From Halorubrum sp. 48-1-W (GTDB taxonomy: Archaea; Halobacteriota; Halobacteria; Halobacteriales; Haloferacaceae), in NCBI RefSeq assembly GCF_003287355.1, contig NZ_QMIM01000008.1, forward strand, positions 1 through 64,000: 64,000 nucleotides of DNA, given 5' to 3'. Positions 1 to 64,000 of the stretch are shown here, piece after piece. The notes beneath the pieces were generated by a model that was not told the DNA's origin, searched no databases, and saw only the letters and a program-made list of their open reading frames with translations. Positions within the stretch are counted from its first letter, which is position 1; every line of letters begins with the position of its first letter. Both the position numbers and the translations under genes were made by a program.

Positions 1-167
1 CGAAGCCACTCCCGTCCGTGCTCCCCATCAGGAGTGTAATCAACTCGGATCCGATGGCCAAGTGTGTCCAGATCCATCTCGTCGCGTTCACCGAGGAGTC
101 GAACGATCCGACCACGGAACTGCCGACGGCTCCCCTCGAAGCTCGGCTGGGTGGGTACGTCGGGCGC
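1..167 (-). pseudogene. Partial second copy of the mutY 3' region
   Basis: This stretch matches bases 2082-2248 inside the intact mutY with about 12 mismatches in 167 (roughly 93 percent), almost all silent. It encodes about 56 residues of the MutY C-terminal region with only two visible changes, Val to Ile and His to Arg. Homology stops abruptly at base 167 and the copy runs off the left window edge, so its 3' end is not seen. It has no MutY catalytic domain and is a remnant. The silent divergence suggests it separated from the intact copy long ago or came from a relative. Confidence 0.85.
136..167. repeat. Left copy of a 32-bp identical block (att-like)
   Basis: These 32 bases are identical to 2217-2248, lie at the exact edge of the partial mutY copy, and are followed by unrelated DNA. 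An identical core at the boundary of an otherwise diverged duplication is what integration or recombination into a gene 3' end leaves. No integrase is present, so a site-specific mechanism is only inferred. Confidence 0.55.
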
Positions 168-199
168 CACACCTTTGGGGATGGGTGTTTCTCGGGCTA

Positions 200-997
200 C
201 TATTCCTCTACTATCGAACTGATGTCGACTTCGAGCGTATCATAGACTGAGTTGAACTCGGGAAGATCCGCAACCAGGTCGGGAAGCGTATTCTGCCAGC
301 CGTCACGGATCTCATCCCGTTTCTCTCTGGGAAGTCCATCTCGGAGGTCAATGTCCAGACCGTCGTGTTCACACTTTCGCGTGAATGCCGGAAGGATAAC
401 CGAGTCATCAACGTCAGCCTCGGTAATCATCCGATAGAGATCGTAGTAATCCCGAGCCTGTGATCGCTGATAGAGCGCCCGCAACTTCTCTGCGAAAATC
501 TCCTCCAAGCTGTACGTGGTCAGCTTGAATTCAGGGACGTCCTCGTAGCTGTGGCGATGATCTACCGAGGGGAACGCAACGTATTCGTCTATCATAACGT
601 CCAGACTCGTCGTGTTCTTGTGACCGAGCACAGCGGTGTACTGGATGTCGATATCGACGTAGTGCGTCCGATACGCTTCTTTCTGTAGTTCGCGGTGTTT
701 GGTCACCTCGAAGTCGATGCCGGAGGCTCTGGCAGCGGCTTCTAATGCGCCTTGTAACTCCGTTTCGCTCCCTCGGTAATTCCCTTCCACACCGAAATCG
801 AGATCCTCCGAGTATCGCCACGTCTCCGGGAAGTACAACTTGCTGAGGGCAGTTCCGCCCTTGAACAGCAGGTTATCCCCGTATGGGCTCGTGTAAATCG
901 CCCACAAAATCCACGAGTTGACGTAGTTCTTCTCCGCGTAGCCGAGGCGAACATCCAGTTCTCTGGCCAGTCGTCGTAGTTGTGCTTCGGAGATCAT
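200..997 (-). CDS. abiEii: AbiEii-type nucleotidyltransferase toxin
   Basis: A 265-residue protein of the nucleotidyltransferase AbiEii/AbiGii toxin family, the toxin half of type IV toxin-antitoxin and phage-exclusion systems. The family signatures are present: FKGGTALSK at residues 45-53, RYSEDLDFG at 61-69 (the polymerase-beta-like acidic pair), EEIFAEKLRAL near 165 and RDYYDLY near 182. The start at 997 overlaps the AbiEi stop as ATGA, so the pair is translationally coupled; a longer frame upstream would run through AbiEi and is rejected. Base composition is visibly less GC-rich than the flanking chromosome. The known family transfers nucleotides to tRNA or other acceptors; the target here is unknown. 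Confidence 0.9.
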   Translation of the reverse strand: MISEAQLRRLARELDVRLGYAEKNYVNSWILWAIYTSPYGDNLLFKGGTALSKLYFPETWRYSEDLDFGVEGNYRGSETELQGALEAAARASGIDFEVTKHRELQKEAYRTHYVDIDIQYTAVLGHKNTTSLDVMIDEYVAFPSVDHRHSYEDVPEFKLTTYSLEEIFAEKLRALYQRSQARDYYDLYRMITEADVDDSVILPAFTRKCEHDGLDIDLRDGLPREKRDEIRDGWQNTLPDLVADLPEFNSVYDTLEVDISSIVEE

Positions 998-1830
998 TCT
1001 GAGAAGTTCTCCGGGAGGAACGATTCGGGGCTGACATTCAGGCGAATCTGGTAGTTGCTGTCGCGGGTTCCTGTCGCTTCTCTCGTCGGATCGAGCAGCG
1101 GGTACCCGGTCGTGAAGTTCTCGACGAGCTCGTCGCACTCCGGAAGATCGATGTCCAACTGGTCGGCGAGGTAGACGATTCGTTTCGTTGCAGCACCGTT
1201 CCCTACTCGCCGCAGGTACTCGACGACTCGTTCCCACGAACATCGCGTTTCGATCGCGTTCTGCATTGCCTTCGCAAGCTCACCGATACCGCCGCAGAAC
1301 TCCGGATGGTCGGCACAATCGACCAACGTCTTCTCGATACTCGAAATATTCACCTGACTTGACCCGACCGCAGTCGGTTGATAGCCGAAGAACTTCTGTT
1401 CAGTGACGGTCACCGGTCGATACGTCACCCCGTGGATCTCTCGCTCTTGAGCCCGCTTTGTCGTCACGATGTACACAGTCCGGGACAGCTGCTCTGTTAG
1501 CCCGTGGTGATTCATCGCACTCCAGTACCCGATGTACATCGGCTCCACGAGTGCAGACGCGATCACGAACTCGTGTTCGGTATAGACGGCGTTTTCGCCC
1601 GCAGCGAGTGGCAAGATGAGATACTTCCCGTGAGCGATTCGCTCAAGCCAACCTTTCTCTTTGAGCGTATACGCCATGTCCTTGGCCGACTTCCGGTGGA
1701 TGTCGAGGACGTCCGCGAGGTCACCGATGGTAACGATCTGTCGGCCCTCGCTTGCGAGCCGCGAGAGTGCCTGCGATTCACGTGTCGACAGGCTCTTTCT
1801 TAGGGTATCTTCCTCGTTTGTAGGCTCCAT
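994..1830 (-). CDS. abiEi: AbiEi-type antitoxin / transcriptional regulator
   Basis: A 278-residue protein matching AbiEi antitoxins in length and organisation. A winged-helix DNA-binding region covers about residues 15-75 and ends in a GKYLIL wing. A longer C-terminal domain follows, with segments such as YIGYWSAMNHHGL and SSIEKTLVDCADHPE that are typical of the family. It is the first gene of the pair and overlaps the toxin by four bases. AbiEi proteins neutralise AbiEii and repress their own promoter by binding inverted repeats. A TATA-like stretch lies near 1846-1857, about 24 bases upstream of the ATG, which suggests a short or leaderless transcript. Confidence 0.88.
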   Translation of the reverse strand: MEPTNEEDTLRKSLSTRESQALSRLASEGRQIVTIGDLADVLDIHRKSAKDMAYTLKEKGWLERIAHGKYLILPLAAGENAVYTEHEFVIASALVEPMYIGYWSAMNHHGLTEQLSRTVYIVTTKRAQEREIHGVTYRPVTVTEQKFFGYQPTAVGSSQVNISSIEKTLVDCADHPEFCGGIGELAKAMQNAIETRCSWERVVEYLRRVGNGAATKRIVYLADQLDIDLPECDELVENFTTGYPLLDPTREATGTRDSNYQIRLNVSPESFLPENFSE

Positions 1831-1999
1831 AGCCGCTTAGCGTACATAGTATCTAAATCCGAACGAGAATAAATGTATTCGTTGAGATCGGGTTTACCGA
1901 AAGTCGCCTTGATAAACGCTCAGAATACATAGACACAAATAGGGTGTGAAATAAAACCGGCCTTCTCGTATGTGAGTCGTTCAGCAGATCTGAATCGGA

Positions 2000-3013
2000 C
2001 TACTGGAGGCGAGCAGTTGTCTGATCGTCCTCTTCCTCGATCTTGACGAGACCGTCGTCGTCGAGGTCCGAAAGGAGACCCCGAAGCCACTCCCGTCCGT
2101 GCTCCCCATCAGGAGTGTAATCAACTCGGATCCGATGACCAAGCGTGTCCAGATCCATCTCGTCGTGTTCGCCGAGAAGTCGAACAACGCGCCCGCGGAA
2201 CTGTCGACGGCTCCCTTCGAAGCTCGGCTGGGTGGGTACGTCGGGCGCGGTGAAGTCCCCGGTTTGGTACGCGTGGCACCACTCGCGCCACGGGCAACCG
2301 GCCTCGTCACATCGCGGTTTCTTCCCGCAGGCGACGCCGCCGAGTTCCATAATGGCGTTGTTCCAGATTCGGGACTCTCCGTCCGGCATAAGCGCGTTCG
2401 CAACGGTTTCGTAGTCCGGATCGTCCGCATTATGGATTTCTGTAAACGCGCGGTAGAGCACGCGTTTCACGTTGGTGTCGACGACTGCGTCACCCGCGTC
2501 GAACGCGAAGGAGGCGACCGCGTTGGCGGTGTACGGGCCGACGCCCATCAGCTGTCGAAGTCCGTCGGGAGTCTCAGGGAATTCGCCGCCGTACTCCGAT
2601 TCGACCTGCGTCGCCGCCTCGTGGAGGTACGTCGCGCGGTTGTTGTATCCGAGCGAGTGGTCCGACCAGAAGGCGACCACGTCGCTCCGGTCGGCGGCGG
2701 CGAGGGCGGCTGCCGTCGGCCAGCGTTCGAGGAAGTCCTCCCACGCGGGGACGACCCGGTCGAGTTGGGTCTGCTGGCTCATCACCTCGCTGACGAGGAC
2801 CTCGTACGGGTCGGTCGTCCGCCGCCAGGGGAACTCGCGGTGGTCCTCCTCGTACCACGCGACGAGCGCCTCCCGGACCGCCTCGCGGTCCGCGGGAAGC
2901 GACGGCGCATCGCCGTCGGCGGGAGTGGAGGTGTCGCCGTCGGCGGGGCACGGACGGCGGGAACCGCCTTCGTCGGGTCCGGTCGTACCCTCGTCGGGTC
3001 CGGTCATATCCAC
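2000..3013 (-). CDS. mutY: A/G-specific adenine glycosylase MutY
   Basis: A 337-residue base-excision repair glycosylase that removes adenine mispaired with 8-oxoguanine. Visible features are SEVMSQQTQ with catalytic Glu76, the helix-hairpin-helix LMGVGPYTANAV at 155-166, the catalytic Asp179 in VVDTNVKRV, and four cysteines (229, 235, 240, 246) for an iron-sulfur cluster. Their spacing is C-x5-C-x4-C-x5-C, not the C-x6-C-x2-C-x5-C of E. coli MutY. The C-terminal part is a short region rather than a clear MutT-like domain, and this is the segment duplicated at 1-167. The N-terminus has an acidic extension with a doubled TGPDEG heptad. Confidence 0.92.
   Translation of the reverse strand: MDMTGPDEGTTGPDEGGSRRPCPADGDTSTPADGDAPSLPADREAVREALVAWYEEDHREFPWRRTTDPYEVLVSEVMSQQTQLDRVVPAWEDFLERWPTAAALAAADRSDVVAFWSDHSLGYNNRATYLHEAATQVESEYGGEFPETPDGLRQLMGVGPYTANAVASFAFDAGDAVVDTNVKRVLYRAFTEIHNADDPDYETVANALMPDGESRIWNNAIMELGGVACGKKPRCDEAGCPWREWCHAYQTGDFTAPDVPTQPSFEGSRRQFRGRVVRLLGEHDEMDLDTLGHRIRVDYTPDGEHGREWLRGLLSDLDDDGLVKIEEEDDQTTARLQ
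2217..2248. repeat. Right copy of the 32-bp identical block inside mutY
   Basis: Identical to 136-167 and offset by 2081 bases. It lies within the coding sequence for the MutY C-terminal region. Everything between the two copies (the mutY 3' end, abiEi and abiEii) would be the incoming segment if the repeats mark recombination ends. Confidence 0.55.
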
Positions 3014-3109
3014 CGTCGGCGCGCGTGCGGTTTATCGGTGATGGTCCGAGGTGACCGGCGCTGATCCGAGGCGGATTTCGAGCCATCGTGGGGGTGCCCG
3101 AACGCCCCC

Positions 3110-4450
3110 TCAGGCGACTTCCTCTATCGCCGTCGTCAACAGGTCACAGCCGAGTTCGATCTCGCGTTCGGTGACGTCGAGCGGCGGGAGGATCCGGATC
3201 ACCTTCTGCCCGCACGCGAGGGTGAGCAGGCCGTGTCGAACCGCCCGATCGACGACCTCGTCTCTGCGGTCCGTCGTGTCGAACTCGACGGCGAGCATGA
3301 GCCCCTTCCCGCGCACGTCGACGACGCCCTCGGGGTCGGCGTCGCGCATCGTCTCGAGGAACTGCCGGCCGCGTTCGATCGCGTTCTCCATGAGCCCCTC
3401 CTCGCGGATCGCGTCGATCGTGAGCGAGCCCTGGAGCGCGCCGATGACGTCGCCCGCCCCCCACGTCGAGGAGATCCGGCCGGTCTCCTCGGGGAACACG
3501 TCCGACCGGGAGACGGTCGCCCCGACGCGCAGGCCCTTCGCGCTCGTGATCACGTCGGGTTCGATCGCGTAGTTGTCCGCGCCCCACATCTCCCCGGTGC
3601 GCCCGAGCCCGGACTGAATCTCGTCGGCGATGAGGGTGATGTCGTGTTCCTCGACCAGGTCGGCGATCTCGTCGGTGAACGCCTCCGAGGGGAACCGGTA
3701 GCCGCCCTCGCCCTGGATCGGCTCCATGATCAGGTACGCGACCTCGTCGGGGTCGATGTGGCCGCTCTTCGGGTCGAGCCGCTCGCGCAGTCGCGACTCC
3801 CCGTCGGCGAAGAAGCCGCACGAGCAGGTGTCGGGTGAACACGTGCGGTCGTCACAGTACGGCGCGTCGTGGACGCCGCCGATCTCGGGGAAGTCCCGAC
3901 GATAGACGGACTTCGAGCGGTTGAGCGAGAGCGCGCCAAGGGTCCGGCCGTGGAACGCGCCCTCGAAGGTGATCGCGTACTTCGCACCGTCGGCGTCGTC
4001 GTAGGCGACCTTGATCGCGTTCTCGACCGCCTCCGCCCCCGAATTCGAGAGGAAGACGGTGTCCATGTCGTAGTGGGCGGTGATGTCAGTGAGCCGGTCC
4101 ATGAGGTCGGCCGGACCGGGAACTGCCTCGCCAGGGGGGTTGCCGTCGGAGACGTAGAAGTCCTGACCCGCGATCTTCGTCGGGTCGACGACGTCGAACT
4201 CCTCCATCGGTTCGGTGATGAGCGGGTTGTTGTACCCGAGCGGCGCGGCGGCGACGTGGCTCGTGAAGTCCATGAGGACGTTGCCGTCGACGTCGGTACA
4301 GAAGGGTCCCGTCGCGGGGGCGGTGCGGTCCCATACGAACTCGTAGACGTACGTGCTCGGCGCCGCCGATCGGTGGTGGTGGTCGACCCACTCTTGGGCT
4401 CGCTCGCCCGGGAACTCGGTCACTTCGGGTGTTACGGTATCACGGTCCAT
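3110..4450 (-). CDS. Class III (ornithine/GABA-type) PLP aminotransferase
   Basis: A 446-residue fold-type I aminotransferase. SNSGAE at 135-140 binds the cofactor phosphate, Asp276 in ADEIQSG contacts the pyridine nitrogen and Lys305 in TSAKGL forms the Schiff base. The family moves an amino group from an omega-amine (GABA, ornithine, beta-alanine, diaminobutyrate) to a keto acid; the substrate cannot be told from sequence. A Cys-rich insert has Cys199, 204, 209 and 211. The start at 4450 fits the family N-terminus; the open frame extends upstream through padR but without family similarity. It lies 101 bases downstream of padR on the same strand and may be co-transcribed with it. Confidence 0.88.
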   Translation of the reverse strand: MDRDTVTPEVTEFPGERAQEWVDHHHRSAAPSTYVYEFVWDRTAPATGPFCTDVDGNVLMDFTSHVAAAPLGYNNPLITEPMEEFDVVDPTKIAGQDFYVSDGNPPGEAVPGPADLMDRLTDITAHYDMDTVFLSNSGAEAVENAIKVAYDDADGAKYAITFEGAFHGRTLGALSLNRSKSVYRRDFPEIGGVHDAPYCDDRTCSPDTCSCGFFADGESRLRERLDPKSGHIDPDEVAYLIMEPIQGEGGYRFPSEAFTDEIADLVEEHDITLIADEIQSGLGRTGEMWGADNYAIEPDVITSAKGLRVGATVSRSDVFPEETGRISSTWGAGDVIGALQGSLTIDAIREEGLMENAIERGRQFLETMRDADPEGVVDVRGKGLMLAVEFDTTDRRDEVVDRAVRHGLLTLACGQKVIRILPPLDVTEREIELGCDLLTTAIEEVA

Positions 4451-4551
4451 ACCACGGTGTACGTCCCGACCGCGAAAAAACGGGGGGCGACCATGGGAGG
4501 AGGGTCGGCGGTGAATCCGACAGCGGTCGAGGGGGAGGAGGGTCGGATCGG

Positions 4552-4827
4552 TCAGTGCTCGATATACGTGGTCTCCCACTCCGTGCGCGCGTCGATCTCG
4601 CGTCGCCCGCGGCGGGTGAGCGTGTAGTAGTTCGTCCGTCGGTCGCGTTGTCCCTTCTCGACGAGCCCCTTTTCGACGAGCGTATCGAGGTTTGGATAGA
4701 GCCGACCGTGGTGGATCTCCTTTTCGTAGTAGTCCTCCAGTTCGTCCTTGATGGCCAATCCGTGCGGCTCCTCGAGACCGGCGATCACGTAGAGCAAGTC
4801 GCGCTGGAAACCTGTGAGGTCGTACAT
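4552..4827 (-). CDS. PadR-family winged-helix regulator
   Basis: A 91-residue protein consisting almost entirely of one PadR winged helix: GFQRDLLYVIAGLEEPHG, a helix with YYEKEIHHGRLYPNLDTL, and the wing TNYYTLTRRGRREI. It resembles short haloarchaeal PadR proteins related to the oxidative-stress regulator RosR, but the sequence alone does not establish that role. The start at 4827 begins at the conserved MYDLTGFQ; a longer frame adds 37 unrelated residues across the AT-rich promoter. A 10-bp palindrome sits between the TATA-like region and the start, which suggests self-regulation. Confidence 0.88.
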   Translation of the reverse strand: MYDLTGFQRDLLYVIAGLEEPHGLAIKDELEDYYEKEIHHGRLYPNLDTLVEKGLVEKGQRDRRTNYYTLTRRGRREIDARTEWETTYIEH

Positions 4828-4839
4828 GCGGCTGTGCGG

Positions 4840-4849
4840 ACATATATGT
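4840..4849. promoter_or_regulatory. Palindrome ACATATATGT in the padR promoter
   Basis: A perfect 10-bp palindrome 13 bases upstream of the padR ATG. On the minus strand a TATA-like AT-rich stretch (about 4852-4866) lies just upstream. The palindrome therefore sits between the box and the likely transcription start, a typical repressor position. Binding by PadR is inferred. Confidence 0.45.
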
Positions 4850-4949
4850 TGAAAATAAATAAATATACCGTTACATAGATCGGAATACGAGGTAATCCGA
4901 CTCATACCGCGGTGGCGTGAGGCGTTCGGAACTACCACGTAATGTACAC

Positions 4950-5190
4950 TAGTTCTCGGATCGGCCGCCGTTTTCGGCGGCTCGGGTATACACTATATCT
5001 AACATGAATCCGACGGATCCGACCCGCCCGTCATCGATGATCGATGAGTTCGGCGCCGACGAACCGGTGGCTGGGGGTTCGATCCTCGAGAACGAACGCA
5101 GGCCCCACGCGGAAAAAAGCCGCGTGAGGCGCACGTTCGAAATTGGTCCCCGCTGACGCTTCGGCCCTCCAGACGAAGCGTCACGTGACG
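4950..5190. other. Hairpin-rich gap, no convincing gene
   Basis: The 400-base gap between padR and the small gene at 5228 has no credible protein. It contains four inverted repeats: a 7-bp stem with a TTTT loop at 4964-4981, a 15-base palindrome at 5032-5046, a 7-bp stem with an A-rich loop at 5106-5126, and a 10-bp stem at 5154-5183 that overlaps a 12-bp palindrome at 5179-5190. A T-loop-like motif near 5080 does not fold into a tRNA. The density of structure could mark a small RNA, transcription terminators or remnants of a small element. Confidence 0.35.
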
Positions 5191-5227
5191 GTATTGGGTT
5201 GATAGTAATAAACCTATCGAGGGTGCG

Positions 5228-5374
5228 CTACATGTGTTCCTCTTCTAACACCCACCCGAGCGCGCGTTTGTAGTGGGTGAAAAGCTCCTCGACCCCACGG
5301 TGGGACATGTCGTCGTCGGCCAACTCCTCACACAGGAACTCGTACTGCTCGCGGACCTCCTCTTCCGAGCGCAT
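5228..5374 (-). CDS. Small acidic conserved-type protein (48 aa)
   Basis: An acidic 48-residue protein, largely helical by composition, ending in LGWVLEEEHM. No domain is recognised. It lies head-to-head with priS, 120 bases away, a position where haloarchaea often carry a short uncharacterised protein. The start MRSEEEV is the first ATG giving a haloarchaeal-type acidic product; the longer upstream frame runs antisense to priS and is rejected. Function is unknown. Confidence 0.6.
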   Translation of the reverse strand: MRSEEEVREQYEFLCEELADDDMSHRGVEELFTHYKRALGWVLEEEHM

Positions 5375-5494
5375 GGGTGCGGTACGGGCGCCCGACTCAA
5401 AGGGTTGTGGTCGCCCTCGAGCCGTAGTCGGCCGTGAGTCGGCTCGGCCGCGAGCGACACGTCTATACGGCGACCCCGGATACACGGTGGAACG

Positions 5495-6658
5495 ATGGAC
5501 GACCGGACGCGCGAGTACCTCCGGGGGCGGTTCGGCGACTACTATCGGGGGACGTCGCTGTCGCCGCCGCCGGACGCACACCTCCGCGAGTGGGGACACA
5601 TCCCGTGGACGCCCGGCGCGGGCACGACGATGGTCCGTCACCAGTCGACGTACGACCTGGGCGATCTCGACACGTTCTTCGCGGACAACGCCCCGCGACA
5701 CGCGTACTTCTCGACTGCGCGATACGACGACCCCGGCGCGTCGACCATGGCGAAGAAAGGGTGGCGCTCCGCGGACCTCGTCTTCGACCTCGACGCCGAC
5801 CACCTCCCTGGGGTCGATCCCGCGGAGGCGACGTACCGGGAGATGCTCGAGGCGTGTCAGGACGCGCTCCGTCGACTGCTCGACTTCCTCGAGACCGACT
5901 TCGCGTTCGAGGACCTCACGGTCGTCTTCTCCGGGGGACGCGGCTACCACGTCCACGTCCGCGACGAGTCGGTCCGGGAGCTGGAAAGCGAGGCCCGCCG
6001 GGAGGTCGTCGATTACGTCCGCGCGATCGACCTCGACGTCGACGGGCTGGTCCGCACCGTCTCCGACCGCGGAACGACGAAGCGGATGCTCCGAACCGAG
6101 GGCGGCTGGGGCGCGCGCGTCCACGACGCGCTCGTCGGGTACGCCGACGACCTCCGGGAGATGGACGACGCGGACGCCCGCGAGCGGCTCATGGAGCTCG
6201 ACGGGATCGGCGAGGGTCGCGCGGAGACGATCCTCGGCGCGTTCGATCGGAACCCCGACGCGGTCCGCGAGGGCAACGTCGAGGCCGGCGGCCCGGGCGT
6301 GCGCCGGCTCGTCTCCGCGCTCGCCGCCCGGGTGGCTGCGACCGACGCCGCCCCGATCGACGAGCCGGTGACGACCGACACGCGCCGGCTCATCCGGCTA
6401 CCCGGAACGCTTCACGGTGGGTCGGGTCTCGTCGTCACGCCAATCGATCGCAACGACCTCGACGAGTTCGACCCGCTCCGGGACGCGGTCCCGGACCGCT
6501 TCGTCGGGCGCGACATCCGGATCGAGGTCGACGAGGACGCGACGGTAGAACTAAACGGAAAGAGGCACACAGTCCAAGCCGGCGAGAACACCGTACCCGA
6601 GTTCGCGGGCGTCTTCCTGATGGCCCGCGGCGAGGCGCGGAAGGCCCCCGAACGATGA
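5495..6658 (+). CDS. priS: DNA primase small (catalytic) subunit PriS
   Basis: A 387-residue archaeo-eukaryotic primase catalytic subunit that makes RNA or DNA primers at the replication fork with PriL. The catalytic acidic motif DLDAD is at 98-102, and SGGRGYHVHV at 146-155 is the nucleotide-binding loop. A third motif, RLPGTLHGGSGL, near the C-terminus matches the conserved RxPxSLHG region. Length is normal. Its stop overlaps the GINS start as ATGA, so the two replication proteins are translationally coupled. Confidence 0.95.
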   Translation: MDDRTREYLRGRFGDYYRGTSLSPPPDAHLREWGHIPWTPGAGTTMVRHQSTYDLGDLDTFFADNAPRHAYFSTARYDDPGASTMAKKGWRSADLVFDLDADHLPGVDPAEATYREMLEACQDALRRLLDFLETDFAFEDLTVVFSGGRGYHVHVRDESVRELESEARREVVDYVRAIDLDVDGLVRTVSDRGTTKRMLRTEGGWGARVHDALVGYADDLREMDDADARERLMELDGIGEGRAETILGAFDRNPDAVREGNVEAGGPGVRRLVSALAARVAATDAAPIDEPVTTDTRRLIRLPGTLHGGSGLVVTPIDRNDLDEFDPLRDAVPDRFVGRDIRIEVDEDATVELNGKRHTVQAGENTVPEFAGVFLMARGEARKAPER

Positions 6659-7647
6659 ACCTGGACGAACTGCGCTCGGTACAGGCGAAGGAACGCCGCA
6701 AGGACAGCCTCCAGCACCTGCGGGACGCCTTCTACGACGACGTGGCCGGCTACGTCTCCGACCTGCGCGCAGCGCGGGACCGACGCGCCGACCAGGTCGA
6801 CAACCCCTTCTCGGACGACGACGTCCGGCGGATGTCGGACGAGCTCGAGACGGCAGAAGAGGTCGCCGAGGCGCTCTACGAGCGCCGCGTCGGCAAGGTC
6901 GTCAAGCTCGCGTCGTTCGCGGCGGCGGACATGTCCGTCGAGACCGACGGGATGACGAGCCCGGAGCGCGCCCTCTTCGACGACCTCGTCGCGCGGATCC
7001 GCGACAACAAATCCGAGGTTCTCGCGACGCTGGCCGGCGAGGTGCCGCCCGCTGGTGACGACGAGCCGGTCCCGGATCCCGAGGTCGGGGACGAACCGGA
7101 AGGGGCCTCGACCAGCCGTGCCGATGCCGCTGGGGCACGGGAGGCCGACGCCTCCGTTCCGTCGGACCCCGTCGACCCGGCCCCGCCGGAATCCGATCCG
7201 GGTTCGGACGTCCTCGCGGGAGCGATGGGCGGTGACCCCGCGGGATCGGGCGACGACGGCTCGCCCGACGAACCCGCCGAACTGCCCGACTCACACGCGT
7301 CTACAACCGACACCGAACCCGGCACCGCGAGCACCGACGGCGGCCCGACGACCGTAGATCCCGACCCGGCTCCCCCCGGCGCGCCGGGCGTGGACGGCCC
7401 GGAGGTCGACGGTTCGGAGCCGACGGCGACCGACCCGGCCCCGTCCGGGGACAGCGAGTCGTCGTCGACGCGCGACCCCGCCACGACGACGATCGATCGC
7501 GAGACCGTCCGCATCACTCGCGACGTCGGCGAGATATTCGGCGTCGACGAGCGCGAGTACGACCTCGCGAGCGAGGACGTCGTCACCCTCCCGACCGCGA
7601 ACGCGGAGCCGCTCGTCGAGCGGGACGCCGCCGAGCGGATCGAGTGA
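6655..7647 (+). CDS. Archaeal GINS subunit (Gins51-like)
   Basis: A 330-residue GINS-family protein, the MCM helicase cofactor that couples with Cdc45/GAN. A helical A domain covers about residues 1-125 (MNLDELRSVQ through the ALYERRVGKVVKLA helix). An unusually long Pro/Asp/Ser/Thr-rich linker of about 150 residues follows, which looks disordered. The small beta-rich B domain comes last, containing VRITRDVGEIFGVDEREYDL. A-then-B order matches Gins51. The start overlaps the priS stop by four bases, the expected haloarchaeal pairing. Confidence 0.88.
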   Translation: MNLDELRSVQAKERRKDSLQHLRDAFYDDVAGYVSDLRAARDRRADQVDNPFSDDDVRRMSDELETAEEVAEALYERRVGKVVKLASFAAADMSVETDGMTSPERALFDDLVARIRDNKSEVLATLAGEVPPAGDDEPVPDPEVGDEPEGASTSRADAAGAREADASVPSDPVDPAPPESDPGSDVLAGAMGGDPAGSGDDGSPDEPAELPDSHASTTDTEPGTASTDGGPTTVDPDPAPPGAPGVDGPEVDGSEPTATDPAPSGDSESSSTRDPATTTIDRETVRITRDVGEIFGVDEREYDLASEDVVTLPTANAEPLVERDAAERIE

Positions 7648-7675
7648 GGCCCGTCGCGGTGTGGATGCGTCGACG

Positions 7676-7683
7676 TTTTTATT
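7676..7683 (+). promoter_or_regulatory. TATA-like box for the DUF998 gene
   Basis: TTTTTATT is centred about 27 bases upstream of the ATG at 7707. This predicts a leaderless transcript starting at or one base before the start codon, the common haloarchaeal arrangement. Confidence 0.55.
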
Positions 7684-7706
7684 CCACGGTCAGGTAGGGT
7701 ACGGTC

Positions 7707-8345
7707 ATGGAAGACGACGGACCGACGGACGGCCCGATCGGGTTCCCGTCCCCGGTCACAGCCCGGGTCTTCGGCGCGGTCGCGACGCTGGCCGCGCTCG
7801 GCGGGATCGTCGTCGCGATACGTCTCGATCCGACGTTCTCGTGGACGACGGACGCGCTCTCGGACCTCGGCGTTCGCGAGCGGAGCGCCCCGGCGTTCAA
7901 CGGCGGGCTGGTCATCGGCGGCCTCGCGGGGCTCGGCTACGCTGTCGGGCTGTGGGAACGCGGCCGAGCACGCACCGCGGGCCGGCTCCGGGCAGTCGTC
8001 TTCGCGCTCGCGATGGTCTCGATGGCCGGCACCGGCGTCTTCGATCTCACGCGGGCGCTCCACGGCCCGGCGGCCGTCGGCTTCTACCTCCTCGCCACGG
8101 TCGCCTTCGGGATCGACGGGGTCGTTCGCCGGAACGTCGCGACCGGCCGGGTCGCGCTCGGGTTCGTCCCCGTCCACGTGGCCGTCTGGACCTCGTTCCT
8201 CGCGGGACTCTGGCCGGTGACGGGGCTCGCGTTGCCCGAGCTTCCTGGCGCGCTCATGCTCGCCGTCTGGGTGTGGCTCGTCGGCCCCCTGCCGGTGCTC
8301 GGGAGGCGTTCGATCGAGTCCGAGCCCGCGACCGACGGACACTAA
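7707..8345 (+). CDS. DUF998 family integral membrane protein
   Basis: A 212-residue protein with about six hydrophobic helices and the DUF998 pattern. A first helix is followed by FSWTTDALSDLGV, then GLVIGGLAGLGYAVG, a central AGTGVFDLT segment and a final LMLAVWVWLVGPLPVLG helix. The family is widespread in haloarchaea and its biochemical role is unknown. The TATA-like box at 7676 places the transcript start at this ATG. It lies between GINS and a beta-CASP nuclease with no clear functional link to either. Confidence 0.8.
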   Translation: MEDDGPTDGPIGFPSPVTARVFGAVATLAALGGIVVAIRLDPTFSWTTDALSDLGVRERSAPAFNGGLVIGGLAGLGYAVGLWERGRARTAGRLRAVVFALAMVSMAGTGVFDLTRALHGPAAVGFYLLATVAFGIDGVVRRNVATGRVALGFVPVHVAVWTSFLAGLWPVTGLALPELPGALMLAVWVWLVGPLPVLGRRSIESEPATDGH

Positions 8346-8370
8346 CCCGGTCGCGGGCTAGGGTCGGCCG

Positions 8371-9621
8371 ATGGAACTCGAGTTCCTCGGTGGGGCCCGG
8401 GAGGTCGGCCGGAGCGCGGTCCTCGTCGACGGCTCGCTCCTCCTCGACTACGGTGTCCTGACCGCCGACCCGCCGCAGTACCCGATCCGCGACCCGGAAC
8501 CCGACGCGGTCGTGGTCTCGCACGGCCACCTCGACCACGTCGGCGCGGTGCCGGCACTGTTGAAAGGGTCGCGTCGCCCCGCGGTCCACTGGACGCCGCC
8601 GACGGCGGACCTCGCGCGGGTCCTCGCGCGCGACACGTTGAAGCTCCACGGGCACAGCCCACTCTGTCCCTTCTCGGCGGAGCACGTCGCGCGCCTCGGC
8701 GAGGTGGCGGTCCCGCACGGCTACGGGGAGCCCTTCCCCGTCGCCGGCGGGATCGGGAGTGGCGGCTACGAGGTGACGCTCCGCACTGCGGGGCATATCC
8801 CCGGCTCCGCGCACGTGCTCGTCGACGACGGCGACACGCGACTGTTGTACACCGGCGACTTCCACACCGACGACCAGCGGCTGGTGGCGGGGACGACGGC
8901 ACGGCCCGACGCCGACGTCGTGGTCTGTGAGTCGACCTACGCGGACGTGACCCACGAGGACCGCGCAGTGGTCGAGGAGCGCTGGGCCGAGCGCGTGCGG
9001 ACGACCCTCTGGGAGGGCGGCACCGTCGTCGCGCCCGCGTTCGCGATCGGGCGGACCCAGGAGCTTCTGCTCGTCGCTCACGCAGGCGACCTCACCCCCT
9101 ACGTCGACGGGATGGGCAGGGAGGTCACCCGCCTGCTCCAGCGGCATCCCGCGTTCCTGCGCGACGCCGAGGCGCTCCGGCGCGCGGCGGGGGCCGCGCG
9201 CTTCGTGACCGGCCGGGACGGCCAGCGCGAGCGGATCGCAGCCGAGAACGCGCTGATCGTCACCACCTCGGGGATGCTCGCCGGCGGGCCGGTCCACTCG
9301 TACCTCCCCGAGATCCGGGCGAACCCGACGAACGCGGTGACGCTCACGGGCTACCAGGTCGAGGGGACGCCCGGGCGGGAGCTTCAAGAACACGGCCGGA
9401 TGGAGATGGACGGCCGGGTCCGACCCGTCGCCGCGCGGGTCGATTCCTTCGATTTCTCCGCGCACGCGGACCGCGGCGGGCTGGAGTCGTTCCTCGACGC
9501 CTACCGCGACTCGCGGGTGCTGGTGACCCATGGCGACCGCTGTGTGGCGTTCGCCGAGGACCTGCGGGAGGACGGGTTCGACGCGAGCGCGCCGGCGTTG
9601 GGGGCGCGGGTCGAGGTGTAG
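8371..9621 (+). CDS. Beta-CASP metallo-beta-lactamase-fold nuclease
   Basis: A 416-residue RNA-processing nuclease of the CPSF73/RNase J type. The dinuclear zinc motif HGHLDH is at 51-56. A histidine follows in TAGHIPGSAH, an aspartate in YTGDFHTDD, and the beta-CASP motifs in TTSGMLAGGP and FSAHADRGG. It lacks the N-terminal KH domains of archaeal aCPSF1, so it belongs to the shorter archaeal aCPSF2/RNase J-like group. The usual role is mRNA 3'-end maturation or 5'-3' decay in the cytoplasm; exact specificity is not determined by sequence. Confidence 0.85.
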   Translation: MELEFLGGAREVGRSAVLVDGSLLLDYGVLTADPPQYPIRDPEPDAVVVSHGHLDHVGAVPALLKGSRRPAVHWTPPTADLARVLARDTLKLHGHSPLCPFSAEHVARLGEVAVPHGYGEPFPVAGGIGSGGYEVTLRTAGHIPGSAHVLVDDGDTRLLYTGDFHTDDQRLVAGTTARPDADVVVCESTYADVTHEDRAVVEERWAERVRTTLWEGGTVVAPAFAIGRTQELLLVAHAGDLTPYVDGMGREVTRLLQRHPAFLRDAEALRRAAGAARFVTGRDGQRERIAAENALIVTTSGMLAGGPVHSYLPEIRANPTNAVTLTGYQVEGTPGRELQEHGRMEMDGRVRPVAARVDSFDFSAHADRGGLESFLDAYRDSRVLVTHGDRCVAFAEDLREDGFDASAPALGARVEV

Positions 9622-9666
9622 ATGGCACGCTCGATGGCGGAGGACGCGTACGATACGATCTCGCCG

Positions 9667-10398
9667 TTAGTCCGGGGAGAAGTTTGGGGCGTGTTTCTCG
9701 ATCCCGTACTCCGGAATCCGAACGGTCTCAATCTTCCCCGAGACGTTACCTCCTTTCCGTACCTGTCCGTCTGAGACCTCAACGGTGGTATTGTAGGTCC
9801 CCTGATTCGTTTCCACTTCGACGTCGAGCGGGAAGTACCGCTCCGGACCGTCGATCCTGGCGTTCCCGTTTCCGCTCCCGTTACCGACGAACTCGATATC
9901 GATCTGATCGTCGGGCGAGAGACACGTCACGTTGTGGGTTCGATCCAGCGAGACGCTCACCCCACCACCGTTTCCGTTCGCCTCGAACAGGAGTTCGACG
10001 TCTGCCCCGGTGGAACAGGTCAGGGTGACGAACACCGAACTCGCGTTCACCTTCCCGAGTTCGTCAGGTGTGTTCGTCGACTCGATCGACGCGTCGGTGT
10101 TCCCGGAGTTCACGATCGACACGTCGACGTCGAACTCGTCGAGATCGTTGCCGAACTGGTTTCGATACTCGACGACTGCCGTGGATTCCCCGCTGGCAGT
10201 CTCGTTGGCGGTCGGTTCGTAGCCGAGGTACGCGTTCCCATCGTCGGTCACGTTGGCGGTGAGGCCGCGGTCGGCCTCCATCGCGGAGAAGCCCGCGGTC
10301 CCGAACACCAGCCCGACGGCCGCCGTGAACGCGAGCAGGATGCTCAGGGTACGGAGCGTGCTCACCTGGGCCGACGGCGTTCGGGTGCTGGTGCTCAT
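9667..10398 (-). CDS. Exported SipW/TasA-like protein
   Basis: A 243-residue exported protein. A hydrophobic N-terminal segment (about residues 15-38) ends in GTAGFSAMEADRGL, close to the GTGAF-type junction of SipW-class signal peptides on TasA/camelysin-like proteins. The mature part is acidic, beta-rich by pattern, contains several N-x-S/T sites and two cysteines (VTLTCSTG, NVTCLSP) that could form a disulfide. It is six bases downstream of a membrane-anchored winged-helix gene and surely co-transcribed with it. It lacks the GVNPN signature of the genes at 11444 and 12206. A surface fibre or matrix protein is the best inference. Confidence 0.65.
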   Translation of the reverse strand: MSTSTRTPSAQVSTLRTLSILLAFTAAVGLVFGTAGFSAMEADRGLTANVTDDGNAYLGYEPTANETASGESTAVVEYRNQFGNDLDEFDVDVSIVNSGNTDASIESTNTPDELGKVNASSVFVTLTCSTGADVELLFEANGNGGGVSVSLDRTHNVTCLSPDDQIDIEFVGNGSGNGNARIDGPERYFPLDVEVETNQGTYNTTVEVSDGQVRKGGNVSGKIETVRIPEYGIEKHAPNFSPD

Positions 10399-10404
10399 TC
10401 TGAT

Positions 10405-10992
10405 TCACTCGATCTTGCGGAGTTCGGGCGGCTTCTCGGTGTCCCCGAGGCGGGCGCGTCGGCCGACGACGTGGTGGACGACGGAGGACACGCCGAAGGC
10501 GGTGGCGGTGAAGACCCCGACGTCGAGCGATTCGAAGCTCGCGAACCCCGGAACGCCGGTCGCGACCGCGAGCAGGAGCGCGAGGGCGACGCCCGCGAGC
10601 CCGACGTAGTAGAGGCTCCACGGGATCTCCCTGCCCTCGAGGGCCTCGATGTAGATGTCGAGGTTCCGGAGGGCGTGCGTGGCCTCGACGACGTTCTCCT
10701 CCTCGTCGAGGTCCACGACGTCCTTCTCCTCGAGTTTCGGGAGGTGGGTGCGCTGGAGCGTGCTGTACACGTTCCGCCGGTCCTCGTACTCGACCGCTTC
10801 GGGTTCGACGTCGAGTTCCCAGGCGGTGACGTGCGTGGAGAGCTCGGACACCTCGATCGGTTCCTCCGCGCGCTTGAGCGCGTGGATGACGAACCGCCGC
10901 CGCCGGTTCGACAGCACCTCGAAGATCTCGTCTTCGGACAGCTCTCTTCCGTTCGAATTCGACCCGTTGACCACAGCGAGATCGGATGACAT
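10405..10992 (-). CDS. DUF7344-type winged-helix protein with membrane anchor
   Basis: A 195-residue protein. Residues about 15-100 form a haloarchaeal winged-helix domain (LSEDEIFEVLSNRRRRFVI, then NVYSTLQRTHLPKLEEKDVV and a wing). Two transmembrane helices follow, from SLYYVGLAGVALALLL and GVFTATAFGVSSVVHHVVG. The layout suggests a membrane-tethered transcription regulator that senses the envelope. It is first in a two-gene operon with the secreted protein at 9667 and divergent from the secreted pair starting at 11444, so it is a good candidate regulator of both units. A 19-base near-palindrome lies 68 bases upstream of its start. Confidence 0.75.
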   Translation of the reverse strand: MSSDLAVVNGSNSNGRELSEDEIFEVLSNRRRRFVIHALKRAEEPIEVSELSTHVTAWELDVEPEAVEYEDRRNVYSTLQRTHLPKLEEKDVVDLDEEENVVEATHALRNLDIYIEALEGREIPWSLYYVGLAGVALALLLAVATGVPGFASFESLDVGVFTATAFGVSSVVHHVVGRRARLGDTEKPPELRKIE

Positions 10993-11060
10993 TGATGTGA
11001 ACCCCTCGTTCCCCGGTCGAAGACCCCCGACCCCCCAACCGGCGACTCTCGGTCGTAGGG

Positions 11061-11114
11061 TATGTCTGAGTCCGACATAAAGCAGTTGGATAGTTTATCT
11101 GTTATTATATCCAA
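11061..11114. promoter_or_regulatory. Candidate operator: near-palindrome plus inverted repeat
   Basis: Bases 11061-11079 form a 19-base near-palindrome with TATGTC and GACATA as perfect outer arms and only two mismatched positions. Just beyond it TTGGATA (11086-11092) and TATCCAA (11108-11114) form a second inverted repeat around an AT-rich TATA-like core. Both lie in the divergent gap between the winged-helix gene and the secreted-protein operon. Regulator identity is unproven. Confidence 0.45.
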
Positions 11115-11443
11115 TCTTTCAACAGATGGGGTCGCTCGCCGTCCGCGAGGGGATCGCCTGAACTGGGGTAATGGCTCCATACGGTTCGATCGGTGGTGGC
11201 CGACCGCGAGTAAACGACTGCCTGAAAAGCGACATGGAGAGCCTATACGGCCAACAGGGTTCGATCGATGGAGACGCGAGAGGTGCTCGGTCGCGACGAG
11301 CCAGCCCCGAGGTGCTAACGAGGTAGCCTCGCGAACGTGTCGAGGATCTCATAACGAAGTACCATCCCCCGTATGGGTTATCCGAGCGCTCCCGGCCCGG
11401 ACGTCCGGGTTGCGGGGGTGCGTGAACACAGGTGAGATACGAC
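11115..11443. other. Long leader/gap, no gene seen
   Basis: About 330 bases separate the operator-like region from the secreted-protein start at 11444. Open frames here are short with no haloarchaeal codon pattern. The region may be a 5' leader or contain a promoter near 11370-11390 (GTATGGGTTATCC), but no strong TATA box is seen close to the start. Confidence 0.4.
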
Positions 11444-12184
11444 ATGGAACGTCGCAAATTCGTGATCGGTCTGGGTGCATTGGCAAGTGGAAGCGCGGCC
11501 GCGATGGGTACCGGGGCGTTTACCGCCGCGGAACTCAGCGGTCGGGAAGCGAACATCGAGGTCGTGGATGACACTGACGGGCTGATCGGTCTCGAAGCAG
11601 GTGATAGCGAACTCGTCTCGGACAACGGCGGCGACAACGGCAACGAGCTCGTCATCGATTTCAACCCCGACGACCCGGACGGAATGGGTGTCAATCCGAA
11701 CTCGAAGTACCAAGTCGGCGGACTCGGAGGGATCGATAATCTCGACGAAGTCCCCGGCAACCCGACGCTGGAGACCACCGTCGAGGACGTCGCGATCGAC
11801 ACGGACAGTGACATTGAGGACAACTGCGCGTTCGAACTTGTCAACCAGTCCGGATCGGACCAAGCGATCGAAGTGGAGTATGAGGCCAACTCGGACTTCC
11901 CGCAGGATGCTGAAGTGTACATGGTCTCTAAGTACGCGGAGGGGAGCGGTGACTCGGAGCAGACGAGCTCGCTCATCGCGTCGGCGACGCCCGATGCCCG
12001 GGAAGCGAGCATCATCTACTCCGACGACACCGACTACTCGACGGATGTCGATTCGGGGAAGGACGTCAAGGTCAGCCTCCTCGTCGTCGTCGGCGACGCG
12101 GCGACGGGTGCCGATCTGGGCGGCAGTATCACTGTCCGCGCGGGGAGTCACGACGATTTCTCCACCGCTGATCAGGAGTCGTAA
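11444..12184 (+). CDS. Secreted DUF1102-like protein with SipW-type signal
   Basis: A 246-residue exported protein. The N-terminus has MERRKF, a hydrophobic run and the junction MGTGAFTAAEL (residues 21-31), typical of SipW-class signals. The mature part has the DUF1102-like signature: a LVIDF strand, an acidic DDPDG turn, then GVNPNSKYQ near residues 69-90. The remainder is acidic and beta-rich. A GGTGA Shine-Dalgarno eight bases before 11444 fixes the start; an upstream GTG falls inside that site. It is followed 21 bases later by a paralogue. Related TasA/camelysin proteins form extracellular fibres; that role is inferred here. Confidence 0.75.
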   Translation: MERRKFVIGLGALASGSAAAMGTGAFTAAELSGREANIEVVDDTDGLIGLEAGDSELVSDNGGDNGNELVIDFNPDDPDGMGVNPNSKYQVGGLGGIDNLDEVPGNPTLETTVEDVAIDTDSDIEDNCAFELVNQSGSDQAIEVEYEANSDFPQDAEVYMVSKYAEGSGDSEQTSSLIASATPDAREASIIYSDDTDYSTDVDSGKDVKVSLLVVVGDAATGADLGGSITVRAGSHDDFSTADQES

Positions 12185-12205
12185 CGCCACCACAGGGATT
12201 CAACC

Positions 12206-12856
12206 ATGAATCGACGCGACGTGGTAGTCGGGCTGGGAGCGCTGGTCGGTACGGGAGCGTTCGCTTCCGGAACCGGTGCGTTCGGCGCCGCAGAGGTCTC
12301 CCGGCAGGCGGAGATCGAGGTCGTCGACGACAGCGACGGGCTCGTCGGTCTGGTCGCGAACGAAGCGGTCGCGGGTGTTCGGATGGACGAGGGCGGCGAA
12401 CTGACGATCTCGATCGGTGACGACGATCCCGGCGTGAACGTCAACTCGGTCTATCAGTTCGGGGCCTTCGTCAGTGACGACGACGTAGAAGATATCACGG
12501 GAGACACGTTCTCCGTGGTCACGGACGACGATCCTGCCGATATGAGCGACGGTCAAGAGTCTCTCGAATCCGCGCTCGCCGTCGTGAACCAGTCCACAGA
12601 AGACCTCTCGATCACGATCGACTTCGAACTGAACGAGGACATCGACGGCGGTACCGAGTACGCCTTCGAGCTCCAATCTTCCCAAGACGGAAATAGTACA
12701 CGCGAGGGGCACGCGACGAGCCCGATAACCGGTCAACTCTCCGCGGAACTGGCTATCGGTGAGTCGATCGGAGTGTCGTTCATCGTCAACGCGCTGGAAG
12801 GCGCGACGGCAGACGAGATCTCGGGGAGCCTGAGTCTCTCCGCTACCGCCGTCTAA
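12206..12856 (+). CDS. Secreted DUF1102-like paralogue with SipW-type signal
   Basis: A 216-residue paralogue of the preceding protein. It has MNRRDV, a hydrophobic segment and the same junction SGTGAFGAAEV, then EIEVVDDSDGLVGL, parallel to the EVVDDTDGLIGL of its neighbour. The shared signature ELTISIGDDDPGVNVNSVYQ follows. The C-terminus ends in alternating beta-like residues (SGSLSLSATAV). It sits 21 bases downstream of the first copy, so the pair is an operon and probably a tandem duplication that diverged strongly. No cysteines are seen in the mature part. A T-rich stretch just after the stop (about 12865-12875) could terminate transcription. Confidence 0.75.
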   Translation: MNRRDVVVGLGALVGTGAFASGTGAFGAAEVSRQAEIEVVDDSDGLVGLVANEAVAGVRMDEGGELTISIGDDDPGVNVNSVYQFGAFVSDDDVEDITGDTFSVVTDDDPADMSDGQESLESALAVVNQSTEDLSITIDFELNEDIDGGTEYAFELQSSQDGNSTREGHATSPITGQLSAELAIGESIGVSFIVNALEGATADEISGSLSLSATAV

Positions 12857-13136
12857 CAGCCGCGTTTTATTTTAATCGAACTCGTCTTCAAAATTCACTC
12901 ATTCTTAGAGGCGTCGGTAGCCGTCAGAATCCCGCCTTCGAGACGAGTTGATGACTCCTCGACGAACACGATCACGGTACTGACGATCGTGCCGGCTTGT
13001 CGCCATGACTACCACACCGACGACGCGAGATCTACGGCTCTCAAGATGGCACTTGTTACGAATCATCGCGAGCATTCCTCGTTGCTCCATCGAGGACCGA
13101 TTACTTTGGTGCCCGTAGCCCGTTTCCTTTCCCACA

Positions 13137-13724
13137 ATGTCGGCCCGTGGATCGGCGACGCTGTTAGTTCTCGTCGTCCTCGTAGCGACCGCGCTCGTCG
13201 TCTCCACCGGCGCGGTCGTCCTCGACGGACCCACCGACCCCCTCACCGACGAGGTCGCCCTCCAGCCCGGCGACAACCCGTACACCTACCTCGACGAGGA
13301 CGGCGAACTCGCGATCGACGTCACCGAGGACAACCCGAACCTCTCCGCCGGCGGGGTGAACCCGAACGCCCTCACGGCCGAGAACGACCTCTTCTACGTC
13401 GTCTACGACGGCAACGAGACCGCCGAGGCGTGGATCGAACACGACTCACAGGCCGTGACCTTCGTCGTCGACGGCGAGCCGATCGAGAGCGACGAGGAGC
13501 CGTTGCTCTTGACCCCCGAAGACGAGCGGGTCGCGGTGGGCGTGGAGGTCGACACCCGCGTCGTCGACGTCGTCCCCGGCGACCGCCTCATGGACGACAT
13601 CACGGTACACGCCCGTCCCGCCGAGCCGGAGGCCATACCCCAGGACGAGGGCGGGAGTGATGGAGATGGCGAGGACGACGATGGCGAAGACGGCGACGAT
13701 GACGGCGATTCCGATCCGAAGTGA
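13137..13724 (+). CDS. DUF1102-like exported protein with acidic tail
   Basis: A 195-residue protein. One N-terminal hydrophobic helix (residues 7-28) serves as a signal peptide or membrane anchor. The DUF1102-like core has ELAIDVTEDNPN followed by GVNPNALTAENDLFYVVYDG at about 57-90, resembling the signature in the genes at 11444 and 12206. The last 35 residues are almost all Asp, Glu and Gly, a low-complexity tail. It lacks the GTGAF junction, so processing may differ from its relatives. It starts 280 bases after the tandem pair. A weak TATA-like stretch near 13099-13106 suggests its own near-leaderless promoter. Confidence 0.7.
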   Translation: MSARGSATLLVLVVLVATALVVSTGAVVLDGPTDPLTDEVALQPGDNPYTYLDEDGELAIDVTEDNPNLSAGGVNPNALTAENDLFYVVYDGNETAEAWIEHDSQAVTFVVDGEPIESDEEPLLLTPEDERVAVGVEVDTRVVDVVPGDRLMDDITVHARPAEPEAIPQDEGGSDGDGEDDDGEDGDDDGDSDPK

Positions 13725-13943
13725 TCGGGTCCCGGGTACCGGACGGGTCCCACGTATCGGTCGGGTCCGGTGTCGTAGTCGGACCCCGTACACGGAGCGG
13801 GTTCCGTACGCCGGGGCGGACGGACCCCAGCCTCGGCTGACGGTCATCGATCAAAAGACGTCCACTGGAGGAAACGCGGGCCGCGATCTGGGGGAAATGC
13901 GGTGGGGGGAACGCGGGTCGTGGTCCGGTGGTCCGCGTGGCGA

Positions 13944-14201
13944 CTACTCTCCGCCGTCGGTGTACGCCCGGTCGGCGAGGACGCGCTCGGCGGTCTCGTT
14001 CGCCTCGGCGGGGCTGGGACAGTCCCCGCCTGCGACCTCCGCGGAGAGGTCGCAGGCGAGCGCGTACACGGCCGAGCCGTCGGCGCGATCGGCGACGCGC
14101 TCGAACGTCGGGCGGTAGCCCGCGGCGGCGCGCTGGCCGATCTCGTCGAGCGAGGCGTCGATGGCGTATTCGAGTTGACGGACCGCTTCCTCGGGTCTCA
14201 T
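13944..14201 (-). CDS. Small helical protein, function unknown
   Basis: An 85-residue protein with two amphipathic helical stretches (EEAVRQLEYAIDASLDEIGQ and SPAEANETAERVLADRAY) and two cysteines. No family is recognised. The codon pattern is haloarchaeal and the protein is acidic. The start at 14201 is the conventional ATG (MRPEEAV). The much longer open frame continuing upstream is antisense to the inositol-phosphatase gene and is rejected. Confidence 0.6.
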   Translation of the reverse strand: MRPEEAVRQLEYAIDASLDEIGQRAAAGYRPTFERVADRADGSAVYALACDLSAEVAGGDCPSPAEANETAERVLADRAYTDGGE

Positions 14202-14280
14202 ACCCACTACTCCCCGCCCGACGCACTTAAAGGTACTTAGATTCGGAACTGAGTTAATACTGTCGCGGGTCCCCCCTCGC

Positions 14281-14375
14281 CGTCGGGGTCGTGTCCAGCC
14301 GTCGGCGCGTCCGGTCGTCGGGGTCGTGTCCAGCCGTCGGCGCGTCCGGTCGTCGGGGTCGCGTCCAGCCGTCGG
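14281..14375. repeat. Tandem repeat, 35-bp period, 2.7 copies
   Basis: Two exact 35-base units (14281-14315, 14316-14350) and a 25-base partial third with one change. They sit directly upstream of the TATA box of the inositol-phosphatase-family gene. Copy number could vary between strains and alter spacing to upstream sites. It is not CRISPR: there are no spacers. Confidence 0.85.
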
Positions 14376-14382
14376 ATCGACG

Positions 14383-14388
14383 TATATA
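14383..14388 (+). promoter_or_regulatory. TATA box for the inositol monophosphatase gene
   Basis: TATATA is centred about 29 bases upstream of the ATG at 14415, predicting a transcript with almost no leader. Confidence 0.6.
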
Positions 14389-14414
14389 GACGTTCGGGAG
14401 CCGGACCCGCGGGC

Positions 14415-15230
14415 ATGACCGACGTAGCCGAGCGCACAGCCCTCGCCGAGCGGGCCGCGCGGGCGGGGGCCCGCGTCGCCAACGACGCCTTCCGGACCGA
14501 CGTCGCCGTGGAGGCGAAAGGCGAGGACGACGTGGTGACCGAGGCCGACCGGGCCGCCCAGCGGACCGCCATCGAGACGATCCGCGAGTCGTTCCCGGAC
14601 GACGCCGTCGTCGCCGAGGAGGAGGACGCCCGCAAGCGCGTGCCCGACGAGGGGGCTGTGTGGGTGATCGACCCGATCGACGGCACCCACAACTTCGTCC
14701 GCGGGATCCGCGTCTGGGGGACCGCGGTGGCGGCCGTCGTCGACGGCGAACCGGTCACAGCGGCGACCGTCTGTCCCGCGCTCGACGACGTCTACACCGC
14801 CGACGCCGACGGGGCGTACCGCAACGGCGAACCGCTCCGCGTCAGCGACGTAGCGGAGCCCCGACGGGCGACGGTCGACCCGACGCTGTGGTGGGGCCAC
14901 GACGCCCGCGACGAGTACGCCGACGCCTGCGAGGCGATCGTGACCCGTTTCAACGACATGCGCCGGTTCGGCACAGCCCAGGTCGTCCTCTCCACGGTCG
15001 CGGCGGGCGGGCTGGAGGGCACGGTCTCGAACCTCCGGGCGAACCCCTGGGACTCCGTCGCGGGCGTCTTCATGGTCCGACAGGCCGGCGGCCGGGTAAC
15101 GGACCTCGCGGGGAACCGCTGGCGACACGACTCGGTCGGGCTCGTCGCCTCCAACGGCCACCTCCACGACGAGGTGCTGGCCGCGGCGCGTGCGATCGGC
15201 AGGGACGCCGCCGTCGACGGGGGCGGGTGA
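14415..15230 (+). CDS. Inositol monophosphatase / FBPase-family phosphatase
   Basis: A 271-residue Mg-dependent phosphatase. The metal-binding motif DPIDGTHNF is at 86-94, an acidic cluster VAEEEDA lies near 66-72, and the C-terminal WDSVAG motif supplies the third metal ligand (Asp near 213). Archaeal members hydrolyse inositol-1-phosphate and often fructose-1,6-bisphosphate, so a role in gluconeogenesis or inositol metabolism is possible. It is convergent with hmgA, whose stop lies only 10 bases away. Confidence 0.88.
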   Translation: MTDVAERTALAERAARAGARVANDAFRTDVAVEAKGEDDVVTEADRAAQRTAIETIRESFPDDAVVAEEEDARKRVPDEGAVWVIDPIDGTHNFVRGIRVWGTAVAAVVDGEPVTAATVCPALDDVYTADADGAYRNGEPLRVSDVAEPRRATVDPTLWWGHDARDEYADACEAIVTRFNDMRRFGTAQVVLSTVAAGGLEGTVSNLRANPWDSVAGVFMVRQAGGRVTDLAGNRWRHDSVGLVASNGHLHDEVLAAARAIGRDAAVDGGG

Positions 15231-15240
15231 CGCAAACCGC

Positions 15241-16461
15241 CTACCGTCCCAGGTCGGCGTGTGCGGACGCCAGGTGTCTCGACCCGAGCGCGGCGAGGAG
15301 CGAGAGCTCGCCCGCGAGCGCGCCGACCGCGATCGCCTCGGCGAGCGCGTCCGCGTTGCTTCCCGCGGGGTCGCCGCCCCCGCGGACGCCGAGCACGTCG
15401 AGGCCGGCCGCCTGCGTCGGGAGCTTCGTCCCGCCGCCGACCGTGCCGATCTCGAGGCTGGCGATCGACACCGAGACGTAGAGGTCGCCGTCGGCGGTCG
15501 CCTCGGCGGTGGTGATCGCGTTCGACCCCTCGACGACCTGCGCCGCGTCCTGGCCCGTCGCGAGGAACATCGCGGCCACCGCGTTGGCGACGTGGGCGTT
15601 GAAGCCGAGCGAGCCGGCCTTCGCGGAACCGACGTGGTTCTTTCGCGTGTTGATCTCGGCTATCGCCTCCGGCGTCGTGTGGAGCCGCTCCTCGACGACC
15701 TCGCGGGGGATCTCGACGTCCGCGGTCACCGACCGCCCCCGCCCCTCGACCGCGTTGACGGCGGCGGGCTTCTTGTCCGAACAGAGGTTCCCCGAGAGCG
15801 CGACGAGTTCGGCGTCGGTCTCCGCCTCGATCACGTCGCAGGCCTCGCCCGTCGCGATGGTGACCATGTTCATCCCCATCGCGTCCTTCGTGTCGAAGCG
15901 GAACCGGAGGTAGACGTTGTTGCCGACGACGTAGGGGGTGACCTCGAGGAGTTCGCCGTGGCTCGTCGTCGACTCGGCGGCCTCCCGTAGGGCCGGCTCG
16001 TTGTCGCGGACCCACTCGACGAGCGCCGCCGCCTCGGCCACGTCGGCCACGCGGAAGACGGGCGCACGGGTCATCCCGCTCTTGGTGACGCGGGCGGTCG
16101 CGCCGCCCGCCGTGTCGATCACCGAACAGCCGCGGTTGACCGAGGCGACGAGCGCACCCTCCGTCGTCGCCATCGGGAGGTACCGGTCGCCGTCGAACGC
16201 GCCGCCGTCGACGGCCACCGGCCCCGCGACGCCGAGCGGGACCTGGACCCCGCCGATCATGTTGTCGATGTTGGGGTCGGCGTCAGCGGCGTCGAAGGCG
16301 TACTCGCCGACGGCGTCGAGGTCTGCTCCGGATCGGTCCGCGACCAGCCGGCGGCGGACGGTCACTGCCGTCCCGGCGTCGACGTGGCCGTCCAGCTCGT
16401 GGAGCCGCACGTCGCCGTCGCGGACGCGCTCGAGGAGGTCCTCGACTGTGGGGTCGGTCAT
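15241..16461 (-). CDS. hmgA: 3-Hydroxy-3-methylglutaryl-CoA reductase
   Basis: A 406-residue class I HMG-CoA reductase without a membrane anchor. It makes mevalonate for archaeal isoprenoid lipids. Conserved blocks include QVPLGVAGP, TTEGALVASVNRGC, DAMGMNM (NADPH site), SDKKPAAVNA with the catalytic Lys, FLATGQDAAQ with the catalytic Asp, and the C-terminal SAHADLGR with the catalytic His. Oddly, the catalytic Glu of the usual ENxIG motif is Asp here (NIDNMIGG). A TATA-like element near 16488 is about 27 bases upstream, so the transcript is probably leaderless. Confidence 0.95.
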   Translation of the reverse strand: MTDPTVEDLLERVRDGDVRLHELDGHVDAGTAVTVRRRLVADRSGADLDAVGEYAFDAADADPNIDNMIGGVQVPLGVAGPVAVDGGAFDGDRYLPMATTEGALVASVNRGCSVIDTAGGATARVTKSGMTRAPVFRVADVAEAAALVEWVRDNEPALREAAESTTSHGELLEVTPYVVGNNVYLRFRFDTKDAMGMNMVTIATGEACDVIEAETDAELVALSGNLCSDKKPAAVNAVEGRGRSVTADVEIPREVVEERLHTTPEAIAEINTRKNHVGSAKAGSLGFNAHVANAVAAMFLATGQDAAQVVEGSNAITTAEATADGDLYVSVSIASLEIGTVGGGTKLPTQAAGLDVLGVRGGGDPAGSNADALAEAIAVGALAGELSLLAALGSRHLASAHADLGR

Positions 16462-16527
16462 GCCCGCGTCTCCTCGCGGCGGGCGCTAATGCGTGTCGGT
16501 TCCGGGGCTCGTAGGGTGTGGCTCGAC

Positions 16528-17001
16528 TTAGCCCCGGACGAACTCGGAGAGCCGCTCGCGCAGGCTGTTGGGTCCCAGCGTGAGGTAGTAGGCGTCGCCG
16601 CCATCCTCGTAGTAGCCGTCGATCCGGCGTTTCACCTCGAAGCCGACGTGTTCGTAGAAGCCGAGCGCCCGCTCGTTCGTGGTGCGTGCGTGACACGAGA
16701 CGGACTGGTACTCCTCCGCCACCTCGGCGATCAGCCGCTCGGCGAGTCCGCGTCCCCGGTGGTCCGGGTCGACGGCGAGAAAGAGCACGTAGCCGTCGCG
16801 CCGGACCGAGGCGAACGCGATCACCTCGTCGTCCTCGAGGACGAGGTGCGTGGTGGACCGGCGGTAGGCGTCGGTGAAGAACCCGCGTCGTTGCCGGAGG
16901 ACGCCGTCGACCCGGTGGATCCGCTCTTTGAGTTCCCACGCCTCACGGACGTGTTCGGAATCGCCGGGCGGGTCCGTCCGTCGCTCCACGTTGACGCTCA
17001 C
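16528..17001 (-). CDS. GNAT-family N-acetyltransferase
   Basis: A 157-residue single-domain GNAT protein. The acetyl-CoA pyrophosphate-binding loop is DHRGRGLAERLI, preceded by the beta-strand VLFLAVDP and followed by ERALGFYEHVGFEV, the classical last motif. The acceptor substrate is unknown. It lies 66 bases upstream of hmgA on the same strand, which could allow co-transcription, though hmgA has its own promoter-like element. It is divergent from the archease gene. Confidence 0.82.
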   Translation of the reverse strand: MSVNVERRTDPPGDSEHVREAWELKERIHRVDGVLRQRRGFFTDAYRRSTTHLVLEDDEVIAFASVRRDGYVLFLAVDPDHRGRGLAERLIAEVAEEYQSVSCHARTTNERALGFYEHVGFEVKRRIDGYYEDGGDAYYLTLGPNSLRERLSEFVRG

Positions 17002-17163
17002 TGGGAAAACGTAACACGTCTGTGGAATATAACTCCACCGGCCGAGCCGTGCGTCGCGGGCGTTTCCGCCGGAAGCTCGAAGCGCTTCGGCGGGATCCGG
17101 CGCGTATCCGTCCTGGCGGAGACGCTCCGATCACTCCGGATCGAGTGACTGCCGTCGGCGACG

Positions 17164-17739
17164 ATGGCAACGCGGAAACCGGTCCGCCTCGAAGGACGGA
17201 CCGTGACGTACGAACTCCGCGACCACACCGCCGACGTCGCCGTCGAGGCGACCGCGCCGACCCTCTCGGCGCTGTTCGCGTCCGTCGCCGACGGACTGAC
17301 GGCCGCGAGCTGTGAGTCGATCCCCGCGGATGGCGGCGAGCGGTTCACCCTCGAGGAGACCGCCGAGAACCGCGAAGCCCTGCTCTTCGATTATCTCGAC
17401 CGACTGATCTACGAACGCGACGTACGGCTCGTCTTACCCGCGGACCACGAGTGTCGGGTGATCCCGCCCGGAGACGTCGCCGGCTCCGCGTGGCGCGTCG
17501 AGGCCAGCGCCCGCGGCGTCCCGCTCGACGCGGTGAGCGCCCGGGAGGTCAAGGCGGTCACGTACTCCGAGATGACGCTCGAACGGCGCGAGGGCGACGG
17601 TGGGGGCGGTGACGACGACGGCCGGGGCGGTGACGACGACGGCCGGGGCGGTGACGACGACGGCCGGGATGGGAGCGACGACGACAGCGGTGACGGTGAC
17701 GACGGCGCGTGGTACGCGTACGTCGTCTTCGACGTCTGA
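17164..17739 (+). CDS. Archease, RtcB cofactor, with low-complexity insert
   Basis: A 191-residue archease, the small protein that speeds guanylylation of RtcB and widens its nucleotide use. The N-terminal YELRDHTADVAVEA, the LLFDYLDRLIYERD helix and the AREVKAVTYSEMTLE strand are diagnostic. Between that strand and the final WYAYVVFDV strand lies an insert of about 35 Gly/Asp/Arg residues, mostly a GDDDGRG heptad repeated three times (21-bp period at 17608-17670). The normal family has only a short turn there. RtcB follows 48 bases downstream. Confidence 0.9.
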   Translation: MATRKPVRLEGRTVTYELRDHTADVAVEATAPTLSALFASVADGLTAASCESIPADGGERFTLEETAENREALLFDYLDRLIYERDVRLVLPADHECRVIPPGDVAGSAWRVEASARGVPLDAVSAREVKAVTYSEMTLERREGDGGGGDDDGRGGDDDGRGGDDDGRDGSDDDSGDGDDGAWYAYVVFDV

Positions 17740-17787
17740 ACACGGCCTCTCGTAACGCCCTTCCCCGCCGGGGTCGAAGCCCCGCCC

Positions 17788-19296
17788 ATGACCACACGCG
17801 AGTTCGACGGGATCCGGCTGGAGAAGCTGCGAGAGCACGTCTGGGAGGTCCCGCGCGAGGGCGACATGAACGTCCCGGCGCGGGTGCTCGCCAGCGAGGC
17901 GTTGCTCGAGGAGATCGGCGAGGACGACACGCTCCGCCAGCTGAAGAACGCGACGCACCTCCCCGGGATGGTCGAGCCCGCGCTGTGTATGCCCGACGGC
18001 CACCAGGGGTACGGCTTCCCGGTCGGTGGCGTCGGGGCGATCGACGCCCGGACCGGGTGTATCTCGCCCGGAGCCATCGGCTACGACATAAATTGTGGCG
18101 TCAGAATGATGAATACAAATCTCACCTACGACGACGTCCGCGGCCGTGAGACGGAGCTCGTCGACGCGCTCTTCGAGGCGATCCCGTCCGGGCTCGGCGG
18201 CGGCGGCGTGATCGACGGCGACGCCGACGCGATCGAGGGCGCGCTCGAACGCGGCGTCGAGTGGGCGATCGAGGAGGGGTACGGGATCGAAAGCGACCTC
18301 GCGCGCTGTGAGGACGAGGGACGGCGGCCGGACGCGCGACCGGAGTACGTCTCACGGAAGGCCACGGACCGGGGTCGCAACCAGCTGGGGTCGCTCGGGT
18401 CCGGCAACCACTTCCTCGAGGTCCAGCGCGTCACGGACGTCTTCCGCGAGGAGGTCGCCGAGGCCTACGGGCTCTCGGAGGGGCAGGTCGTCGTCCTGAT
18501 CCACTGTGGCAGTCGCGGGCTCGGCCACCAGACGTGTAACGACTACCTCCGGCGGATCGAGACCGAGCACGCCGACCTGCTCGAGTCGCTACCGGACAGG
18601 GAGCTTGCCGCCGCACCCGCCGGCTCCCCGCTTGCCGAGGAGTACTACGGGGCGATGGGCGCCTGTATCAACTTCGCGTGGGCGAACCGCCAGCTGATCA
18701 CCCACCGGACCCGCGAGGTGTTCGGCGACGTCTTCGACGCCGACCCGATCGACGACCTCGGGATGGAGCTGTTGTACGACGTGGCCCACAACATCGGGAA
18801 GAAGGAGACCCACGAGGTCGCCGTCGGCCCCGACGGCCTGCCCGCCGTCGGCGACGAGGCCGTCGACCGCGCCGAACGCGAGCTCTACGTCCATCGAAAG
18901 GGGGCGACGCGGGCGTTCCCGGCGGGCCGCGAGGAGGTCCCCGAGGCGTACCGCGCGGTCGGTCAACCCGTGATCATCCCCGGGAGCATGGGCGCGGGCT
19001 CGTACGTGCTCCGCGGCGGGGCGGAGTCGATGTCGGTCTCGTTCGGCTCGACCGCCCACGGGGCCGGCCGGCTGATGAGCCGCACGCAGGCGAAACAGGA
19101 GTTCTGGGGCGGCGACGTCGCTGCCGACCTCGAGAGCGAGCAGGCGATCTACGTGAAAGCCCAGTCGGGCGCAACCGTCGCGGAGGAGGCCCCGGGCGTG
19201 TACAAGGACGTCGACGAAGTGGTCCGCGTCAGCGACGAGCTCGGCATCGCCGACAAGGTCGCCCGGACGTTCCCGGTGTGTAACATCAAGGGTTGA
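17788..19296 (+). CDS. rtcB: RNA-splicing ligase RtcB
   Basis: A 502-residue tRNA/RNA ligase that joins a 2',3'-cyclic phosphate to a 5'-OH end using GTP and Mn. It seals tRNA halves after intron removal. Active-site elements are GYDINCGVR (Mn-binding Cys103), LGSGNHFLEVQ, HCGSRGLGHQ, HRKGATRA and STAHGAGR, whose His is the guanylylated nucleophile. It is full length with no intein visible. It follows its activator archease, an arrangement known in many archaea. Confidence 0.95.
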   Translation: MTTREFDGIRLEKLREHVWEVPREGDMNVPARVLASEALLEEIGEDDTLRQLKNATHLPGMVEPALCMPDGHQGYGFPVGGVGAIDARTGCISPGAIGYDINCGVRMMNTNLTYDDVRGRETELVDALFEAIPSGLGGGGVIDGDADAIEGALERGVEWAIEEGYGIESDLARCEDEGRRPDARPEYVSRKATDRGRNQLGSLGSGNHFLEVQRVTDVFREEVAEAYGLSEGQVVVLIHCGSRGLGHQTCNDYLRRIETEHADLLESLPDRELAAAPAGSPLAEEYYGAMGACINFAWANRQLITHRTREVFGDVFDADPIDDLGMELLYDVAHNIGKKETHEVAVGPDGLPAVGDEAVDRAERELYVHRKGATRAFPAGREEVPEAYRAVGQPVIIPGSMGAGSYVLRGGAESMSVSFGSTAHGAGRLMSRTQAKQEFWGGDVAADLESEQAIYVKAQSGATVAEEAPGVYKDVDEVVRVSDELGIADKVARTFPVCNIKG

Positions 19297-19363
19297 CGTC
19301 ACCCGCGTCGACGGCGGACCGAGGGGCCCGGCAGTCCCTCAGGCTCGCCGGTCCAGTCGTTCC

Positions 19364-19981
19364 TCAGGCTCGCCGGCCCGGCCGTTCCTCGCGCTCGCCG
19401 GTCCGGACGACGTGGCAGTCGCGACACCGCGACTCGTAGGACTCCGCCGCGCCGACGAGGATCGTCGGGTCGTCGACGTGGGCGGGCTCGCCCTCGATGA
19501 GCCGCTGGTTTCTGGTGGCCGGCTCGCCACACACCGTACAGATCGCCCGGAGCTTGTCGACGTACTCGGCGGTCGCCATCAGCTGTGGCAGGGGCGCGAA
19601 CGGTTCGCCCCGGAACGTCTGGTCCGTCCCCGAGACGATCACCCGGACGCCGCGATCGGCGAGCGCGTTACAGACCTCGACAAGCGCGTCGGAGAAGAAA
19701 TTGGCCTCGTCGATCGCGACGACCTCGGCCGCCGGGTCGGCGTCGACGATCTCCAGCGGTCCGTCGCCCTCGTTGTCGACGACCGTCGCGTCCCACTGCC
19801 GGCCGTTGTGCGTCCCGATCGTGGTCTCGCCGTAGCGGTCGTCGACCGCGGGCTTGTAGACCGCGACCGACTGACCGGCGATCTCCGCGCGCCGTAGCCG
19901 CCGGAGTAGCTCCTCGGTCTTCCCGGAGAACATCGATCCGGAGATGACTTCGACCCACCCGGACTGGGTGATCGCGTGCAT
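19364..19981 (-). CDS. tdk: Thymidine kinase
   Basis: A 205-residue type II thymidine kinase, a salvage enzyme converting thymidine to dTMP. The P-loop GSMFSGKT is at 15-22, the Walker B-like AIDEANFF follows, then the lasso region with two cysteine pairs (CTVCGE and CRDCHV) that bind structural zinc. The coding 3' end and the following 60 bases show imperfect repeats around GCTCGCCGG, suggesting slippage at the gene end. Neighbours are rtcB (convergent) and an amidohydrolase on the same strand. Confidence 0.93.
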   Translation of the reverse strand: MHAITQSGWVEVISGSMFSGKTEELLRRLRRAEIAGQSVAVYKPAVDDRYGETTIGTHNGRQWDATVVDNEGDGPLEIVDADPAAEVVAIDEANFFSDALVEVCNALADRGVRVIVSGTDQTFRGEPFAPLPQLMATAEYVDKLRAICTVCGEPATRNQRLIEGEPAHVDDPTILVGAAESYESRCRDCHVVRTGEREERPGRRA

Positions 19982-20068
19982 GCGCTCACCGGGTGGATCC
20001 AGCGACTAAACCGTTTCTCTCCGCGCGGACGGTCCTCGGATCGAGATAACGAAAACCGCGTCCCGACT

Positions 20069-21127
20069 TCACGCCCGGTGGACCGTCTCGCCGCCGATCA
20101 CGACCCGCGAGACGTCGGCGCTCCCGGCGCGGCGCACGACCGCCCGGACGACGTCCTGCGCGCCCGAGAGGTTGTCGGAGTCGCCGTCGAGCACCAGCAG
20201 GTCCGCCGTCCTCCCCGGCTCGATGACGCCGCAGTCGAGCCCCGCGATCGCCGCCCCGTTCAGCGTCGCCATCCGGAGCACCTCGCGGGCCGGAAGGTCC
20301 GAGAGCTTCGCAGTGAACTCCATCTCGCGGAACATCGACGGCGAGTCGAGCATGACGTTGTCGGTGCCGAGCGCGACGGTCGTCCGTTCCGCCAGCTCGC
20401 GGATCGGCGGGACGCCGACGTTCGTCACGAGGTTCGAGCGCGGGCAGACGACGACCGGCGTCCCCCGGTCGGCGATCCGGTCGAGGTGTAGCGGCTCCGC
20501 GTGGACCATGTGGACGAGGAAGTCCGGGTCGAGGTCTATCGCGGGGTTGACGTCGGCGGCGTCGCGCTCGCCGGCGTGGATCCCGAACAGCTTGCCCGCC
20601 TCCCGGGTCGCGGTCCGGACCGACTCGAAGTCGGCGTCCCGCGCGCCGGACGCGCCGTAGCCGTCCGCGACGGGGAGCACGTCGGGGTCGTCGCGGCCGA
20701 GCACCACCGCCCGGAGGTCCCGCGTTCCGAACTCGACACCGTCGCCCGCGAGCGCGTCCCGGAGCGCGCGGACCCCGTCGACGCCCCCCTCGCGGAACTC
20801 GAGGAAGGCCCCGGTCCCCGTCGACTCCATGTACCGGAGGGTCCGCGCCATCGCCGCCACCTTCTCCTCGTGGCTCGCTGCCCGCAGCAGTCGGTGTTTC
20901 AACCCGTCCGGCGGGGCGACGAGTTCGTCGAGCGACAGCCCCGCGCCGGCCTCCTTGGCGATCGAGTCGCCGATGTGTGTGTGGGCGTTCACGAACGCCG
21001 GGAGGATCACCGCGTCGCGTTCGGTCCGCCTCTCCTCGACGGCGACGATCTCGCCCCCCTCGACGACGACGCGTCCCTCGACGGGCTCGAAGTCGGGGCC
21101 CCGGAGGACGGTCCCTTCGATGTCCAT
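20069..21127 (-). CDS. Amidohydrolase (cytosine/adenosine deaminase-like)
   Basis: A 352-residue metal-dependent amidohydrolase. Features are the metal motif VNAHTHIGD near 47-55, a zinc His in FGIHAGERD, another in HMVHAEPLHLD, the Asp in VALGTDNVM, and a C-terminal composite-domain ending GRTADLLVLDGD. It resembles the deaminase/chlorohydrolase branch that acts on nucleobases, nucleosides or related heterocycles; the substrate is not identifiable. It lies 88 bases upstream of thymidine kinase on the same strand, and a nucleoside-salvage link is possible. Confidence 0.82.
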   Translation of the reverse strand: MDIEGTVLRGPDFEPVEGRVVVEGGEIVAVEERRTERDAVILPAFVNAHTHIGDSIAKEAGAGLSLDELVAPPDGLKHRLLRAASHEEKVAAMARTLRYMESTGTGAFLEFREGGVDGVRALRDALAGDGVEFGTRDLRAVVLGRDDPDVLPVADGYGASGARDADFESVRTATREAGKLFGIHAGERDAADVNPAIDLDPDFLVHMVHAEPLHLDRIADRGTPVVVCPRSNLVTNVGVPPIRELAERTTVALGTDNVMLDSPSMFREMEFTAKLSDLPAREVLRMATLNGAAIAGLDCGVIEPGRTADLLVLDGDSDNLSGAQDVVRAVVRRAGSADVSRVVIGGETVHRA

Positions 21128-21270
21128 ACGCGGGCGTCTCCGGCCCGGTCATAAAGCGTACCGGGACGGATCGACGGCGGCCGCGACGACGGCCGTCGCC
21201 GCGGTCGGCTCGGCGTCGGCGGCTGCCGGAGACCGCTATCGGCGGCGGCGGCCGCCCGACCCGGAACCGG

Positions 21271-22635
21271 TCAGAACTCGTCGAGCGTCGTCGGCATCGC
21301 CTTCCGCCCCTCGATCACGAGCGCGTCGGGATCGAGACCGAGCACGTCCGCGGCTGCCCGGCCGACCCGGTCGGTCGCCGAACCGGGCGCGTACACGCCG
21401 AGCCGCCACTGGTTCCGCTGGGCGACCCGTAGCGCGGAGACGAGCGGCGACTGTCGCTCCAGCCGGCGGACCTCCCCGTTGACCGTCACGCGCGCCGTCG
21501 ACTCGCGCATCGAGGGCTCCGGGGGAACGTCGAGGATCACGTCCTCGCGGGCGACGTCGGCCTCCTCGGCGATCTCGCGTTCGAGCGACAGCTCCGTCGC
21601 GTGGTCGGCGTCGTGGACACGGTCGGGGACGTCGGCGTACTCCGCCCACACCGCCCGCTTGTAGAGGTCGCGCTCGTCGTACCGCCGGGACATCTCGGCC
21701 GTCTCCGGGCAGGCCCGGATCGCCGCCAGGAAGTCGTGGTCGTCCATCCGCCGGAGTTCGGCCGCGGTCGTCGCGGTCGCGTCGAGGAGGTCGGCCGCCG
21801 CCCGCCGCAACATCGCCTTCGAGATCCGCGCGACGTGGTGGGTGTACACGACCGGGTTCATCAGCGCTCGGGCGAGAAGCAGGCTCTCCGCCGTCTGAAC
21901 GTTCCCCTCGTCGAGCACGAGCGTTGGCGAGGACCCGTCGTTCGACCCACCGCCACCAACCCCCGTCCCGCCCCCGTCCACTCCCGTCACGTCTCCGTCC
22001 ACTCCCGTCACGTCTTCGTCCACTCCCGTCACGTCTTCGTCCACTCTCGTCCCGTCCTCGTTCGTTCCCGACCTCTCGACGAAGGTGAGCTCCCGAACGA
22101 ACCGCTCGGTGTCGATGGTGCCGTAGGGGACGCCCGTGTGGTAGGCGTCGCGCACGAGGTAGTCCATGCGGTCGACGTCGAGTTCCCCCGAGACGAGCCC
22201 GGCGTACTTGCCCTCGCCGGCGACGACACTGGCGATCCGGTCGGGATCGAGGTCGTGGTCACGGAGGACCGCCCCCACCTCGCCGCCCTCGAGTAGCTCC
22301 GCGACGTCGTCGTGGTACTTCCCGGTCCGCCGGTGGGTGAGCGACTCGAGGTTGTGGCTGAACGGGCCGTGTCCGACGTCGTGGAGCATCGCGGCCGCCT
22401 CGATCCGGTCGGCCTGCTGTCCTTCGATCCCGAGGTGATCGAGCGCCTGCCGGGCGAGGTGGTAGACGCCGAGGCTGTGCTCGAATCGGGTGTGGTTCGC
22501 GGAGGGGTACACGAGCCGGACGGTGCCGAGCTGTTTGACGTGGCGCAGGCGCTGGACGGCGGGCGTGTCGAGGAGCGCCGCCCCGACGCCGTCGATCTCG
22601 ATGTGGTCGTGGACGGTGTCCTTGACCGTGGTCAT
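21271..22635 (-). CDS. HD-domain phosphohydrolase (SAMHD1/dGTPase-like)
   Basis: A 454-residue HD-superfamily phosphohydrolase. The motif is TRFEHSLG ... MLHDVGHGPFSH, with a later Asp in LDVDRMDYLVRDAYHTG, the pattern of SAMHD1-like dNTP triphosphohydrolases. It may regulate dNTP pools or hydrolyse another nucleotide. A low-complexity insert of about 35 residues interrupts the domain around residues 193-227, built from DEDVTGV-type heptads with an exact 21-bp period (21975-22058). The start at 22635 (MTTVKDTV) is the conserved N-terminus; a longer upstream frame is not supported. Confidence 0.88.
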   Translation of the reverse strand: MTTVKDTVHDHIEIDGVGAALLDTPAVQRLRHVKQLGTVRLVYPSANHTRFEHSLGVYHLARQALDHLGIEGQQADRIEAAAMLHDVGHGPFSHNLESLTHRRTGKYHDDVAELLEGGEVGAVLRDHDLDPDRIASVVAGEGKYAGLVSGELDVDRMDYLVRDAYHTGVPYGTIDTERFVRELTFVERSGTNEDGTRVDEDVTGVDEDVTGVDGDVTGVDGGGTGVGGGGSNDGSSPTLVLDEGNVQTAESLLLARALMNPVVYTHHVARISKAMLRRAAADLLDATATTAAELRRMDDHDFLAAIRACPETAEMSRRYDERDLYKRAVWAEYADVPDRVHDADHATELSLEREIAEEADVAREDVILDVPPEPSMRESTARVTVNGEVRRLERQSPLVSALRVAQRNQWRLGVYAPGSATDRVGRAAADVLGLDPDALVIEGRKAMPTTLDEF

Positions 22636-22670
22636 GCGCGGTCTTCGTCGGGATCGGTTAAAAACGCGGG

Positions 22671-22722
22671 CGTCCGGAGGCGGGACGACCGGGGGGTTGG
22701 CGTCCGGAGGTGGGACGACCGG
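22671..22722. repeat. Imperfect 30-bp-period duplication
   Basis: CGTCCGGAGG and the bases after it occur at 22671 and again at 22701. The duplication sits between the divergent HD-domain and stress-protein genes, just upstream of the stress-protein TATA box. Confidence 0.7.
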
Positions 22723-22734
22723 AGAGTGCCACCG

Positions 22735-22741
22735 TTTATTA
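22735..22741 (+). promoter_or_regulatory. TATA-like box for the universal stress protein
   Basis: TTTATTA is centred 27 bases upstream of the ATG at 22765, the expected position for a leaderless haloarchaeal transcript. Confidence 0.6.
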
Positions 22742-22764
22742 TCCCAACCGATCGACCGTGTCGT

Positions 22765-23166
22765 ATGTACGACGTGCTCATCGCCGTCGACGACGACGAC
22801 GCGCGAGCGACCGCCCAGGCACGTGCGGTCGCGAAGTTGCCCGGATCGGAGGAGGACCTGACCGCCCACCTCTGTCACGTGTTCACGGACAACCCGGAGG
22901 GGGCGGCGGTCAACCAGCTCGCGGCGGTCCGTCGCGCCCGGGAGGTTCTCGAGGACGCCGGCGTCGCGTTCGCCCACCACGAGGCGAGCGGGGAGCCGGC
23001 CCCGGAGATCGTCGACGCCGCCGAAGACGTCGACGCCGACGCGATCTGCGTCTCCGGCCGGAAGCGCCGGCCGAGCGGCAAGGCCGTCTTCGGGAGCGTC
23101 ACACAGGACGTGATGCTCTCCAGCGACCTCCCCGTGTTCGCGGTCCCGAAGCCGACCCCCGAGTGA
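22765..23166 (+). CDS. Universal stress protein (UspA family)
   Basis: A 133-residue single UspA domain. It begins MYDVLIAVDDDD and has the VDADAICVSGRKR strand-loop. The ATP-binding-type motif is S/G-rich (GRKRRPSGKAVFGSVTQDVM), followed by DLPVFAVPKP. The Gly-rich segment resembles the G-x2-G-x9-G-S/T motif, so nucleotide binding is plausible. Such proteins are abundant and redundant in haloarchaea and their specific roles are mostly unknown. Confidence 0.88.
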   Translation: MYDVLIAVDDDDARATAQARAVAKLPGSEEDLTAHLCHVFTDNPEGAAVNQLAAVRRAREVLEDAGVAFAHHEASGEPAPEIVDAAEDVDADAICVSGRKRRPSGKAVFGSVTQDVMLSSDLPVFAVPKPTPE

Positions 23167-23203
23167 CCGGTCACCCCCCGGGTGGACGCACCCGGGGCCC
23201 GGC

Positions 23204-23767
23204 TCACTCCTCGACGAGTTCCACGCCGAGCCGATCCGCGACCGCGCGGACGACCGAGCCGCCGACGCCCGCGGTCGCCGCCCGTCCGTCCTCGATCGCC
23301 AGCAGGTCGTCCTCGTCGACGTCGAGCTCCGCGGCCAACTCCTCGACGGTGAGCCCCGCCTCTTGGCGCGCCTCGGTCGTCAGGTCGCCGTAGCCCGAGA
23401 CGAGGTACGGGAGCCGGTCCGTCTCGTAGTTCGTCCCCTCCTCCTCCCAGTGGGAGGAGTCGCCGGTCGCCGCGTCGTACATCTTCGCCTGCTTGTTGGC
23501 GATCTCCTGGGTGCGGCTACGCGGGCCGTCGCTCCCGTCCGCGCCGCCGGCGCTACCGGTGCTGTTTCCGCCGGTGCTCCCCGAGCGACCGCCTCCGCCG
23601 CCGCCCGATCCCCGCCGTGAATCGTCGTGTGGGCGGCAGTTCGAGCAGACGAGCAGGCGCGCGCCCGCGACGTTCGCCCGCTGGAGGTTCGTCGTCTCGC
23701 GTCCGCAGAGCTCGCAGGCGCCGCCGTCGTCGTCGCCGCCTCCGCCGCCCGTCGAGTACTTTGGCAT
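23204..23767 (-). CDS. MBF1-like zinc-ribbon / HTH protein
   Basis: A 187-residue archaeal multiprotein-bridging-factor-like protein. The N-terminal zinc ribbon is CELCGRE ... CSNCRP. A Gly/Ser-rich linker of about 40 residues follows, then a conserved stretch (QEIANKQAKMYDAA) and a C-terminal Cro-type helix-turn-helix (LTTEARQEAGLTVEELAAEL). Archaeal MBF1 associates with ribosomes and may bridge TBP to regulators. The Gly-rich linker is longer and more repetitive than usual. No operon partner is evident. Confidence 0.85.
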   Translation of the reverse strand: MPKYSTGGGGGDDDGGACELCGRETTNLQRANVAGARLLVCSNCRPHDDSRRGSGGGGGGRSGSTGGNSTGSAGGADGSDGPRSRTQEIANKQAKMYDAATGDSSHWEEEGTNYETDRLPYLVSGYGDLTTEARQEAGLTVEELAAELDVDEDDLLAIEDGRAATAGVGGSVVRAVADRLGVELVEE

Positions 23768-23888
23768 ACCCCACGTAGCACCCCCGGCGCGGTAAAAGGT
23801 GACGGGCGGGGGACCGCCCAGCGGGCCGAGTTCGTTTCCGAACGCGTCATCGCCACCGCGTCACCGCCATCGTTTCACCACCACCGCT

Positions 23889-24575
23889 TCACCGCCACCG
23901 CTTCAACGCGGTCAGGATCCGGTCACGTCGGAGATACCCCACCACGGAGAACCCGAGCAGTATCACGAGGAGGCCGACCGAAAGCGCGAGGTCGCCGTCC
24001 GCGAGGCTCGACCCGGAGACGGCGACGACGACGTACGCCGGCGTTCGACCGACGATCATCACGGCGACGAGGGTTCGGAGCCTGACGTCGGTCAGCCCGC
24101 CCACGAGACAGAGGACGTCGTCGGGTAGGCCGGGGATGAGGAACACGAGGAACATGCCCGGGAGCCCGGCCTCGGCGATGAACGCGTCGAACCGGTCCAA
24201 CACGTCCGGGTGGACGACCCGCTCGACGAACGGTCGGCCGTAGCGACGGGACGCCCAGAACGCGATGGAGCTCCCTATCACGACCCCGATCAGGCTGTAG
24301 ACGCCCCCGAGGAACGCGCCGAACAGGTAGCCGCCCGCGAACGCGATCACCTGTCCGGGGATCGGCGCCAGGATCACCTGCGCGGCCTGGATCCCGACGA
24401 ACACGACCGGAGCGAGGACGCCGTAGCCGGCGACGAACGCCCGGAGTTCGGGGGCGCTCGTGAGGAACGGGAAGTACTCGCGAACGAGCACGTAGGCGCC
24501 GCCGAAGACGACGACGAGGCCGACTACTGCGACGATGGAGCGCCGACGGTCCGCCTCCGATCGGAAGATCGCCAT
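23889..24575 (-). CDS. TVP38/TMEM64 (VTT domain) membrane protein
   Basis: A 228-residue membrane protein of the VTT/DedA-like superfamily. The N-terminal helix is followed by the re-entrant motif QVILAPIPGQVIAFAGGYLFG and the second half FLVFLIPGLPDDVLCLVGGLT, with conserved Pro and Gly in both loops. Relatives are proposed lipid scramblases or transporters. The start at 24575 (MAIFRSEADRRR) fits the family; an upstream start would add an unrelated 30-residue segment. A 14-bp degenerate repeat overlaps the 3' end near 23850-23905. Confidence 0.85.
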   Translation of the reverse strand: MAIFRSEADRRRSIVAVVGLVVVFGGAYVLVREYFPFLTSAPELRAFVAGYGVLAPVVFVGIQAAQVILAPIPGQVIAFAGGYLFGAFLGGVYSLIGVVIGSSIAFWASRRYGRPFVERVVHPDVLDRFDAFIAEAGLPGMFLVFLIPGLPDDVLCLVGGLTDVRLRTLVAVMIVGRTPAYVVVAVSGSSLADGDLALSVGLLVILLGFSVVGYLRRDRILTALKRWR

Positions 24576-24723
24576 GGGTCGTGGTTCGATGACCGGTAGA
24601 TCCGGTCGGACCGATATCAAACCCCGTGACCGGATCCGTGTGGCCTCCTTCCCCCGATCCGGCACGGCCGTCTTCTCCCGATCCGCAGCAGCCTATTTGT
24701 TCCGCCTGTTGGTAGCCGCCCGT

Positions 24724-26043
24724 ATGGTGTTCACCCTCGGTATCCACGAGTCCGTCGAGCTACTGTTCCCGCCGACCGTCCTGCGTGACGCCCTCGATCC
24801 CACCGATGACGGCTCAACGGGCGGAGGGGATGACTCCGCAAGCAGAGGGGACGACTCCGAGATCCGCGTCGTCGGCTCGTCGGCCGAACTCGAGGGCTGT
24901 GACGCGCTGGTGACGTTCGCGTACGAGGACGCGTTCCTGTCGGCGGGGCTCTCGTGGATCCACTCCGTCCAGGCTGGCGTCGACCGGTTCCCGTTCGACG
25001 AGTTCGAGGAGCGGGGCATCCGGCTCACCAACAGCACCGGGATCCACGGCGACGCGGTGGGCGAGACCGTGCTCGGCTACATGACGAGCTTCGCCCGCAG
25101 GCTCCACCGTCACCGCGACCGCCAGCGGGACGGCGAGTGGAGCCACCCGACGTGGGACGAGCCGTTCACGCTCTCGGGCGAGTCGCTCTGTGTCGTCGGC
25201 CTCGGGACGCTCGGGCGGGGGATCGCCGCCCGCGCGGACGCCTGCGGGATGGACGTCGTCGGCGTGAGACGGACGCCGACGCCCGTCGACCACGTCGGGG
25301 GGGTGTACACGCCGGAGGGGATCGAGGCTGCCGTGACGGACGCCCGGTTCGTCGCGGTCGCGACTCCCCTGACCGCGGAGACGCGAGGAGTAACCGACCC
25401 CACCCTACTTCGCTCGGCCTTGCGGCCTCGCTCGTTGAGGGTGGGGCTTTGATGTGGTTCTCGCCCTCGGTTGGCGCGACGGGGCGTCTTGTGCGCCTCG
25501 CCTACCGGACGCCCTTCGGGGTCGACAAACCCACCATTCAGGGCCGGGCTACTGCGGCCCGTACTGCGCGCCACTTGTGGACGCACAGCACTAATTAGCA
25601 GTAAGATATGGTGTAAGATAGTGGTTGCGAAAGCTCATGTCGGCTTCCTCTCCGGCCTACTCGCGTCGCGCTTCCGACTGAGCGTCGGAACCCCTCGCTC
25701 CTTGAGGCCGGAGGCTCCGCCTCGAAAACTGCTGATCGGCGACGGGGTGCTGGCGGCGATGCCCGATGACGCGTACCTGCTGAACGTCTCCCGCGGCGGC
25801 GTCGTCGACGAGGCGGCGCTCCTCGCGGAACTCGAACGCGACCGGCTCGCGGGCGCGGCCCTCGACGTCTTCGAGACGGAACCGCTACCGGAGGACTCCC
25901 CGTTCTGGGAGCTCGACGACGTCATCGTCACGCCGCACGCGGCCGCGACGACGCGCGACTACTACCGACGGATCGCCGACATCGTTCGCGAGAACCGTCG
26001 TCGGGCGGTCGCCGGCGACCCGCTGGTGAACCGGGTGGTCTGA
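24724..26043 (+). pseudogene. D-2-hydroxyacid dehydrogenase split by an insertion
   Basis: Two parts of one NAD-dependent D-2-hydroxyacid dehydrogenase flank an insertion. The 5' part (24724 to about 25389) encodes the start MVFTLGIHESVE, the substrate loop and the Rossmann motif VVGLGTLGRG, ending VAVATPLTAETRG. The 3' part (about 25732-26043) resumes with LIGDGVLAAMPDDAYLLNVS and carries the catalytic Arg (SRGG), Glu (ETEPLPEDSP) and His (TPHAAA). Joining the two restores a normal family sequence, but the insert puts a stop at 25450-25452, so the 5' product has no catalytic residues. A different frame can enter the 3' part from within the insert; a functional product is unlikely. Confidence 0.88.
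25390..25731. mobile_element. Palindrome-bearing non-autonomous element (IS200/IS605-like PATE/MITE)
   Basis: About 342 bases interrupt the dehydrogenase between the codons for ...ETRG and LIGD.... Near the left end is a hairpin with a perfect 9-bp stem, CCCCACCCT (25398-25406) with AGGGTGGGG (25438-25446). Near the right end is a second GC palindrome, CGGAG/CTCCG, around 25708-25720. No transposase frame and no clear target duplication are seen, which fits elements mobilised by TnpA of IS200/IS605 type, described in haloarchaea as palindrome-associated elements. The interior is lower in GC than the host gene. Family assignment is inference. Confidence 0.7.
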
Positions 26044-26071
26044 GGCCCCTCGGCCACCGTCCTCGAGCCCG

Positions 26072-27391
26072 TTACTCGCCGCCCGGACCGAGGTACCCCC
26101 ACGCCTGGAGGCGGTCGCCGTCCCCGTCGATCCAGCGCTCGCCGATGTCGTCGCGGTAGTACATATTGGGCATCACGATGTCGTCGATGCGGTCGTACGC
26201 CCGTCGACGAGCGCTCTGCATCGTCTCTCCTTTCCCAGTGACGACGAGCGGCATACCGCTCTCACCAGCAACCCGCCACTGCCCATCGACCTTCTTCGTA
26301 TCCTCTACGTGGATCCCGTCGCGGCTCTCGGTCTCGAAGACCACTGCCGCGTTTCGGGAGTTCTCGTCGTACGTCTTGTCGTCGTCGAACGGGAACGGGG
26401 GCAGGACGACGCGGATGGCGATCTGGTACCCGTTGTGTACCTCCACGTCGGGATCGTTACCGTGCGCGAGGTCGTAGAAGAACTCGGCGGTGGACGACTC
26501 GATCGACTCCTCCTGTAACGTGATCGTCGGGTACCCGAACCGCGGCGTGAACTCGAGCGGGTAGATCCCGGTCCCGTTGACGATACAGTTGATGTCGATA
26601 CTCCCGACGTACCCCTCGTCGGCGAGCCAGCCTTCGAGTTTGCCGAACGTCTCCTCGAACAGCTTGTTCTGTCCCGCCCAGAACATCGACGTCCCCATCT
26701 CGCCAGTCTGTGGGCCGATGTTCCCCGGGAACAGTTTCTTGTGCTCGAAGTTGAAGTTGACCCGATCGATGAACTCCTCGCCGTTGAAGAAGCCGCAGAT
26801 GGCGATCTCCACGCCCTCGACCTTCCGCTGTAGCTGGAAGCCCTTCATCCGGTGGCCCCACGCCTTCTTGTACGCCCGGAGGACGTCCACGACGTCGCTC
26901 CCGTCGTCCTCGTTGCCGACGTAGAGCAGCCGCTTGACGTTCTGGACCTCCCCGAGTGGCTTGATGACGTACGGTGCCGGGTGCTCTTTGACGTGGTCGA
27001 TGCCCGCGTCGAAGTCGTCGAAGATGTGGTGTTCGATCGTGTTGACGCCGTGTTCTTCGAGGACCTCCATCGCGTATCCGCGATCCTCTTCCAGGTGATC
27101 GGTGTTCGGCGTCCCGCCGACGACGGCCTTCCCTTGCTCACGGAGTTCCCGAGCGAGTTTTCCCGTCCCGACATCGGAGCCGACCCAGATGTCGTCGAAG
27201 ACGATGACGTCGGCCCACTCGACGTCGGCCTCCCAGTCGTCGGTCTTGGGGACGAACCCGTCGCCGATCTCCCTGTCGCTTTCGGCCTCGATGTAGTATT
27301 TCACGTCGTGGCCCTCGGTGTGAACCTGCCACGCGAGGTCGGTGATCAGCGCGGCGTCCGCGGAGACGAACAGGAAGCGATGGGTGTCCAT
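26072..27391 (-). CDS. ATP-grasp ligase, GARS (PurD)-like
   Basis: A 439-residue ATP-grasp protein resembling phosphoribosylamine-glycine ligases. The N-terminal domain MDTHRFLFVSADAALI is followed by an ATP-grasp core with YVIKPLGEVQNVKRLL, the metal-binding ICGFFNGEEFIDRVN and SIDINCIVNGTGIYPLEFTPRFGYP, where the acidic residues sit. The C-terminal part departs from classical PurD. Haloarchaea commonly have both a canonical PurD and this type of paralogue, so the actual substrate is uncertain. The start at 27391 has a TATA-like element about 28 bases upstream. Confidence 0.75.
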   Translation of the reverse strand: MDTHRFLFVSADAALITDLAWQVHTEGHDVKYYIEAESDREIGDGFVPKTDDWEADVEWADVIVFDDIWVGSDVGTGKLARELREQGKAVVGGTPNTDHLEEDRGYAMEVLEEHGVNTIEHHIFDDFDAGIDHVKEHPAPYVIKPLGEVQNVKRLLYVGNEDDGSDVVDVLRAYKKAWGHRMKGFQLQRKVEGVEIAICGFFNGEEFIDRVNFNFEHKKLFPGNIGPQTGEMGTSMFWAGQNKLFEETFGKLEGWLADEGYVGSIDINCIVNGTGIYPLEFTPRFGYPTITLQEESIESSTAEFFYDLAHGNDPDVEVHNGYQIAIRVVLPPFPFDDDKTYDENSRNAAVVFETESRDGIHVEDTKKVDGQWRVAGESGMPLVVTGKGETMQSARRRAYDRIDDIVMPNMYYRDDIGERWIDGDGDRLQAWGYLGPGGE

Positions 27392-30009
<2,618 letters not shown>

Positions 30010-30094
30010 GGCGCCCGTAGCCGCGGGATCCACTCCTCGGCAACGCCGGCCGATTGGGGTACCGTTTTCCCCGGATCCCGTGATGGACGGGTAG

Positions 30095-31381
30095 ATGTTC
30101 GACCGCCTCGGGTTCGACTCCGTGCCGCGCGAGACCGCCCTCGTGGTCGGACTCGTGAGCGGTTCACACGTCGTGAACCACCTGTATCTCGTGTTGTTCC
30201 CGCCGATCCTGGGGACACTGGCCGCTGACTTCGACGTTGGGCTGGCCGCGTTGGGGATCGCGATGGGCGTCCAGGCGTTCGTCAACACCGCCTTACAGCT
30301 GCCGTACGGCTACCTCTCGGACAACTACGACCGCGTCATCACCCTCGCGCTCTGTCTCGGGCTCGGCGCGCTCGGTGCGGGGATCCTCGCCGTCGCGCCC
30401 ACCTTCGAGGTGCTCCTCGTCGGACAGGCGGTGCTAGGGGCGGGCATCGCCGGCCACCATCCGGCGCACTTCCCGTTGCTCTCGGACGCCACCAGCGCCG
30501 ACCTCCGTGGGAAGGCCTACAGCGCCCACGGCTTCGCGGGCAACCTCGGCTTCGCCGCCCCGCCCGTGGTCATCCTCGGCGTCACGTCGTTGCCGGGCAC
30601 GACCTGGCGACACGCGTTCGGCCTCATCGCCGTCGTCGGCGCCGTGTACGGCGTGCTCGCCTGCTACGTACTCGTGCGCCACGTGAGCGGCGAGGTGACG
30701 CGGCCGAACCCGGACGCCGACGACGCGCGCACGGAGGCGGCCTCCCGGCTCGCCCGCGTCCGCGAGGAGGTCCGCGCGCTCGGCGCGTCACGGCCGATCC
30801 TCGGTCTCGGGGTGATCGCGCTGCTCGCCTCGACGGCGTTCTGGGGCGTCTCCTCGTATCTCGTGGTGTTCCTGGAGAACGGTTACGGCGTCGATTCCGG
30901 GATCGCGAGCCTCTCGCTGACGGCGATGTTCGTCGCGGGTGCGGCCCTGATACTTGCCGGCGGCGTGTTGGCCGACCGGTTCCGGCCGGGACCGATCCTC
31001 GCGACCGCGTACCTCCTCGTCGGCGTCGCCGTCTTCGCCCTGGCGTCCGAACTCGCCTCGCCGCTCGTCGCGGTCGGGATCGGCGTCCTCGCCGGGAGCC
31101 TCGGGAGCCTTGGGTTGCCCGCCCGCGACAAGCTCGCCGACCTGCTGTCGGCGCGGAGCGACATCGGGCGGAACTTCGCGGTCGTGACGATCGGGATCAT
31201 GATCGGCAACACGGTCGCGCCGCCGCTCTTCGGCGCGCTCATCGAGTCGAACGGGTATCGCGGAACGTTCACGCTCGTCGGTGCCTTCGCCGTGCTCGCC
31301 GCGGTCGCGACGGTCGCGATCGTCGCCCGCTACCGCGACGGGATCCGGGCCGGCTCGGAGTCGGCGGCGACCGCGGAGTAG
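30095..31381 (+). CDS. Major facilitator superfamily transporter
   Basis: A 428-residue MFS protein with about 12 transmembrane helices in two halves. The cytoplasmic loop motif GYLSDNYDRV after helix 2 matches the MFS signature A motif, and GVLADRFRPG is its echo in the second half. A charged central loop (DARTEAASRLARVREEV) joins the halves. SGSHVVNHLYLVLFPP near the N-terminus resembles fosmidomycin-resistance or sugar-type antiporters. The substrate is not identifiable. No operon partner is seen. Confidence 0.82.
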   Translation: MFDRLGFDSVPRETALVVGLVSGSHVVNHLYLVLFPPILGTLAADFDVGLAALGIAMGVQAFVNTALQLPYGYLSDNYDRVITLALCLGLGALGAGILAVAPTFEVLLVGQAVLGAGIAGHHPAHFPLLSDATSADLRGKAYSAHGFAGNLGFAAPPVVILGVTSLPGTTWRHAFGLIAVVGAVYGVLACYVLVRHVSGEVTRPNPDADDARTEAASRLARVREEVRALGASRPILGLGVIALLASTAFWGVSSYLVVFLENGYGVDSGIASLSLTAMFVAGAALILAGGVLADRFRPGPILATAYLLVGVAVFALASELASPLVAVGIGVLAGSLGSLGLPARDKLADLLSARSDIGRNFAVVTIGIMIGNTVAPPLFGALIESNGYRGTFTLVGAFAVLAAVATVAIVARYRDGIRAGSESAATAE

Positions 31382-31453
31382 GGCTCTGAGGGGAGACGGG
31401 ATCGGAACGGGGGAGGGGATGTCGGGACCGGAACGCAGGAGGGAGTCGGATGC

Positions 31454-32464
31454 TCACCACGCCGGGACGAGAAGCAGCGCGACGGTCAGCGAGATGAAAC
31501 ACAGTTTCAACGCCGTGTTGACCGCGATCACCTTGGTGCCGAAGGACGCGCCCCAGATCCCGTACTGGAACGGGATCGACCGCCGGAACGTCGAGACGGC
31601 GAACGAGAGGATGCCGCCGATGAGCAGGGTCGCGACCGCGGTGCGGGGCGTGAACGTCGTCTCCAGGAGCGGCTCGATGGCGACCGCGCCGGCGGTCGTA
31701 TCGAGGGTGTACACCGCGATCACGGGGACGGCCGCGCTCGGTAGCCCGAGCACATCCGTGATCGGCTCCGCGACCGCCGTCAGCGACTCGACGTCGTAGG
31801 TCGTGACGAGCGCGATCACGAGCGTGTACACGACCGCCAGCCGGGGAACGATCCGGCGGAGCGTCGACCACGACTTCGCCCCAGCCTCGCGGACGCGCTC
31901 CCTGCGGGTCCGGTCGTCCGCGTCCGGGCCGGCGGTGTCGACGTCGGCGAGCGCGTCGCGGTCAACGTTCCGCTCGGACAGCAGGAGTCCGCCGAGGAGC
32001 ACCCCAGAGACGGTGATCGCGAGCGCGATCCCGGCGCGCGCGGAGACGTACAGGACGCCCGTCGTCCGCCCGAGGATCGGGATCAACACGGGGACGTAGT
32101 AGGTGAACACGTGCTGGAGGAACCCGAAGAACGTGTTGATGACCACCGCGACGAGCGTCGCGCGGTCGTCGAGCAGTCCGGACTCGCGGTACTCCGCGAG
32201 CGTGGCGTAGCCCGCGGTGGTCGACGCCGCGGTCGTGAGGATCGCGGTACCGACCTCGTCCGGGAGGTTCGCGGGCCGCGTGAGGTATCCCGAGAGCCCG
32301 GCCACGTACCGGATCAGCCCGAACGCGACGGCGACGTTGGCGGCGAACACCCCGATCGCGATGAACACGGTGATCCGCGCGAGCCGCGGGATGACCTCCG
32401 CGAACAGCCCGAGGAGTTCGGCGACGACCGATTGCACGCGATCCGGTATCGTGTACGCCGACAT
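31454..32464 (-). CDS. Nucleoside-recognition (GATE) domain membrane protein
   Basis: A 336-residue membrane protein with two GATE/nucleoside-recognition-like halves. ARITVFIAIGVFAANVAVAFG and RLAVVYTLVIALVTTYDVE begin equivalent hydrophobic blocks, and each half has a Thr/Ala-rich re-entrant segment (EVGTAILTTAASTTAGYA; AVYTLDTTAGAVA). The charged middle loop (about residues 170-205) is cytoplasmic. Relatives include SpmA/SpmB and nucleoside transporters; the role in archaea is unknown. The start is the ATG at 32464; the longer upstream frame runs through a tandem repeat and is not supported. Confidence 0.75.
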   Translation of the reverse strand: MSAYTIPDRVQSVVAELLGLFAEVIPRLARITVFIAIGVFAANVAVAFGLIRYVAGLSGYLTRPANLPDEVGTAILTTAASTTAGYATLAEYRESGLLDDRATLVAVVINTFFGFLQHVFTYYVPVLIPILGRTTGVLYVSARAGIALAITVSGVLLGGLLLSERNVDRDALADVDTAGPDADDRTRRERVREAGAKSWSTLRRIVPRLAVVYTLVIALVTTYDVESLTAVAEPITDVLGLPSAAVPVIAVYTLDTTAGAVAIEPLLETTFTPRTAVATLLIGGILSFAVSTFRRSIPFQYGIWGASFGTKVIAVNTALKLCFISLTVALLLVPAW

Positions 32465-32510
32465 ATGGCCGTCGGATCCGGAGCTGGATGGACGCCGTGA
32501 CCCGCAGGAC

Positions 32511-32562
32511 GGGACGGGCGTCGTGGGCACCGGGTCGGGACGGGCGTCGTGGGCACCGGGTC
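32511..32562. repeat. Exact 26-bp tandem duplication
   Basis: Two identical 26-base units (32511-32536 and 32537-32562) in the gap between divergent genes at 32464 and 32655. It is a simple recent duplication by appearance and could change promoter spacing. Confidence 0.85.
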
Positions 32563-32654
32563 GTCCACGAGGTCGACGGCGTCGCCGTCCGTCGCCATCG
32601 GCACGGGGACGAGCCACGCCGGGCTTATGCCCGCCGGGCGCGAACCCCTCCGCG

Positions 32655-33659
32655 ATGGCACCCGCCGAGGACGACATCTCGATCGCAGAGAAGCGCGTGT
32701 ACGCGGGCTCCGCGGGCCGGACCGACGCCTACGTCGCGACCGGGACCGGCGTCGTCCGGGTCGCGATCTCCGGCGACAAGGTCGGCGAGTTCGGGCTGGC
32801 GACCCGCGAGCCCGCCCGCGACGTGGCCGTTCTCGCGCGGGCGGACGACCCGGACCGCCTCGCGGTCGCGACCGACGACGACCTCCTCGTCGCCCCGATC
32901 GACGGGGACCGCGACGGCGTTAACGGTTCGACGTTCTCCCCCGTCGGGATCGGGTCCGCCGTCGCGGTCGGGGTCCACGACGGGGCGTTCCTCGCGGCCG
33001 ACGCGACGGGCGGGATCCACCGGGTCGGCGTCGGCAGTGACGCGGACGACACGGCCGGCGACGGCGTGGACGACGAGGCCGGCGGCGACGTGGACGACGG
33101 GGGCGACCGCGCCCCGACGGAGCCGACGCGGGTCGGGAGCGTCGACGACCCGCGGGCGGTCGACGGTCCGCTGGTGGCGGCTGTGGACGGGGTTCACCGG
33201 GTCGTCCCCGGCGGGCCCACCGGGGACGGCCGTCCGTCCCTCGAGCCGGTCGGGCTCGAGGACGCCCGCGACGTCGCCGGCGCGGGGGTGCCGTTGGCGG
33301 CGACGCCCGCGGGACTCTACTGGCTCGGGAACGGGTGGATGGTTGCGGTCGAGGGGGACGCGACGGCGGTCGCGGCCGACGGCGACGGGCACGCCCTCGC
33401 GGTCGTCGACGACGACCTGCTCGTGCGCGACGACGGGGGAAGGACCGGCTCCGCGTCCGGTGCCGGCTGGGACGCCGACGCGTGGCGTGTCGCGGAGCTC
33501 CCGGTCGACGATCGGCCGGCAGTGATCGGGTACGGCCCGGGGCTCTCCGTCGTCGTCACCGACGCCGGGACGCTGTGTGTCGACGCGGGCGACGGCTGGC
33601 GACACCAGGCGATCGGCGTCCGCGGAGTCGCGGGCGTCGCGCTGTCGGTCGTCGAGTGA
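32655..33659 (+). CDS. HVO_0234-like beta-propeller protein
   Basis: A 334-residue acidic protein resembling the haloarchaeal HVO_0234 family of predicted beta-propellers. Repeated short strands end in dipeptides such as AVATDDDLLVAP, AVGVHDGAFLAAD, AAVDGVHRVVPG and AVVDDDLLVRDDG, about 40-50 residues apart. An Asp/Gly-rich low-complexity insert covers about residues 127-155. No signal peptide is seen, so it is cytoplasmic. Function is unknown. It is divergent from the GATE-domain gene. Confidence 0.7.
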   Translation: MAPAEDDISIAEKRVYAGSAGRTDAYVATGTGVVRVAISGDKVGEFGLATREPARDVAVLARADDPDRLAVATDDDLLVAPIDGDRDGVNGSTFSPVGIGSAVAVGVHDGAFLAADATGGIHRVGVGSDADDTAGDGVDDEAGGDVDDGGDRAPTEPTRVGSVDDPRAVDGPLVAAVDGVHRVVPGGPTGDGRPSLEPVGLEDARDVAGAGVPLAATPAGLYWLGNGWMVAVEGDATAVAADGDGHALAVVDDDLLVRDDGGRTGSASGAGWDADAWRVAELPVDDRPAVIGYGPGLSVVVTDAGTLCVDAGDGWRHQAIGVRGVAGVALSVVE

Positions 33660-33686
33660 TCCGGTAAGGGGAGGTGCCCCTCCCGT

Positions 33687-34637
33687 TCAGGGGCTCGGAA
33701 GCTCGACCTCCTCGCCGTCCGCGTAGACGGTCGGGTCGCGGAGGATCCCGTCGAGGTGGAGCGGGGCGTCGGTCTCGCCGCCGATCCCGGCGTTGTCGCC
33801 GATGGCGACGTGGACCGTCCCCGCGGCCTTCTCGTCGAGGAGGACGGAGCCGATCAGTTCCTCGACGCCGACGTTGGTGCCGATCCCGAGTTCGGCCAGG
33901 TTGTACGCGGCGTCGCCGACCTCCTCGGCGGCGGCCTCCACGTCGGCGCGGATCGCGTCGTCCCCGATCGAGGTGACGAACCCGTCCTCGACCTCGAAGG
34001 CGAGTTCGCGGCCGTCCTCGAGCAGTCCGTGGGGCATCATCGTCCCGTCGACGACGTAGGTCCCCGTCGCGGTCTCCGGGGCGACGAACACCTCGCCGGC
34101 CGGGAGGTTCGAGAAGTCGCCGGGCTCGTGGACCATGCCCGTGTCCGCGAGCCACTCGCGGTCGCCGATCCCGAACGTGATGTCGGTCCCCGCCGGCGAC
34201 GTGACGCGGACCTCCTCGGCGTCGCCGACCGCGTCGAGCACCCGGTCACAGGCGTCGTCGATGGCGGCGTAGTCCGCGTCCAGCCCGGTGACGAACACGT
34301 CCTCCGTGATACCCGGGAGCGTCGCGCCGCGCGAGCCGGCCTCGCAGGCGGAGCCGCGGGCGCGGGTGTGGCTCAGGCTCTTCGTCGTCGGCGCACAGAA
34401 GACGTCGCTTTCGGCCATCGCCGCCGCGACGGGGGCGGGCGGCTCGGTCCCGTGCTGTTCGCTCGGCGGGTAGCGGAGGACCGTCACGTCGTCGGTCACT
34501 GCGGTCGCGGCCGTGTACAGCGCCTCGCCGATCGGCTCGCGTTCGTCGTCGGTGACGACGACGAGCGATTCGTCTTCCCCGACACGGAGACACTGTTCGA
34601 TCGCGGTACGGGCCGGCTCCGCGAGATGGTCGCTCAT
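33687..34637 (-). CDS. M29-type aminopeptidase
   Basis: A 316-residue protein with features of the M29 (thermophilic aminopeptidase) family: a Glu in NLAELGIGTN, a Glu in LLDEKAAGTVHVAIGDN with its His, and the C-terminal HLDGIL that would supply the last metal ligands. It is shorter than bacterial M29 enzymes (about 400 residues), with a reduced N-terminal domain, as in many archaeal leucyl aminopeptidase-like proteins. It would trim peptides to free amino acids in the cytoplasm. The start at 34637 follows a GGTGA motif that almost touches the ATG. Confidence 0.72.
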   Translation of the reverse strand: MSDHLAEPARTAIEQCLRVGEDESLVVVTDDEREPIGEALYTAATAVTDDVTVLRYPPSEQHGTEPPAPVAAAMAESDVFCAPTTKSLSHTRARGSACEAGSRGATLPGITEDVFVTGLDADYAAIDDACDRVLDAVGDAEEVRVTSPAGTDITFGIGDREWLADTGMVHEPGDFSNLPAGEVFVAPETATGTYVVDGTMMPHGLLEDGRELAFEVEDGFVTSIGDDAIRADVEAAAEEVGDAAYNLAELGIGTNVGVEELIGSVLLDEKAAGTVHVAIGDNAGIGGETDAPLHLDGILRDPTVYADGEEVELPSP

Positions 34638-34692
34638 GTCACCTCCTCGGTCGCCGCGGGCGTTAGTCCTTGTCATCCCGGACCGACACGCC

Positions 34693-34750
34693 GCCATCGC
34701 GAATCGACACGTCGCCATCGCGAATCGACACGTCGCCATCGCGGACCGAC
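34693..34750. repeat. Tandem repeat with 21-bp period in an intergenic gap
   Basis: GCCATCGCGAATCGACACGT recurs at 34693, 34714 and 34735, the third copy partial with one change. It lies between the divergent aminopeptidase and GAPDH genes. The period equals that of coding repeats in mutY, archease and the HD protein. Confidence 0.85.
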
Positions 34751-34865
34751 CCGCGCGTTCGACTATTCTATTATTACTCCGTTACGGAACAAGGTTGTAA
34801 CCTCGAGATGGCCCGAATTAACCGAGTTATTACTCGCGGCGTAGTTAGTTTCTGTGATATTTACT

Positions 34866-34877
34866 CGAAAGAATTAT
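34866..34877 (+). promoter_or_regulatory. BRE/TATA-like element for the GAPDH gene
   Basis: CGAAAGAATTAT resembles a purine-rich BRE followed by a TATA-like AATTAT, centred about 28 bases upstream of the ATG at 34903. It supports that start over an in-frame ATG at 34876 that overlaps the element. Confidence 0.5.
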
Positions 34878-34902
34878 GCCTGCGCACGGTGGACGTAAAG
34901 AT

Positions 34903-35970
34903 ATGATACGTGTGGGCGTCAACGGCTACGGGACGATCGGGAAACGGGTCGCGGACGCGGTCGCGACCCAGCCCGATATGGAACTCGTCGGCGTCACGAA
35001 GACGAAGCCGAACTACGAGGCCGAGGCGGCGACCCGACGCGGCTACGACCTGTACGCCGCGCTCGCCGACCGCGCCGACGACTTCGCTGCCGCCGGCGTC
35101 GGGATCGCCGGTACCCTCCCGGACCTGCTCGAGTCCGTCGACGTCGTCGTCGACTGTACGCCCTCCGGGATCGGCGCACGGAACCGCGCGATCTACGCGG
35201 CCCACGACACGCCCGCGATCTTCCAGGGCGGCGAGGACGCCGACGTGGCCGACGCCTCGTTCAACGCCCGGACGAGCTTCGAGTCGGCCCGCGGGGCCGA
35301 CTCGCTCCGCGTGGTCTCGTGTAACACCACGGGGCTCGCCCGCCTGCTCGCCCCCCTAGAGGAGGCCTACGGGGTCGAGAAGGCCCGCGTCACGCTGGTC
35401 CGCCGCGGCGGCGACCCGAGCGAGACCGGGCGCGGTCCGATAAACGACGTTCTGCCGGACCCCGCGACGGTCCCCTCACACCACGGCCCAGACGTGAACA
35501 CCGTCCTGCCGGGGGTGCCCGTCGACACTGCCGCGCTGAAAGTCCCGGTGACCACGATGCACACCCACAGCGTCAACGTCACGCTCCGCGAGGCACCGAC
35601 GACCGGGGAGGTTCACGACCTTCTCGCCGAGGAGTCCCGGATCTTCACCGTCCCCGAGGCGGCCGGCATCGACGGGGCCGGGAAGCTGAAGGAGTACGCG
35701 ATGGACCGCGGTCGCCCCCGTGGCGACCTCTGGGAGAACTGCGTCTGGGAGGAGTCGATAAACGTCTCCGGTCACGACCTGTATCTCTTCGAGAACGTCC
35801 ACCAGGAGGCGGACGTGGTCCCCGAGAACGTCGACGCGATCCGCGCGCTGACCACGGACCTCTCCGCGGCGGAGTCGATCGAACGAACGAACGAGACGCT
35901 CGGCGTCGGGTTGGAGAGCCTGCTCACGTCCGACGAGGACGCCCGCGACCCGATCACCGCGGACGACTGA
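34903..35970 (+). CDS. gapB: Type II glyceraldehyde-3-phosphate dehydrogenase
   Basis: A 355-residue archaeal-type phosphorylating GAPDH. The Rossmann start [19 protein letters not shown] is followed by [10 protein letters not shown], the catalytic cysteine in [11 protein letters not shown], and HTHSVNVTL in the catalytic domain. In haloarchaea this type II enzyme works mainly in gluconeogenesis, alongside type I GAPDH for glycolysis. A BRE/TATA-like element 28 bases upstream favours a leaderless transcript from this ATG. It is transcribed away from the aminopeptidase. Confidence 0.95.
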
Positions 35971-36099
35971 TAGCCCAGTGGGTAGCCGATCCCACCGGTG
36001 ACTGCTGTCTCCCGCGACGACTGTCTCACACGATGACCCGTTTCCGGCGATCACCGCTGGCCGATGTCGACGTCACTCCATCGGTCGCTTTTCGATCCC

Positions 36100-36297
36100 T
36101 CACCGCGACCGCGGCGACTCCCCGTCGGTTGGCGTCGCCACGAGGTACGTCCGGCCGCCCCGGCGTTCCAGGTGGACTTCCCCGCCGGCGACCCGGTTCG
36201 ACCGGATCCGGTCGGCGATGCGGTCGGTTCGACACTCCGTGACGTCCACGCGCGTCGGCGCCGCGTATCTCGGTCGCTCCTCGAGTGACACGCTCAT
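36100..36297 (-). CDS. Small basic/acidic protein, function unknown
   Basis: A 65-residue protein starting MSVSLEERPRYAAPTR, with a central segment CRTDRIADRIRSNRVAGGEV and a strand-like end GGRTYLVATP. It looks like a compact alpha/beta domain. The codon pattern is haloarchaeal and the start is a proper ATG. No family is recognised. It could be co-directional with the amidase beginning farther right, but its own promoter is not clear. Confidence 0.55.
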   Translation of the reverse strand: MSVSLEERPRYAAPTRVDVTECRTDRIADRIRSNRVAGGEVHLERRGGRTYLVATPTDGESPRSR

Positions 36298-36424
36298 GCT
36301 TCCGGATACGGACCGACCGTTCCTATAACCGAGCCAACCGCGGAGTGAAACTGAAAGTGAAGCGCTTCCCCGGTGGTATCGGGCGGATTCCCTCGGCGAT
36401 CTCGGACGGATCCCCGTCGGCCGC

Positions 36425-37945
36425 CTACGCGAACCGCTCGGGCGGACGCCGGGGGTCCGCGGCCCGCTCGTAGGCGGACGCGAGCTCGAGGAGTCGCGGT
36501 TCGTCGAACGGTCGGCCGAGCAGCTCGAACCCGACGGGGAGCCCGTGGCCGTCGTCGCCTCCCGCGTCGGCGAATCCGGCGGGCAACACGATCGAAGGCA
36601 GTCCGGTGTGTGCCGAGAGCTCACACCGCATCTCCGAGAAGGGCTGGTTTTCGGGGATCTCGACCGGGAGCGCCATCGAGGGCGGGTACAACAGCGCGTC
36701 GAGGTCGTCTTCGACCAGTCGGTCGATCGTCTCCGTCCGGGCCGTCTCGCGTCTCGCCAGCGCCCGCTGGTACTCGAGGTCGTCGTCCAACCCGTCGACG
36801 TCCGTGTCGAGGATCCCGCCCTCGAGGACGCGCTCCCCGACGCTCGGCGCCATCGTCCCGCTCTCGGCCAGCTCCCGGAGCGAGTCGACGGGGGTCCCCT
36901 CGTGCGTCGCCAGATACGCGTCGTAGTCGCGCGCGAACTCCTTGCCGACGACGCGCGCCGAGTCGAGGAACTCGCCGTCGACGACCTCGACGGGGTCGAC
37001 GAGGGTGGCCCCCGCGGCCTCCAGCTCCGCCATCGCCGACTCGACGGTCGAGACGACCGCCTCCGCCGTGTCCGCCGCCGGGTTCTCCGGGTCCGACACC
37101 TCGAAGAGGTCGCGGACGACGCCGATCCGTGCGCCCTCGAGCCCGTCGGGACCGAGGTGTGACGTGTACCCCTCATCGGGGACCTGGCCGACGCCGAGCG
37201 CCGTGACGGGGTCCTCGGGGTCGTACCCGACCATCGCCTCGAGCGTCCGCGCCGCGTCGGCGACGGTCCGGGTGATCGGGCCCGCGGTGTCCTGCGTCAA
37301 CGAGAGCGGAACGATCCCGGTACGGCTCACCAGCCCCAGCGTGGGCCGGAGCCCGACGAGGTTCGTGAACGCCGGCGGCGACCGGACCGACGAGCAGGTG
37401 TCCGTCCCCGTGCCCACCACAGCGAGGTTGCTCGCGACCGCGGCGACGCTCCCGCCGCTCGAGCCGGACGGTCGCCGGTCGAGCGCGTACGGGTTCCGCG
37501 TCTCCCCGCCGAGCGAGCTCACGGAGTCGACCCCGAAGGAGAGCTCCTGGAGGTTCGCCTTCGCGACGATCACCGCGCCCGCCTCACGGAGCCGTTCGAC
37601 GACGAACGCGTCGCTCTCGGGGACGAACTCCGCGAAGAGCTCCGAGCCCGCCGTCGTCGGCATGTCCGCCGTGTCGTGGTTGTCCTTGATCACCGTCGGG
37701 ATCCCGTGGAGGGGACCGACGGGGCCGTCCGCCTCGTACCGTTCGTCCAACTCTACCGCGCGTCCCGTCGCGTCCTCGTTCACCGTCAGGATCGCGTTGA
37801 GCGCGTCCGCGTGCTCCGCGATCCGATCGAGGTACGTCTCGGTCAGTTCCTCGGCGGTCAGCGTCCCGGATCCGAACGCCGCGTGTATCTCGTCTACAGT
37901 CGCCTCGATCACGTCGAAGTCGCCGTCGATCGGTCGATCGTCCAT
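36425..37945 (-). CDS. Amidase (amidase-signature family)
   Basis: A 506-residue amidase-signature hydrolase. The catalytic Ser-cisSer-Lys triad is visible as Lys in TVIKDNHDT, the Gly/Ser-rich RRPSGSSGGSVAAVA, and the nucleophile Ser within GTGTDTCSSVRSPPAF. The family cleaves amide bonds in aryl or aliphatic amides and peptide amides. It is not clearly GatA: the tRNA-dependent partner genes are absent and the C-terminal half differs. It lies divergent from the first peptide transporter, 252 bases away, so a role in processing imported amides is plausible but unproven. Confidence 0.82.
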   Translation of the reverse strand: MDDRPIDGDFDVIEATVDEIHAAFGSGTLTAEELTETYLDRIAEHADALNAILTVNEDATGRAVELDERYEADGPVGPLHGIPTVIKDNHDTADMPTTAGSELFAEFVPESDAFVVERLREAGAVIVAKANLQELSFGVDSVSSLGGETRNPYALDRRPSGSSGGSVAAVASNLAVVGTGTDTCSSVRSPPAFTNLVGLRPTLGLVSRTGIVPLSLTQDTAGPITRTVADAARTLEAMVGYDPEDPVTALGVGQVPDEGYTSHLGPDGLEGARIGVVRDLFEVSDPENPAADTAEAVVSTVESAMAELEAAGATLVDPVEVVDGEFLDSARVVGKEFARDYDAYLATHEGTPVDSLRELAESGTMAPSVGERVLEGGILDTDVDGLDDDLEYQRALARRETARTETIDRLVEDDLDALLYPPSMALPVEIPENQPFSEMRCELSAHTGLPSIVLPAGFADAGGDDGHGLPVGFELLGRPFDEPRLLELASAYERAADPRRPPERFA

Positions 37946-38110
37946 CCCCTGAAGCCGACTGATCGCGTACAAATAGTGTTTTCGCCGATTCCCGGTTCGG
38001 TCCCCAGAAATTTACATCTGACTTCAACTTAGAACGTATTCGATATTCAGTGGAAATGCGCAATTTTTAATGATGTTTTCTCAATACATCTGTATTTGAT
38101 ATTGTTGTAT

Positions 38111-38167
38111 TATGACCTACGTGGGTTACACTATGACCTACCATTGATCTGTACATAGTTTTTTAAA
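38111..38167 (+). promoter_or_regulatory. Direct repeats and TATA box upstream of transporter 1
   Basis: TATGACCTAC occurs at 38111-38120 and 38132-38141, exactly 21 bases apart (two helical turns). A T/A-rich TATA-like box follows at 38159-38167, about 34 bases before the ATG at 38198. Tandem sites upstream of the core promoter on one helix face are typical for an activator or a dimeric regulator. The binding protein is unknown. Confidence 0.55.
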
Positions 38168-38197
38168 TGGCTAGTCTGATCATGCGAGTTGTCGACA

Positions 38198-39976
38198 ATG
38201 ATCGAAGATATCGAGAGGGCGGAGCTGGAGGGACCGAAGATAGATCGGCGAACGACCGTCAAGCTACTCGGCGCGTCAGGGATCGCGGCGACTGCCGGCT
38301 GTCTCGGGGGAGATAGTGGTGGTGACGGAGACGACGGTAGCGGCGACGACGATGGTAGCGGTGACGACGATGGTAGCGGGAGTTCCGGTGACGACGGAGA
38401 GAGCTCCGGATCCACCGGCGGGCGGATAAGCGCCGGGTGGCTCACGGACGAGATCGAGTTCCTCGATCCGCACATGGTCGATCTGGGGATCCAGATCGAA
38501 GTCCACTCGAACCTCTTCAACGGCCTGTTGAAACTCGATGAGGATACTCAGATCGTCGGCGACGCGGCGGCGGACTGGTCGCTCCCGGACGAGTCGACGT
38601 ACGTGTTCGAGCTCCACGAGGACATGACGTTCCACAACGGGGATCCGCTCGACGCGGAGGCGGTCAAGTGGTCCCTGGAACGGTTGGCCGGCATGGAGAC
38701 CTCCCCGCACACCGGAAAGGTCTCCAACGTCGACTCGATCGAGGCGGACGGACTCGAGCTCACGATCAACCTCTCGGAGCCGTACGCGCCGTTCGTCTCG
38801 TTCATGCTCCGCGGTCCCGGGCGGGCGGGAACGATCGTCCACGAGAGCGCCGCGGACGACCCCGACGAGTACGCGCGGATGCCGATCGGCAGCGGGCCGT
38901 TCGAACTCACGGACCGGACCGCCGGCGAGTCGCTGACGCTCGACGCCTACGACGACTACTGGGAGACCGACGAGGACGGCAACCAGCTCCCGTACCTCGA
39001 CGGGGTCGACATCGAACTGATCCCCGAACCGAGCACGATGTGGTCCGCCATTCAGGGTGGCGAGATCGATTACGCGAACCTGCTCACGGGCGAGTTCGCA
39101 CAACAGGCGGAGGCGACCGACTCCATCACGGTCCAGACGGCGAGTTCGGGCGAGTGGTCTGGTATCGCGCCACTCCACATGAACCCTGCCGACGAAACGG
39201 AGACGGTGCGGTGGATCAGCGGTCTCGGCGAGGACCCCACGGAGATGTGGAACGGCGAGGACATCCCGACGTCGGACCCGCGCGTTCGAGAAGCGATCGC
39301 CATCGGGATCGACCGGGAAGAGATCGTCGAGCGGGCCTGGTTCGGGTACGCTGAACCGGCTCACACGCTGTACAATCCGGCAATCGGCTGGCTGTTCGAG
39401 GCGTTGGGCGGTAGCGAACCCGACACGGGATTCTATTACGACCCCGAGCGCGCCGAGGAACTCCTCGATGAGGCCGGATACACCGATGATCCGCGGATCG
39501 AAGCGACGGTCCTGGCCCTTCCGGAGGACGAACGGGAGCTCACGGTCGTTCAGGACCAACTCAGCGACATCGGCATCGAGATCGAACTCGATATCCAACA
39601 GCAGTCGTCCTACTGGGACAACACTTACCGATACGAGCAACTCCTGACGGCGTACGGTGGCGCGGCGGACGTCGACCCGTGGATGTCGGACTTCAAGCAG
39701 TTCGGCTACCCGAACGAGGAGACGACGGAGGGTGCGTGGCAGCGTAGCCTCTACTTCGACGAGGACTACAGCGAACTCATCAACGAAGCGAACGCGACTC
39801 CGGACCTCGAGGACCGCGCGGAGGTGTATCTGGACGTCAACGAGAAGTTCATCGAGGACGCGGTGTTCGTCACGACGGTGTTCCCGCTGAACCCGAAAGC
39901 GCTCGGTGAGGTCGTCTCGGGAGTAGGGACACAGGGGGGATTAAGCAACTTCCATCGTGCCTCGTTGGATGAGTAG
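38198..39976 (+). CDS. Peptide ABC transporter substrate-binding lipoprotein (SBP family 5)
   Basis: A 592-residue extracellular binding protein. A Tat signal DRRTTVKLLGASGIAATAGC ends in a lipobox with Cys35. A Gly/Asp/Ser linker of about 40 residues with an 18-bp repeat follows, then a family-5 binding domain in normal order: WLTDEIEFLDPHMV, FELHEDMTFHNGDPLDAE, the GSGPFEL motif, DPRVREAIAIGIDREEIV, and the C-lobe EELLDEAGYTD ... DVDPWMSDFK. It captures peptides or similar ligands and feeds the permease pair downstream. The ATG at 38198 is preferred to an in-frame TTG nine bases upstream. Confidence 0.92.
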   Translation: MIEDIERAELEGPKIDRRTTVKLLGASGIAATAGCLGGDSGGDGDDGSGDDDGSGDDDGSGSSGDDGESSGSTGGRISAGWLTDEIEFLDPHMVDLGIQIEVHSNLFNGLLKLDEDTQIVGDAAADWSLPDESTYVFELHEDMTFHNGDPLDAEAVKWSLERLAGMETSPHTGKVSNVDSIEADGLELTINLSEPYAPFVSFMLRGPGRAGTIVHESAADDPDEYARMPIGSGPFELTDRTAGESLTLDAYDDYWETDEDGNQLPYLDGVDIELIPEPSTMWSAIQGGEIDYANLLTGEFAQQAEATDSITVQTASSGEWSGIAPLHMNPADETETVRWISGLGEDPTEMWNGEDIPTSDPRVREAIAIGIDREEIVERAWFGYAEPAHTLYNPAIGWLFEALGGSEPDTGFYYDPERAEELLDEAGYTDDPRIEATVLALPEDERELTVVQDQLSDIGIEIELDIQQQSSYWDNTYRYEQLLTAYGGAADVDPWMSDFKQFGYPNEETTEGAWQRSLYFDEDYSELINEANATPDLEDRAEVYLDVNEKFIEDAVFVTTVFPLNPKALGEVVSGVGTQGGLSNFHRASLDE

Positions 39977-40054
39977 CCTGGCTCCCGTAACGCGCGTTAC
40001 CGTCCACACCATGACCCGAAGCACGCCGGTGAATCTCGAAGGGGATGATCTTCC

Positions 40055-41014
40055 GTGGGGTTGAAAAAGTATCTACTCAAGCGACTGGTACACTCCGTGT
40101 TCGTCATGCTCTTCGTGGTCACGGTCGTGTTCTTCGCGGTCCGGGCCGTTCCCGGGGATCCGGCTCGATTGATGCTCGGCGGCGACGCGGACCCGGCAGC
40201 GCTCACAGCGCTCCGACAGGAGTTGGGACTGAACCAACCGCTGTACGTTCAGTACTTCCAGTGGCTTCGACGCCTTCTCACGGGTAACTTCGGCGAGTCG
40301 ATCCGAACGGGCGAGCCCGTTCTCGGCTCGCTCGCTCAGGTCGCGGGACCGACGATCAGCATCGCGGCACTCGGCATGGTGATCGCGCTCATGATCGCGG
40401 TCCCGACCGGGATACTCAGCTCGGTCAAGCGGTACGAGATAGAAGACTACGTGTCGACGACGATCGCGTTCTTCGGGATCAGCATGCCCGCGTTCTGGAT
40501 CGGTATCGTCCTGATCCTCGTGATCGGCGTGAACGTCGACTCCATCCCGACATTCGGGTATACGCCGATCGACGAGGGCGTCAGCCCGTGGTTCAGATCG
40601 ATCATCCTGCCGGCGTTCGCCGTCGGCTTCCCGTACGGCGGGATCCTGATGCGGATGATGCGATCCTCGATGCTCGAGGTACTCAACGAGGATTACATGC
40701 GGACCGCTCGTGCGAAGGGACTCAGCTCGAACCTCGTGCTGTTCAAACACGGGCTACAGAACGCGTTGATCCCCGTCGTCACGCTCGCGGGGATCTTCCT
40801 CGCCGTCGTTCTCGGCGGCGTCGTCGCCGTCGAGATCGTCTTCGGGATCCGCGGGATCGGTCGGCTCCTCATCGGGTCGATCAATCGACGCGACTTCCCG
40901 CTGATCCAGGGAACGGTGCTGATAATCTCTTTCGTGTTCGTTCTCGCGAACATTGTCGTCGACCTCCTGTATACGATGATAAACCCACGAATCAAGTACG
41001 GCGGTGGTGAGTGA
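40055..41014 (+). CDS. dppB: Peptide ABC transporter permease (DppB-like)
   Basis: A 319-residue DppB/OppB-type permease with six transmembrane helices. The N-terminal helix precedes the signature RAVPGDPARLMLGG, and the EAA loop DYMRTARAKGLSSNLVLFKH contacts the ATPases. It ends with LLYTMINPRIKY, as usual for the family. It uses a GTG start. The binding-protein gene is 78 bases upstream and the second permease follows almost immediately. Confidence 0.92.
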   Translation: MGLKKYLLKRLVHSVFVMLFVVTVVFFAVRAVPGDPARLMLGGDADPAALTALRQELGLNQPLYVQYFQWLRRLLTGNFGESIRTGEPVLGSLAQVAGPTISIAALGMVIALMIAVPTGILSSVKRYEIEDYVSTTIAFFGISMPAFWIGIVLILVIGVNVDSIPTFGYTPIDEGVSPWFRSIILPAFAVGFPYGGILMRMMRSSMLEVLNEDYMRTARAKGLSSNLVLFKHGLQNALIPVVTLAGIFLAVVLGGVVAVEIVFGIRGIGRLLIGSINRRDFPLIQGTVLIISFVFVLANIVVDLLYTMINPRIKYGGGE

Positions 41015-41016
41015 CG

Positions 41017-41913
41017 ATGTCGAGCCGTTTCGACGGCGATGGCGGCAGAGTATTCGGCATCCGAACCGACCTCATCGAACAGTTCATCGGCACGGTCAAC
41101 CGTGACCTGAAAGCCAAGGTCGGCGTGGTTATCGTCACGCTGTTCGTTATCGCGGCGGTGTTCGCACCGGAACTGGCACCGTACGATCCGATGGCCCAAG
41201 ACTTCGCTCCGCTTCAGGCACCCGCACTCTCGAGTGAAACGCCGCTCGGGACCGACTCGTTCGGCCGGGACCTGCTCTCTCGGTTGATGTACGGCGCACG
41301 GATCAGTCTCGGCGTCGGATTGGGTGCCGTTCTGTTCGGCGCGATCATCGGCGTCCTTCTCGGATTGGTCGCCGGGTTCTACGGCGGCTGGATCGATGAC
41401 CTCCTGATGCGTAGCGTCGACGTGATGTGGGCGTTCCCGTGGTTGCTCATCGCCATCATGCTCGTCGCGATCTTCGGGCAGGGCGTCTGGAACGTCGTCA
41501 TCGCCGTCGGGTTCGCGTACATCGACGACTTCGCCAGGATCACTCGCGGCGAGGTTCTCTCCATCCGCGAGGAGGAGTACATACTCGCCGCAGAGAGCGT
41601 CGGGCTCGGGGACCTCGAGGTCGTCTTCGAGGAGGTGTTCCCGAATACCGTCGCTCCGATCATCGTTCAGTTCACCGTACTCGTGGCTCGCGCCATGCTC
41701 GCGGAAGCGACGCTCTCGTTCCTCGGACTGGGAGTGAAACCCTCGACGCCGACGTGGGGTGCGTTGTTGGGTCAGGGTCGTGACTTCATCACGCAGGCGT
41801 GGTGGATCTCGATCATTCCCGGAGTACTGATCATGATCACAGTCCTCGGAATAAACCTCTTCGGCGACGCGTTACGTGACGCCTTCGACGTCCGGGAGGT
41901 GGATAGCGAATGA
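41017..41913 (+). CDS. dppC: Peptide ABC transporter permease (DppC-like)
   Basis: A 298-residue DppC/OppC-type permease. The N-terminal cytoplasmic part is followed by the first helix, then the family sequence [20 protein letters not shown] and the EAA loop [31 protein letters not shown] near the C-terminus is typical. An ATG start at 41017 after a GGTGAG motif is preferred to a GTG six bases earlier. Its stop overlaps the next gene start as ATGA. Confidence 0.92.
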
Positions 41914-43148
41914 GCGAACCGCTGTTGGACGTACGGGGACTCACGACGTCCTTCGAGACCGGGCAAGGTAAACTCACCGCGGTCGACGATATCTCCTTCA
42001 GTATCGGAGAGGGAGAGGTGTTCGGCGTGGTCGGTGAGTCCGGATCGGGAAAAAGCGTCACGGCGCTGTCGGTGATGCGCCTCCTCGACGACGCGGGGAC
42101 CGTCGAAGCGGACGAGATCCGGTTCAACGGCACCGACCTGCTCTCGTTGAGCGAACGGGAGATGCGGAACGTTCGGGGAGGCGAGATCAGCATGATATTC
42201 CAAGACCCGATGACCAGCCTGAACCCGGTGATGACGATCGGCGAGCAGATCGCCGAAGTCGTCCGGCACCACGGCGACGTCGGCGAGCGCACCGGGTTCT
42301 GGAGCGAGATGCGACGGAAGTACGTCACGGGCACCTCCAAAGAGAGCCGGTCCTGGCAACGGGCCGTCGAACTGTTGGAGACGGTCGGTATTCCCGAACC
42401 CGAAAAGCGGGCGACCGAGTTCCCCCACCAGCTTTCGGGCGGAATGCGTCAGCGAGTCGTTATCGCGCAGGCCCTCGCGGGGGACCCGTCGCTCATCATC
42501 GCCGACGAGCCGACGACGGCGCTGGACGTGAGCATCGAAGCGCAGATCCTGAACGAGATCCTCGAGTTGAGCGACGAGTTCGGGATCTCGGTGCTCCTCA
42601 TCACCCACGACCTCGGCGTCGTGAGAGAGACGTGTGACCGGGTCGCCGTGATGTACGCCTCGGAGTTCATGGAGACGGGTCACGTCGACGATATCTTCGA
42701 AGACCCACATCACCCGTACACCGAGGGGCTCCTCGCGAGCATTCCCCGGATCGACGACGACCGCGAGTGGCTGAGCGTCATCGAAGGGACGGTCCCGGAC
42801 CTGATCGACAAGCCGGCCGGCTGTCCGTTCCGGGATCGGTGTGACTACGCCTTCGAGCTCTGTGACCGGCCGCTCGTCGAGTACGAGATCGAGGGATCGG
42901 CACTGGAGACGCATACGGTTCGATGCCACCGGGAGAACGAACACGTCGAGGTCGACGATTCGGGCCACATCGACGCGGTGCCCGAGGAGGCCGTCGCGGC
43001 GCTCGAACGGCGGATCGAGGCGGAATCGCCCGGTGACGCCGGCGGAAGCGTTACCTCCACCACTGATGTGAACGCGCGTGCGGACGGGGGACGGCCGACG
43101 TCCCCCGCTACGGGCTCCGAGAACGGAGGTGACCAGGATGAGTACTGA
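41910..43148 (+). CDS. dppD: Peptide ABC transporter ATPase (DppD-like)
   Basis: A 412-residue ABC ATPase. Walker [10 protein letters not shown]-loop [12 protein letters not shown], signature [10 protein letters not shown], Walker [13 protein letters not shown] and switch His (LLITHDLG) are all present. The C-terminal oligopeptide-transporter motif [14 protein letters not shown], with conserved cysteines, follows. A polar Ala/Gly/Glu-rich tail of about 60 residues extends beyond the family norm. It starts in the stop codon of dppC and overlaps dppF by 11 bases. Confidence 0.93.
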
Positions 43149-44271
43149 CGCATCTGGGACGACCGGAACGTCCGTCGAACGGACCACCGAGGAACCGTTG
43201 CTCCGTGCGACGGGGATAAAAAAGTACTTCCAGACGGAGACCGGGCTCCTTGATCGGTTCTTCGGGGAGCCGACACACGTCAGGGCCGTCGACGGTGTCG
43301 ACCTCTCCGTCGGCGAACGGGAGACGCTCGGGCTCGTCGGCGAGTCGGGGTGCGGGAAGACGACGCTCGGCCGCGTCCTCTCCCGTCTATACGACCCGTC
43401 GGCCGGAACGCTGGAGTTCGACGGGGACGACATCACGGACTTGAGCGGCGACGCGCTCAAGCGGCTCAGAAAGCGGGTTCAGGTCATCTTCCAGGACCCG
43501 ATGTCGTCGCTCAATCCGCGGAAAACCGCCGGCGAGATCGTTGGCAAACCCTTGGAGGTCCACGACATCGCGACCGGCCAGGCCAAGCGGGACCGGCTCG
43601 CCGAACTGTTCGACGAGGTCGGGCTTCAGGAGTCACACCTCGACCGGTATCCACACGAGTTCTCCGGCGGGCAGCGTCAGCGGATCGGGATCGCGCGTGC
43701 GCTCGCCGTCGAACCGGACCTGATCGTCGCCGACGAGCCGGTGAGCGCGCTCGACGTCAGCGTCCAGGCACAGATCATCAACCTGATGAAACGACTTCAG
43801 GACAAGTACGGGCTCGCGTACGTGTTCATCGCTCACGACCTGAGCGTCGTCAAACACATCAGCGACCGGGTCGCGGTGATGTACCTGGGGCGTATCGTCG
43901 AACAGGGTACAAAACGGGACATCTTCGGCAACCCGCAACACCCGTACACGCGGGCGTTACTTCACTCCATTCCGCGCGTCGACGGCGGACAGAAACGCAA
44001 CGAGTCGTTGCTCCAGGGGAACCCGCCGAGCCCGATCGATCCGCCCTCGGGATGTCGGTTCCGGACGCGTTGCCCGGAGTATCTCGGCGACGAATGCTCC
44101 GAGATCGACCCCGACCTTCGACCGGTTTTCGGCGCGTCCGGAACCGTGGCTCCGCCCGAACGCGTCGAAGCGATCACCACCGACGGGGAGTCGTCCCCCG
44201 AACACCTCGCCGCCTGTCACTGGTTGGGCGAGTCCAGCGAGAGACGCACGAGAGAGGACCCGATGTCGTAG
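43138..44271 (+). CDS. dppF: Peptide ABC transporter ATPase (DppF-like)
   Basis: A 377-residue ABC ATPase, partner of DppD. It has Walker [23 protein letters not shown], signature [15 protein letters not shown], Walker [13 protein letters not shown] and IAHDLSVV, with the family C-terminal cysteine motif around [10 protein letters not shown]. The start at 43138 has a strong GGAGGTGA site just upstream inside dppD. The stop is 27 bases from the convergent end of the catabolic operon. Confidence 0.93.
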
Positions 44272-44298
44272 CGGATTCCCGGACCGGTTCGATCTCGA

Positions 44299-45354
44299 TC
44301 AGCGGTCGGGGGTGACGCCGTGTCCGGGCCCCGAGATCTCGTGGATCGGGCCGTCGCTGCTCTCGACGACGTCCTCGGCCAGCAGTCGATTGCCGTCGAG
44401 GTCGACGTACGAGAAGCTCCCGATCCCGGAGACGACGTGGGCGCTGGCGTGGATGCCGATCGAACTCTCGAGCATACAGCCGACCATGAGATCGAGACCC
44501 GCCCCCTCGGCGATAGCGGCGATGTCGGCGACCGCGAGCGGTCCTGATTTCCCGAGCTTGACGTTGATGACGTCGGCCGCCTCCTCCCGAACGACGCGGA
44601 CCGCGTCCTGCGGCGTGAAGACGGTCTCGTCGGCGGCGATCGGTACGTCGAGACGGCGACGCGTGTCCGCCAGTCCTGCGACGTCGCTCGCCGGAACCGG
44701 CTGTTCGATCAGTTCGAGGTCGATCCCCCGTTCGGCGACGCGCTCGGCGAACGACGCGGTCTCCTTCGGGGTCCACCCCTGATTGGCGTCGACTTTCAGG
44801 TCGGCGTCCGGCGCTGCCTCCCGTATCGCGGCCACCCGCGCTACGTCCTCGTCAACGTCGTTTCCGGTCTTGATCTTCAGATGGCTGTACCCGCGTTCGA
44901 CCGCCCGCCCGGCACGTTTCCCGGCGGTTTCGGGGTCGACGATGGGGATGGTCATGTCCGTCTCGACCGGGGAGGGCGTGCCGCCGAACAGCTCCGAGAG
45001 CGCGATGTCTCGCTCCCGACAGAACGCGTCCAGAAGGGCTGTTTCCACGGCGAACGTCGCCGAAACCATCCCCGGGAACGTGCTCCGTACCTCGTCGACG
45101 ATCCGCCGGTAGTCGCCGACCGATCGTCCCTCGACGACCTCCTCAGCCGTGCGGGCCGTCGCGAGCGCCGCCTCGCGCGTTTCGCCGGTCACCGGTGGGA
45201 GCGGCGACCCTTCGCCGTATCCCTTCGTTCCCGTCTCCGTCTCGACCGTCACGAGGACGTTCGCGGCCTCGCGTTGAACGCCGAGCGAGATCTCGAACGG
45301 CTCCGAAAGCGGGAGGTCGAGCGGTTCGGCCCGGAGGTCGACGACGGTGCTCAC
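44299..45354 (-). CDS. dgcA: Enolase-superfamily epimerase/racemase, DgcA-like
   Basis: A 351-residue member of the enolase superfamily, MLE subgroup. Acid/base residues are Lys160/Lys162 (LKIKTG) and Lys266 (NVKLGKSG); metal ligands are Asp189 (KVDANQGW), Glu217 (IEQPV) and Asp242 (ADETV). GCMLESSIG is typical of dipeptide epimerases. It pairs by a GTGA overlap with the DUF1611/DgcN gene. In bacteria that pair (DgcA/DgcN) converts D-glutamate through N-acetyl-D-glutamate to N-acetyl-L-glutamate. L-Ala-D/L-Glu epimerase activity is the main alternative. It is last in the leftward operon. Confidence 0.75.
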   Translation of the reverse strand: MSTVVDLRAEPLDLPLSEPFEISLGVQREAANVLVTVETETGTKGYGEGSPLPPVTGETREAALATARTAEEVVEGRSVGDYRRIVDEVRSTFPGMVSATFAVETALLDAFCRERDIALSELFGGTPSPVETDMTIPIVDPETAGKRAGRAVERGYSHLKIKTGNDVDEDVARVAAIREAAPDADLKVDANQGWTPKETASFAERVAERGIDLELIEQPVPASDVAGLADTRRRLDVPIAADETVFTPQDAVRVVREEAADVINVKLGKSGPLAVADIAAIAEGAGLDLMVGCMLESSIGIHASAHVVSGIGSFSYVDLDGNRLLAEDVVESSDGPIHEISGPGHGVTPDR

Positions 45355-46430
45355 GCTTCACCTCCCGCCGTTTCGCGCGGTATCTCCGGCAACTCGCCCC
45401 GAACCGCCCGCAGGAGGTCTTCGGCTCCCCCTTCGTCGTAGACGTTCGCTGTCGGGAGGTCGTGTCGATCCCGCTCCGTCTCCGGGTCACCCCAGGTCGA
45501 GACCGCGGCGACGACGGCGTCGGAGAGGGATTCGACGAGTTCGGCCTCCTTCTCGACCCCGTCGACGCCGAAGCGGTCGAAGTGTGTCCGTCGTGTTCGC
45601 CGTGGATCGTCCGCGAGGACGACGGTATCGGGCCACGAGCCGTGGAGCACACCGAGCGTGACGCTGGAGTACGCCCGATGTGTGAGCGACGCCTGCCCCT
45701 CGACGAAGACGAGGTCGTGGTCCGCGCCGACCGACTTCACCATGTCCTCGACGACGCCGCCGGTGAAGTCGGCCGGGACTCGGTCGACCACGACACCCTC
45801 GTGGGCCCCGACCATGATCCCGGTCTGGCCGGTGGCGACCCAGCCGGCGTTCAGACCGGCCTCCCGCGCAGCCCGATAGAGCTCGAACGTCGTCGTGCGC
45901 TTGCCGACCGCACAGTCCGTCCCGAGCGTGAGCACCACGTCGGCGTCGACGTCGTCGACGGACCCGTCCCCGACGCGAAGCGCGTCCTCATCGGGTGGTT
46001 TTCGTACGTCGTGGATCCGGGCGTCGTGTTCGTCCGCCAGTCTCGACCAGCGTTCGTCGTCGCCGAGGAAGTAGTGGAGACCGCTCACGACGTCACAGCC
46101 GTGACGAAGGGCGTCCTCGATGTCGCCGACCCACGCGTCGGGGAGCTGTCCGCCCGCCGGCGCGACCCCGATGACGAGTGCCTCGGCTTCCGGAGCGATG
46201 TCGAGGGCGTCGTCCACGCACTCCACGATCGGGACGTCGGGTGCGTCGCGCTTCTCGAGGACGTCGGCCGGCGTCTGCCCTGCCGTCTCCGAATCGACTA
46301 TCCCCCGGACGTCGAACACCTCGCTGTGCGTGACGACCCCGTTGGCCGTCTTCCCGCCTTTCTTCCCGAACTCCCCCTCCGCGAGAACGATGGCGGGTGC
46401 CGGGACGTCGAACGTGTCTCGAAGGTTCAT
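45351..46430 (-). CDS. dgcN: DUF1611 protein, DgcN-like N-acetyltransferase
   Basis: A 359-residue DUF1611 protein. A short N-terminal domain precedes a nucleotide-binding-like core with a P-loop-like LTLGTDCAVGKRTTT near 167-181, then GWVATGQTGIMVGAHEGVVVD and VEGQASLTH. The family pairs with an enolase-superfamily racemase in bacterial D-glutamate catabolism, where it is reported as an N-acetyltransferase, DgcN. Here it overlaps the DgcA-like gene by four bases and follows the NAAAR-like enolase gene by 86 bases. The archaeal substrate is untested. Confidence 0.72.
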   Translation of the reverse strand: MNLRDTFDVPAPAIVLAEGEFGKKGGKTANGVVTHSEVFDVRGIVDSETAGQTPADVLEKRDAPDVPIVECVDDALDIAPEAEALVIGVAPAGGQLPDAWVGDIEDALRHGCDVVSGLHYFLGDDERWSRLADEHDARIHDVRKPPDEDALRVGDGSVDDVDADVVLTLGTDCAVGKRTTTFELYRAAREAGLNAGWVATGQTGIMVGAHEGVVVDRVPADFTGGVVEDMVKSVGADHDLVFVEGQASLTHRAYSSVTLGVLHGSWPDTVVLADDPRRTRRTHFDRFGVDGVEKEAELVESLSDAVVAAVSTWGDPETERDRHDLPTANVYDEGGAEDLLRAVRGELPEIPRETAGGEA

Positions 46431-46516
46431 CGGATACGAGACCGTCGCTCCCGTTCAAGCAAAACCCCACAACCTTCCATGATCGGTCCCTCCACGGTCC
46501 CACGTCGAGCGGCCGT

Positions 46517-47653
46517 TCAGTTGACTCGATACCGTTCGACCGCTGTATCGTCCACCGTCACGCCGAGGCCCGGGTCGCTCGGAACCGTGAAGCGGTCGCC
46601 GGACGGTTTCCAGGCTCCCGGGTCCTCGACGAGCGTCGACGTCGCGTGGACGTTCAACACGCCGGACGGATAGGTGACCGCGGGTGATGACGCCGCGAAG
46701 TGGGCGTTGGCGGCCGTTCCGATCCCGAGTTCGAGCATCGACCCCATGAAACAGGGGAGTCCGTGCGCGTTCGCGACGGTCGCGACGTCACGCGCACGCG
46801 AGAGTCCGCCGGTTTTCGCGAGTTTGATGTTGACGGCATCACAGGCGTCCCGCCCCGCGAGGTCCGCGACGTCCGCCGGAGAGAAACAGGCCTCGTCGGC
46901 AAGCACCGGAACGGCCGTCGCCTCCCGTACTCGGCGGAGTCCCTCGACGTCGTCGTGGGGCACCGGCTGTTCCACCAGAACGAGGCCGTCGGCGGCCTCG
47001 TCGAGACGGCGAACCCGACGTATCGCTTCGGCGGCTACCCACCCCTGGTTGGCATCGATCCGGACCTCCGCGTCGGGAACCGCCTCGACGATCGCGGCGA
47101 TCGCCTCCCGTTCGGCCTCGAAATCCGGTCCGCCCACCTTCACTTTGAACGCCGTGAACCCCTCCTCGCGGGCCTCGACCGCGAGTTCGCGAACCTCCTC
47201 CGGCGGACGGATACCGATGGAGTAGTGGAGGTCGATCGTCGGCTCGCCGTCGGGTGCGCCACCGAGCAGGTCGTACACGGGGCTGTCGCGGAGCTTCCCT
47301 AACGCGTCGTACAGCGCGACGTCGACGCCGCTGAGCGGGAACGGCTCACCCGAGAGGACCCGCTCCGCTCTGTCGACGAGACGCGGGATCCGGTGGAGCT
47401 GCTCGCCCTCGACCAGCGGCGCGAGGCGGTCCTCGATCAGGTCGACGACCGCGCGCCGTGTCAGCCCGTGTGGCCACGTCGAGGACGGCGCGACCTCGCC
47501 GACACCCGTGACGCCGGCGTCGGTTTCGACGCGGACGAGGACGTGGTCGTACGACCCCTGTCCGCCGGTCGCGACCGAGAGGCTCGTCTCGTAGGACGTC
47601 TCCGCCGGCACCGACACCGGGATCGCCTCGACGGCGGTGACCGTGGCCGTCAT
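46517..47653 (-). CDS. Enolase-superfamily N-acylamino-acid racemase-like enzyme
   Basis: A 378-residue MLE-subgroup enzyme distinct from its DgcA-like neighbour. Visible residues are Lys in FKVKVGGPD, Asp in RIDANQGW, Glu in LVEQPV, Asp in LADEAC and Lys in NIKLAKTGG; GSMLELGIG is characteristic. The close relatives are muconate cycloisomerase, o-succinylbenzoate synthase and N-succinyl or N-acyl amino acid racemase. Coupling by an ATGA overlap to a D-aminoacylase makes racemisation of N-acylamino acids the most economical reading. Menaquinone biosynthesis is unlikely in this context. Confidence 0.72.
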   Translation of the reverse strand: MTATVTAVEAIPVSVPAETSYETSLSVATGGQGSYDHVLVRVETDAGVTGVGEVAPSSTWPHGLTRRAVVDLIEDRLAPLVEGEQLHRIPRLVDRAERVLSGEPFPLSGVDVALYDALGKLRDSPVYDLLGGAPDGEPTIDLHYSIGIRPPEEVRELAVEAREEGFTAFKVKVGGPDFEAEREAIAAIVEAVPDAEVRIDANQGWVAAEAIRRVRRLDEAADGLVLVEQPVPHDDVEGLRRVREATAVPVLADEACFSPADVADLAGRDACDAVNIKLAKTGGLSRARDVATVANAHGLPCFMGSMLELGIGTAANAHFAASSPAVTYPSGVLNVHATSTLVEDPGAWKPSGDRFTVPSDPGLGVTVDDTAVERYRVN

Positions 47654-49245
47654 GCGCCGATCACGTCTCCGGGGCGTGCGCCGGTGTGGTCGCCGTCGCG
47701 GACGACGAACTCCCCGTTGACGAGGACGTGCTCGATACCGGCGGGGTAGACGGCGGGGTCGAGGAAGTCGCCGGTCTGCTCGACGGTCTCCGGGTCGAAC
47801 ACCGTCACGTCGGCCCGAGCGTCCCGTTTCAACACCCCCCGGTCGTCGAGCCCCAGCCGCGAGGCGGGCATCCCGGTCATCTTGTGGACGGCGCTCTCGA
47901 GCGGGACCACGCCCTCCTCGCGGACGTAGTTGCCGAGCACGCGGGGGAACGTCCCGTAGTTCCGCGGGTGCGGAACGCCCTCGCCGAGCGGGCCGGACTG
48001 CTGGAGGGAGGACCCGTCGCTGCCGACCATCGTGAGGTCGTGACGCATCACCGTCCGGACGTCGGCCTCGTCCATCCCGAAGTTGACGTGCATGGTCCGG
48101 TTCTCGTCTTCGAGGACGATATCGAGGAGGATCTCGGCGGGCTGTCGCGTCTCCCCCTCGCGGTCTGCGAGCTCGGCGATCGTCTTCCCCTCGTACGCCT
48201 TCATATCGGGGTTCTGGACGCCAGTGACGAGGATCCCGTCCCAGTCGCTCGTGCGGTCGTCCTTCAGATCGTCGCGGATTCGGCTCCGCGTCTCCGGGTC
48301 CCGGAGCCGCTCTAAGAGCGCGTCGTCGCCGCCGTCGTGGGCCCAGTTCGGGAGGAGCGCCCCGAGGCTCGTCGAGGAGGCGACGTAGGGGTACTGGTCA
48401 CACTGGATCTCGATCCCCTCACGCCGTCGGACGAGTTCCATCCGTCGGAGCGTCGCCCGCACCTTCCCCCAGTTGTCGGGGCCGACGGCCTTGTGGTGGG
48501 ACACCTGTACCGGAACCCCTGCCCGGCGGCCGATCTCGATGGTCTCCTCGACGCTCTCGAGGAGGCCGTCGCTCTCGGAGCGCATGTGGGTCGCGTAGAA
48601 CCCGCCGTGTTCGGCCGCCACCTCGGCGAGCGCGGTGACCTCGTCGACGTCGGCGTAACAGCCCGGCGGGTAAAACAGGCCCGAGGAGAGGCCGACCGCC
48701 CCGTCCGCCATCGCCTCGGCGACCAACTCGCGCATCTCGGCGAGTTCGTCGGGCGACGGGTCGCGGTCCTCGTATCCGACGACGGCCGCGCGGACGTTCC
48801 CGTGGCCGACGAGCGACCCGACGTTGAGCGAGAGGCCGTCGGACTCGAGGTACGCGAGGTATTCGGCCATCGACTCCCACTCGCCGGCGTCGACCTCGTC
48901 GTCCAGTCCCCGGCTCGCGAACCAGTCGTCGACGGAGCGGGCGGCCGCCCCGTACCGCGGTGCCGCGCTCGTGCCGCAGTTCCCGACGATCTCGAGTGTC
49001 ACCCCCTGTCTGACCTTGCTGTGGGCGTCCCGGTTCGCCGGCAGGGTGAAATCCGAGTGGGTGTGGATATCGATGAACCCCGGCGCGACGACGTCGCCGT
49101 CGAGGTCGACCTCGACGTCCCCCTCGCCCTCGACCGTGCCGAGGGCGGCGACCCGACCGTCGGCGATGGCGACGTCGCCGCGATACCACGGGGAGCCGGT
49201 TCCGTCGACGATCCGTCCGTTCCGGAGCACGCAGTCGTATCCCAT
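47650..49245 (-). CDS. N-acyl-D-amino-acid deacylase (D-aminoacylase) 1
   Basis: A 531-residue amidohydrolase of the D-aminoacylase group, which releases D-amino acids from N-acyl-D-amino acids. The metal motif is DIHTHSD (61-65), the zinc-bridging Cys90 sits in VGNCG, and further histidines occur in ATHMRSES and QVSHHKAVG, with Asp in VGSDGSS. SSGLFYPPG is a family signature. It is first in the four-gene leftward operon and overlaps the racemase start. The ATG at 49245 (MGYDCVLRN) is the conserved N-terminus; an upstream extension is rejected. Confidence 0.88.
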   Translation of the reverse strand: MGYDCVLRNGRIVDGTGSPWYRGDVAIADGRVAALGTVEGEGDVEVDLDGDVVAPGFIDIHTHSDFTLPANRDAHSKVRQGVTLEIVGNCGTSAAPRYGAAARSVDDWFASRGLDDEVDAGEWESMAEYLAYLESDGLSLNVGSLVGHGNVRAAVVGYEDRDPSPDELAEMRELVAEAMADGAVGLSSGLFYPPGCYADVDEVTALAEVAAEHGGFYATHMRSESDGLLESVEETIEIGRRAGVPVQVSHHKAVGPDNWGKVRATLRRMELVRRREGIEIQCDQYPYVASSTSLGALLPNWAHDGGDDALLERLRDPETRSRIRDDLKDDRTSDWDGILVTGVQNPDMKAYEGKTIAELADREGETRQPAEILLDIVLEDENRTMHVNFGMDEADVRTVMRHDLTMVGSDGSSLQQSGPLGEGVPHPRNYGTFPRVLGNYVREEGVVPLESAVHKMTGMPASRLGLDDRGVLKRDARADVTVFDPETVEQTGDFLDPAVYPAGIEHVLVNGEFVVRDGDHTGARPGDVIGA

Positions 49246-49402
49246 GTGATCGAACCGCGTACCGGGGAGGGTAAAGTATGCCACCGTCCAAGTGCGGGGT
49301 GTTCCCACCCGGATCGTTCGATCCGAGCGGACGCGCCACGCCGGGCGGGCCGTCACGAACCGGGTCGCGGAAAGACGGCCGTCAGGAGAGGAAAAACGGC
49401 CG

Positions 49403-49762
49403 TCAGGAGAGTATCCCCACGTACGTCGCGACGAGTGAATAGAGGAGAGTAACGGTCAGAAAGACGGTTTCGTTGACGTCAACCGTGACGTAGACGAAGA
49501 CGAAAACCGGGTACGGGGAGACCAAAAGGAGCGTCTCGATGACGTACCACTGACGTGGCGTGACGCCTAACCGATCGCGGAGCCGGTCCCGGAGCAGCGG
49601 GCCACGTAGCTCCGTGGGGGGGCGAAGCCCGGTTTCGTCGGACGATCCCTCGGTGACGGAGGGATCCCTCCCGGCGGAGTTGGTTTCGTTGTCGGCGTTC
49701 CCTCCTCCTTGCGGTGGCCCCCAGCCTGCGTACTCCTCCCGGTCCGGATCGTCTCGGGTCAC
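49403..49762 (-). CDS. Small membrane protein, unknown (start uncertain)
   Basis: The protein has a polar, acidic N-terminal half with REEYAGWGPPQGGG, then LGVTPRQWYVIETLLLVSPYPVFVFVY and one or two hydrophobic helices to the end. It looks like a haloarchaeal membrane protein with an unstructured head. The GTG at 49762 gives 119 residues; an ATG at 49936 would add an unlikely Arg-rich stretch. No family is recognised. It lies between the two catabolic blocks and divergent from the coiled-coil gene at 49969. Confidence 0.5.
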   Translation of the reverse strand: MTRDDPDREEYAGWGPPQGGGNADNETNSAGRDPSVTEGSSDETGLRPPTELRGPLLRDRLRDRLGVTPRQWYVIETLLLVSPYPVFVFVYVTVDVNETVFLTVTLLYSLVATYVGILS

Positions 49763-49968
49763 GTCCTCGCCTCCCGATCGCGGCTCCGTACGGTCGTCGA
49801 TCGCTCCGATCGCTTCGATCGTTCGCGAGCGAGGTCGGGAGACTCCCGCAGCGGACGTGACCTCGGTGGGTCGACACGGAGAGCCATGCCTCCGGATGTC
49901 GGTTGGGATGGGTAAACCCTTCGGCCGACCACCCATATTGAAAAGCGTCCATCGGCACTACTGGCTGT

Positions 49969-50469
49969 ATGGGACTACAGGACATCATCGATGCCGCCGA
50001 GGCCGTCGGCGATCACGACGAGGCCCGCCGGTCGACGTTCCGGGAGGAGTTCGAGGCGTACGAGTCGGGGGAGGTCGACTCGTTCCCCCGGACGTGGGAG
50101 GCTATCGCGGACGAGCGTGACGCGCTCGAACGGCTCGCGGACCAGCTGGACGCCGAGGAGGGGAACATCGACGAGCTGGTCGATCGAACCGAGTTCCTCA
50201 CCGTGGATCAGGCGGTCCGCCACCGGGAGCAGACGATAAAAAAACTGGAGGCACACAACGAACACCTCCACCAGTTCCACGACGCGATGGCCGCCGCGCT
50301 CGACAGGATCGAGACGAACCTCTCCGAACTGGGGTCTGGCGACCCGGGATCGCTCGATGAGGACCCACAGCCACAGTTCGAGCGTGCTCGCGACGCCTTG
50401 GACGACCACAACGAGGCAGTCGAGGATCTGGGTACAAACCTCACGATCCTGAACGCGTACCTCCGGTGA
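49969..50469 (+). CDS. Coiled-coil protein, unknown
   Basis: A 166-residue acidic protein, predicted almost fully helical. Heptad-rich segments are DERDALERLADQLDAEEGNIDEL and REQTIKKLEAHNEHLHQFHDAMAAALDRIET, consistent with a coiled coil. No signal peptide or known domain is visible. The ATG at 49969 is the first start after an AT-richer promoter stretch. Its relation to the surrounding transport genes is unknown. Confidence 0.65.
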   Translation: MGLQDIIDAAEAVGDHDEARRSTFREEFEAYESGEVDSFPRTWEAIADERDALERLADQLDAEEGNIDELVDRTEFLTVDQAVRHREQTIKKLEAHNEHLHQFHDAMAAALDRIETNLSELGSGDPGSLDEDPQPQFERARDALDDHNEAVEDLGTNLTILNAYLR

Positions 50470-50622
50470 GTCGTCGGCTGGGTCGCCGAGCTAAAAACTA
50501 ATTCTATTGTGAGTTATCCACGGCGGATGCGCTAGAAACGTCACCACATTCTGTACGTTCGTGGTCCGATACCCCAGAGAATCGTGAGACCGACTCGGGA
50601 CCCTCCATAGTTTGGTGGTGGC

Positions 50623-50627
50623 TATAT
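50623..50627 (+). promoter_or_regulatory. TATA-like box for transporter 2
   Basis: TATAT is centred about 30 bases upstream of the ATG at 50655, predicting a transcript start within a few bases of the start codon. No direct repeats like those at 38111 are seen here. Confidence 0.5.
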
Positions 50628-50654
50628 CCCCGGGAGTTGGCATTGGCCTTGTGT

Positions 50655-52406
50655 ATGTCTACCAATCGACGCGAATTCATGCGTAAGATGGGTGCCGCCG
50701 GGGCGGCCATCGGCAGTGTGAGCATCGCCGGGTGTTCCGGAGAACAAACGACCACGACCGACGGCGGCGGCGACGACGGCGGCGGCGGATCGGGTGCCCG
50801 AGTGGTGGAGGAGGACCTCCCCGAAGAGCGGATGATGGACGACGTGATCCACCTGGCGTACACCGAACAGTACAACCCCGGTCGCTACCAGGCGAACCGG
50901 CTGGTCGACCAACGCCTCACCGACGAGATGGGGATCCCGACGGTGACGGACCCGGTGGAAGCGACGGTGGTCAGCGACCGCGAAGAGTCTGGCGACTACG
51001 ACATCGTCACGTACCGGTGGAGCGCGAACAACGGCGAGCCGGACAGCATCATCGTGACGCGATTCGCCTCGGACGGATCCGAGAACTGGACGGGGTTCTC
51101 GAGCGAGGAGTACGACGAGATCGCCTACGAGCAGCGACAGGAGACGGACGACGAGACCAGACAGGAGCTCGTTCACGAGGCACAGGACATCATCGGGGAA
51201 CAGCGCCCGGAGAACCAATACCTGTTCAACGAATACTACTACGCGTTCCGTAGCGACCGGTTCGAGGAAGACTCCGTCGTCGTGACCGACACGGGACTGC
51301 GTAACATCTGGAACTACACCCAAATCGAGCCGAAAAACGAGGAGGGGAACACCATCATCACGAACAACTGGGACCCGTCCGACCAGTTGAACCCCCTCAA
51401 CGCCAACGCCATCGGGCCCAGCCGGAACTGGGTTCCCACGCGGTTCATGCACGACTTCCTCATCCGGACGGGACCGGAGCTGGAGGCCCAGCCGTGGGCG
51501 GCGACGGAGTGGGAGTGGGAGGACGACACCACGGTCACGTTCCAGCTCCGTGAGGGGATGACCTTCCACGACGGGGAACCGGTTACCGCCAGCGACGTCG
51601 TGTGGACCTACGAGATGATGCTCGATCTGGAGCCGCCGGCGTACCTCAACAACGTCGTTCAGGTCGTCGATAGCGTCGAGCAGGACGGCGACTACACGGT
51701 GACGTTCACTCTCGAAGAGCCGTACGTTCCCTTTATCAAGACCACCGCTGGGATCGTGCCCATCCTCCCCGAACACTACTGGACCGCGCTGATGGAGGAG
51801 ACGGGGACGACCGAACAGCCCTGGCAGATCACGATCGACGACGACAACCCGGTGGTCGGATCCGGCCCGTTCCAGTGGGGAACGTGGGACCAGGGATCGC
51901 GGTTCGAGATGCCGTCGTTCGACGACCACTTCATGGCGCCGAACATCGACAGGCGGATCCAGCGGCCGCTGTCGACGAGCGACGCCGAGATGGAGGCGTT
52001 GATCAACGGTGACTACGACCTGCTCGATTACTGGTTCGGCGACACACAACAACTCCAGGAGACGGTCGAGGAGAACGACTCCCTGGGTGCGATAGAGACG
52101 CTCGGGAGCGGTCGGCAGTCCGCGTGGGTGAACTGTCAGCGGCCGCCGTTCGACCACGTGCCGATGCGCCAGGCGTTCAACGCGGTGGTCAACGACACCC
52201 AACAGACCATCATCGACGAGGCGTTCGACGGGTTCGGACAGGAGGCACGCACGTTCATCAATCCCTCGCTCGAGTTCTGGCACAACGAGGACACGACGTT
52301 CTTCGATGGCGGGATCGAGGGCGCGACGACGATCCTCGCGGACGCCGGCTACGTGTGGGACGAAGAGGGGAACATCCACTACCCGGAAGGGATGACCGGA
52401 AAGTGA
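50655..52406 (+). CDS. Peptide-binding lipoprotein with apparently permuted SBP-5 domain
   Basis: A 583-residue binding protein. The Tat/lipobox signal NRREFMRKMG ... SIAGC ends at Cys27. The order of segments is unusual. Residues about 65-225 look like the C-terminal lobe of family-5 binding proteins (RLVDQRLTDEMGIP, DYDIVTYRWSANNGEPDS, YDEIAYEQ ... DETRQELVHEAQDIIGE). Residues about 232-583 are the N-lobe and hinge (TFQLREGMTFHDGEPVTASD, GSGPFQW, PPFDHVPMRQAFNAVV), ending in TTILADAGYVWDEEG where the C-lobe normally begins. The break points match, so circular permutation is the simplest reading. The permeases and ATPases follow. Confidence 0.85.
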   Translation: MSTNRREFMRKMGAAGAAIGSVSIAGCSGEQTTTTDGGGDDGGGGSGARVVEEDLPEERMMDDVIHLAYTEQYNPGRYQANRLVDQRLTDEMGIPTVTDPVEATVVSDREESGDYDIVTYRWSANNGEPDSIIVTRFASDGSENWTGFSSEEYDEIAYEQRQETDDETRQELVHEAQDIIGEQRPENQYLFNEYYYAFRSDRFEEDSVVVTDTGLRNIWNYTQIEPKNEEGNTIITNNWDPSDQLNPLNANAIGPSRNWVPTRFMHDFLIRTGPELEAQPWAATEWEWEDDTTVTFQLREGMTFHDGEPVTASDVVWTYEMMLDLEPPAYLNNVVQVVDSVEQDGDYTVTFTLEEPYVPFIKTTAGIVPILPEHYWTALMEETGTTEQPWQITIDDDNPVVGSGPFQWGTWDQGSRFEMPSFDDHFMAPNIDRRIQRPLSTSDAEMEALINGDYDLLDYWFGDTQQLQETVEENDSLGAIETLGSGRQSAWVNCQRPPFDHVPMRQAFNAVVNDTQQTIIDEAFDGFGQEARTFINPSLEFWHNEDTTFFDGGIEGATTILADAGYVWDEEGNIHYPEGMTGK

Positions 52407-52460
52407 GCGTCTCGATCCGTCGAAGCACATCCAACCCCTGGTCAACCACCTCTATACGAC

Positions 52461-53444
52461 ATGGTTAATAAACGATACGTCGCCCGCCGGTTCGCGCTGA
52501 TGCTGGCCTCGCTTTTCATCGTCATCACGATCCTGTTTTTCCTCTTCCGGCAGGTCCCGGGTGGCCCGATGTCGGCGTTCACGAACCCCCGGATGAGCCA
52601 GGCAGCGCGACAGGCCGTCATCGAACAGTACGGGTTGAACGATCCCCTGTGGCGACAGTACATCCGGTACATGGTGAACGTGGCCCAACTCGACTTCGGC
52701 CAGTCGTTCTACTACGGGAGTTCGGTGTCGGCGCTCATCACCGACCGGTTCCTGAACACGATGAGCCTGATGCTGACGGCGTTCACCATCTCGTACACCG
52801 TCGGGACGTACCTCGGCGCACAACTGGGGTGGCTCCGGGGGACGGCGAAGGAACGGGTCGGCATGGTGGTCGTCCTGTTCGTCCGCTCGATGCCGGTGTT
52901 CTGGACGGGGATGGTCATCCTCTACGTCTTCGGCTTCCAGCTCGACGTCTTCCCGATCGGCGGGATGCGGGAGTCGACCGCGAGCTACGACACCACGACG
53001 GCGAAGTTCCTCAGCACCGACTTCCTGTACCACCTGGTGTTGCCCGTGTTCACGCTATCCACCTACTACACGGGGTTGCCGTTGTTGTTGATGCGAAACA
53101 ACATCCTGGAGGTGCTCTCGGAGAGCTACATCGACACGGCGCGCGCCAAGGGACTCACCAATCGGCGGGTCCTGTTCGTCCACGCCGCACGCACCGCCAT
53201 CCTCCCGGTCGTTACCGCGTTCGCGATCGCGATCGGGTTCGCGGTCGGCGGACAGGTACTGATCGAACAGGTGTTCTCGTGGCCCGGTCTCGGCCGCGAG
53301 ATGGTTCAGGCGTCGCTTCGGAGCGACTACCCCGTCGCACAGGGTGCGTTCGCGCTCCTGTCGGCGATCGTCATCACGATGAACTTCGTGGCGGATCTGG
53401 CCTACACGTACCTCGATCCGCGAGTCAGGCTGGGGGAGAGCTAA
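52461..53444 (+). CDS. dppB: Peptide ABC transporter permease 2 (DppB-like)
   Basis: A 327-residue DppB/OppB-type permease. It has an N-terminal helix, the family motif FRQVPGGPMSAF, the GLNDPLWRQYIRY segment, and the EAA loop ESYIDTARAKGLTNRRVLFVH. It ends with YTYLDPRVRLGES, the usual family finish. The ATG follows the permuted binding-protein gene by 54 bases and its stop is one base from the next gene. Confidence 0.92.
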   Translation: MVNKRYVARRFALMLASLFIVITILFFLFRQVPGGPMSAFTNPRMSQAARQAVIEQYGLNDPLWRQYIRYMVNVAQLDFGQSFYYGSSVSALITDRFLNTMSLMLTAFTISYTVGTYLGAQLGWLRGTAKERVGMVVVLFVRSMPVFWTGMVILYVFGFQLDVFPIGGMRESTASYDTTTAKFLSTDFLYHLVLPVFTLSTYYTGLPLLLMRNNILEVLSESYIDTARAKGLTNRRVLFVHAARTAILPVVTAFAIAIGFAVGGQVLIEQVFSWPGLGREMVQASLRSDYPVAQGAFALLSAIVITMNFVADLAYTYLDPRVRLGES

Positions 53445-53445
53445 C

Positions 53446-54393
53446 ATGAGCGAGGAAACGGACACGAGCGGACGAACCGTGACCGAATCGAGGGGGACCA
53501 AACAGGGATGGCGTCGGTTCTTCCAGAACCTCAAGCGGTCGAGCCGCGAACAGGCGGAACTGTTCGTCCAGTCGCGGCTGGCGGTCGCGGGACTGCTTAT
53601 CGTCCTCTTTTATTTCATGCTCGCAGTGATCTCGCCATACATCGTCCCGTACGGACCGAGCGAGCGGATCTACATGGCTGACGGAACCTGGGCGTCGCTC
53701 CAACCGCCGATGGCCGGCCATCCACTCGGCACGACGGACGCAGGGTACGACGTGCTCTCACAGTTGCTTTTGGGGTCGCGTATCGCGATGTTCGTCGGCC
53801 TGCTCGGTGCCTTCATGGTCGCCGTCATCGGGACGACGGTCGGTATCGTCGCCGGGTACTACGGCGGCTGGATCGACGAGGTCGTGATGCGGGTCGTGGA
53901 CATCCTCTACGGGCTCCCGTTCATCCCGTTCGTCGTCGTGATCGCGACGGTGTTCGGCGCCAGCGTCTGGAACATCATCTTCGGGGTCGCCCTGTTGTAC
54001 TGGCTCTCCACCGCCCGGGTGATCCGATCGGAGGTGTTGAGCGTCCGCGAGCGACCGTACATCGAGGCCGCCGAGGCCGCCGGAGCCTCCGATTTCCGGA
54101 TCATGGCCGTTCACATCCTTCCGAACGTCATTCCGCTGTCGGCGCTGTACGCCGCCATCGCCGTGGGGTACTCGATCGTCGCGCAGGCGAGTATCGCGTT
54201 CCTCGGGTTCGGCGACCCGAACGTTCCTTCGTGGGGCGTGATGCTCCAGCGGGCGTTCGTGACCCAATCGTTCGGCGAGGCGTGGTGGTGGACGTTACCG
54301 CCCGGACTGTCGATCACGTTGGTCGTCATGGGGGCGTACCTCGTCGGTCGCGGATACGAGGAGGTCGCCAATCCGCAGCTACAGGAGAAATAA
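53446..54393 (+). CDS. dppC: Peptide ABC transporter permease 2 (DppC-like)
   Basis: A 315-residue DppC/OppC-type permease. After a cytoplasmic head the first helix is AVAGLLIVLFYFMLAVISPY, then HPLGTTDAGYDVLSQLLLGSR and the EAA loop RPYIEAAEAAGASDFRIMAVH. GTTDAGYDV replaces the usual GTDxxGRD at a conserved point. It is separated from both neighbours by one or two bases, so the operon is tightly coupled. Confidence 0.92.
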   Translation: MSEETDTSGRTVTESRGTKQGWRRFFQNLKRSSREQAELFVQSRLAVAGLLIVLFYFMLAVISPYIVPYGPSERIYMADGTWASLQPPMAGHPLGTTDAGYDVLSQLLLGSRIAMFVGLLGAFMVAVIGTTVGIVAGYYGGWIDEVVMRVVDILYGLPFIPFVVVIATVFGASVWNIIFGVALLYWLSTARVIRSEVLSVRERPYIEAAEAAGASDFRIMAVHILPNVIPLSALYAAIAVGYSIVAQASIAFLGFGDPNVPSWGVMLQRAFVTQSFGEAWWWTLPPGLSITLVVMGAYLVGRGYEEVANPQLQEK

Positions 54394-54394
54394 C

Positions 54395-55480
54395 ATGAAA
54401 CGAGCAACAGCAACCTTCGATTTCGACGACGACGCACCGTTGTTGGCCGTCGAGGACGCCGTCGTGACCTACTCGACGAGCGGCGGTGACCTCACTGCCG
54501 TCGACGGCATCAGCTTCTCGGTCGACGAGAACGAGATATTCGGCCTCGTAGGCGAGTCCGGTTGCGGGAAGAGCACGGTGGCACAGGCCATCTTGAGCCT
54601 GCTTCCGAGCAACGGTCGTGTCGCCTCCGGGTCCGTCCGATTCCGGGGAATAGAGCTCACCGAACTGTCGAAACGCGAACTCGACGCGCTCCGCTGGGAG
54701 CATTTCTCGCTCATCAGTCAGGGCGCGATGAACGCGCTCAATCCGGTCCATCGGATCTCCAACCAGATCGTCGAGGCGATCCAGGCCCACCGGGACGTCA
54801 CGACCGACGACGCACGGGAGCGAGCAGCCGAACTGTTCGAGGTCGTCGGGCTCGATCCGGACCGAATGGACGATTACCCTCACCAGTTCTCCGGCGGAAT
54901 GAAACAGCGGGCGTACATCGCCATGTCGCTGGCGCTCGATCCCGACCTCATCATCGCCGACGAACCGACGACCGCACTCGACGTCATCGTTCAAGACCAG
55001 ATCCTCAAGCGGTTGAAGCAGCTCCGCGACGAGCTCGGCATATCGGTCATCATCATCTCCCACGACATCAGCGTGATCGCGGAGACGTGTAACCGACTCG
55101 GCGTGATGTATTCGGGGAAGCTGATGGAGTACGGCGACCTCAAGGAGATCTTCGCCGATCCGTACAATCCCTACACGCTGGGGTTACAGAACGCGTTCCC
55201 CACGCTCCGGGGCGATCAGTCGGACCTCATCAGCGTCCCGGGGAGTCCGCCGGACATCGCTGACCTCCCTGACGGTTGTCGGTTCCTGGATCGGTGCCCG
55301 TTCGCTACCGCCGAGTGTGAGACGGAACACCCCCCGTTAGAAACTGTGGGGGAGGATCACGCGTCGGCGTGCTACCATCACGACTCCATCGAACGGATGC
55401 GCGAGGAGGCGAAGAACCGGGAGACGTGGGAGCGAACGGGATCCGACACTGTTCCTACTGGAGGTATCGGTGATGACTGA
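54395..55480 (+). CDS. dppD: Peptide ABC transporter ATPase 2 (DppD-like)
   Basis: A 361-residue ABC ATPase. It has Walker A GESGCGKS, signature FSGGMKQRAYIA, Walker [13 protein letters not shown] and IISHDISV. The Q-loop reads ISQGAMNALNPV instead of the common [10 protein letters not shown], but the Gln is retained, so it is probably active; this variant occurs in peptide ATPases. The C-terminal cysteine motif CRFLDRCPFATAEC is present. It overlaps the last gene of the operon by eight bases. Confidence 0.92.
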   Translation: MKRATATFDFDDDAPLLAVEDAVVTYSTSGGDLTAVDGISFSVDENEIFGLVGESGCGKSTVAQAILSLLPSNGRVASGSVRFRGIELTELSKRELDALRWEHFSLISQGAMNALNPVHRISNQIVEAIQAHRDVTTDDARERAAELFEVVGLDPDRMDDYPHQFSGGMKQRAYIAMSLALDPDLIIADEPTTALDVIVQDQILKRLKQLRDELGISVIIISHDISVIAETCNRLGVMYSGKLMEYGDLKEIFADPYNPYTLGLQNAFPTLRGDQSDLISVPGSPPDIADLPDGCRFLDRCPFATAECETEHPPLETVGEDHASACYHHDSIERMREEAKNRETWERTGSDTVPTGGIGDD

Positions 55481-56648
55481 GGACGCCCCCGTCCCCGACG
55501 GCGGCGACGCCGAATACATCATGGAGTGTGAGGGCCTGAAAAAGTACTTCAATACGGAAAAGGGGTTGCTGAGCGGGCTCTTCGGTGGGGACGAACAGGT
55601 CCGCGCGGTCGACGGGATCGACCTCCAGATCGAGGAAGGCGAGATCGTCGGCCTCGCCGGCGAGTCGGGATGTGGGAAGACCACGGCCGGAAAGACGCTC
55701 ATCCGCCTGCTCGACTCGACTGACGGCCGGATCTACTTTCGCGGACGAGACGTGACGAACATCTCCGGTTCGGAACTTCAGCGGTTCCGTCGGGACGTTC
55801 AGATAATCTTCCAGGACCCGTTCGAGAGCCTGAACCCGCGGATGACCGTGTACGATGCGGTCGTCGAGCCGCTGAAGATCCACGGGATCGGGGACGCCGA
55901 CGAGCGGTACGAGCGGGTTATCGAGGCGCTCGAGCGTGCGGAGCTCACGCCGCCGGAGACGTGGTTCGAGAGCTATCCACATCAGCTCTCCGGCGGCGAG
56001 CGTCAACGGGTCGCCATCGCTCGGGCGCTCGTGCTCGAACCGGAGTTCCTCCTGGCCGACGAGCCGGTGTCGATGCTGGACGTCTCGATCCGGGCCGGCG
56101 TCTTGGAGTTACTCCAGCGGCTGAACAGGGAACTCGACCTGACGATCCTCTTTATCAGCCACGACTTATCACTACTCAGACAAGTGTGTGACCGGATCGG
56201 GATCATGTATCTCGGGAGGATAATCGAGTCAGGGGAGACGGAGCGGATAATCAGCGACCCGGTACATCCCTACGCGAAGGCGCTGATCGGGGCCGCCCCG
56301 GAACCGGACCCGTTCAGCGACCGCGAACACGTCGAGATCCGCGGATCGATCCCCGACCCGATCGACCTCCCGAGCGGCTGTCGGTTCAAAGGCCGGTGTC
56401 CGGAACGTGAAGAGATATGCGATCACGTCGACCCCGCCCTCCGCCCGATCGGACGGGAAGACGGCTCCGGCTCGAGGCGAAACGTCGCCTGTCACGCCTA
56501 CTACGACGAGGAGGACGTCGCGGCCTACGAGTCGGAACTCCGGGGAACGGAGGGAGTTCCCGAGGACGTACTGGAGAACCCCCACCGAAAAGTCCCCCTC
56601 GAGGAGACGGACGACTCCGACCTCGACTCGGATATCACGGCGTACTGA
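55473..56648 (+). CDS. dppF: Peptide ABC transporter ATPase 2 (DppF-like)
   Basis: A 391-residue ABC ATPase. It has Walker [23 protein letters not shown], signature LSGGERQRVAIARAL and Walker B FLLADEPVSMLD; the conserved Ala of the usual SALD is Met, seen in some family members. The C-terminal cysteine motif is CRFKGRCPEREEIC, followed by a charged tail. The ATG at 55473 has a GGAGGT site six bases upstream inside dppD; a GTG directly before it is the alternative. It ends transporter 2. Confidence 0.92.
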   Translation: MTEDAPVPDGGDAEYIMECEGLKKYFNTEKGLLSGLFGGDEQVRAVDGIDLQIEEGEIVGLAGESGCGKTTAGKTLIRLLDSTDGRIYFRGRDVTNISGSELQRFRRDVQIIFQDPFESLNPRMTVYDAVVEPLKIHGIGDADERYERVIEALERAELTPPETWFESYPHQLSGGERQRVAIARALVLEPEFLLADEPVSMLDVSIRAGVLELLQRLNRELDLTILFISHDLSLLRQVCDRIGIMYLGRIIESGETERIISDPVHPYAKALIGAAPEPDPFSDREHVEIRGSIPDPIDLPSGCRFKGRCPEREEICDHVDPALRPIGREDGSGSRRNVACHAYYDEEDVAAYESELRGTEGVPEDVLENPHRKVPLEETDDSDLDSDITAY

Positions 56649-56774
56649 TATCGTCCATCGATCGGCGTGCGGCAAACACGCACGCTTTGACTCTCGTGGA
56701 GTGTCCGCGATCCGCGTCTCTCCCTCGCGGGTACTCCGGTCCGTCGATCGTGTCTACACGAATCCGCGGTTCGG

Positions 56775-56828
56775 TCCGGGCGTCCGTACGACCGGGATCG
56801 GTCCGAGCGTCCGTACGACCGGGATCAG
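56775..56828. repeat. Imperfect 27-bp tandem duplication at the M81 gene 3' end
   Basis: Two 27-base units (56775-56801 and 56802-56828) differ at two positions. The second unit reaches the stop codon of the leftward M81 gene. Confidence 0.75.
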
Positions 56829-58360
56829 TCCCAATCGGGATAGGCGTCGTCGTCCATCTCGTCGAGGGGGAACTGGGGTCGGTGGATCCGGGTGAAGTCG
56901 AACTTCCGCAGGTCCATCGCGACGAGGCCGATGCTGTTTATCGGGATGACTTCACTGGACATCGGTTCGTAGTCGGCCCGGAAGTGGTTCGTGCTCTTGA
57001 CCACCAGCACGTCGAGTCGCTCGGGCTGGATCCCGACGTGCCGCCAGATCTCGGCGTCGAGCGGTTGCATGCGGTTCTCCGTGACGATCACGCTCACTCC
57101 GTCCTCGTGGCCACATTTCAGGTGGACTCCCGTCCCCAGATGGTTCTCGCTACCGGTCCCCATCGGACCGGTGTTACGGAACTCGCCGTCGGTGATCGCC
57201 TTCACGTAGCCGTCGAGGTCCTCGATGGGATCGCCGTGTCGGTCATCCGTCTTCCCACCGAGGTCGACCGTCACCCGCTCGCCGACGCCTGCCTCGACAC
57301 AGGCGTCGACGACTTCGGGGTCACGAACGATGGCGAAGCCGGCGTTCGTCAGCCCTTGATCGAGCATCTCTCGGAGGACCGTCGTTCCGTCGGCAGCGCC
57401 GCCGCCGCCGGGGTTGTCGCCGACGTCGGCCATCACGATCGGTCCACTGTCCTCGTCCAATGTGTCGAGGAGGTGTCGTGCCTCCTCGACCGCTTCCTCG
57501 GGTTCGGGATAGTCACCGACGAAATCATCTCGGTGTTCCCAGACGTGTGTCGCCAGCGCCCTGGCGATCTCGCGGGCGAGATCGGGATCGTCGTCGGTGA
57601 CGACCGGGATCGACCAGGTCATTGAGGGAACGTCGGCCTGATAGAACCCCGGGAACACGTTCACTTTTATCACGTCGTCGCGCTCCTCGTACTCCCGGGC
57701 GAGTTCCATCACCTCGGTCATCGGTCCCTCACGCGTGTTCTGTTTCGGGCCGAAGGGGAGGACCGGCGGGCGTTCGATGGCCATCGTCGGATCTATCTCA
57801 CCACGCATCGTTCGCGTGAGGTACCGCATCGCGCGGCGGCCGGTGTCGCCCATGTCGGTGTGTGGATACTCCTCGTAGGCGACCAGGACGTCCGCCTCCT
57901 CGACGAGCTGGTCGGTGTTGTTGCCGTGGAGGTCGAGGGTGACGGCGATCGGGACGTCGGGACCGACCCGTTCGCGGACCGCGGCAACCAGCGGCCCTTC
58001 GCCGTCGTCCATCCCCTCCGGAACCATCGCGCCGTGGAGACAGAGACAGACCCCGTCCAGATCGTCGCCGTGTTCCTCGACGCCGTCAAGGATCTCCCCA
58101 GTGTAAAAGTCGTAGGCGTCCGACGCGACGACGCCGCTGGGTGTGGCGGACGCGGACACGGTGTACCGGAGATCGACCCCCTCCTCCTCCGCGACCTCCA
58201 TTGCGCCCCCCTCACAGGTGTTGGTTCCCCCCATCCGTTCGGGGATCTCCTCGCCGAAGTACTCCCGGCGCTCCTGGAACAACGACCGACCGGTTTTCCC
58301 GCTCGCGAACGTGTTCGTCTCGTGAGCGAAACCACCGAGCAGCACAGTCTCGTTTGACAT
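56825..58360 (-). CDS. M81-family metallopeptidase (MlrC-like)
   Basis: A 511-residue protein of the M81 family, named after microcystinase MlrC. It starts MSNETVLLGGFAHETNTFA with the conserved His-Glu pair, then LCLHGAMVPEGMDDGEGP, TLDLHGNNT and YEEYPHTDMGDTGRR, which carry the likely zinc ligands. GDNPGGGGAADGT lies in the C-terminal half. MlrC cleaves a peptide linked to an unusual (Adda) amino acid; other members are uncharacterised and some lie in amino-acid catabolic clusters. Here it is divergent from a D-aminoacylase, so action on non-standard peptides is a reasonable guess. TATA-like bases near 58386 suggest a leaderless transcript. Confidence 0.83.
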   Translation of the reverse strand: MSNETVLLGGFAHETNTFASGKTGRSLFQERREYFGEEIPERMGGTNTCEGGAMEVAEEEGVDLRYTVSASATPSGVVASDAYDFYTGEILDGVEEHGDDLDGVCLCLHGAMVPEGMDDGEGPLVAAVRERVGPDVPIAVTLDLHGNNTDQLVEEADVLVAYEEYPHTDMGDTGRRAMRYLTRTMRGEIDPTMAIERPPVLPFGPKQNTREGPMTEVMELAREYEERDDVIKVNVFPGFYQADVPSMTWSIPVVTDDDPDLAREIARALATHVWEHRDDFVGDYPEPEEAVEEARHLLDTLDEDSGPIVMADVGDNPGGGGAADGTTVLREMLDQGLTNAGFAIVRDPEVVDACVEAGVGERVTVDLGGKTDDRHGDPIEDLDGYVKAITDGEFRNTGPMGTGSENHLGTGVHLKCGHEDGVSVIVTENRMQPLDAEIWRHVGIQPERLDVLVVKSTNHFRADYEPMSSEVIPINSIGLVAMDLRKFDFTRIHRPQFPLDEMDDDAYPDWD

Positions 58361-58450
58361 GTCCCTTCGTCCCAACCACTCCCGGTTAAGATCGGGACCT
58401 ATCATGGTCAGGGGTGTGCCGTCGACGCCGAACCGGCGGCCACCCGTGGA

Positions 58451-58479
58451 TGTGAGGTAGTGCTGTTAGGTGCCTCACA
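58451..58479. promoter_or_regulatory. Inverted repeat between divergent M81 and D-aminoacylase genes
   Basis: TGTGAGG (58451-58457) and CCTCACA (58473-58479) form a perfect 7-bp inverted repeat with 15 bases between the arms. The half-site centres are 22 bases apart, about two turns. The position between two divergent catabolic genes suits a shared operator. The binding protein is unknown; the HTH_10 regulator at 61654 is one candidate. Confidence 0.45.
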
Positions 58480-58528
58480 CTCCGTGGGTCCGTATGGCGA
58501 CACCTGTTCGAACCGGGAGGGTAGTTCG

Positions 58529-60124
58529 ATGACGCACGACGTACTCATCGAGAACGCTCGGATCGTCGACGGAACGGGCGCACCGTGGTTCCGCGGTGCC
58601 GTGACGGTCGAGGACGGCCGGATAACGGACGTGTTTCGCGGGGACGTCGACGTCACCGCGAACGAATCCCTCGACGTGGAGGGAAAGGCGGTGTGTCCGG
58701 GGTTCATCGATACGCACTCACATTCGGATCTGGTGCTGTTCGAGGACCCGACGCTCGCGCCGAAACTCAGACAGGGGATCACCACCGAGATCCTCGGTCA
58801 GGACGGGTTCTCGATGGCGCCGATGTATCGCGACGGCGGTGCCGACCAGTGGGCACGGCACCTCTCGGGACTCGCCGGCGACGTCGACGTCGAGTGGAGC
58901 TGGGGAAGCGTCGCCGACTATCTCGACACGATCGAGGCGCACGGCATCGCACCCAACGTGGCCACGCTCGTGGGGCATGGAACCGTTCGGTTCGACGTGC
59001 TCGGGATGGACGACCGTGCTCCCACCGACGACGAACTCGAGGAGATGGCGGACCTCGTTGCCGACGCACTGGAAGACGGGGCCGTCGGCTTCTCGACCGG
59101 ACTCGTGTACTCGCCACAAGTGAACGCATCGACGGAGGAGACGCAGCGTCTCGCCGCCGAACTCGAACCCTACGGGCGACCGTTCGTCGCGCACATCCGA
59201 AGCGAGGGGCGGTGGATCTGGGAGGCGCTCGACGAGTTCGTCGACATCGGTGCCGACGAGAACGTCCCGCTCCACCTCTCACACTTCAAGGTATCGGGCA
59301 CCGAGCAACACGGAAAGGCCGAACGGGCGACGGAACTCGTCGAAACCGCCCGTGAACGGGGGGTCGACATCACGGCCGAACAGTATCCCTACACGGCCGG
59401 TAACACCCTCCTGTCCGCAGTTCTCCCGCCGTGGGTTCACGCCGAAGGGCCCGACCACGTACTCGAGGTCCTTCGAGACGAGACGGCCAGAGAACGGATC
59501 CGCCGAGACATCGAGGAGTGGCGTATCGACGGCTGGGAGAACCAGGGAGCGCGCTCCGGCTGGGAGAACATCGTCGTCCGCAACCTCGACACCGAGGCGT
59601 GGCGCGAGTACGAGGGCGAGTCCGTCGCCGACATCGCCGCGGACCGCGATCAGAACCCCGTCCTCGCCGTCTGTGACATCCTCCTCGACGAGGAGTTATC
59701 GCCGGCCATGATCCTCCACACGGTCACCGAGCCCGACGTGCGCGACATCATGGCGAGCGAACGGGTCGGTATCGCCACGGACGGACTGTTCGGCGCGTAT
59801 CCGCACCCCCGGACGTACGGAACGTATCCCCGCGTTCTGGGAACGTACGTACGTGAGGAGAACCACCTCTCCTTGGAGGACGCCGTCAGAAAGATGACGT
59901 CGCTTCCGGCGCGCGCGATGGGGCTCGATCGGAAGGGGGTTCTCCGGCCGGGGATGGACGCCGACCTCGTCGTCTTCGATCCGGTCACCGTGGAGAGTCG
60001 GGCGACCTTCGAGAACCCGCGACGCTTCCCGTCCGGAGTTCCTCACGTGATGGTCGACGGCACCTTCGTCGTCCGGAACGGCGAGGTGACCGACGCACGT
60101 CCGGGAACCGCGATAAAGAAATAG
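58529..60124 (+). CDS. N-acyl-D-amino-acid deacylase-like amidohydrolase 2
   Basis: A 531-residue paralogue of the enzyme at 47650. It has DTHSHSD (61-67), histidines in VAHIRSEG and HLSHFKVSG, and Asp in ATDGLFG. Where enzyme 1 has the zinc-bridging Cys in VGNCG, this one has LGQDG with Asp92, so its metal centre or specificity probably differs. STGLVYSPQ replaces SSGLFYPPG. The start at 58529 (MTHDVLIEN) follows a GGGAGG site; a longer frame upstream is not supported. It belongs to the D-aminoacylase group but the substrate is unconfirmed. Confidence 0.85.
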   Translation: MTHDVLIENARIVDGTGAPWFRGAVTVEDGRITDVFRGDVDVTANESLDVEGKAVCPGFIDTHSHSDLVLFEDPTLAPKLRQGITTEILGQDGFSMAPMYRDGGADQWARHLSGLAGDVDVEWSWGSVADYLDTIEAHGIAPNVATLVGHGTVRFDVLGMDDRAPTDDELEEMADLVADALEDGAVGFSTGLVYSPQVNASTEETQRLAAELEPYGRPFVAHIRSEGRWIWEALDEFVDIGADENVPLHLSHFKVSGTEQHGKAERATELVETARERGVDITAEQYPYTAGNTLLSAVLPPWVHAEGPDHVLEVLRDETARERIRRDIEEWRIDGWENQGARSGWENIVVRNLDTEAWREYEGESVADIAADRDQNPVLAVCDILLDEELSPAMILHTVTEPDVRDIMASERVGIATDGLFGAYPHPRTYGTYPRVLGTYVREENHLSLEDAVRKMTSLPARAMGLDRKGVLRPGMDADLVVFDPVTVESRATFENPRRFPSGVPHVMVDGTFVVRNGEVTDARPGTAIKK

Positions 60125-60153
60125 CGCCGTCCGTCGTCGGTAGTTGGGTTATT

Positions 60154-61293
60154 TCACTTCACCTTCCCACGCGCTTGGACGGGCCAGAGGTCCTCGACGT
60201 GGCCGTCCCGAACGGCGATGATCGTGTCGTGGAGGTTGACGGTCGTACAGACGTGGGGGACGATGAACTCGATGCGGTCACCGACCGCGATCGAGTCGTC
60301 GCTGTCGGTGGTGTCGAGCCAGCCGTGCTCCTCGGACGCGTTCACGTACGCGACGTCGTCACGGTACTTGGGAACGGGCAGTTGCGACGTGTCCATCGAG
60401 AGCGTCTTGCTCCCGGCGTCGACGACCGCACGGTCCTCGCTGGGCGCGGATATCACCGTCGAGACGACGGTCGCCGCGCAGTCGGCTCGGTCGACCTCGA
60501 ACGGTCGATGTTCGAGTTCACCCACGTCCATGAACGGGTACATCCCCGGATTGATCTCGGTGACGACCGGATGTCGTCCGCTGTATTTCGAGGTCGCCGT
60601 CCCGCCCACCTTGACTTCCGGGACGGGGATCCCCTCGGATTCCAGCAGGTCGACCGTCTCCTGTACGCGATCCATGGCCTCCGTACAGTACGTCTCGTAC
60701 TCCGCTTGCGTCTCGGCTTCGGACTTGACGTGGGCCTCGTAGGCGAGCAACCCCCGGAGGTTCAGGTTCGACTGCTCGCGAACGAACCGCGCCGTCTCCA
60801 GGGTGGGTTCGCCCGGCGCGACCCCCGTTCGGTGTAATCCGACGTCGACCTCCAAGATCACGTCGACGTCCTCGCCTCGATCCGCTGCGGCCTCCTGAAG
60901 CGGCTCGATGTTTCCCGGCCCGTCGACGGTCGTGGCGAACCGGTCGAGCTTCTCCGACAACCGTACGAGTCGCTCGAGCTTTCGTCCGCCGACGACCATA
61001 TACGACAGATAGACGTCATCGATGCCGTTCTTCGCCATGATCTCGGCCTCACTGAGGGTCTGACAGACGACCCCGCTTTCACCGCCGTACTCGCTCTGTC
61101 GGTTGGCGAGCTCGGCGTTTTTGTGCGTTTTGACGTGCGAACGGAGCCGGACGTCGTTCGCCTCCGCAAACGAGACGTACTCCCGGACGTTCGCTTCCAT
61201 CGTGTCGAGATCGACCAACAGTGCCGGCGTCTCTATCTCGTCTTTCGGCGTACCGAGGGTCGGCCGCGTCTCCGCGATCGTCGGGGTCGGCAT
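60154..61293 (-). CDS. DSD1 / D-threonine aldolase-type PLP enzyme
   Basis: A 379-residue fold-type III PLP enzyme. The cofactor lysine is Lys55 in RSHVKTHKN; the N-terminal barrel is like alanine racemase and the C-terminal beta domain has PHVCTTVN, whose His and Cys bind the second metal in D-serine dehydratase and D-threonine aldolase. Possible activities are D-threonine or 3-hydroxy-D-aspartate aldolase or D-serine dehydratase. It converges on the D-aminoacylase at 58529, whose stop is 29 bases away. That points to further breakdown of liberated D-amino acids. Confidence 0.83.
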   Translation of the reverse strand: MPTPTIAETRPTLGTPKDEIETPALLVDLDTMEANVREYVSFAEANDVRLRSHVKTHKNAELANRQSEYGGESGVVCQTLSEAEIMAKNGIDDVYLSYMVVGGRKLERLVRLSEKLDRFATTVDGPGNIEPLQEAAADRGEDVDVILEVDVGLHRTGVAPGEPTLETARFVREQSNLNLRGLLAYEAHVKSEAETQAEYETYCTEAMDRVQETVDLLESEGIPVPEVKVGGTATSKYSGRHPVVTEINPGMYPFMDVGELEHRPFEVDRADCAATVVSTVISAPSEDRAVVDAGSKTLSMDTSQLPVPKYRDDVAYVNASEEHGWLDTTDSDDSIAVGDRIEFIVPHVCTTVNLHDTIIAVRDGHVEDLWPVQARGKVK

Positions 61294-61653
61294 GAGCGAA
61301 ATACAAAAAACGACGACAAAAGTCTTGCCTCCCGTCCGGTGACGTCTCCGATGGTCGCGATTCCCACGAAAAGCGATCGTCCACGACCGCTCCAGTACTT
61401 CTTCGGATCCATACGAGAGTATACAAAAATTTTGAAATGAATGATCGCGCTGATCCCCCTGTTTTGACGTACTGATATGAACGTCGTCGATTCCCGATCG
61501 GTTCCTCAGGCGATCCGGAATGCTGGGAGCTCTCAGTGGGATGATCTGTCACGTGTGCGGACCGGTGTACCCACCTATTACTCTTGATAGTATCCATATG
61601 TTACAGCTACGACCGCCGAAACCTTTATCATACTACATATGACGCCTCATGGC
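61294..61653. promoter_or_regulatory. AT-rich divergent promoter region
   Basis: This 360-base gap has no gene. A leftward box-like stretch near 61316-61325 is about 27 bases from the PLP-enzyme ATG. An AAAATTTT core palindrome lies near 61426-61436. On the right, CGAAACCTTTATC at about 61617-61629 is a BRE/TATA-like element 28 bases before the ATG at 61654. Base composition is clearly lower in GC than the coding DNA. Confidence 0.5.
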
Positions 61654-62379
61654 ATGGGAGAAGCTCTCAGTAAGTCCTCAACGCCGATCCACCAGACGTC
61701 GCAACTCGCGCTCCGTATCTGGCATCCGGACTGTTGGACGCTCCAGACGACCGCGTCCGTCGACGCCGGACTCATCGCACACGGCGTCTACGAGTACGAC
61801 GACATCGTGAGTGCGAGGCTGACGGCTCACGCGGACACCACCGACCGGATCGACGACCTCGTGGCGGCGATCAAGGCGTCGCCGTTGACCGAACGGGCCA
61901 AAGTGATAAACGAGTACTTCAATCCCGGACTACAGACGAACCCGGCCGGAAACGCCACACAGGAGCTCCTCGTCGAATACGAACCCGCAAACAGCATTCA
62001 CGACGCCTTCGTCTCGCGGGGCTTCGTTCCCGAGGAGGAGATCCGGATCAACGACGGCTTCGAGTACTGGACCGTCATCGTCCGTGCGTCCCGGAACACG
62101 ATCCAGGAACGGTTAGACGAGATCCGTCAGGAGATGGACGCCGAGATCCGGATCGAGGGAATGAAATCGGCCCAGACGACCACTGCTCAGTGCCAGCAGA
62201 CGGATCAGTTGTCGGAACGACAGCGGGAGATCTTCGAACTCGCACAGGAGGAGGGGTACTACATGTGGCCCCGTGAGACGTCCGCCACCGATCTCGCGGA
62301 CGAAGTCGACATCTCGAAGACGACCTTCCTCGAACACCTCCGTAAGGCGGAGGCCAAGATCCTCGGCAAGATCGACTAG
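61654..62379 (+). CDS. HTH_10 (Bat-type) transcriptional regulator
   Basis: A 241-residue regulator. The N-terminal two-thirds are a haloarchaeal sensor-like domain without a known ligand (RIWHPDCWTLQTTASVDAGL, then EEEIRINDGFEYWTVIVRAS). The C-terminal HTH_10 domain has LSERQREIFELAQEEGYY and TSATDLADEVDISKTTFLEHLR. The strong BRE/TATA-like element 28 bases upstream supports the ATG at 61654 over an in-frame ATG 15 bases earlier. It is divergent from the PLP enzyme and upstream of a threonine-synthase-like gene, and is the only regulator in the catabolic region, so it may control it. Confidence 0.8.
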   Translation: MGEALSKSSTPIHQTSQLALRIWHPDCWTLQTTASVDAGLIAHGVYEYDDIVSARLTAHADTTDRIDDLVAAIKASPLTERAKVINEYFNPGLQTNPAGNATQELLVEYEPANSIHDAFVSRGFVPEEEIRINDGFEYWTVIVRASRNTIQERLDEIRQEMDAEIRIEGMKSAQTTTAQCQQTDQLSERQREIFELAQEEGYYMWPRETSATDLADEVDISKTTFLEHLRKAEAKILGKID

Positions 62380-62447
62380 TTCCGCTACCGCTCGGGACCG
62401 TCTATAGAAGGCGGTGGATTCTCCACGTTCCGGCCCGAACAGGAGGT

Positions 62448-63704
62448 ATGGAGCACGTGGAGACGCCGAAGCGTACCATGGATCACGTGGAGACGCTGGA
62501 GTGTACCCTCTGTGGCGCGGAGTACGACCCCGACCAGGTCATCTACACCTGTCCCGAACACCCGGGCGTGAAGGGCATCCTCGAGGTCAAATACGACTAC
62601 GACCGTGTCCTCGACCGGTTCGACGAGCCGCTCGACGGGGACATCCGCTCACAGTGGAAGTACCGGGCGTTCCTCCCCGTCACCGACGACGTCGATCCCG
62701 TCACCCTCGGCGAGGGCGGGACCCCGCTTTTGGACGCCCCCCGGCTCGGCACCGAACTCGGCGTCGACCTGCGCGTGAAAGACGACGGTCGGAACCCCAC
62801 CGGCGTGTTGAAAGACCGCGCGACGGGCGTCTCGATGACGAAGGCCAGGGAGTTCGGGATCGACGTCGTCACCTGCGCGTCGACGGGGAACGCGGCCGCG
62901 TCGCTCGCCGGCTTCGCCGCCCGCGGCGGCTTCGACTGCCGGCTGTTCGTCCCCGGCGACGCCCCCGAGGGGAAGCTGGCACAGCCGCTCGTCTACGGCG
63001 CCGACGTGCTCGCCGTCCGTGGTAGCTACGACGAGGCGTACGACCTCAGCATGGAGGTCACCGAGGAGTTCGGCTGGTACAACCGCAACGCCGCGGTCAA
63101 CCCCTTCCAGGTCGAGGGGAAACGCACGGTCGGCCACGAGTTGGCCGAGCAGACCGCCGGCGACGTCCCCGACTGGCTGGTGTTCTCGATGGGCGACGGC
63201 TGTACGATCGCCGGCGGCTGGAAGGGGTTCCACGAGTTCGCCGACCTCGACCTGGTCGAGGACGCCCCGCGAATGCTGGGCGTCCAGGCCGAGGGCGCGA
63301 GCGCGATCCACGATACGTTCCACGAACACGACGACGTCGAGGAGGTGGCCGACACGGTCGCCGACAGCATCTCGGTTGGGCGGCCGCGGAACACCGTGAA
63401 GGCGTGTTCGGCGCTCGAAGAGAGCGGGGGGGAGTCGCTGCTCGTGAGCGACGAGGAGATCCTCGCTGCGGAGTCGCTGTTGGGGCGGACGGAGGGGATC
63501 TACGCGGAACCCGCGGGTGCCACGCCGGTCGCCGGGTTGCGAAAGGCGCGCGAGGAGGGGATCGTCGAGGCGGGAGACAGCGTCGTGGTCGTCGTGACCG
63601 GCACCGGCCTGAAGGACACCGAAAGCGCGATGCGCGCCGGCGGCGAGGTCGACCCCATCGACCCCGACATCGACGACGTGATCGACCGGTACGGCGGCGC
63701 GTGA
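62448..63704 (+). CDS. Threonine-synthase-like PLP enzyme
   Basis: A 418-residue fold-type II PLP enzyme. A zinc-ribbon-like CTLCGAEYDPDQ ... TCPEHPG opens the protein. The cofactor lysine is in NPTGVLKDRAT, followed by CASTGNAAASL and the phosphate-binding loop. VVTGTGLKDTES ends the domain. It fits threonine synthase but could be a threonine dehydratase-like or diaminopropionate-type enzyme. The N-terminus has a 30-bp duplication that gives two in-frame starts (62448 and 62478). The second gives the conserved N-terminus. It follows the HTH_10 gene by 68 bases. Confidence 0.8.
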   Translation: MEHVETPKRTMDHVETLECTLCGAEYDPDQVIYTCPEHPGVKGILEVKYDYDRVLDRFDEPLDGDIRSQWKYRAFLPVTDDVDPVTLGEGGTPLLDAPRLGTELGVDLRVKDDGRNPTGVLKDRATGVSMTKAREFGIDVVTCASTGNAAASLAGFAARGGFDCRLFVPGDAPEGKLAQPLVYGADVLAVRGSYDEAYDLSMEVTEEFGWYNRNAAVNPFQVEGKRTVGHELAEQTAGDVPDWLVFSMGDGCTIAGGWKGFHEFADLDLVEDAPRMLGVQAEGASAIHDTFHEHDDVEEVADTVADSISVGRPRNTVKACSALEESGGESLLVSDEEILAAESLLGRTEGIYAEPAGATPVAGLRKAREEGIVEAGDSVVVVVTGTGLKDTESAMRAGGEVDPIDPDIDDVIDRYGGA

Positions 63705-63722
63705 GTCGGACGTAGCCCCGAG

Positions 63723-64000
63723 TCACCGCCCCGTCAGGTCCGGGCGGCGAGGTCCTTCCCACACCTCGGTCGAACGAAGCACCCGTCCCGGACGGTTCCC
63801 CGTCGGTTCGCCCTCCTCGACGACGAACTCGCCGTCGACCATGACGTGTTCGATCCCGTCGGAGAGCTGTATCGGATCGTCGAAGGTCGCGTTCGCCCGT
63901 ACCCGGTCGGGATCGAACACCACGAGGTCGGCGACGTATCCCTCGTACACGCGGCCGCGGTCGGGGAGGCCGAGCACGTCGGCGGGATGGCCGCTAGCCT
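63723..64000 (-). CDS. N-acyl-D-amino-acid deacylase-like amidohydrolase 3 (partial)
   Basis: The C-terminal part of an amidohydrolase running off the right edge. The visible 92 codons match the D-aminoacylase ending: GHPADVLGLPDRGRVYEGY, ADLVVFDPDRV, then an IEHVMVDGEFVVEEGEPTG close. The homologous ends of enzymes 1 and 2 read ADVTVFDPETV and ADLVVFDPVTV. Catalytic residues lie outside the window, so activity cannot be judged. It is convergent with the threonine-synthase-like gene, 18 bases away. Confidence 0.8.
   Translation of the reverse strand, partial: ASGHPADVLGLPDRGRVYEGYVADLVVFDPDRVRANATFDDPIQLSDGIEHVMVDGEFVVEEGEPTGNRPGRVLRSTEVWEGPRRPDLTGR

Follow-up and report, generated by a model that had tools for sequence, protein, structure and literature searches.

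Segment order in the binding protein

Positions 50655–52406 of the 64,000-nucleotide stretch of Halorubrum sp. 48-1-W DNA analysed here (the window) encode a substrate-binding protein (SBP), and the question raised by this locus is whether it is a circular permutant of the family-5 peptide-binding proteins, as had been proposed from a reading of the sequence alone, and, if so, whether it belongs to a working transporter. The forward-strand open reading frame is intact, running from an ATG at 50655 to a stop codon at 52404–52406 and specifying 583 amino acids, which begin with a twin-arginine/lipobox signal (RREFMRKMG...SIAGC). Automatic annotation labels such permuted proteins plainly as 'ABC transporter substrate-binding protein'. 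The layout of the gene and its partners is given in Table 1.

Table 1. Parts of the permuted SBP gene, its operon partners and the canonical SBP used for comparison
Feature	Coordinates	Strand	Basis
Tat-type signal peptide, lipobox (IAGC, Cys27) and Gly/Asp-rich tether, forming the new N-terminus	50655..50837	+	Sequence; lipobox and tether lengths in relatives
C-part block, homologous to the C-terminal part of canonical SBP_bac_5 (canonical profile ~362-510; DppA 374-472)	50838..51314	+	phmmer, profile and HMM matches
Junction linker YTQIEPKNEEGN, from ancestral C-terminus to ancestral N-terminus	51315..51350	+	Linker lengths in relatives; conserved, under purifying selection
N-part block, homologous to the N-terminal part of canonical SBP_bac_5 (canonical profile ~40-359; DppA 44-340), ending at AGYVWDEEGNIHYPEGMTGK	51351..52403	+	Pfam, phmmer, profile and HMM matches
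DppB/OppB-type permease, same operon	52461..53444	+	Pfam BPD_transp_1 and BPD_transp_1_N; in the permuted-SBP permease clade
DppC/OppC-type permease	53446..54393	+	Pfam BPD_transp_1 and OppC_N
OppD-type ATPase	54395..55480	+	ABC_tran and oligo_HPY
OppF-type ATPase	55470..56648	+	ABC_tran and oligo_HPY
Companion SBP_bac_5 protein in canonical order (comparison)	38189..39976	+	Pfam and HMM/profile matches

The Pfam family SBP_bac_5 (PF00496) matches the window protein only at residues 284–578, with 199.6 bits against a gathering cut-off of 32.4, and this match covers profile positions 2–284 only; the absence of a Pfam domain from roughly 240 residues at the N-terminus of such proteins is accounted for by the permutation. 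The companion SBP belongs to the same Pfam family and is likewise a Tat lipoprotein with its own BCDF set, but differs by its standard order, as had been supposed: it is matched in one piece over profile positions 2–352 of 368, and the HMM and profile matches also follow the canonical order.

Comparison of the window protein with PDB sequences using phmmer aligned residues 282–572 with DppA 44–340 (i-Evalue 1.3e-16) and residues 97–192 with DppA 374–472 (i-Evalue 5.3e-5), each block being significant independently. Likewise, positions 231–561 of a profile of the permuted family matched chain residues 22–350 of AppA (1xoc; 2.3e-67), and positions 60–217 matched residues 361–512 (5.1e-16). To avoid circularity, an HMM was built from 34 canonical-order proteins and no permuted sequences, and its matches to the window protein ran from hmm 371–502 (2.7e-22) to hmm 40–359 (1.7e-63): all PF00496 segments are present, while the canonical N-to-C order is absent and the blocks are swapped. 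With the same HMM, the C-block lay ahead of the N-block in 52 of 52 permuted relatives, so that the order first noticed here is also that of the orthologues. All 52 share a single common breakpoint at about profile position 360, the N-block ending at position 355–364 and the C-block usually starting at 359–379. The blocks are separated by a linker of 10–17 residues in 48 of the 52 (about 12 in the window protein), the four longest linkers (34–55 residues) occurring in the members that diverge most, for which the limits of the blocks are less sure. In an alignment of 29 permuted members, with identity down to 27%, the chains end at the same place. The permuted profile aligns permuted proteins as one colinear domain, or as colinear pieces in the most divergent, and canonical proteins as two swapped pieces. 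Through the swapped DppA and AppA blocks, the permuted-profile test and the canonical-only HMM, the proposed circular permutation is upheld, and comparison at the sequence level confirms the window protein as a natural circular permutant of SBP_bac_5.

All significant matches seen for the window protein or the permuted profile, in Pfam and among PDB sequences, belong to family 5. No colinear permuted structure was found among the best 60 of the 113 PDB sequences matched by the permuted profile; in these the best stretch lay in the N-block (profile ~224–570), on chains of canonical order. AlphaFold2 models of the window protein, made with shallow alignments, reached pLDDT values of 35 (single sequence) and 30 (four near-identical relatives) and were not used.

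Position of the cut and expected fold

The chain stops at the AGY helix, as had been noticed earlier, with a dG.l.yP tail after the helix. The earlier description of a C-lobe followed by an N-lobe held as to the swapped blocks but not as to the lobes themselves: by the domain boundaries of DppA and OppA (domain III of DppA spans about 261–478), the cut would fall inside lobe 2 (domain III), which would be split between both ends of the chain, and therefore whole lobes would not have been exchanged. The old termini, by the same boundaries both on lobe 1, are fused by the new linker of about 12 residues, which would close that lobe.

The sequence shows that what forms the C-terminal segment of ordinary family-5 SBPs here comes after the signal peptide, and that the chain starts and stops at the equivalent of the loop after the AGY helix. 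The protein would be expected to adopt the usual two-lobed fold, its new termini lying on lobe 2. The mature product is predicted to be a membrane-anchored substrate-binding lipoprotein of a Dpp/Opp-type ABC importer, its lipid tether hanging from lobe 2 and not from lobe 1, and would close on its ligand like other SBPs and supply the adjacent DppB/C/D/F proteins. The normal set of ABC partners that had been assumed for it is indeed encoded next to it, according to the Pfam domains of the permeases and ATPases.

Distribution

Colinear permuted relatives show 27–92% identity. Close orthologues occur in Halorubrum and other haloarchaea and on Haladaptatus plasmids; the Haladaptatus orthologue has the same operon and the same gene neighbours, and other haloarchaea share the following permease. 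At a threshold of E ≤ 1e-90, the permuted profile found a match in 96 of 292 haloarchaeal genomes, spread over 41 of 77 genera. Among 345 genomes sampled from the phylum, 28 matches reached E ≤ 1e-85, and every one of them has the window's order. The Halorubrum sp. 48-1-W genome itself contains ten family-5 SBP genes, six permuted and four canonical. Among plasmids (PLSDB), from which the bacterial spread is known, coverage of a junction query is 80% or more in 49 records, of which 48 match in a single piece, and no higher than 63% in the next best; bacterial permuted SBPs were found in Microvirga, Nitratireductor, Neorhizobium, Roseomonas, Ketogulonicigenium and Maritalea. The remaining one of the 49, a Fusobacterium record (H80) matched in two pieces, was judged to be a joined canonical protein and was excluded from the permuted count. 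A search of viral contigs gave one 336-residue fragment. The expectation that the permuted order would be unusual is therefore not sustained by haloarchaeal genomes and plasmids, where it marks a widespread subfamily. The design recurs in some alphaproteobacteria and in about one-third of the haloarchaeal genomes sampled, which suggests a long-established, working subfamily to which domain databases give no separate mark.

Origin of the permuted order

Two readings would deny a true permutation. The order might be an artefact of assembly or a recent rearrangement, and hence a broken gene of one genome, which is conceivable in that the genome is a draft of 69 contigs; but independent haloarchaeal genomes and complete Haladaptatus plasmids show the same order, at 47–92% identity. 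Purifying selection, moreover, acts on both blocks and on the junction: measured against three close relatives (85–92% identity), dN/dS is about 0.07–0.21 in the signal and tether, the C-part and the N-part, and 0–0.17 in the 12-codon junction. This reading, refuted by the independent complete replicons, has a negligible chance of being correct and was rejected. Alternatively, the protein could be a truncated SBP that has gained, by fusion, a second copy of a C-terminal fragment or some unrelated domain, as the lack of Pfam annotation over the first 240 residues might suggest. Against this, the N-terminal block (~362–510) is exactly the segment absent from the other end (40–359), each occurring once and with no notable overlap, and its match is significant alone in every relative. 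The complementary single-copy blocks revealed by the canonical-only HMM led us to reject fusion, which is highly improbable. It is very likely, on the comparisons made here, that the circular permutation is present in what is predicted to be a working SBP; this judgement extends neither to the cargo nor to the route of origin.

The history of the permutation was examined in a quick tree for which permuted and canonical sequences were rotated into one order. In this tree 28 of the 29 permuted SBPs fall together in a single clade (SH-aLRT 95). The DppB-type permeases adjoining permuted SBPs, compared among themselves and with those of canonical systems, also group as a clade (bootstrap 100, SH-aLRT 98); its sister, a small group, works with canonical SBPs that come from other families of the phylum. 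The exception in both cases is locus L044, whose permease groups with canonical systems, and therefore either a second permutation event or a swap of partner is possible there. Repeated permutation at this one loop, as a hot spot for viable cuts, would accommodate the position of L044 and its permease and the permuted order of the L044/L117-type proteins, but L044 sits on a long branch, the remaining 28 group together and a single clade of all 29 is not rejected (p-AU 0.34); we regard repeated origin as rather unlikely. For the treponemal protein TpMglB-2, Brautigam et al. (2016) proposed that permutation is an answer to lipid anchoring, in that tethering by a different end gives the binding site more freedom (PMC4990184), and the same might hold here. 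A lipobox is present in 47 of 52 permuted proteins, in which the new N-terminus is the anchored end; on the other hand, the five without it are all alphaproteobacterial (five of five such members examined, with Ketogulonicigenium WP_013385786 and Maritalea WP_117397031 as examples of such relatives) and are permuted nonetheless, and canonical lipoproteins work with a similar tether length (median 34 residues, against 29 in permuted lipoproteins). For these two reasons tethering alone fails to explain the persistence of the design, and anchoring is an unlikely cause.

The simplest reading is one main origin with the permease co-inherited. The permutation would most likely have arisen once in one Opp/Dpp transporter lineage, probably by tandem duplication and trimming, and would have spread jointly with its permease across Haloarchaea and into some Alphaproteobacteria. 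Neither a remnant of the duplication nor an intermediate that would support the tandem-duplication route was found. A natural duplication was observed at L116 (G002:C1), where a 1582-aa open frame (1114–5859, minus strand) contains two tandem SBP_bac_5 N-blocks, and this could illustrate the kind of intermediate needed for permutation. Very divergent permuted SBPs are encoded at L044/L120 (G000:C7:5500-12500) and L117; also at L117 (4600–6351, plus strand), a family-5 SBP gene broken by a stop that separates two blocks adjoins the L044-type gene in G006.

Genomic neighbourhood and possible cargo

Between the canonical and permuted ABC operons, at 44302–49254 on the minus strand, lie two enolase-superfamily epimerase-like genes, a DgcN-like DUF1611 gene and a gene for a D-aminoacylase-like amidohydrolase; the permuted operon is followed at 56828–58405, again on the minus strand, by an M81/MlrC-type peptidase gene. 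The Haladaptatus orthologue (L031) is surrounded by the same set of epimerase-like, DgcN-like, D-aminoacylase-like and M81 genes. The genes at 44302–47653 match the families of DgcN and DgcA/Ala-Glu epimerase and so resemble genes of D-glutamate racemisation (dgcN is treated in PMC12363236), but their NCBIfam scores lie below the curated equivalog cut-offs. Solely from these epimerase, DgcN-like, D-aminoacylase-like and M81 neighbours, it may tentatively be proposed that the cargo consists of peptides or N-acyl amino acids containing D-residues, which is the least certain step of the argument. In the phmmer alignment the window protein has Asn at the position of DppA Asp408, the residue that binds the amino group of the ligand, and it might be speculated that this Asn suits a ligand whose amino terminus is not free.

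Upstream of the permuted SBP gene, a 166-aa coiled-coil-like protein is encoded at 49969–50469 on the plus strand. Similar proteins, with a common C-terminal motif NLTILNAYL, adjoin the SBP gene at L008 and L010; at L031 and L038 the annotation has a hypothetical gene of 501 bp in that place.

Relation to known binding proteins

The window protein resembles DppA, AppA and OppA (SBP family 5, PF00496, cluster C) in that both blocks are homologous over nearly the full length and DppB/C/D/F-type genes lie next to it; it differs in its swapped segments, its displaced termini and the Asn noted above. The nearest published precedent is Treponema TpMglB-2 (Tp0684), a permuted glucose-binding protein described as 'cluster Bc' or Type Ic (PMC4990184). 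By its description, this too is an ABC-importer SBP that is circularly permuted in nature and represents a subfamily found in other species, and it still binds ligand and changes conformation despite the permutation (PMC4990184). It is set apart by its sugar-binding cluster B fold, permuted in the N-lobe, and by its occurrence in Treponema and Gram-positives, whereas the window protein belongs to family 5/cluster C, has had its termini moved to the loop that follows the AGY helix and has relatives in Haloarchaea and Alphaproteobacteria. No published permuted family-5/cluster C SBP was found in the open-access literature, subscription journals lying outside the search.

We favour, with some reserve, the view that these proteins constitute an ancient clade of permuted cluster C SBPs ('cluster Cc') that has not been described before and has inherited a permease lineage of its own alongside, and which makes up the majority of family-5 SBPs in some haloarchaea (six of ten here), and in which the anchor and free ends would have moved from lobe 1 to lobe 2, possibly altering docking on the permease. 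SBPs of family 5 rank among the most common receptors for nutrients. From a large natural branch of permuted members it would follow that the two-lobed fold can accommodate a break within lobe 2 and need not always be anchored by the same lobe, and such a branch would provide natural test material for the roles of tether position and lobe identity in docking.
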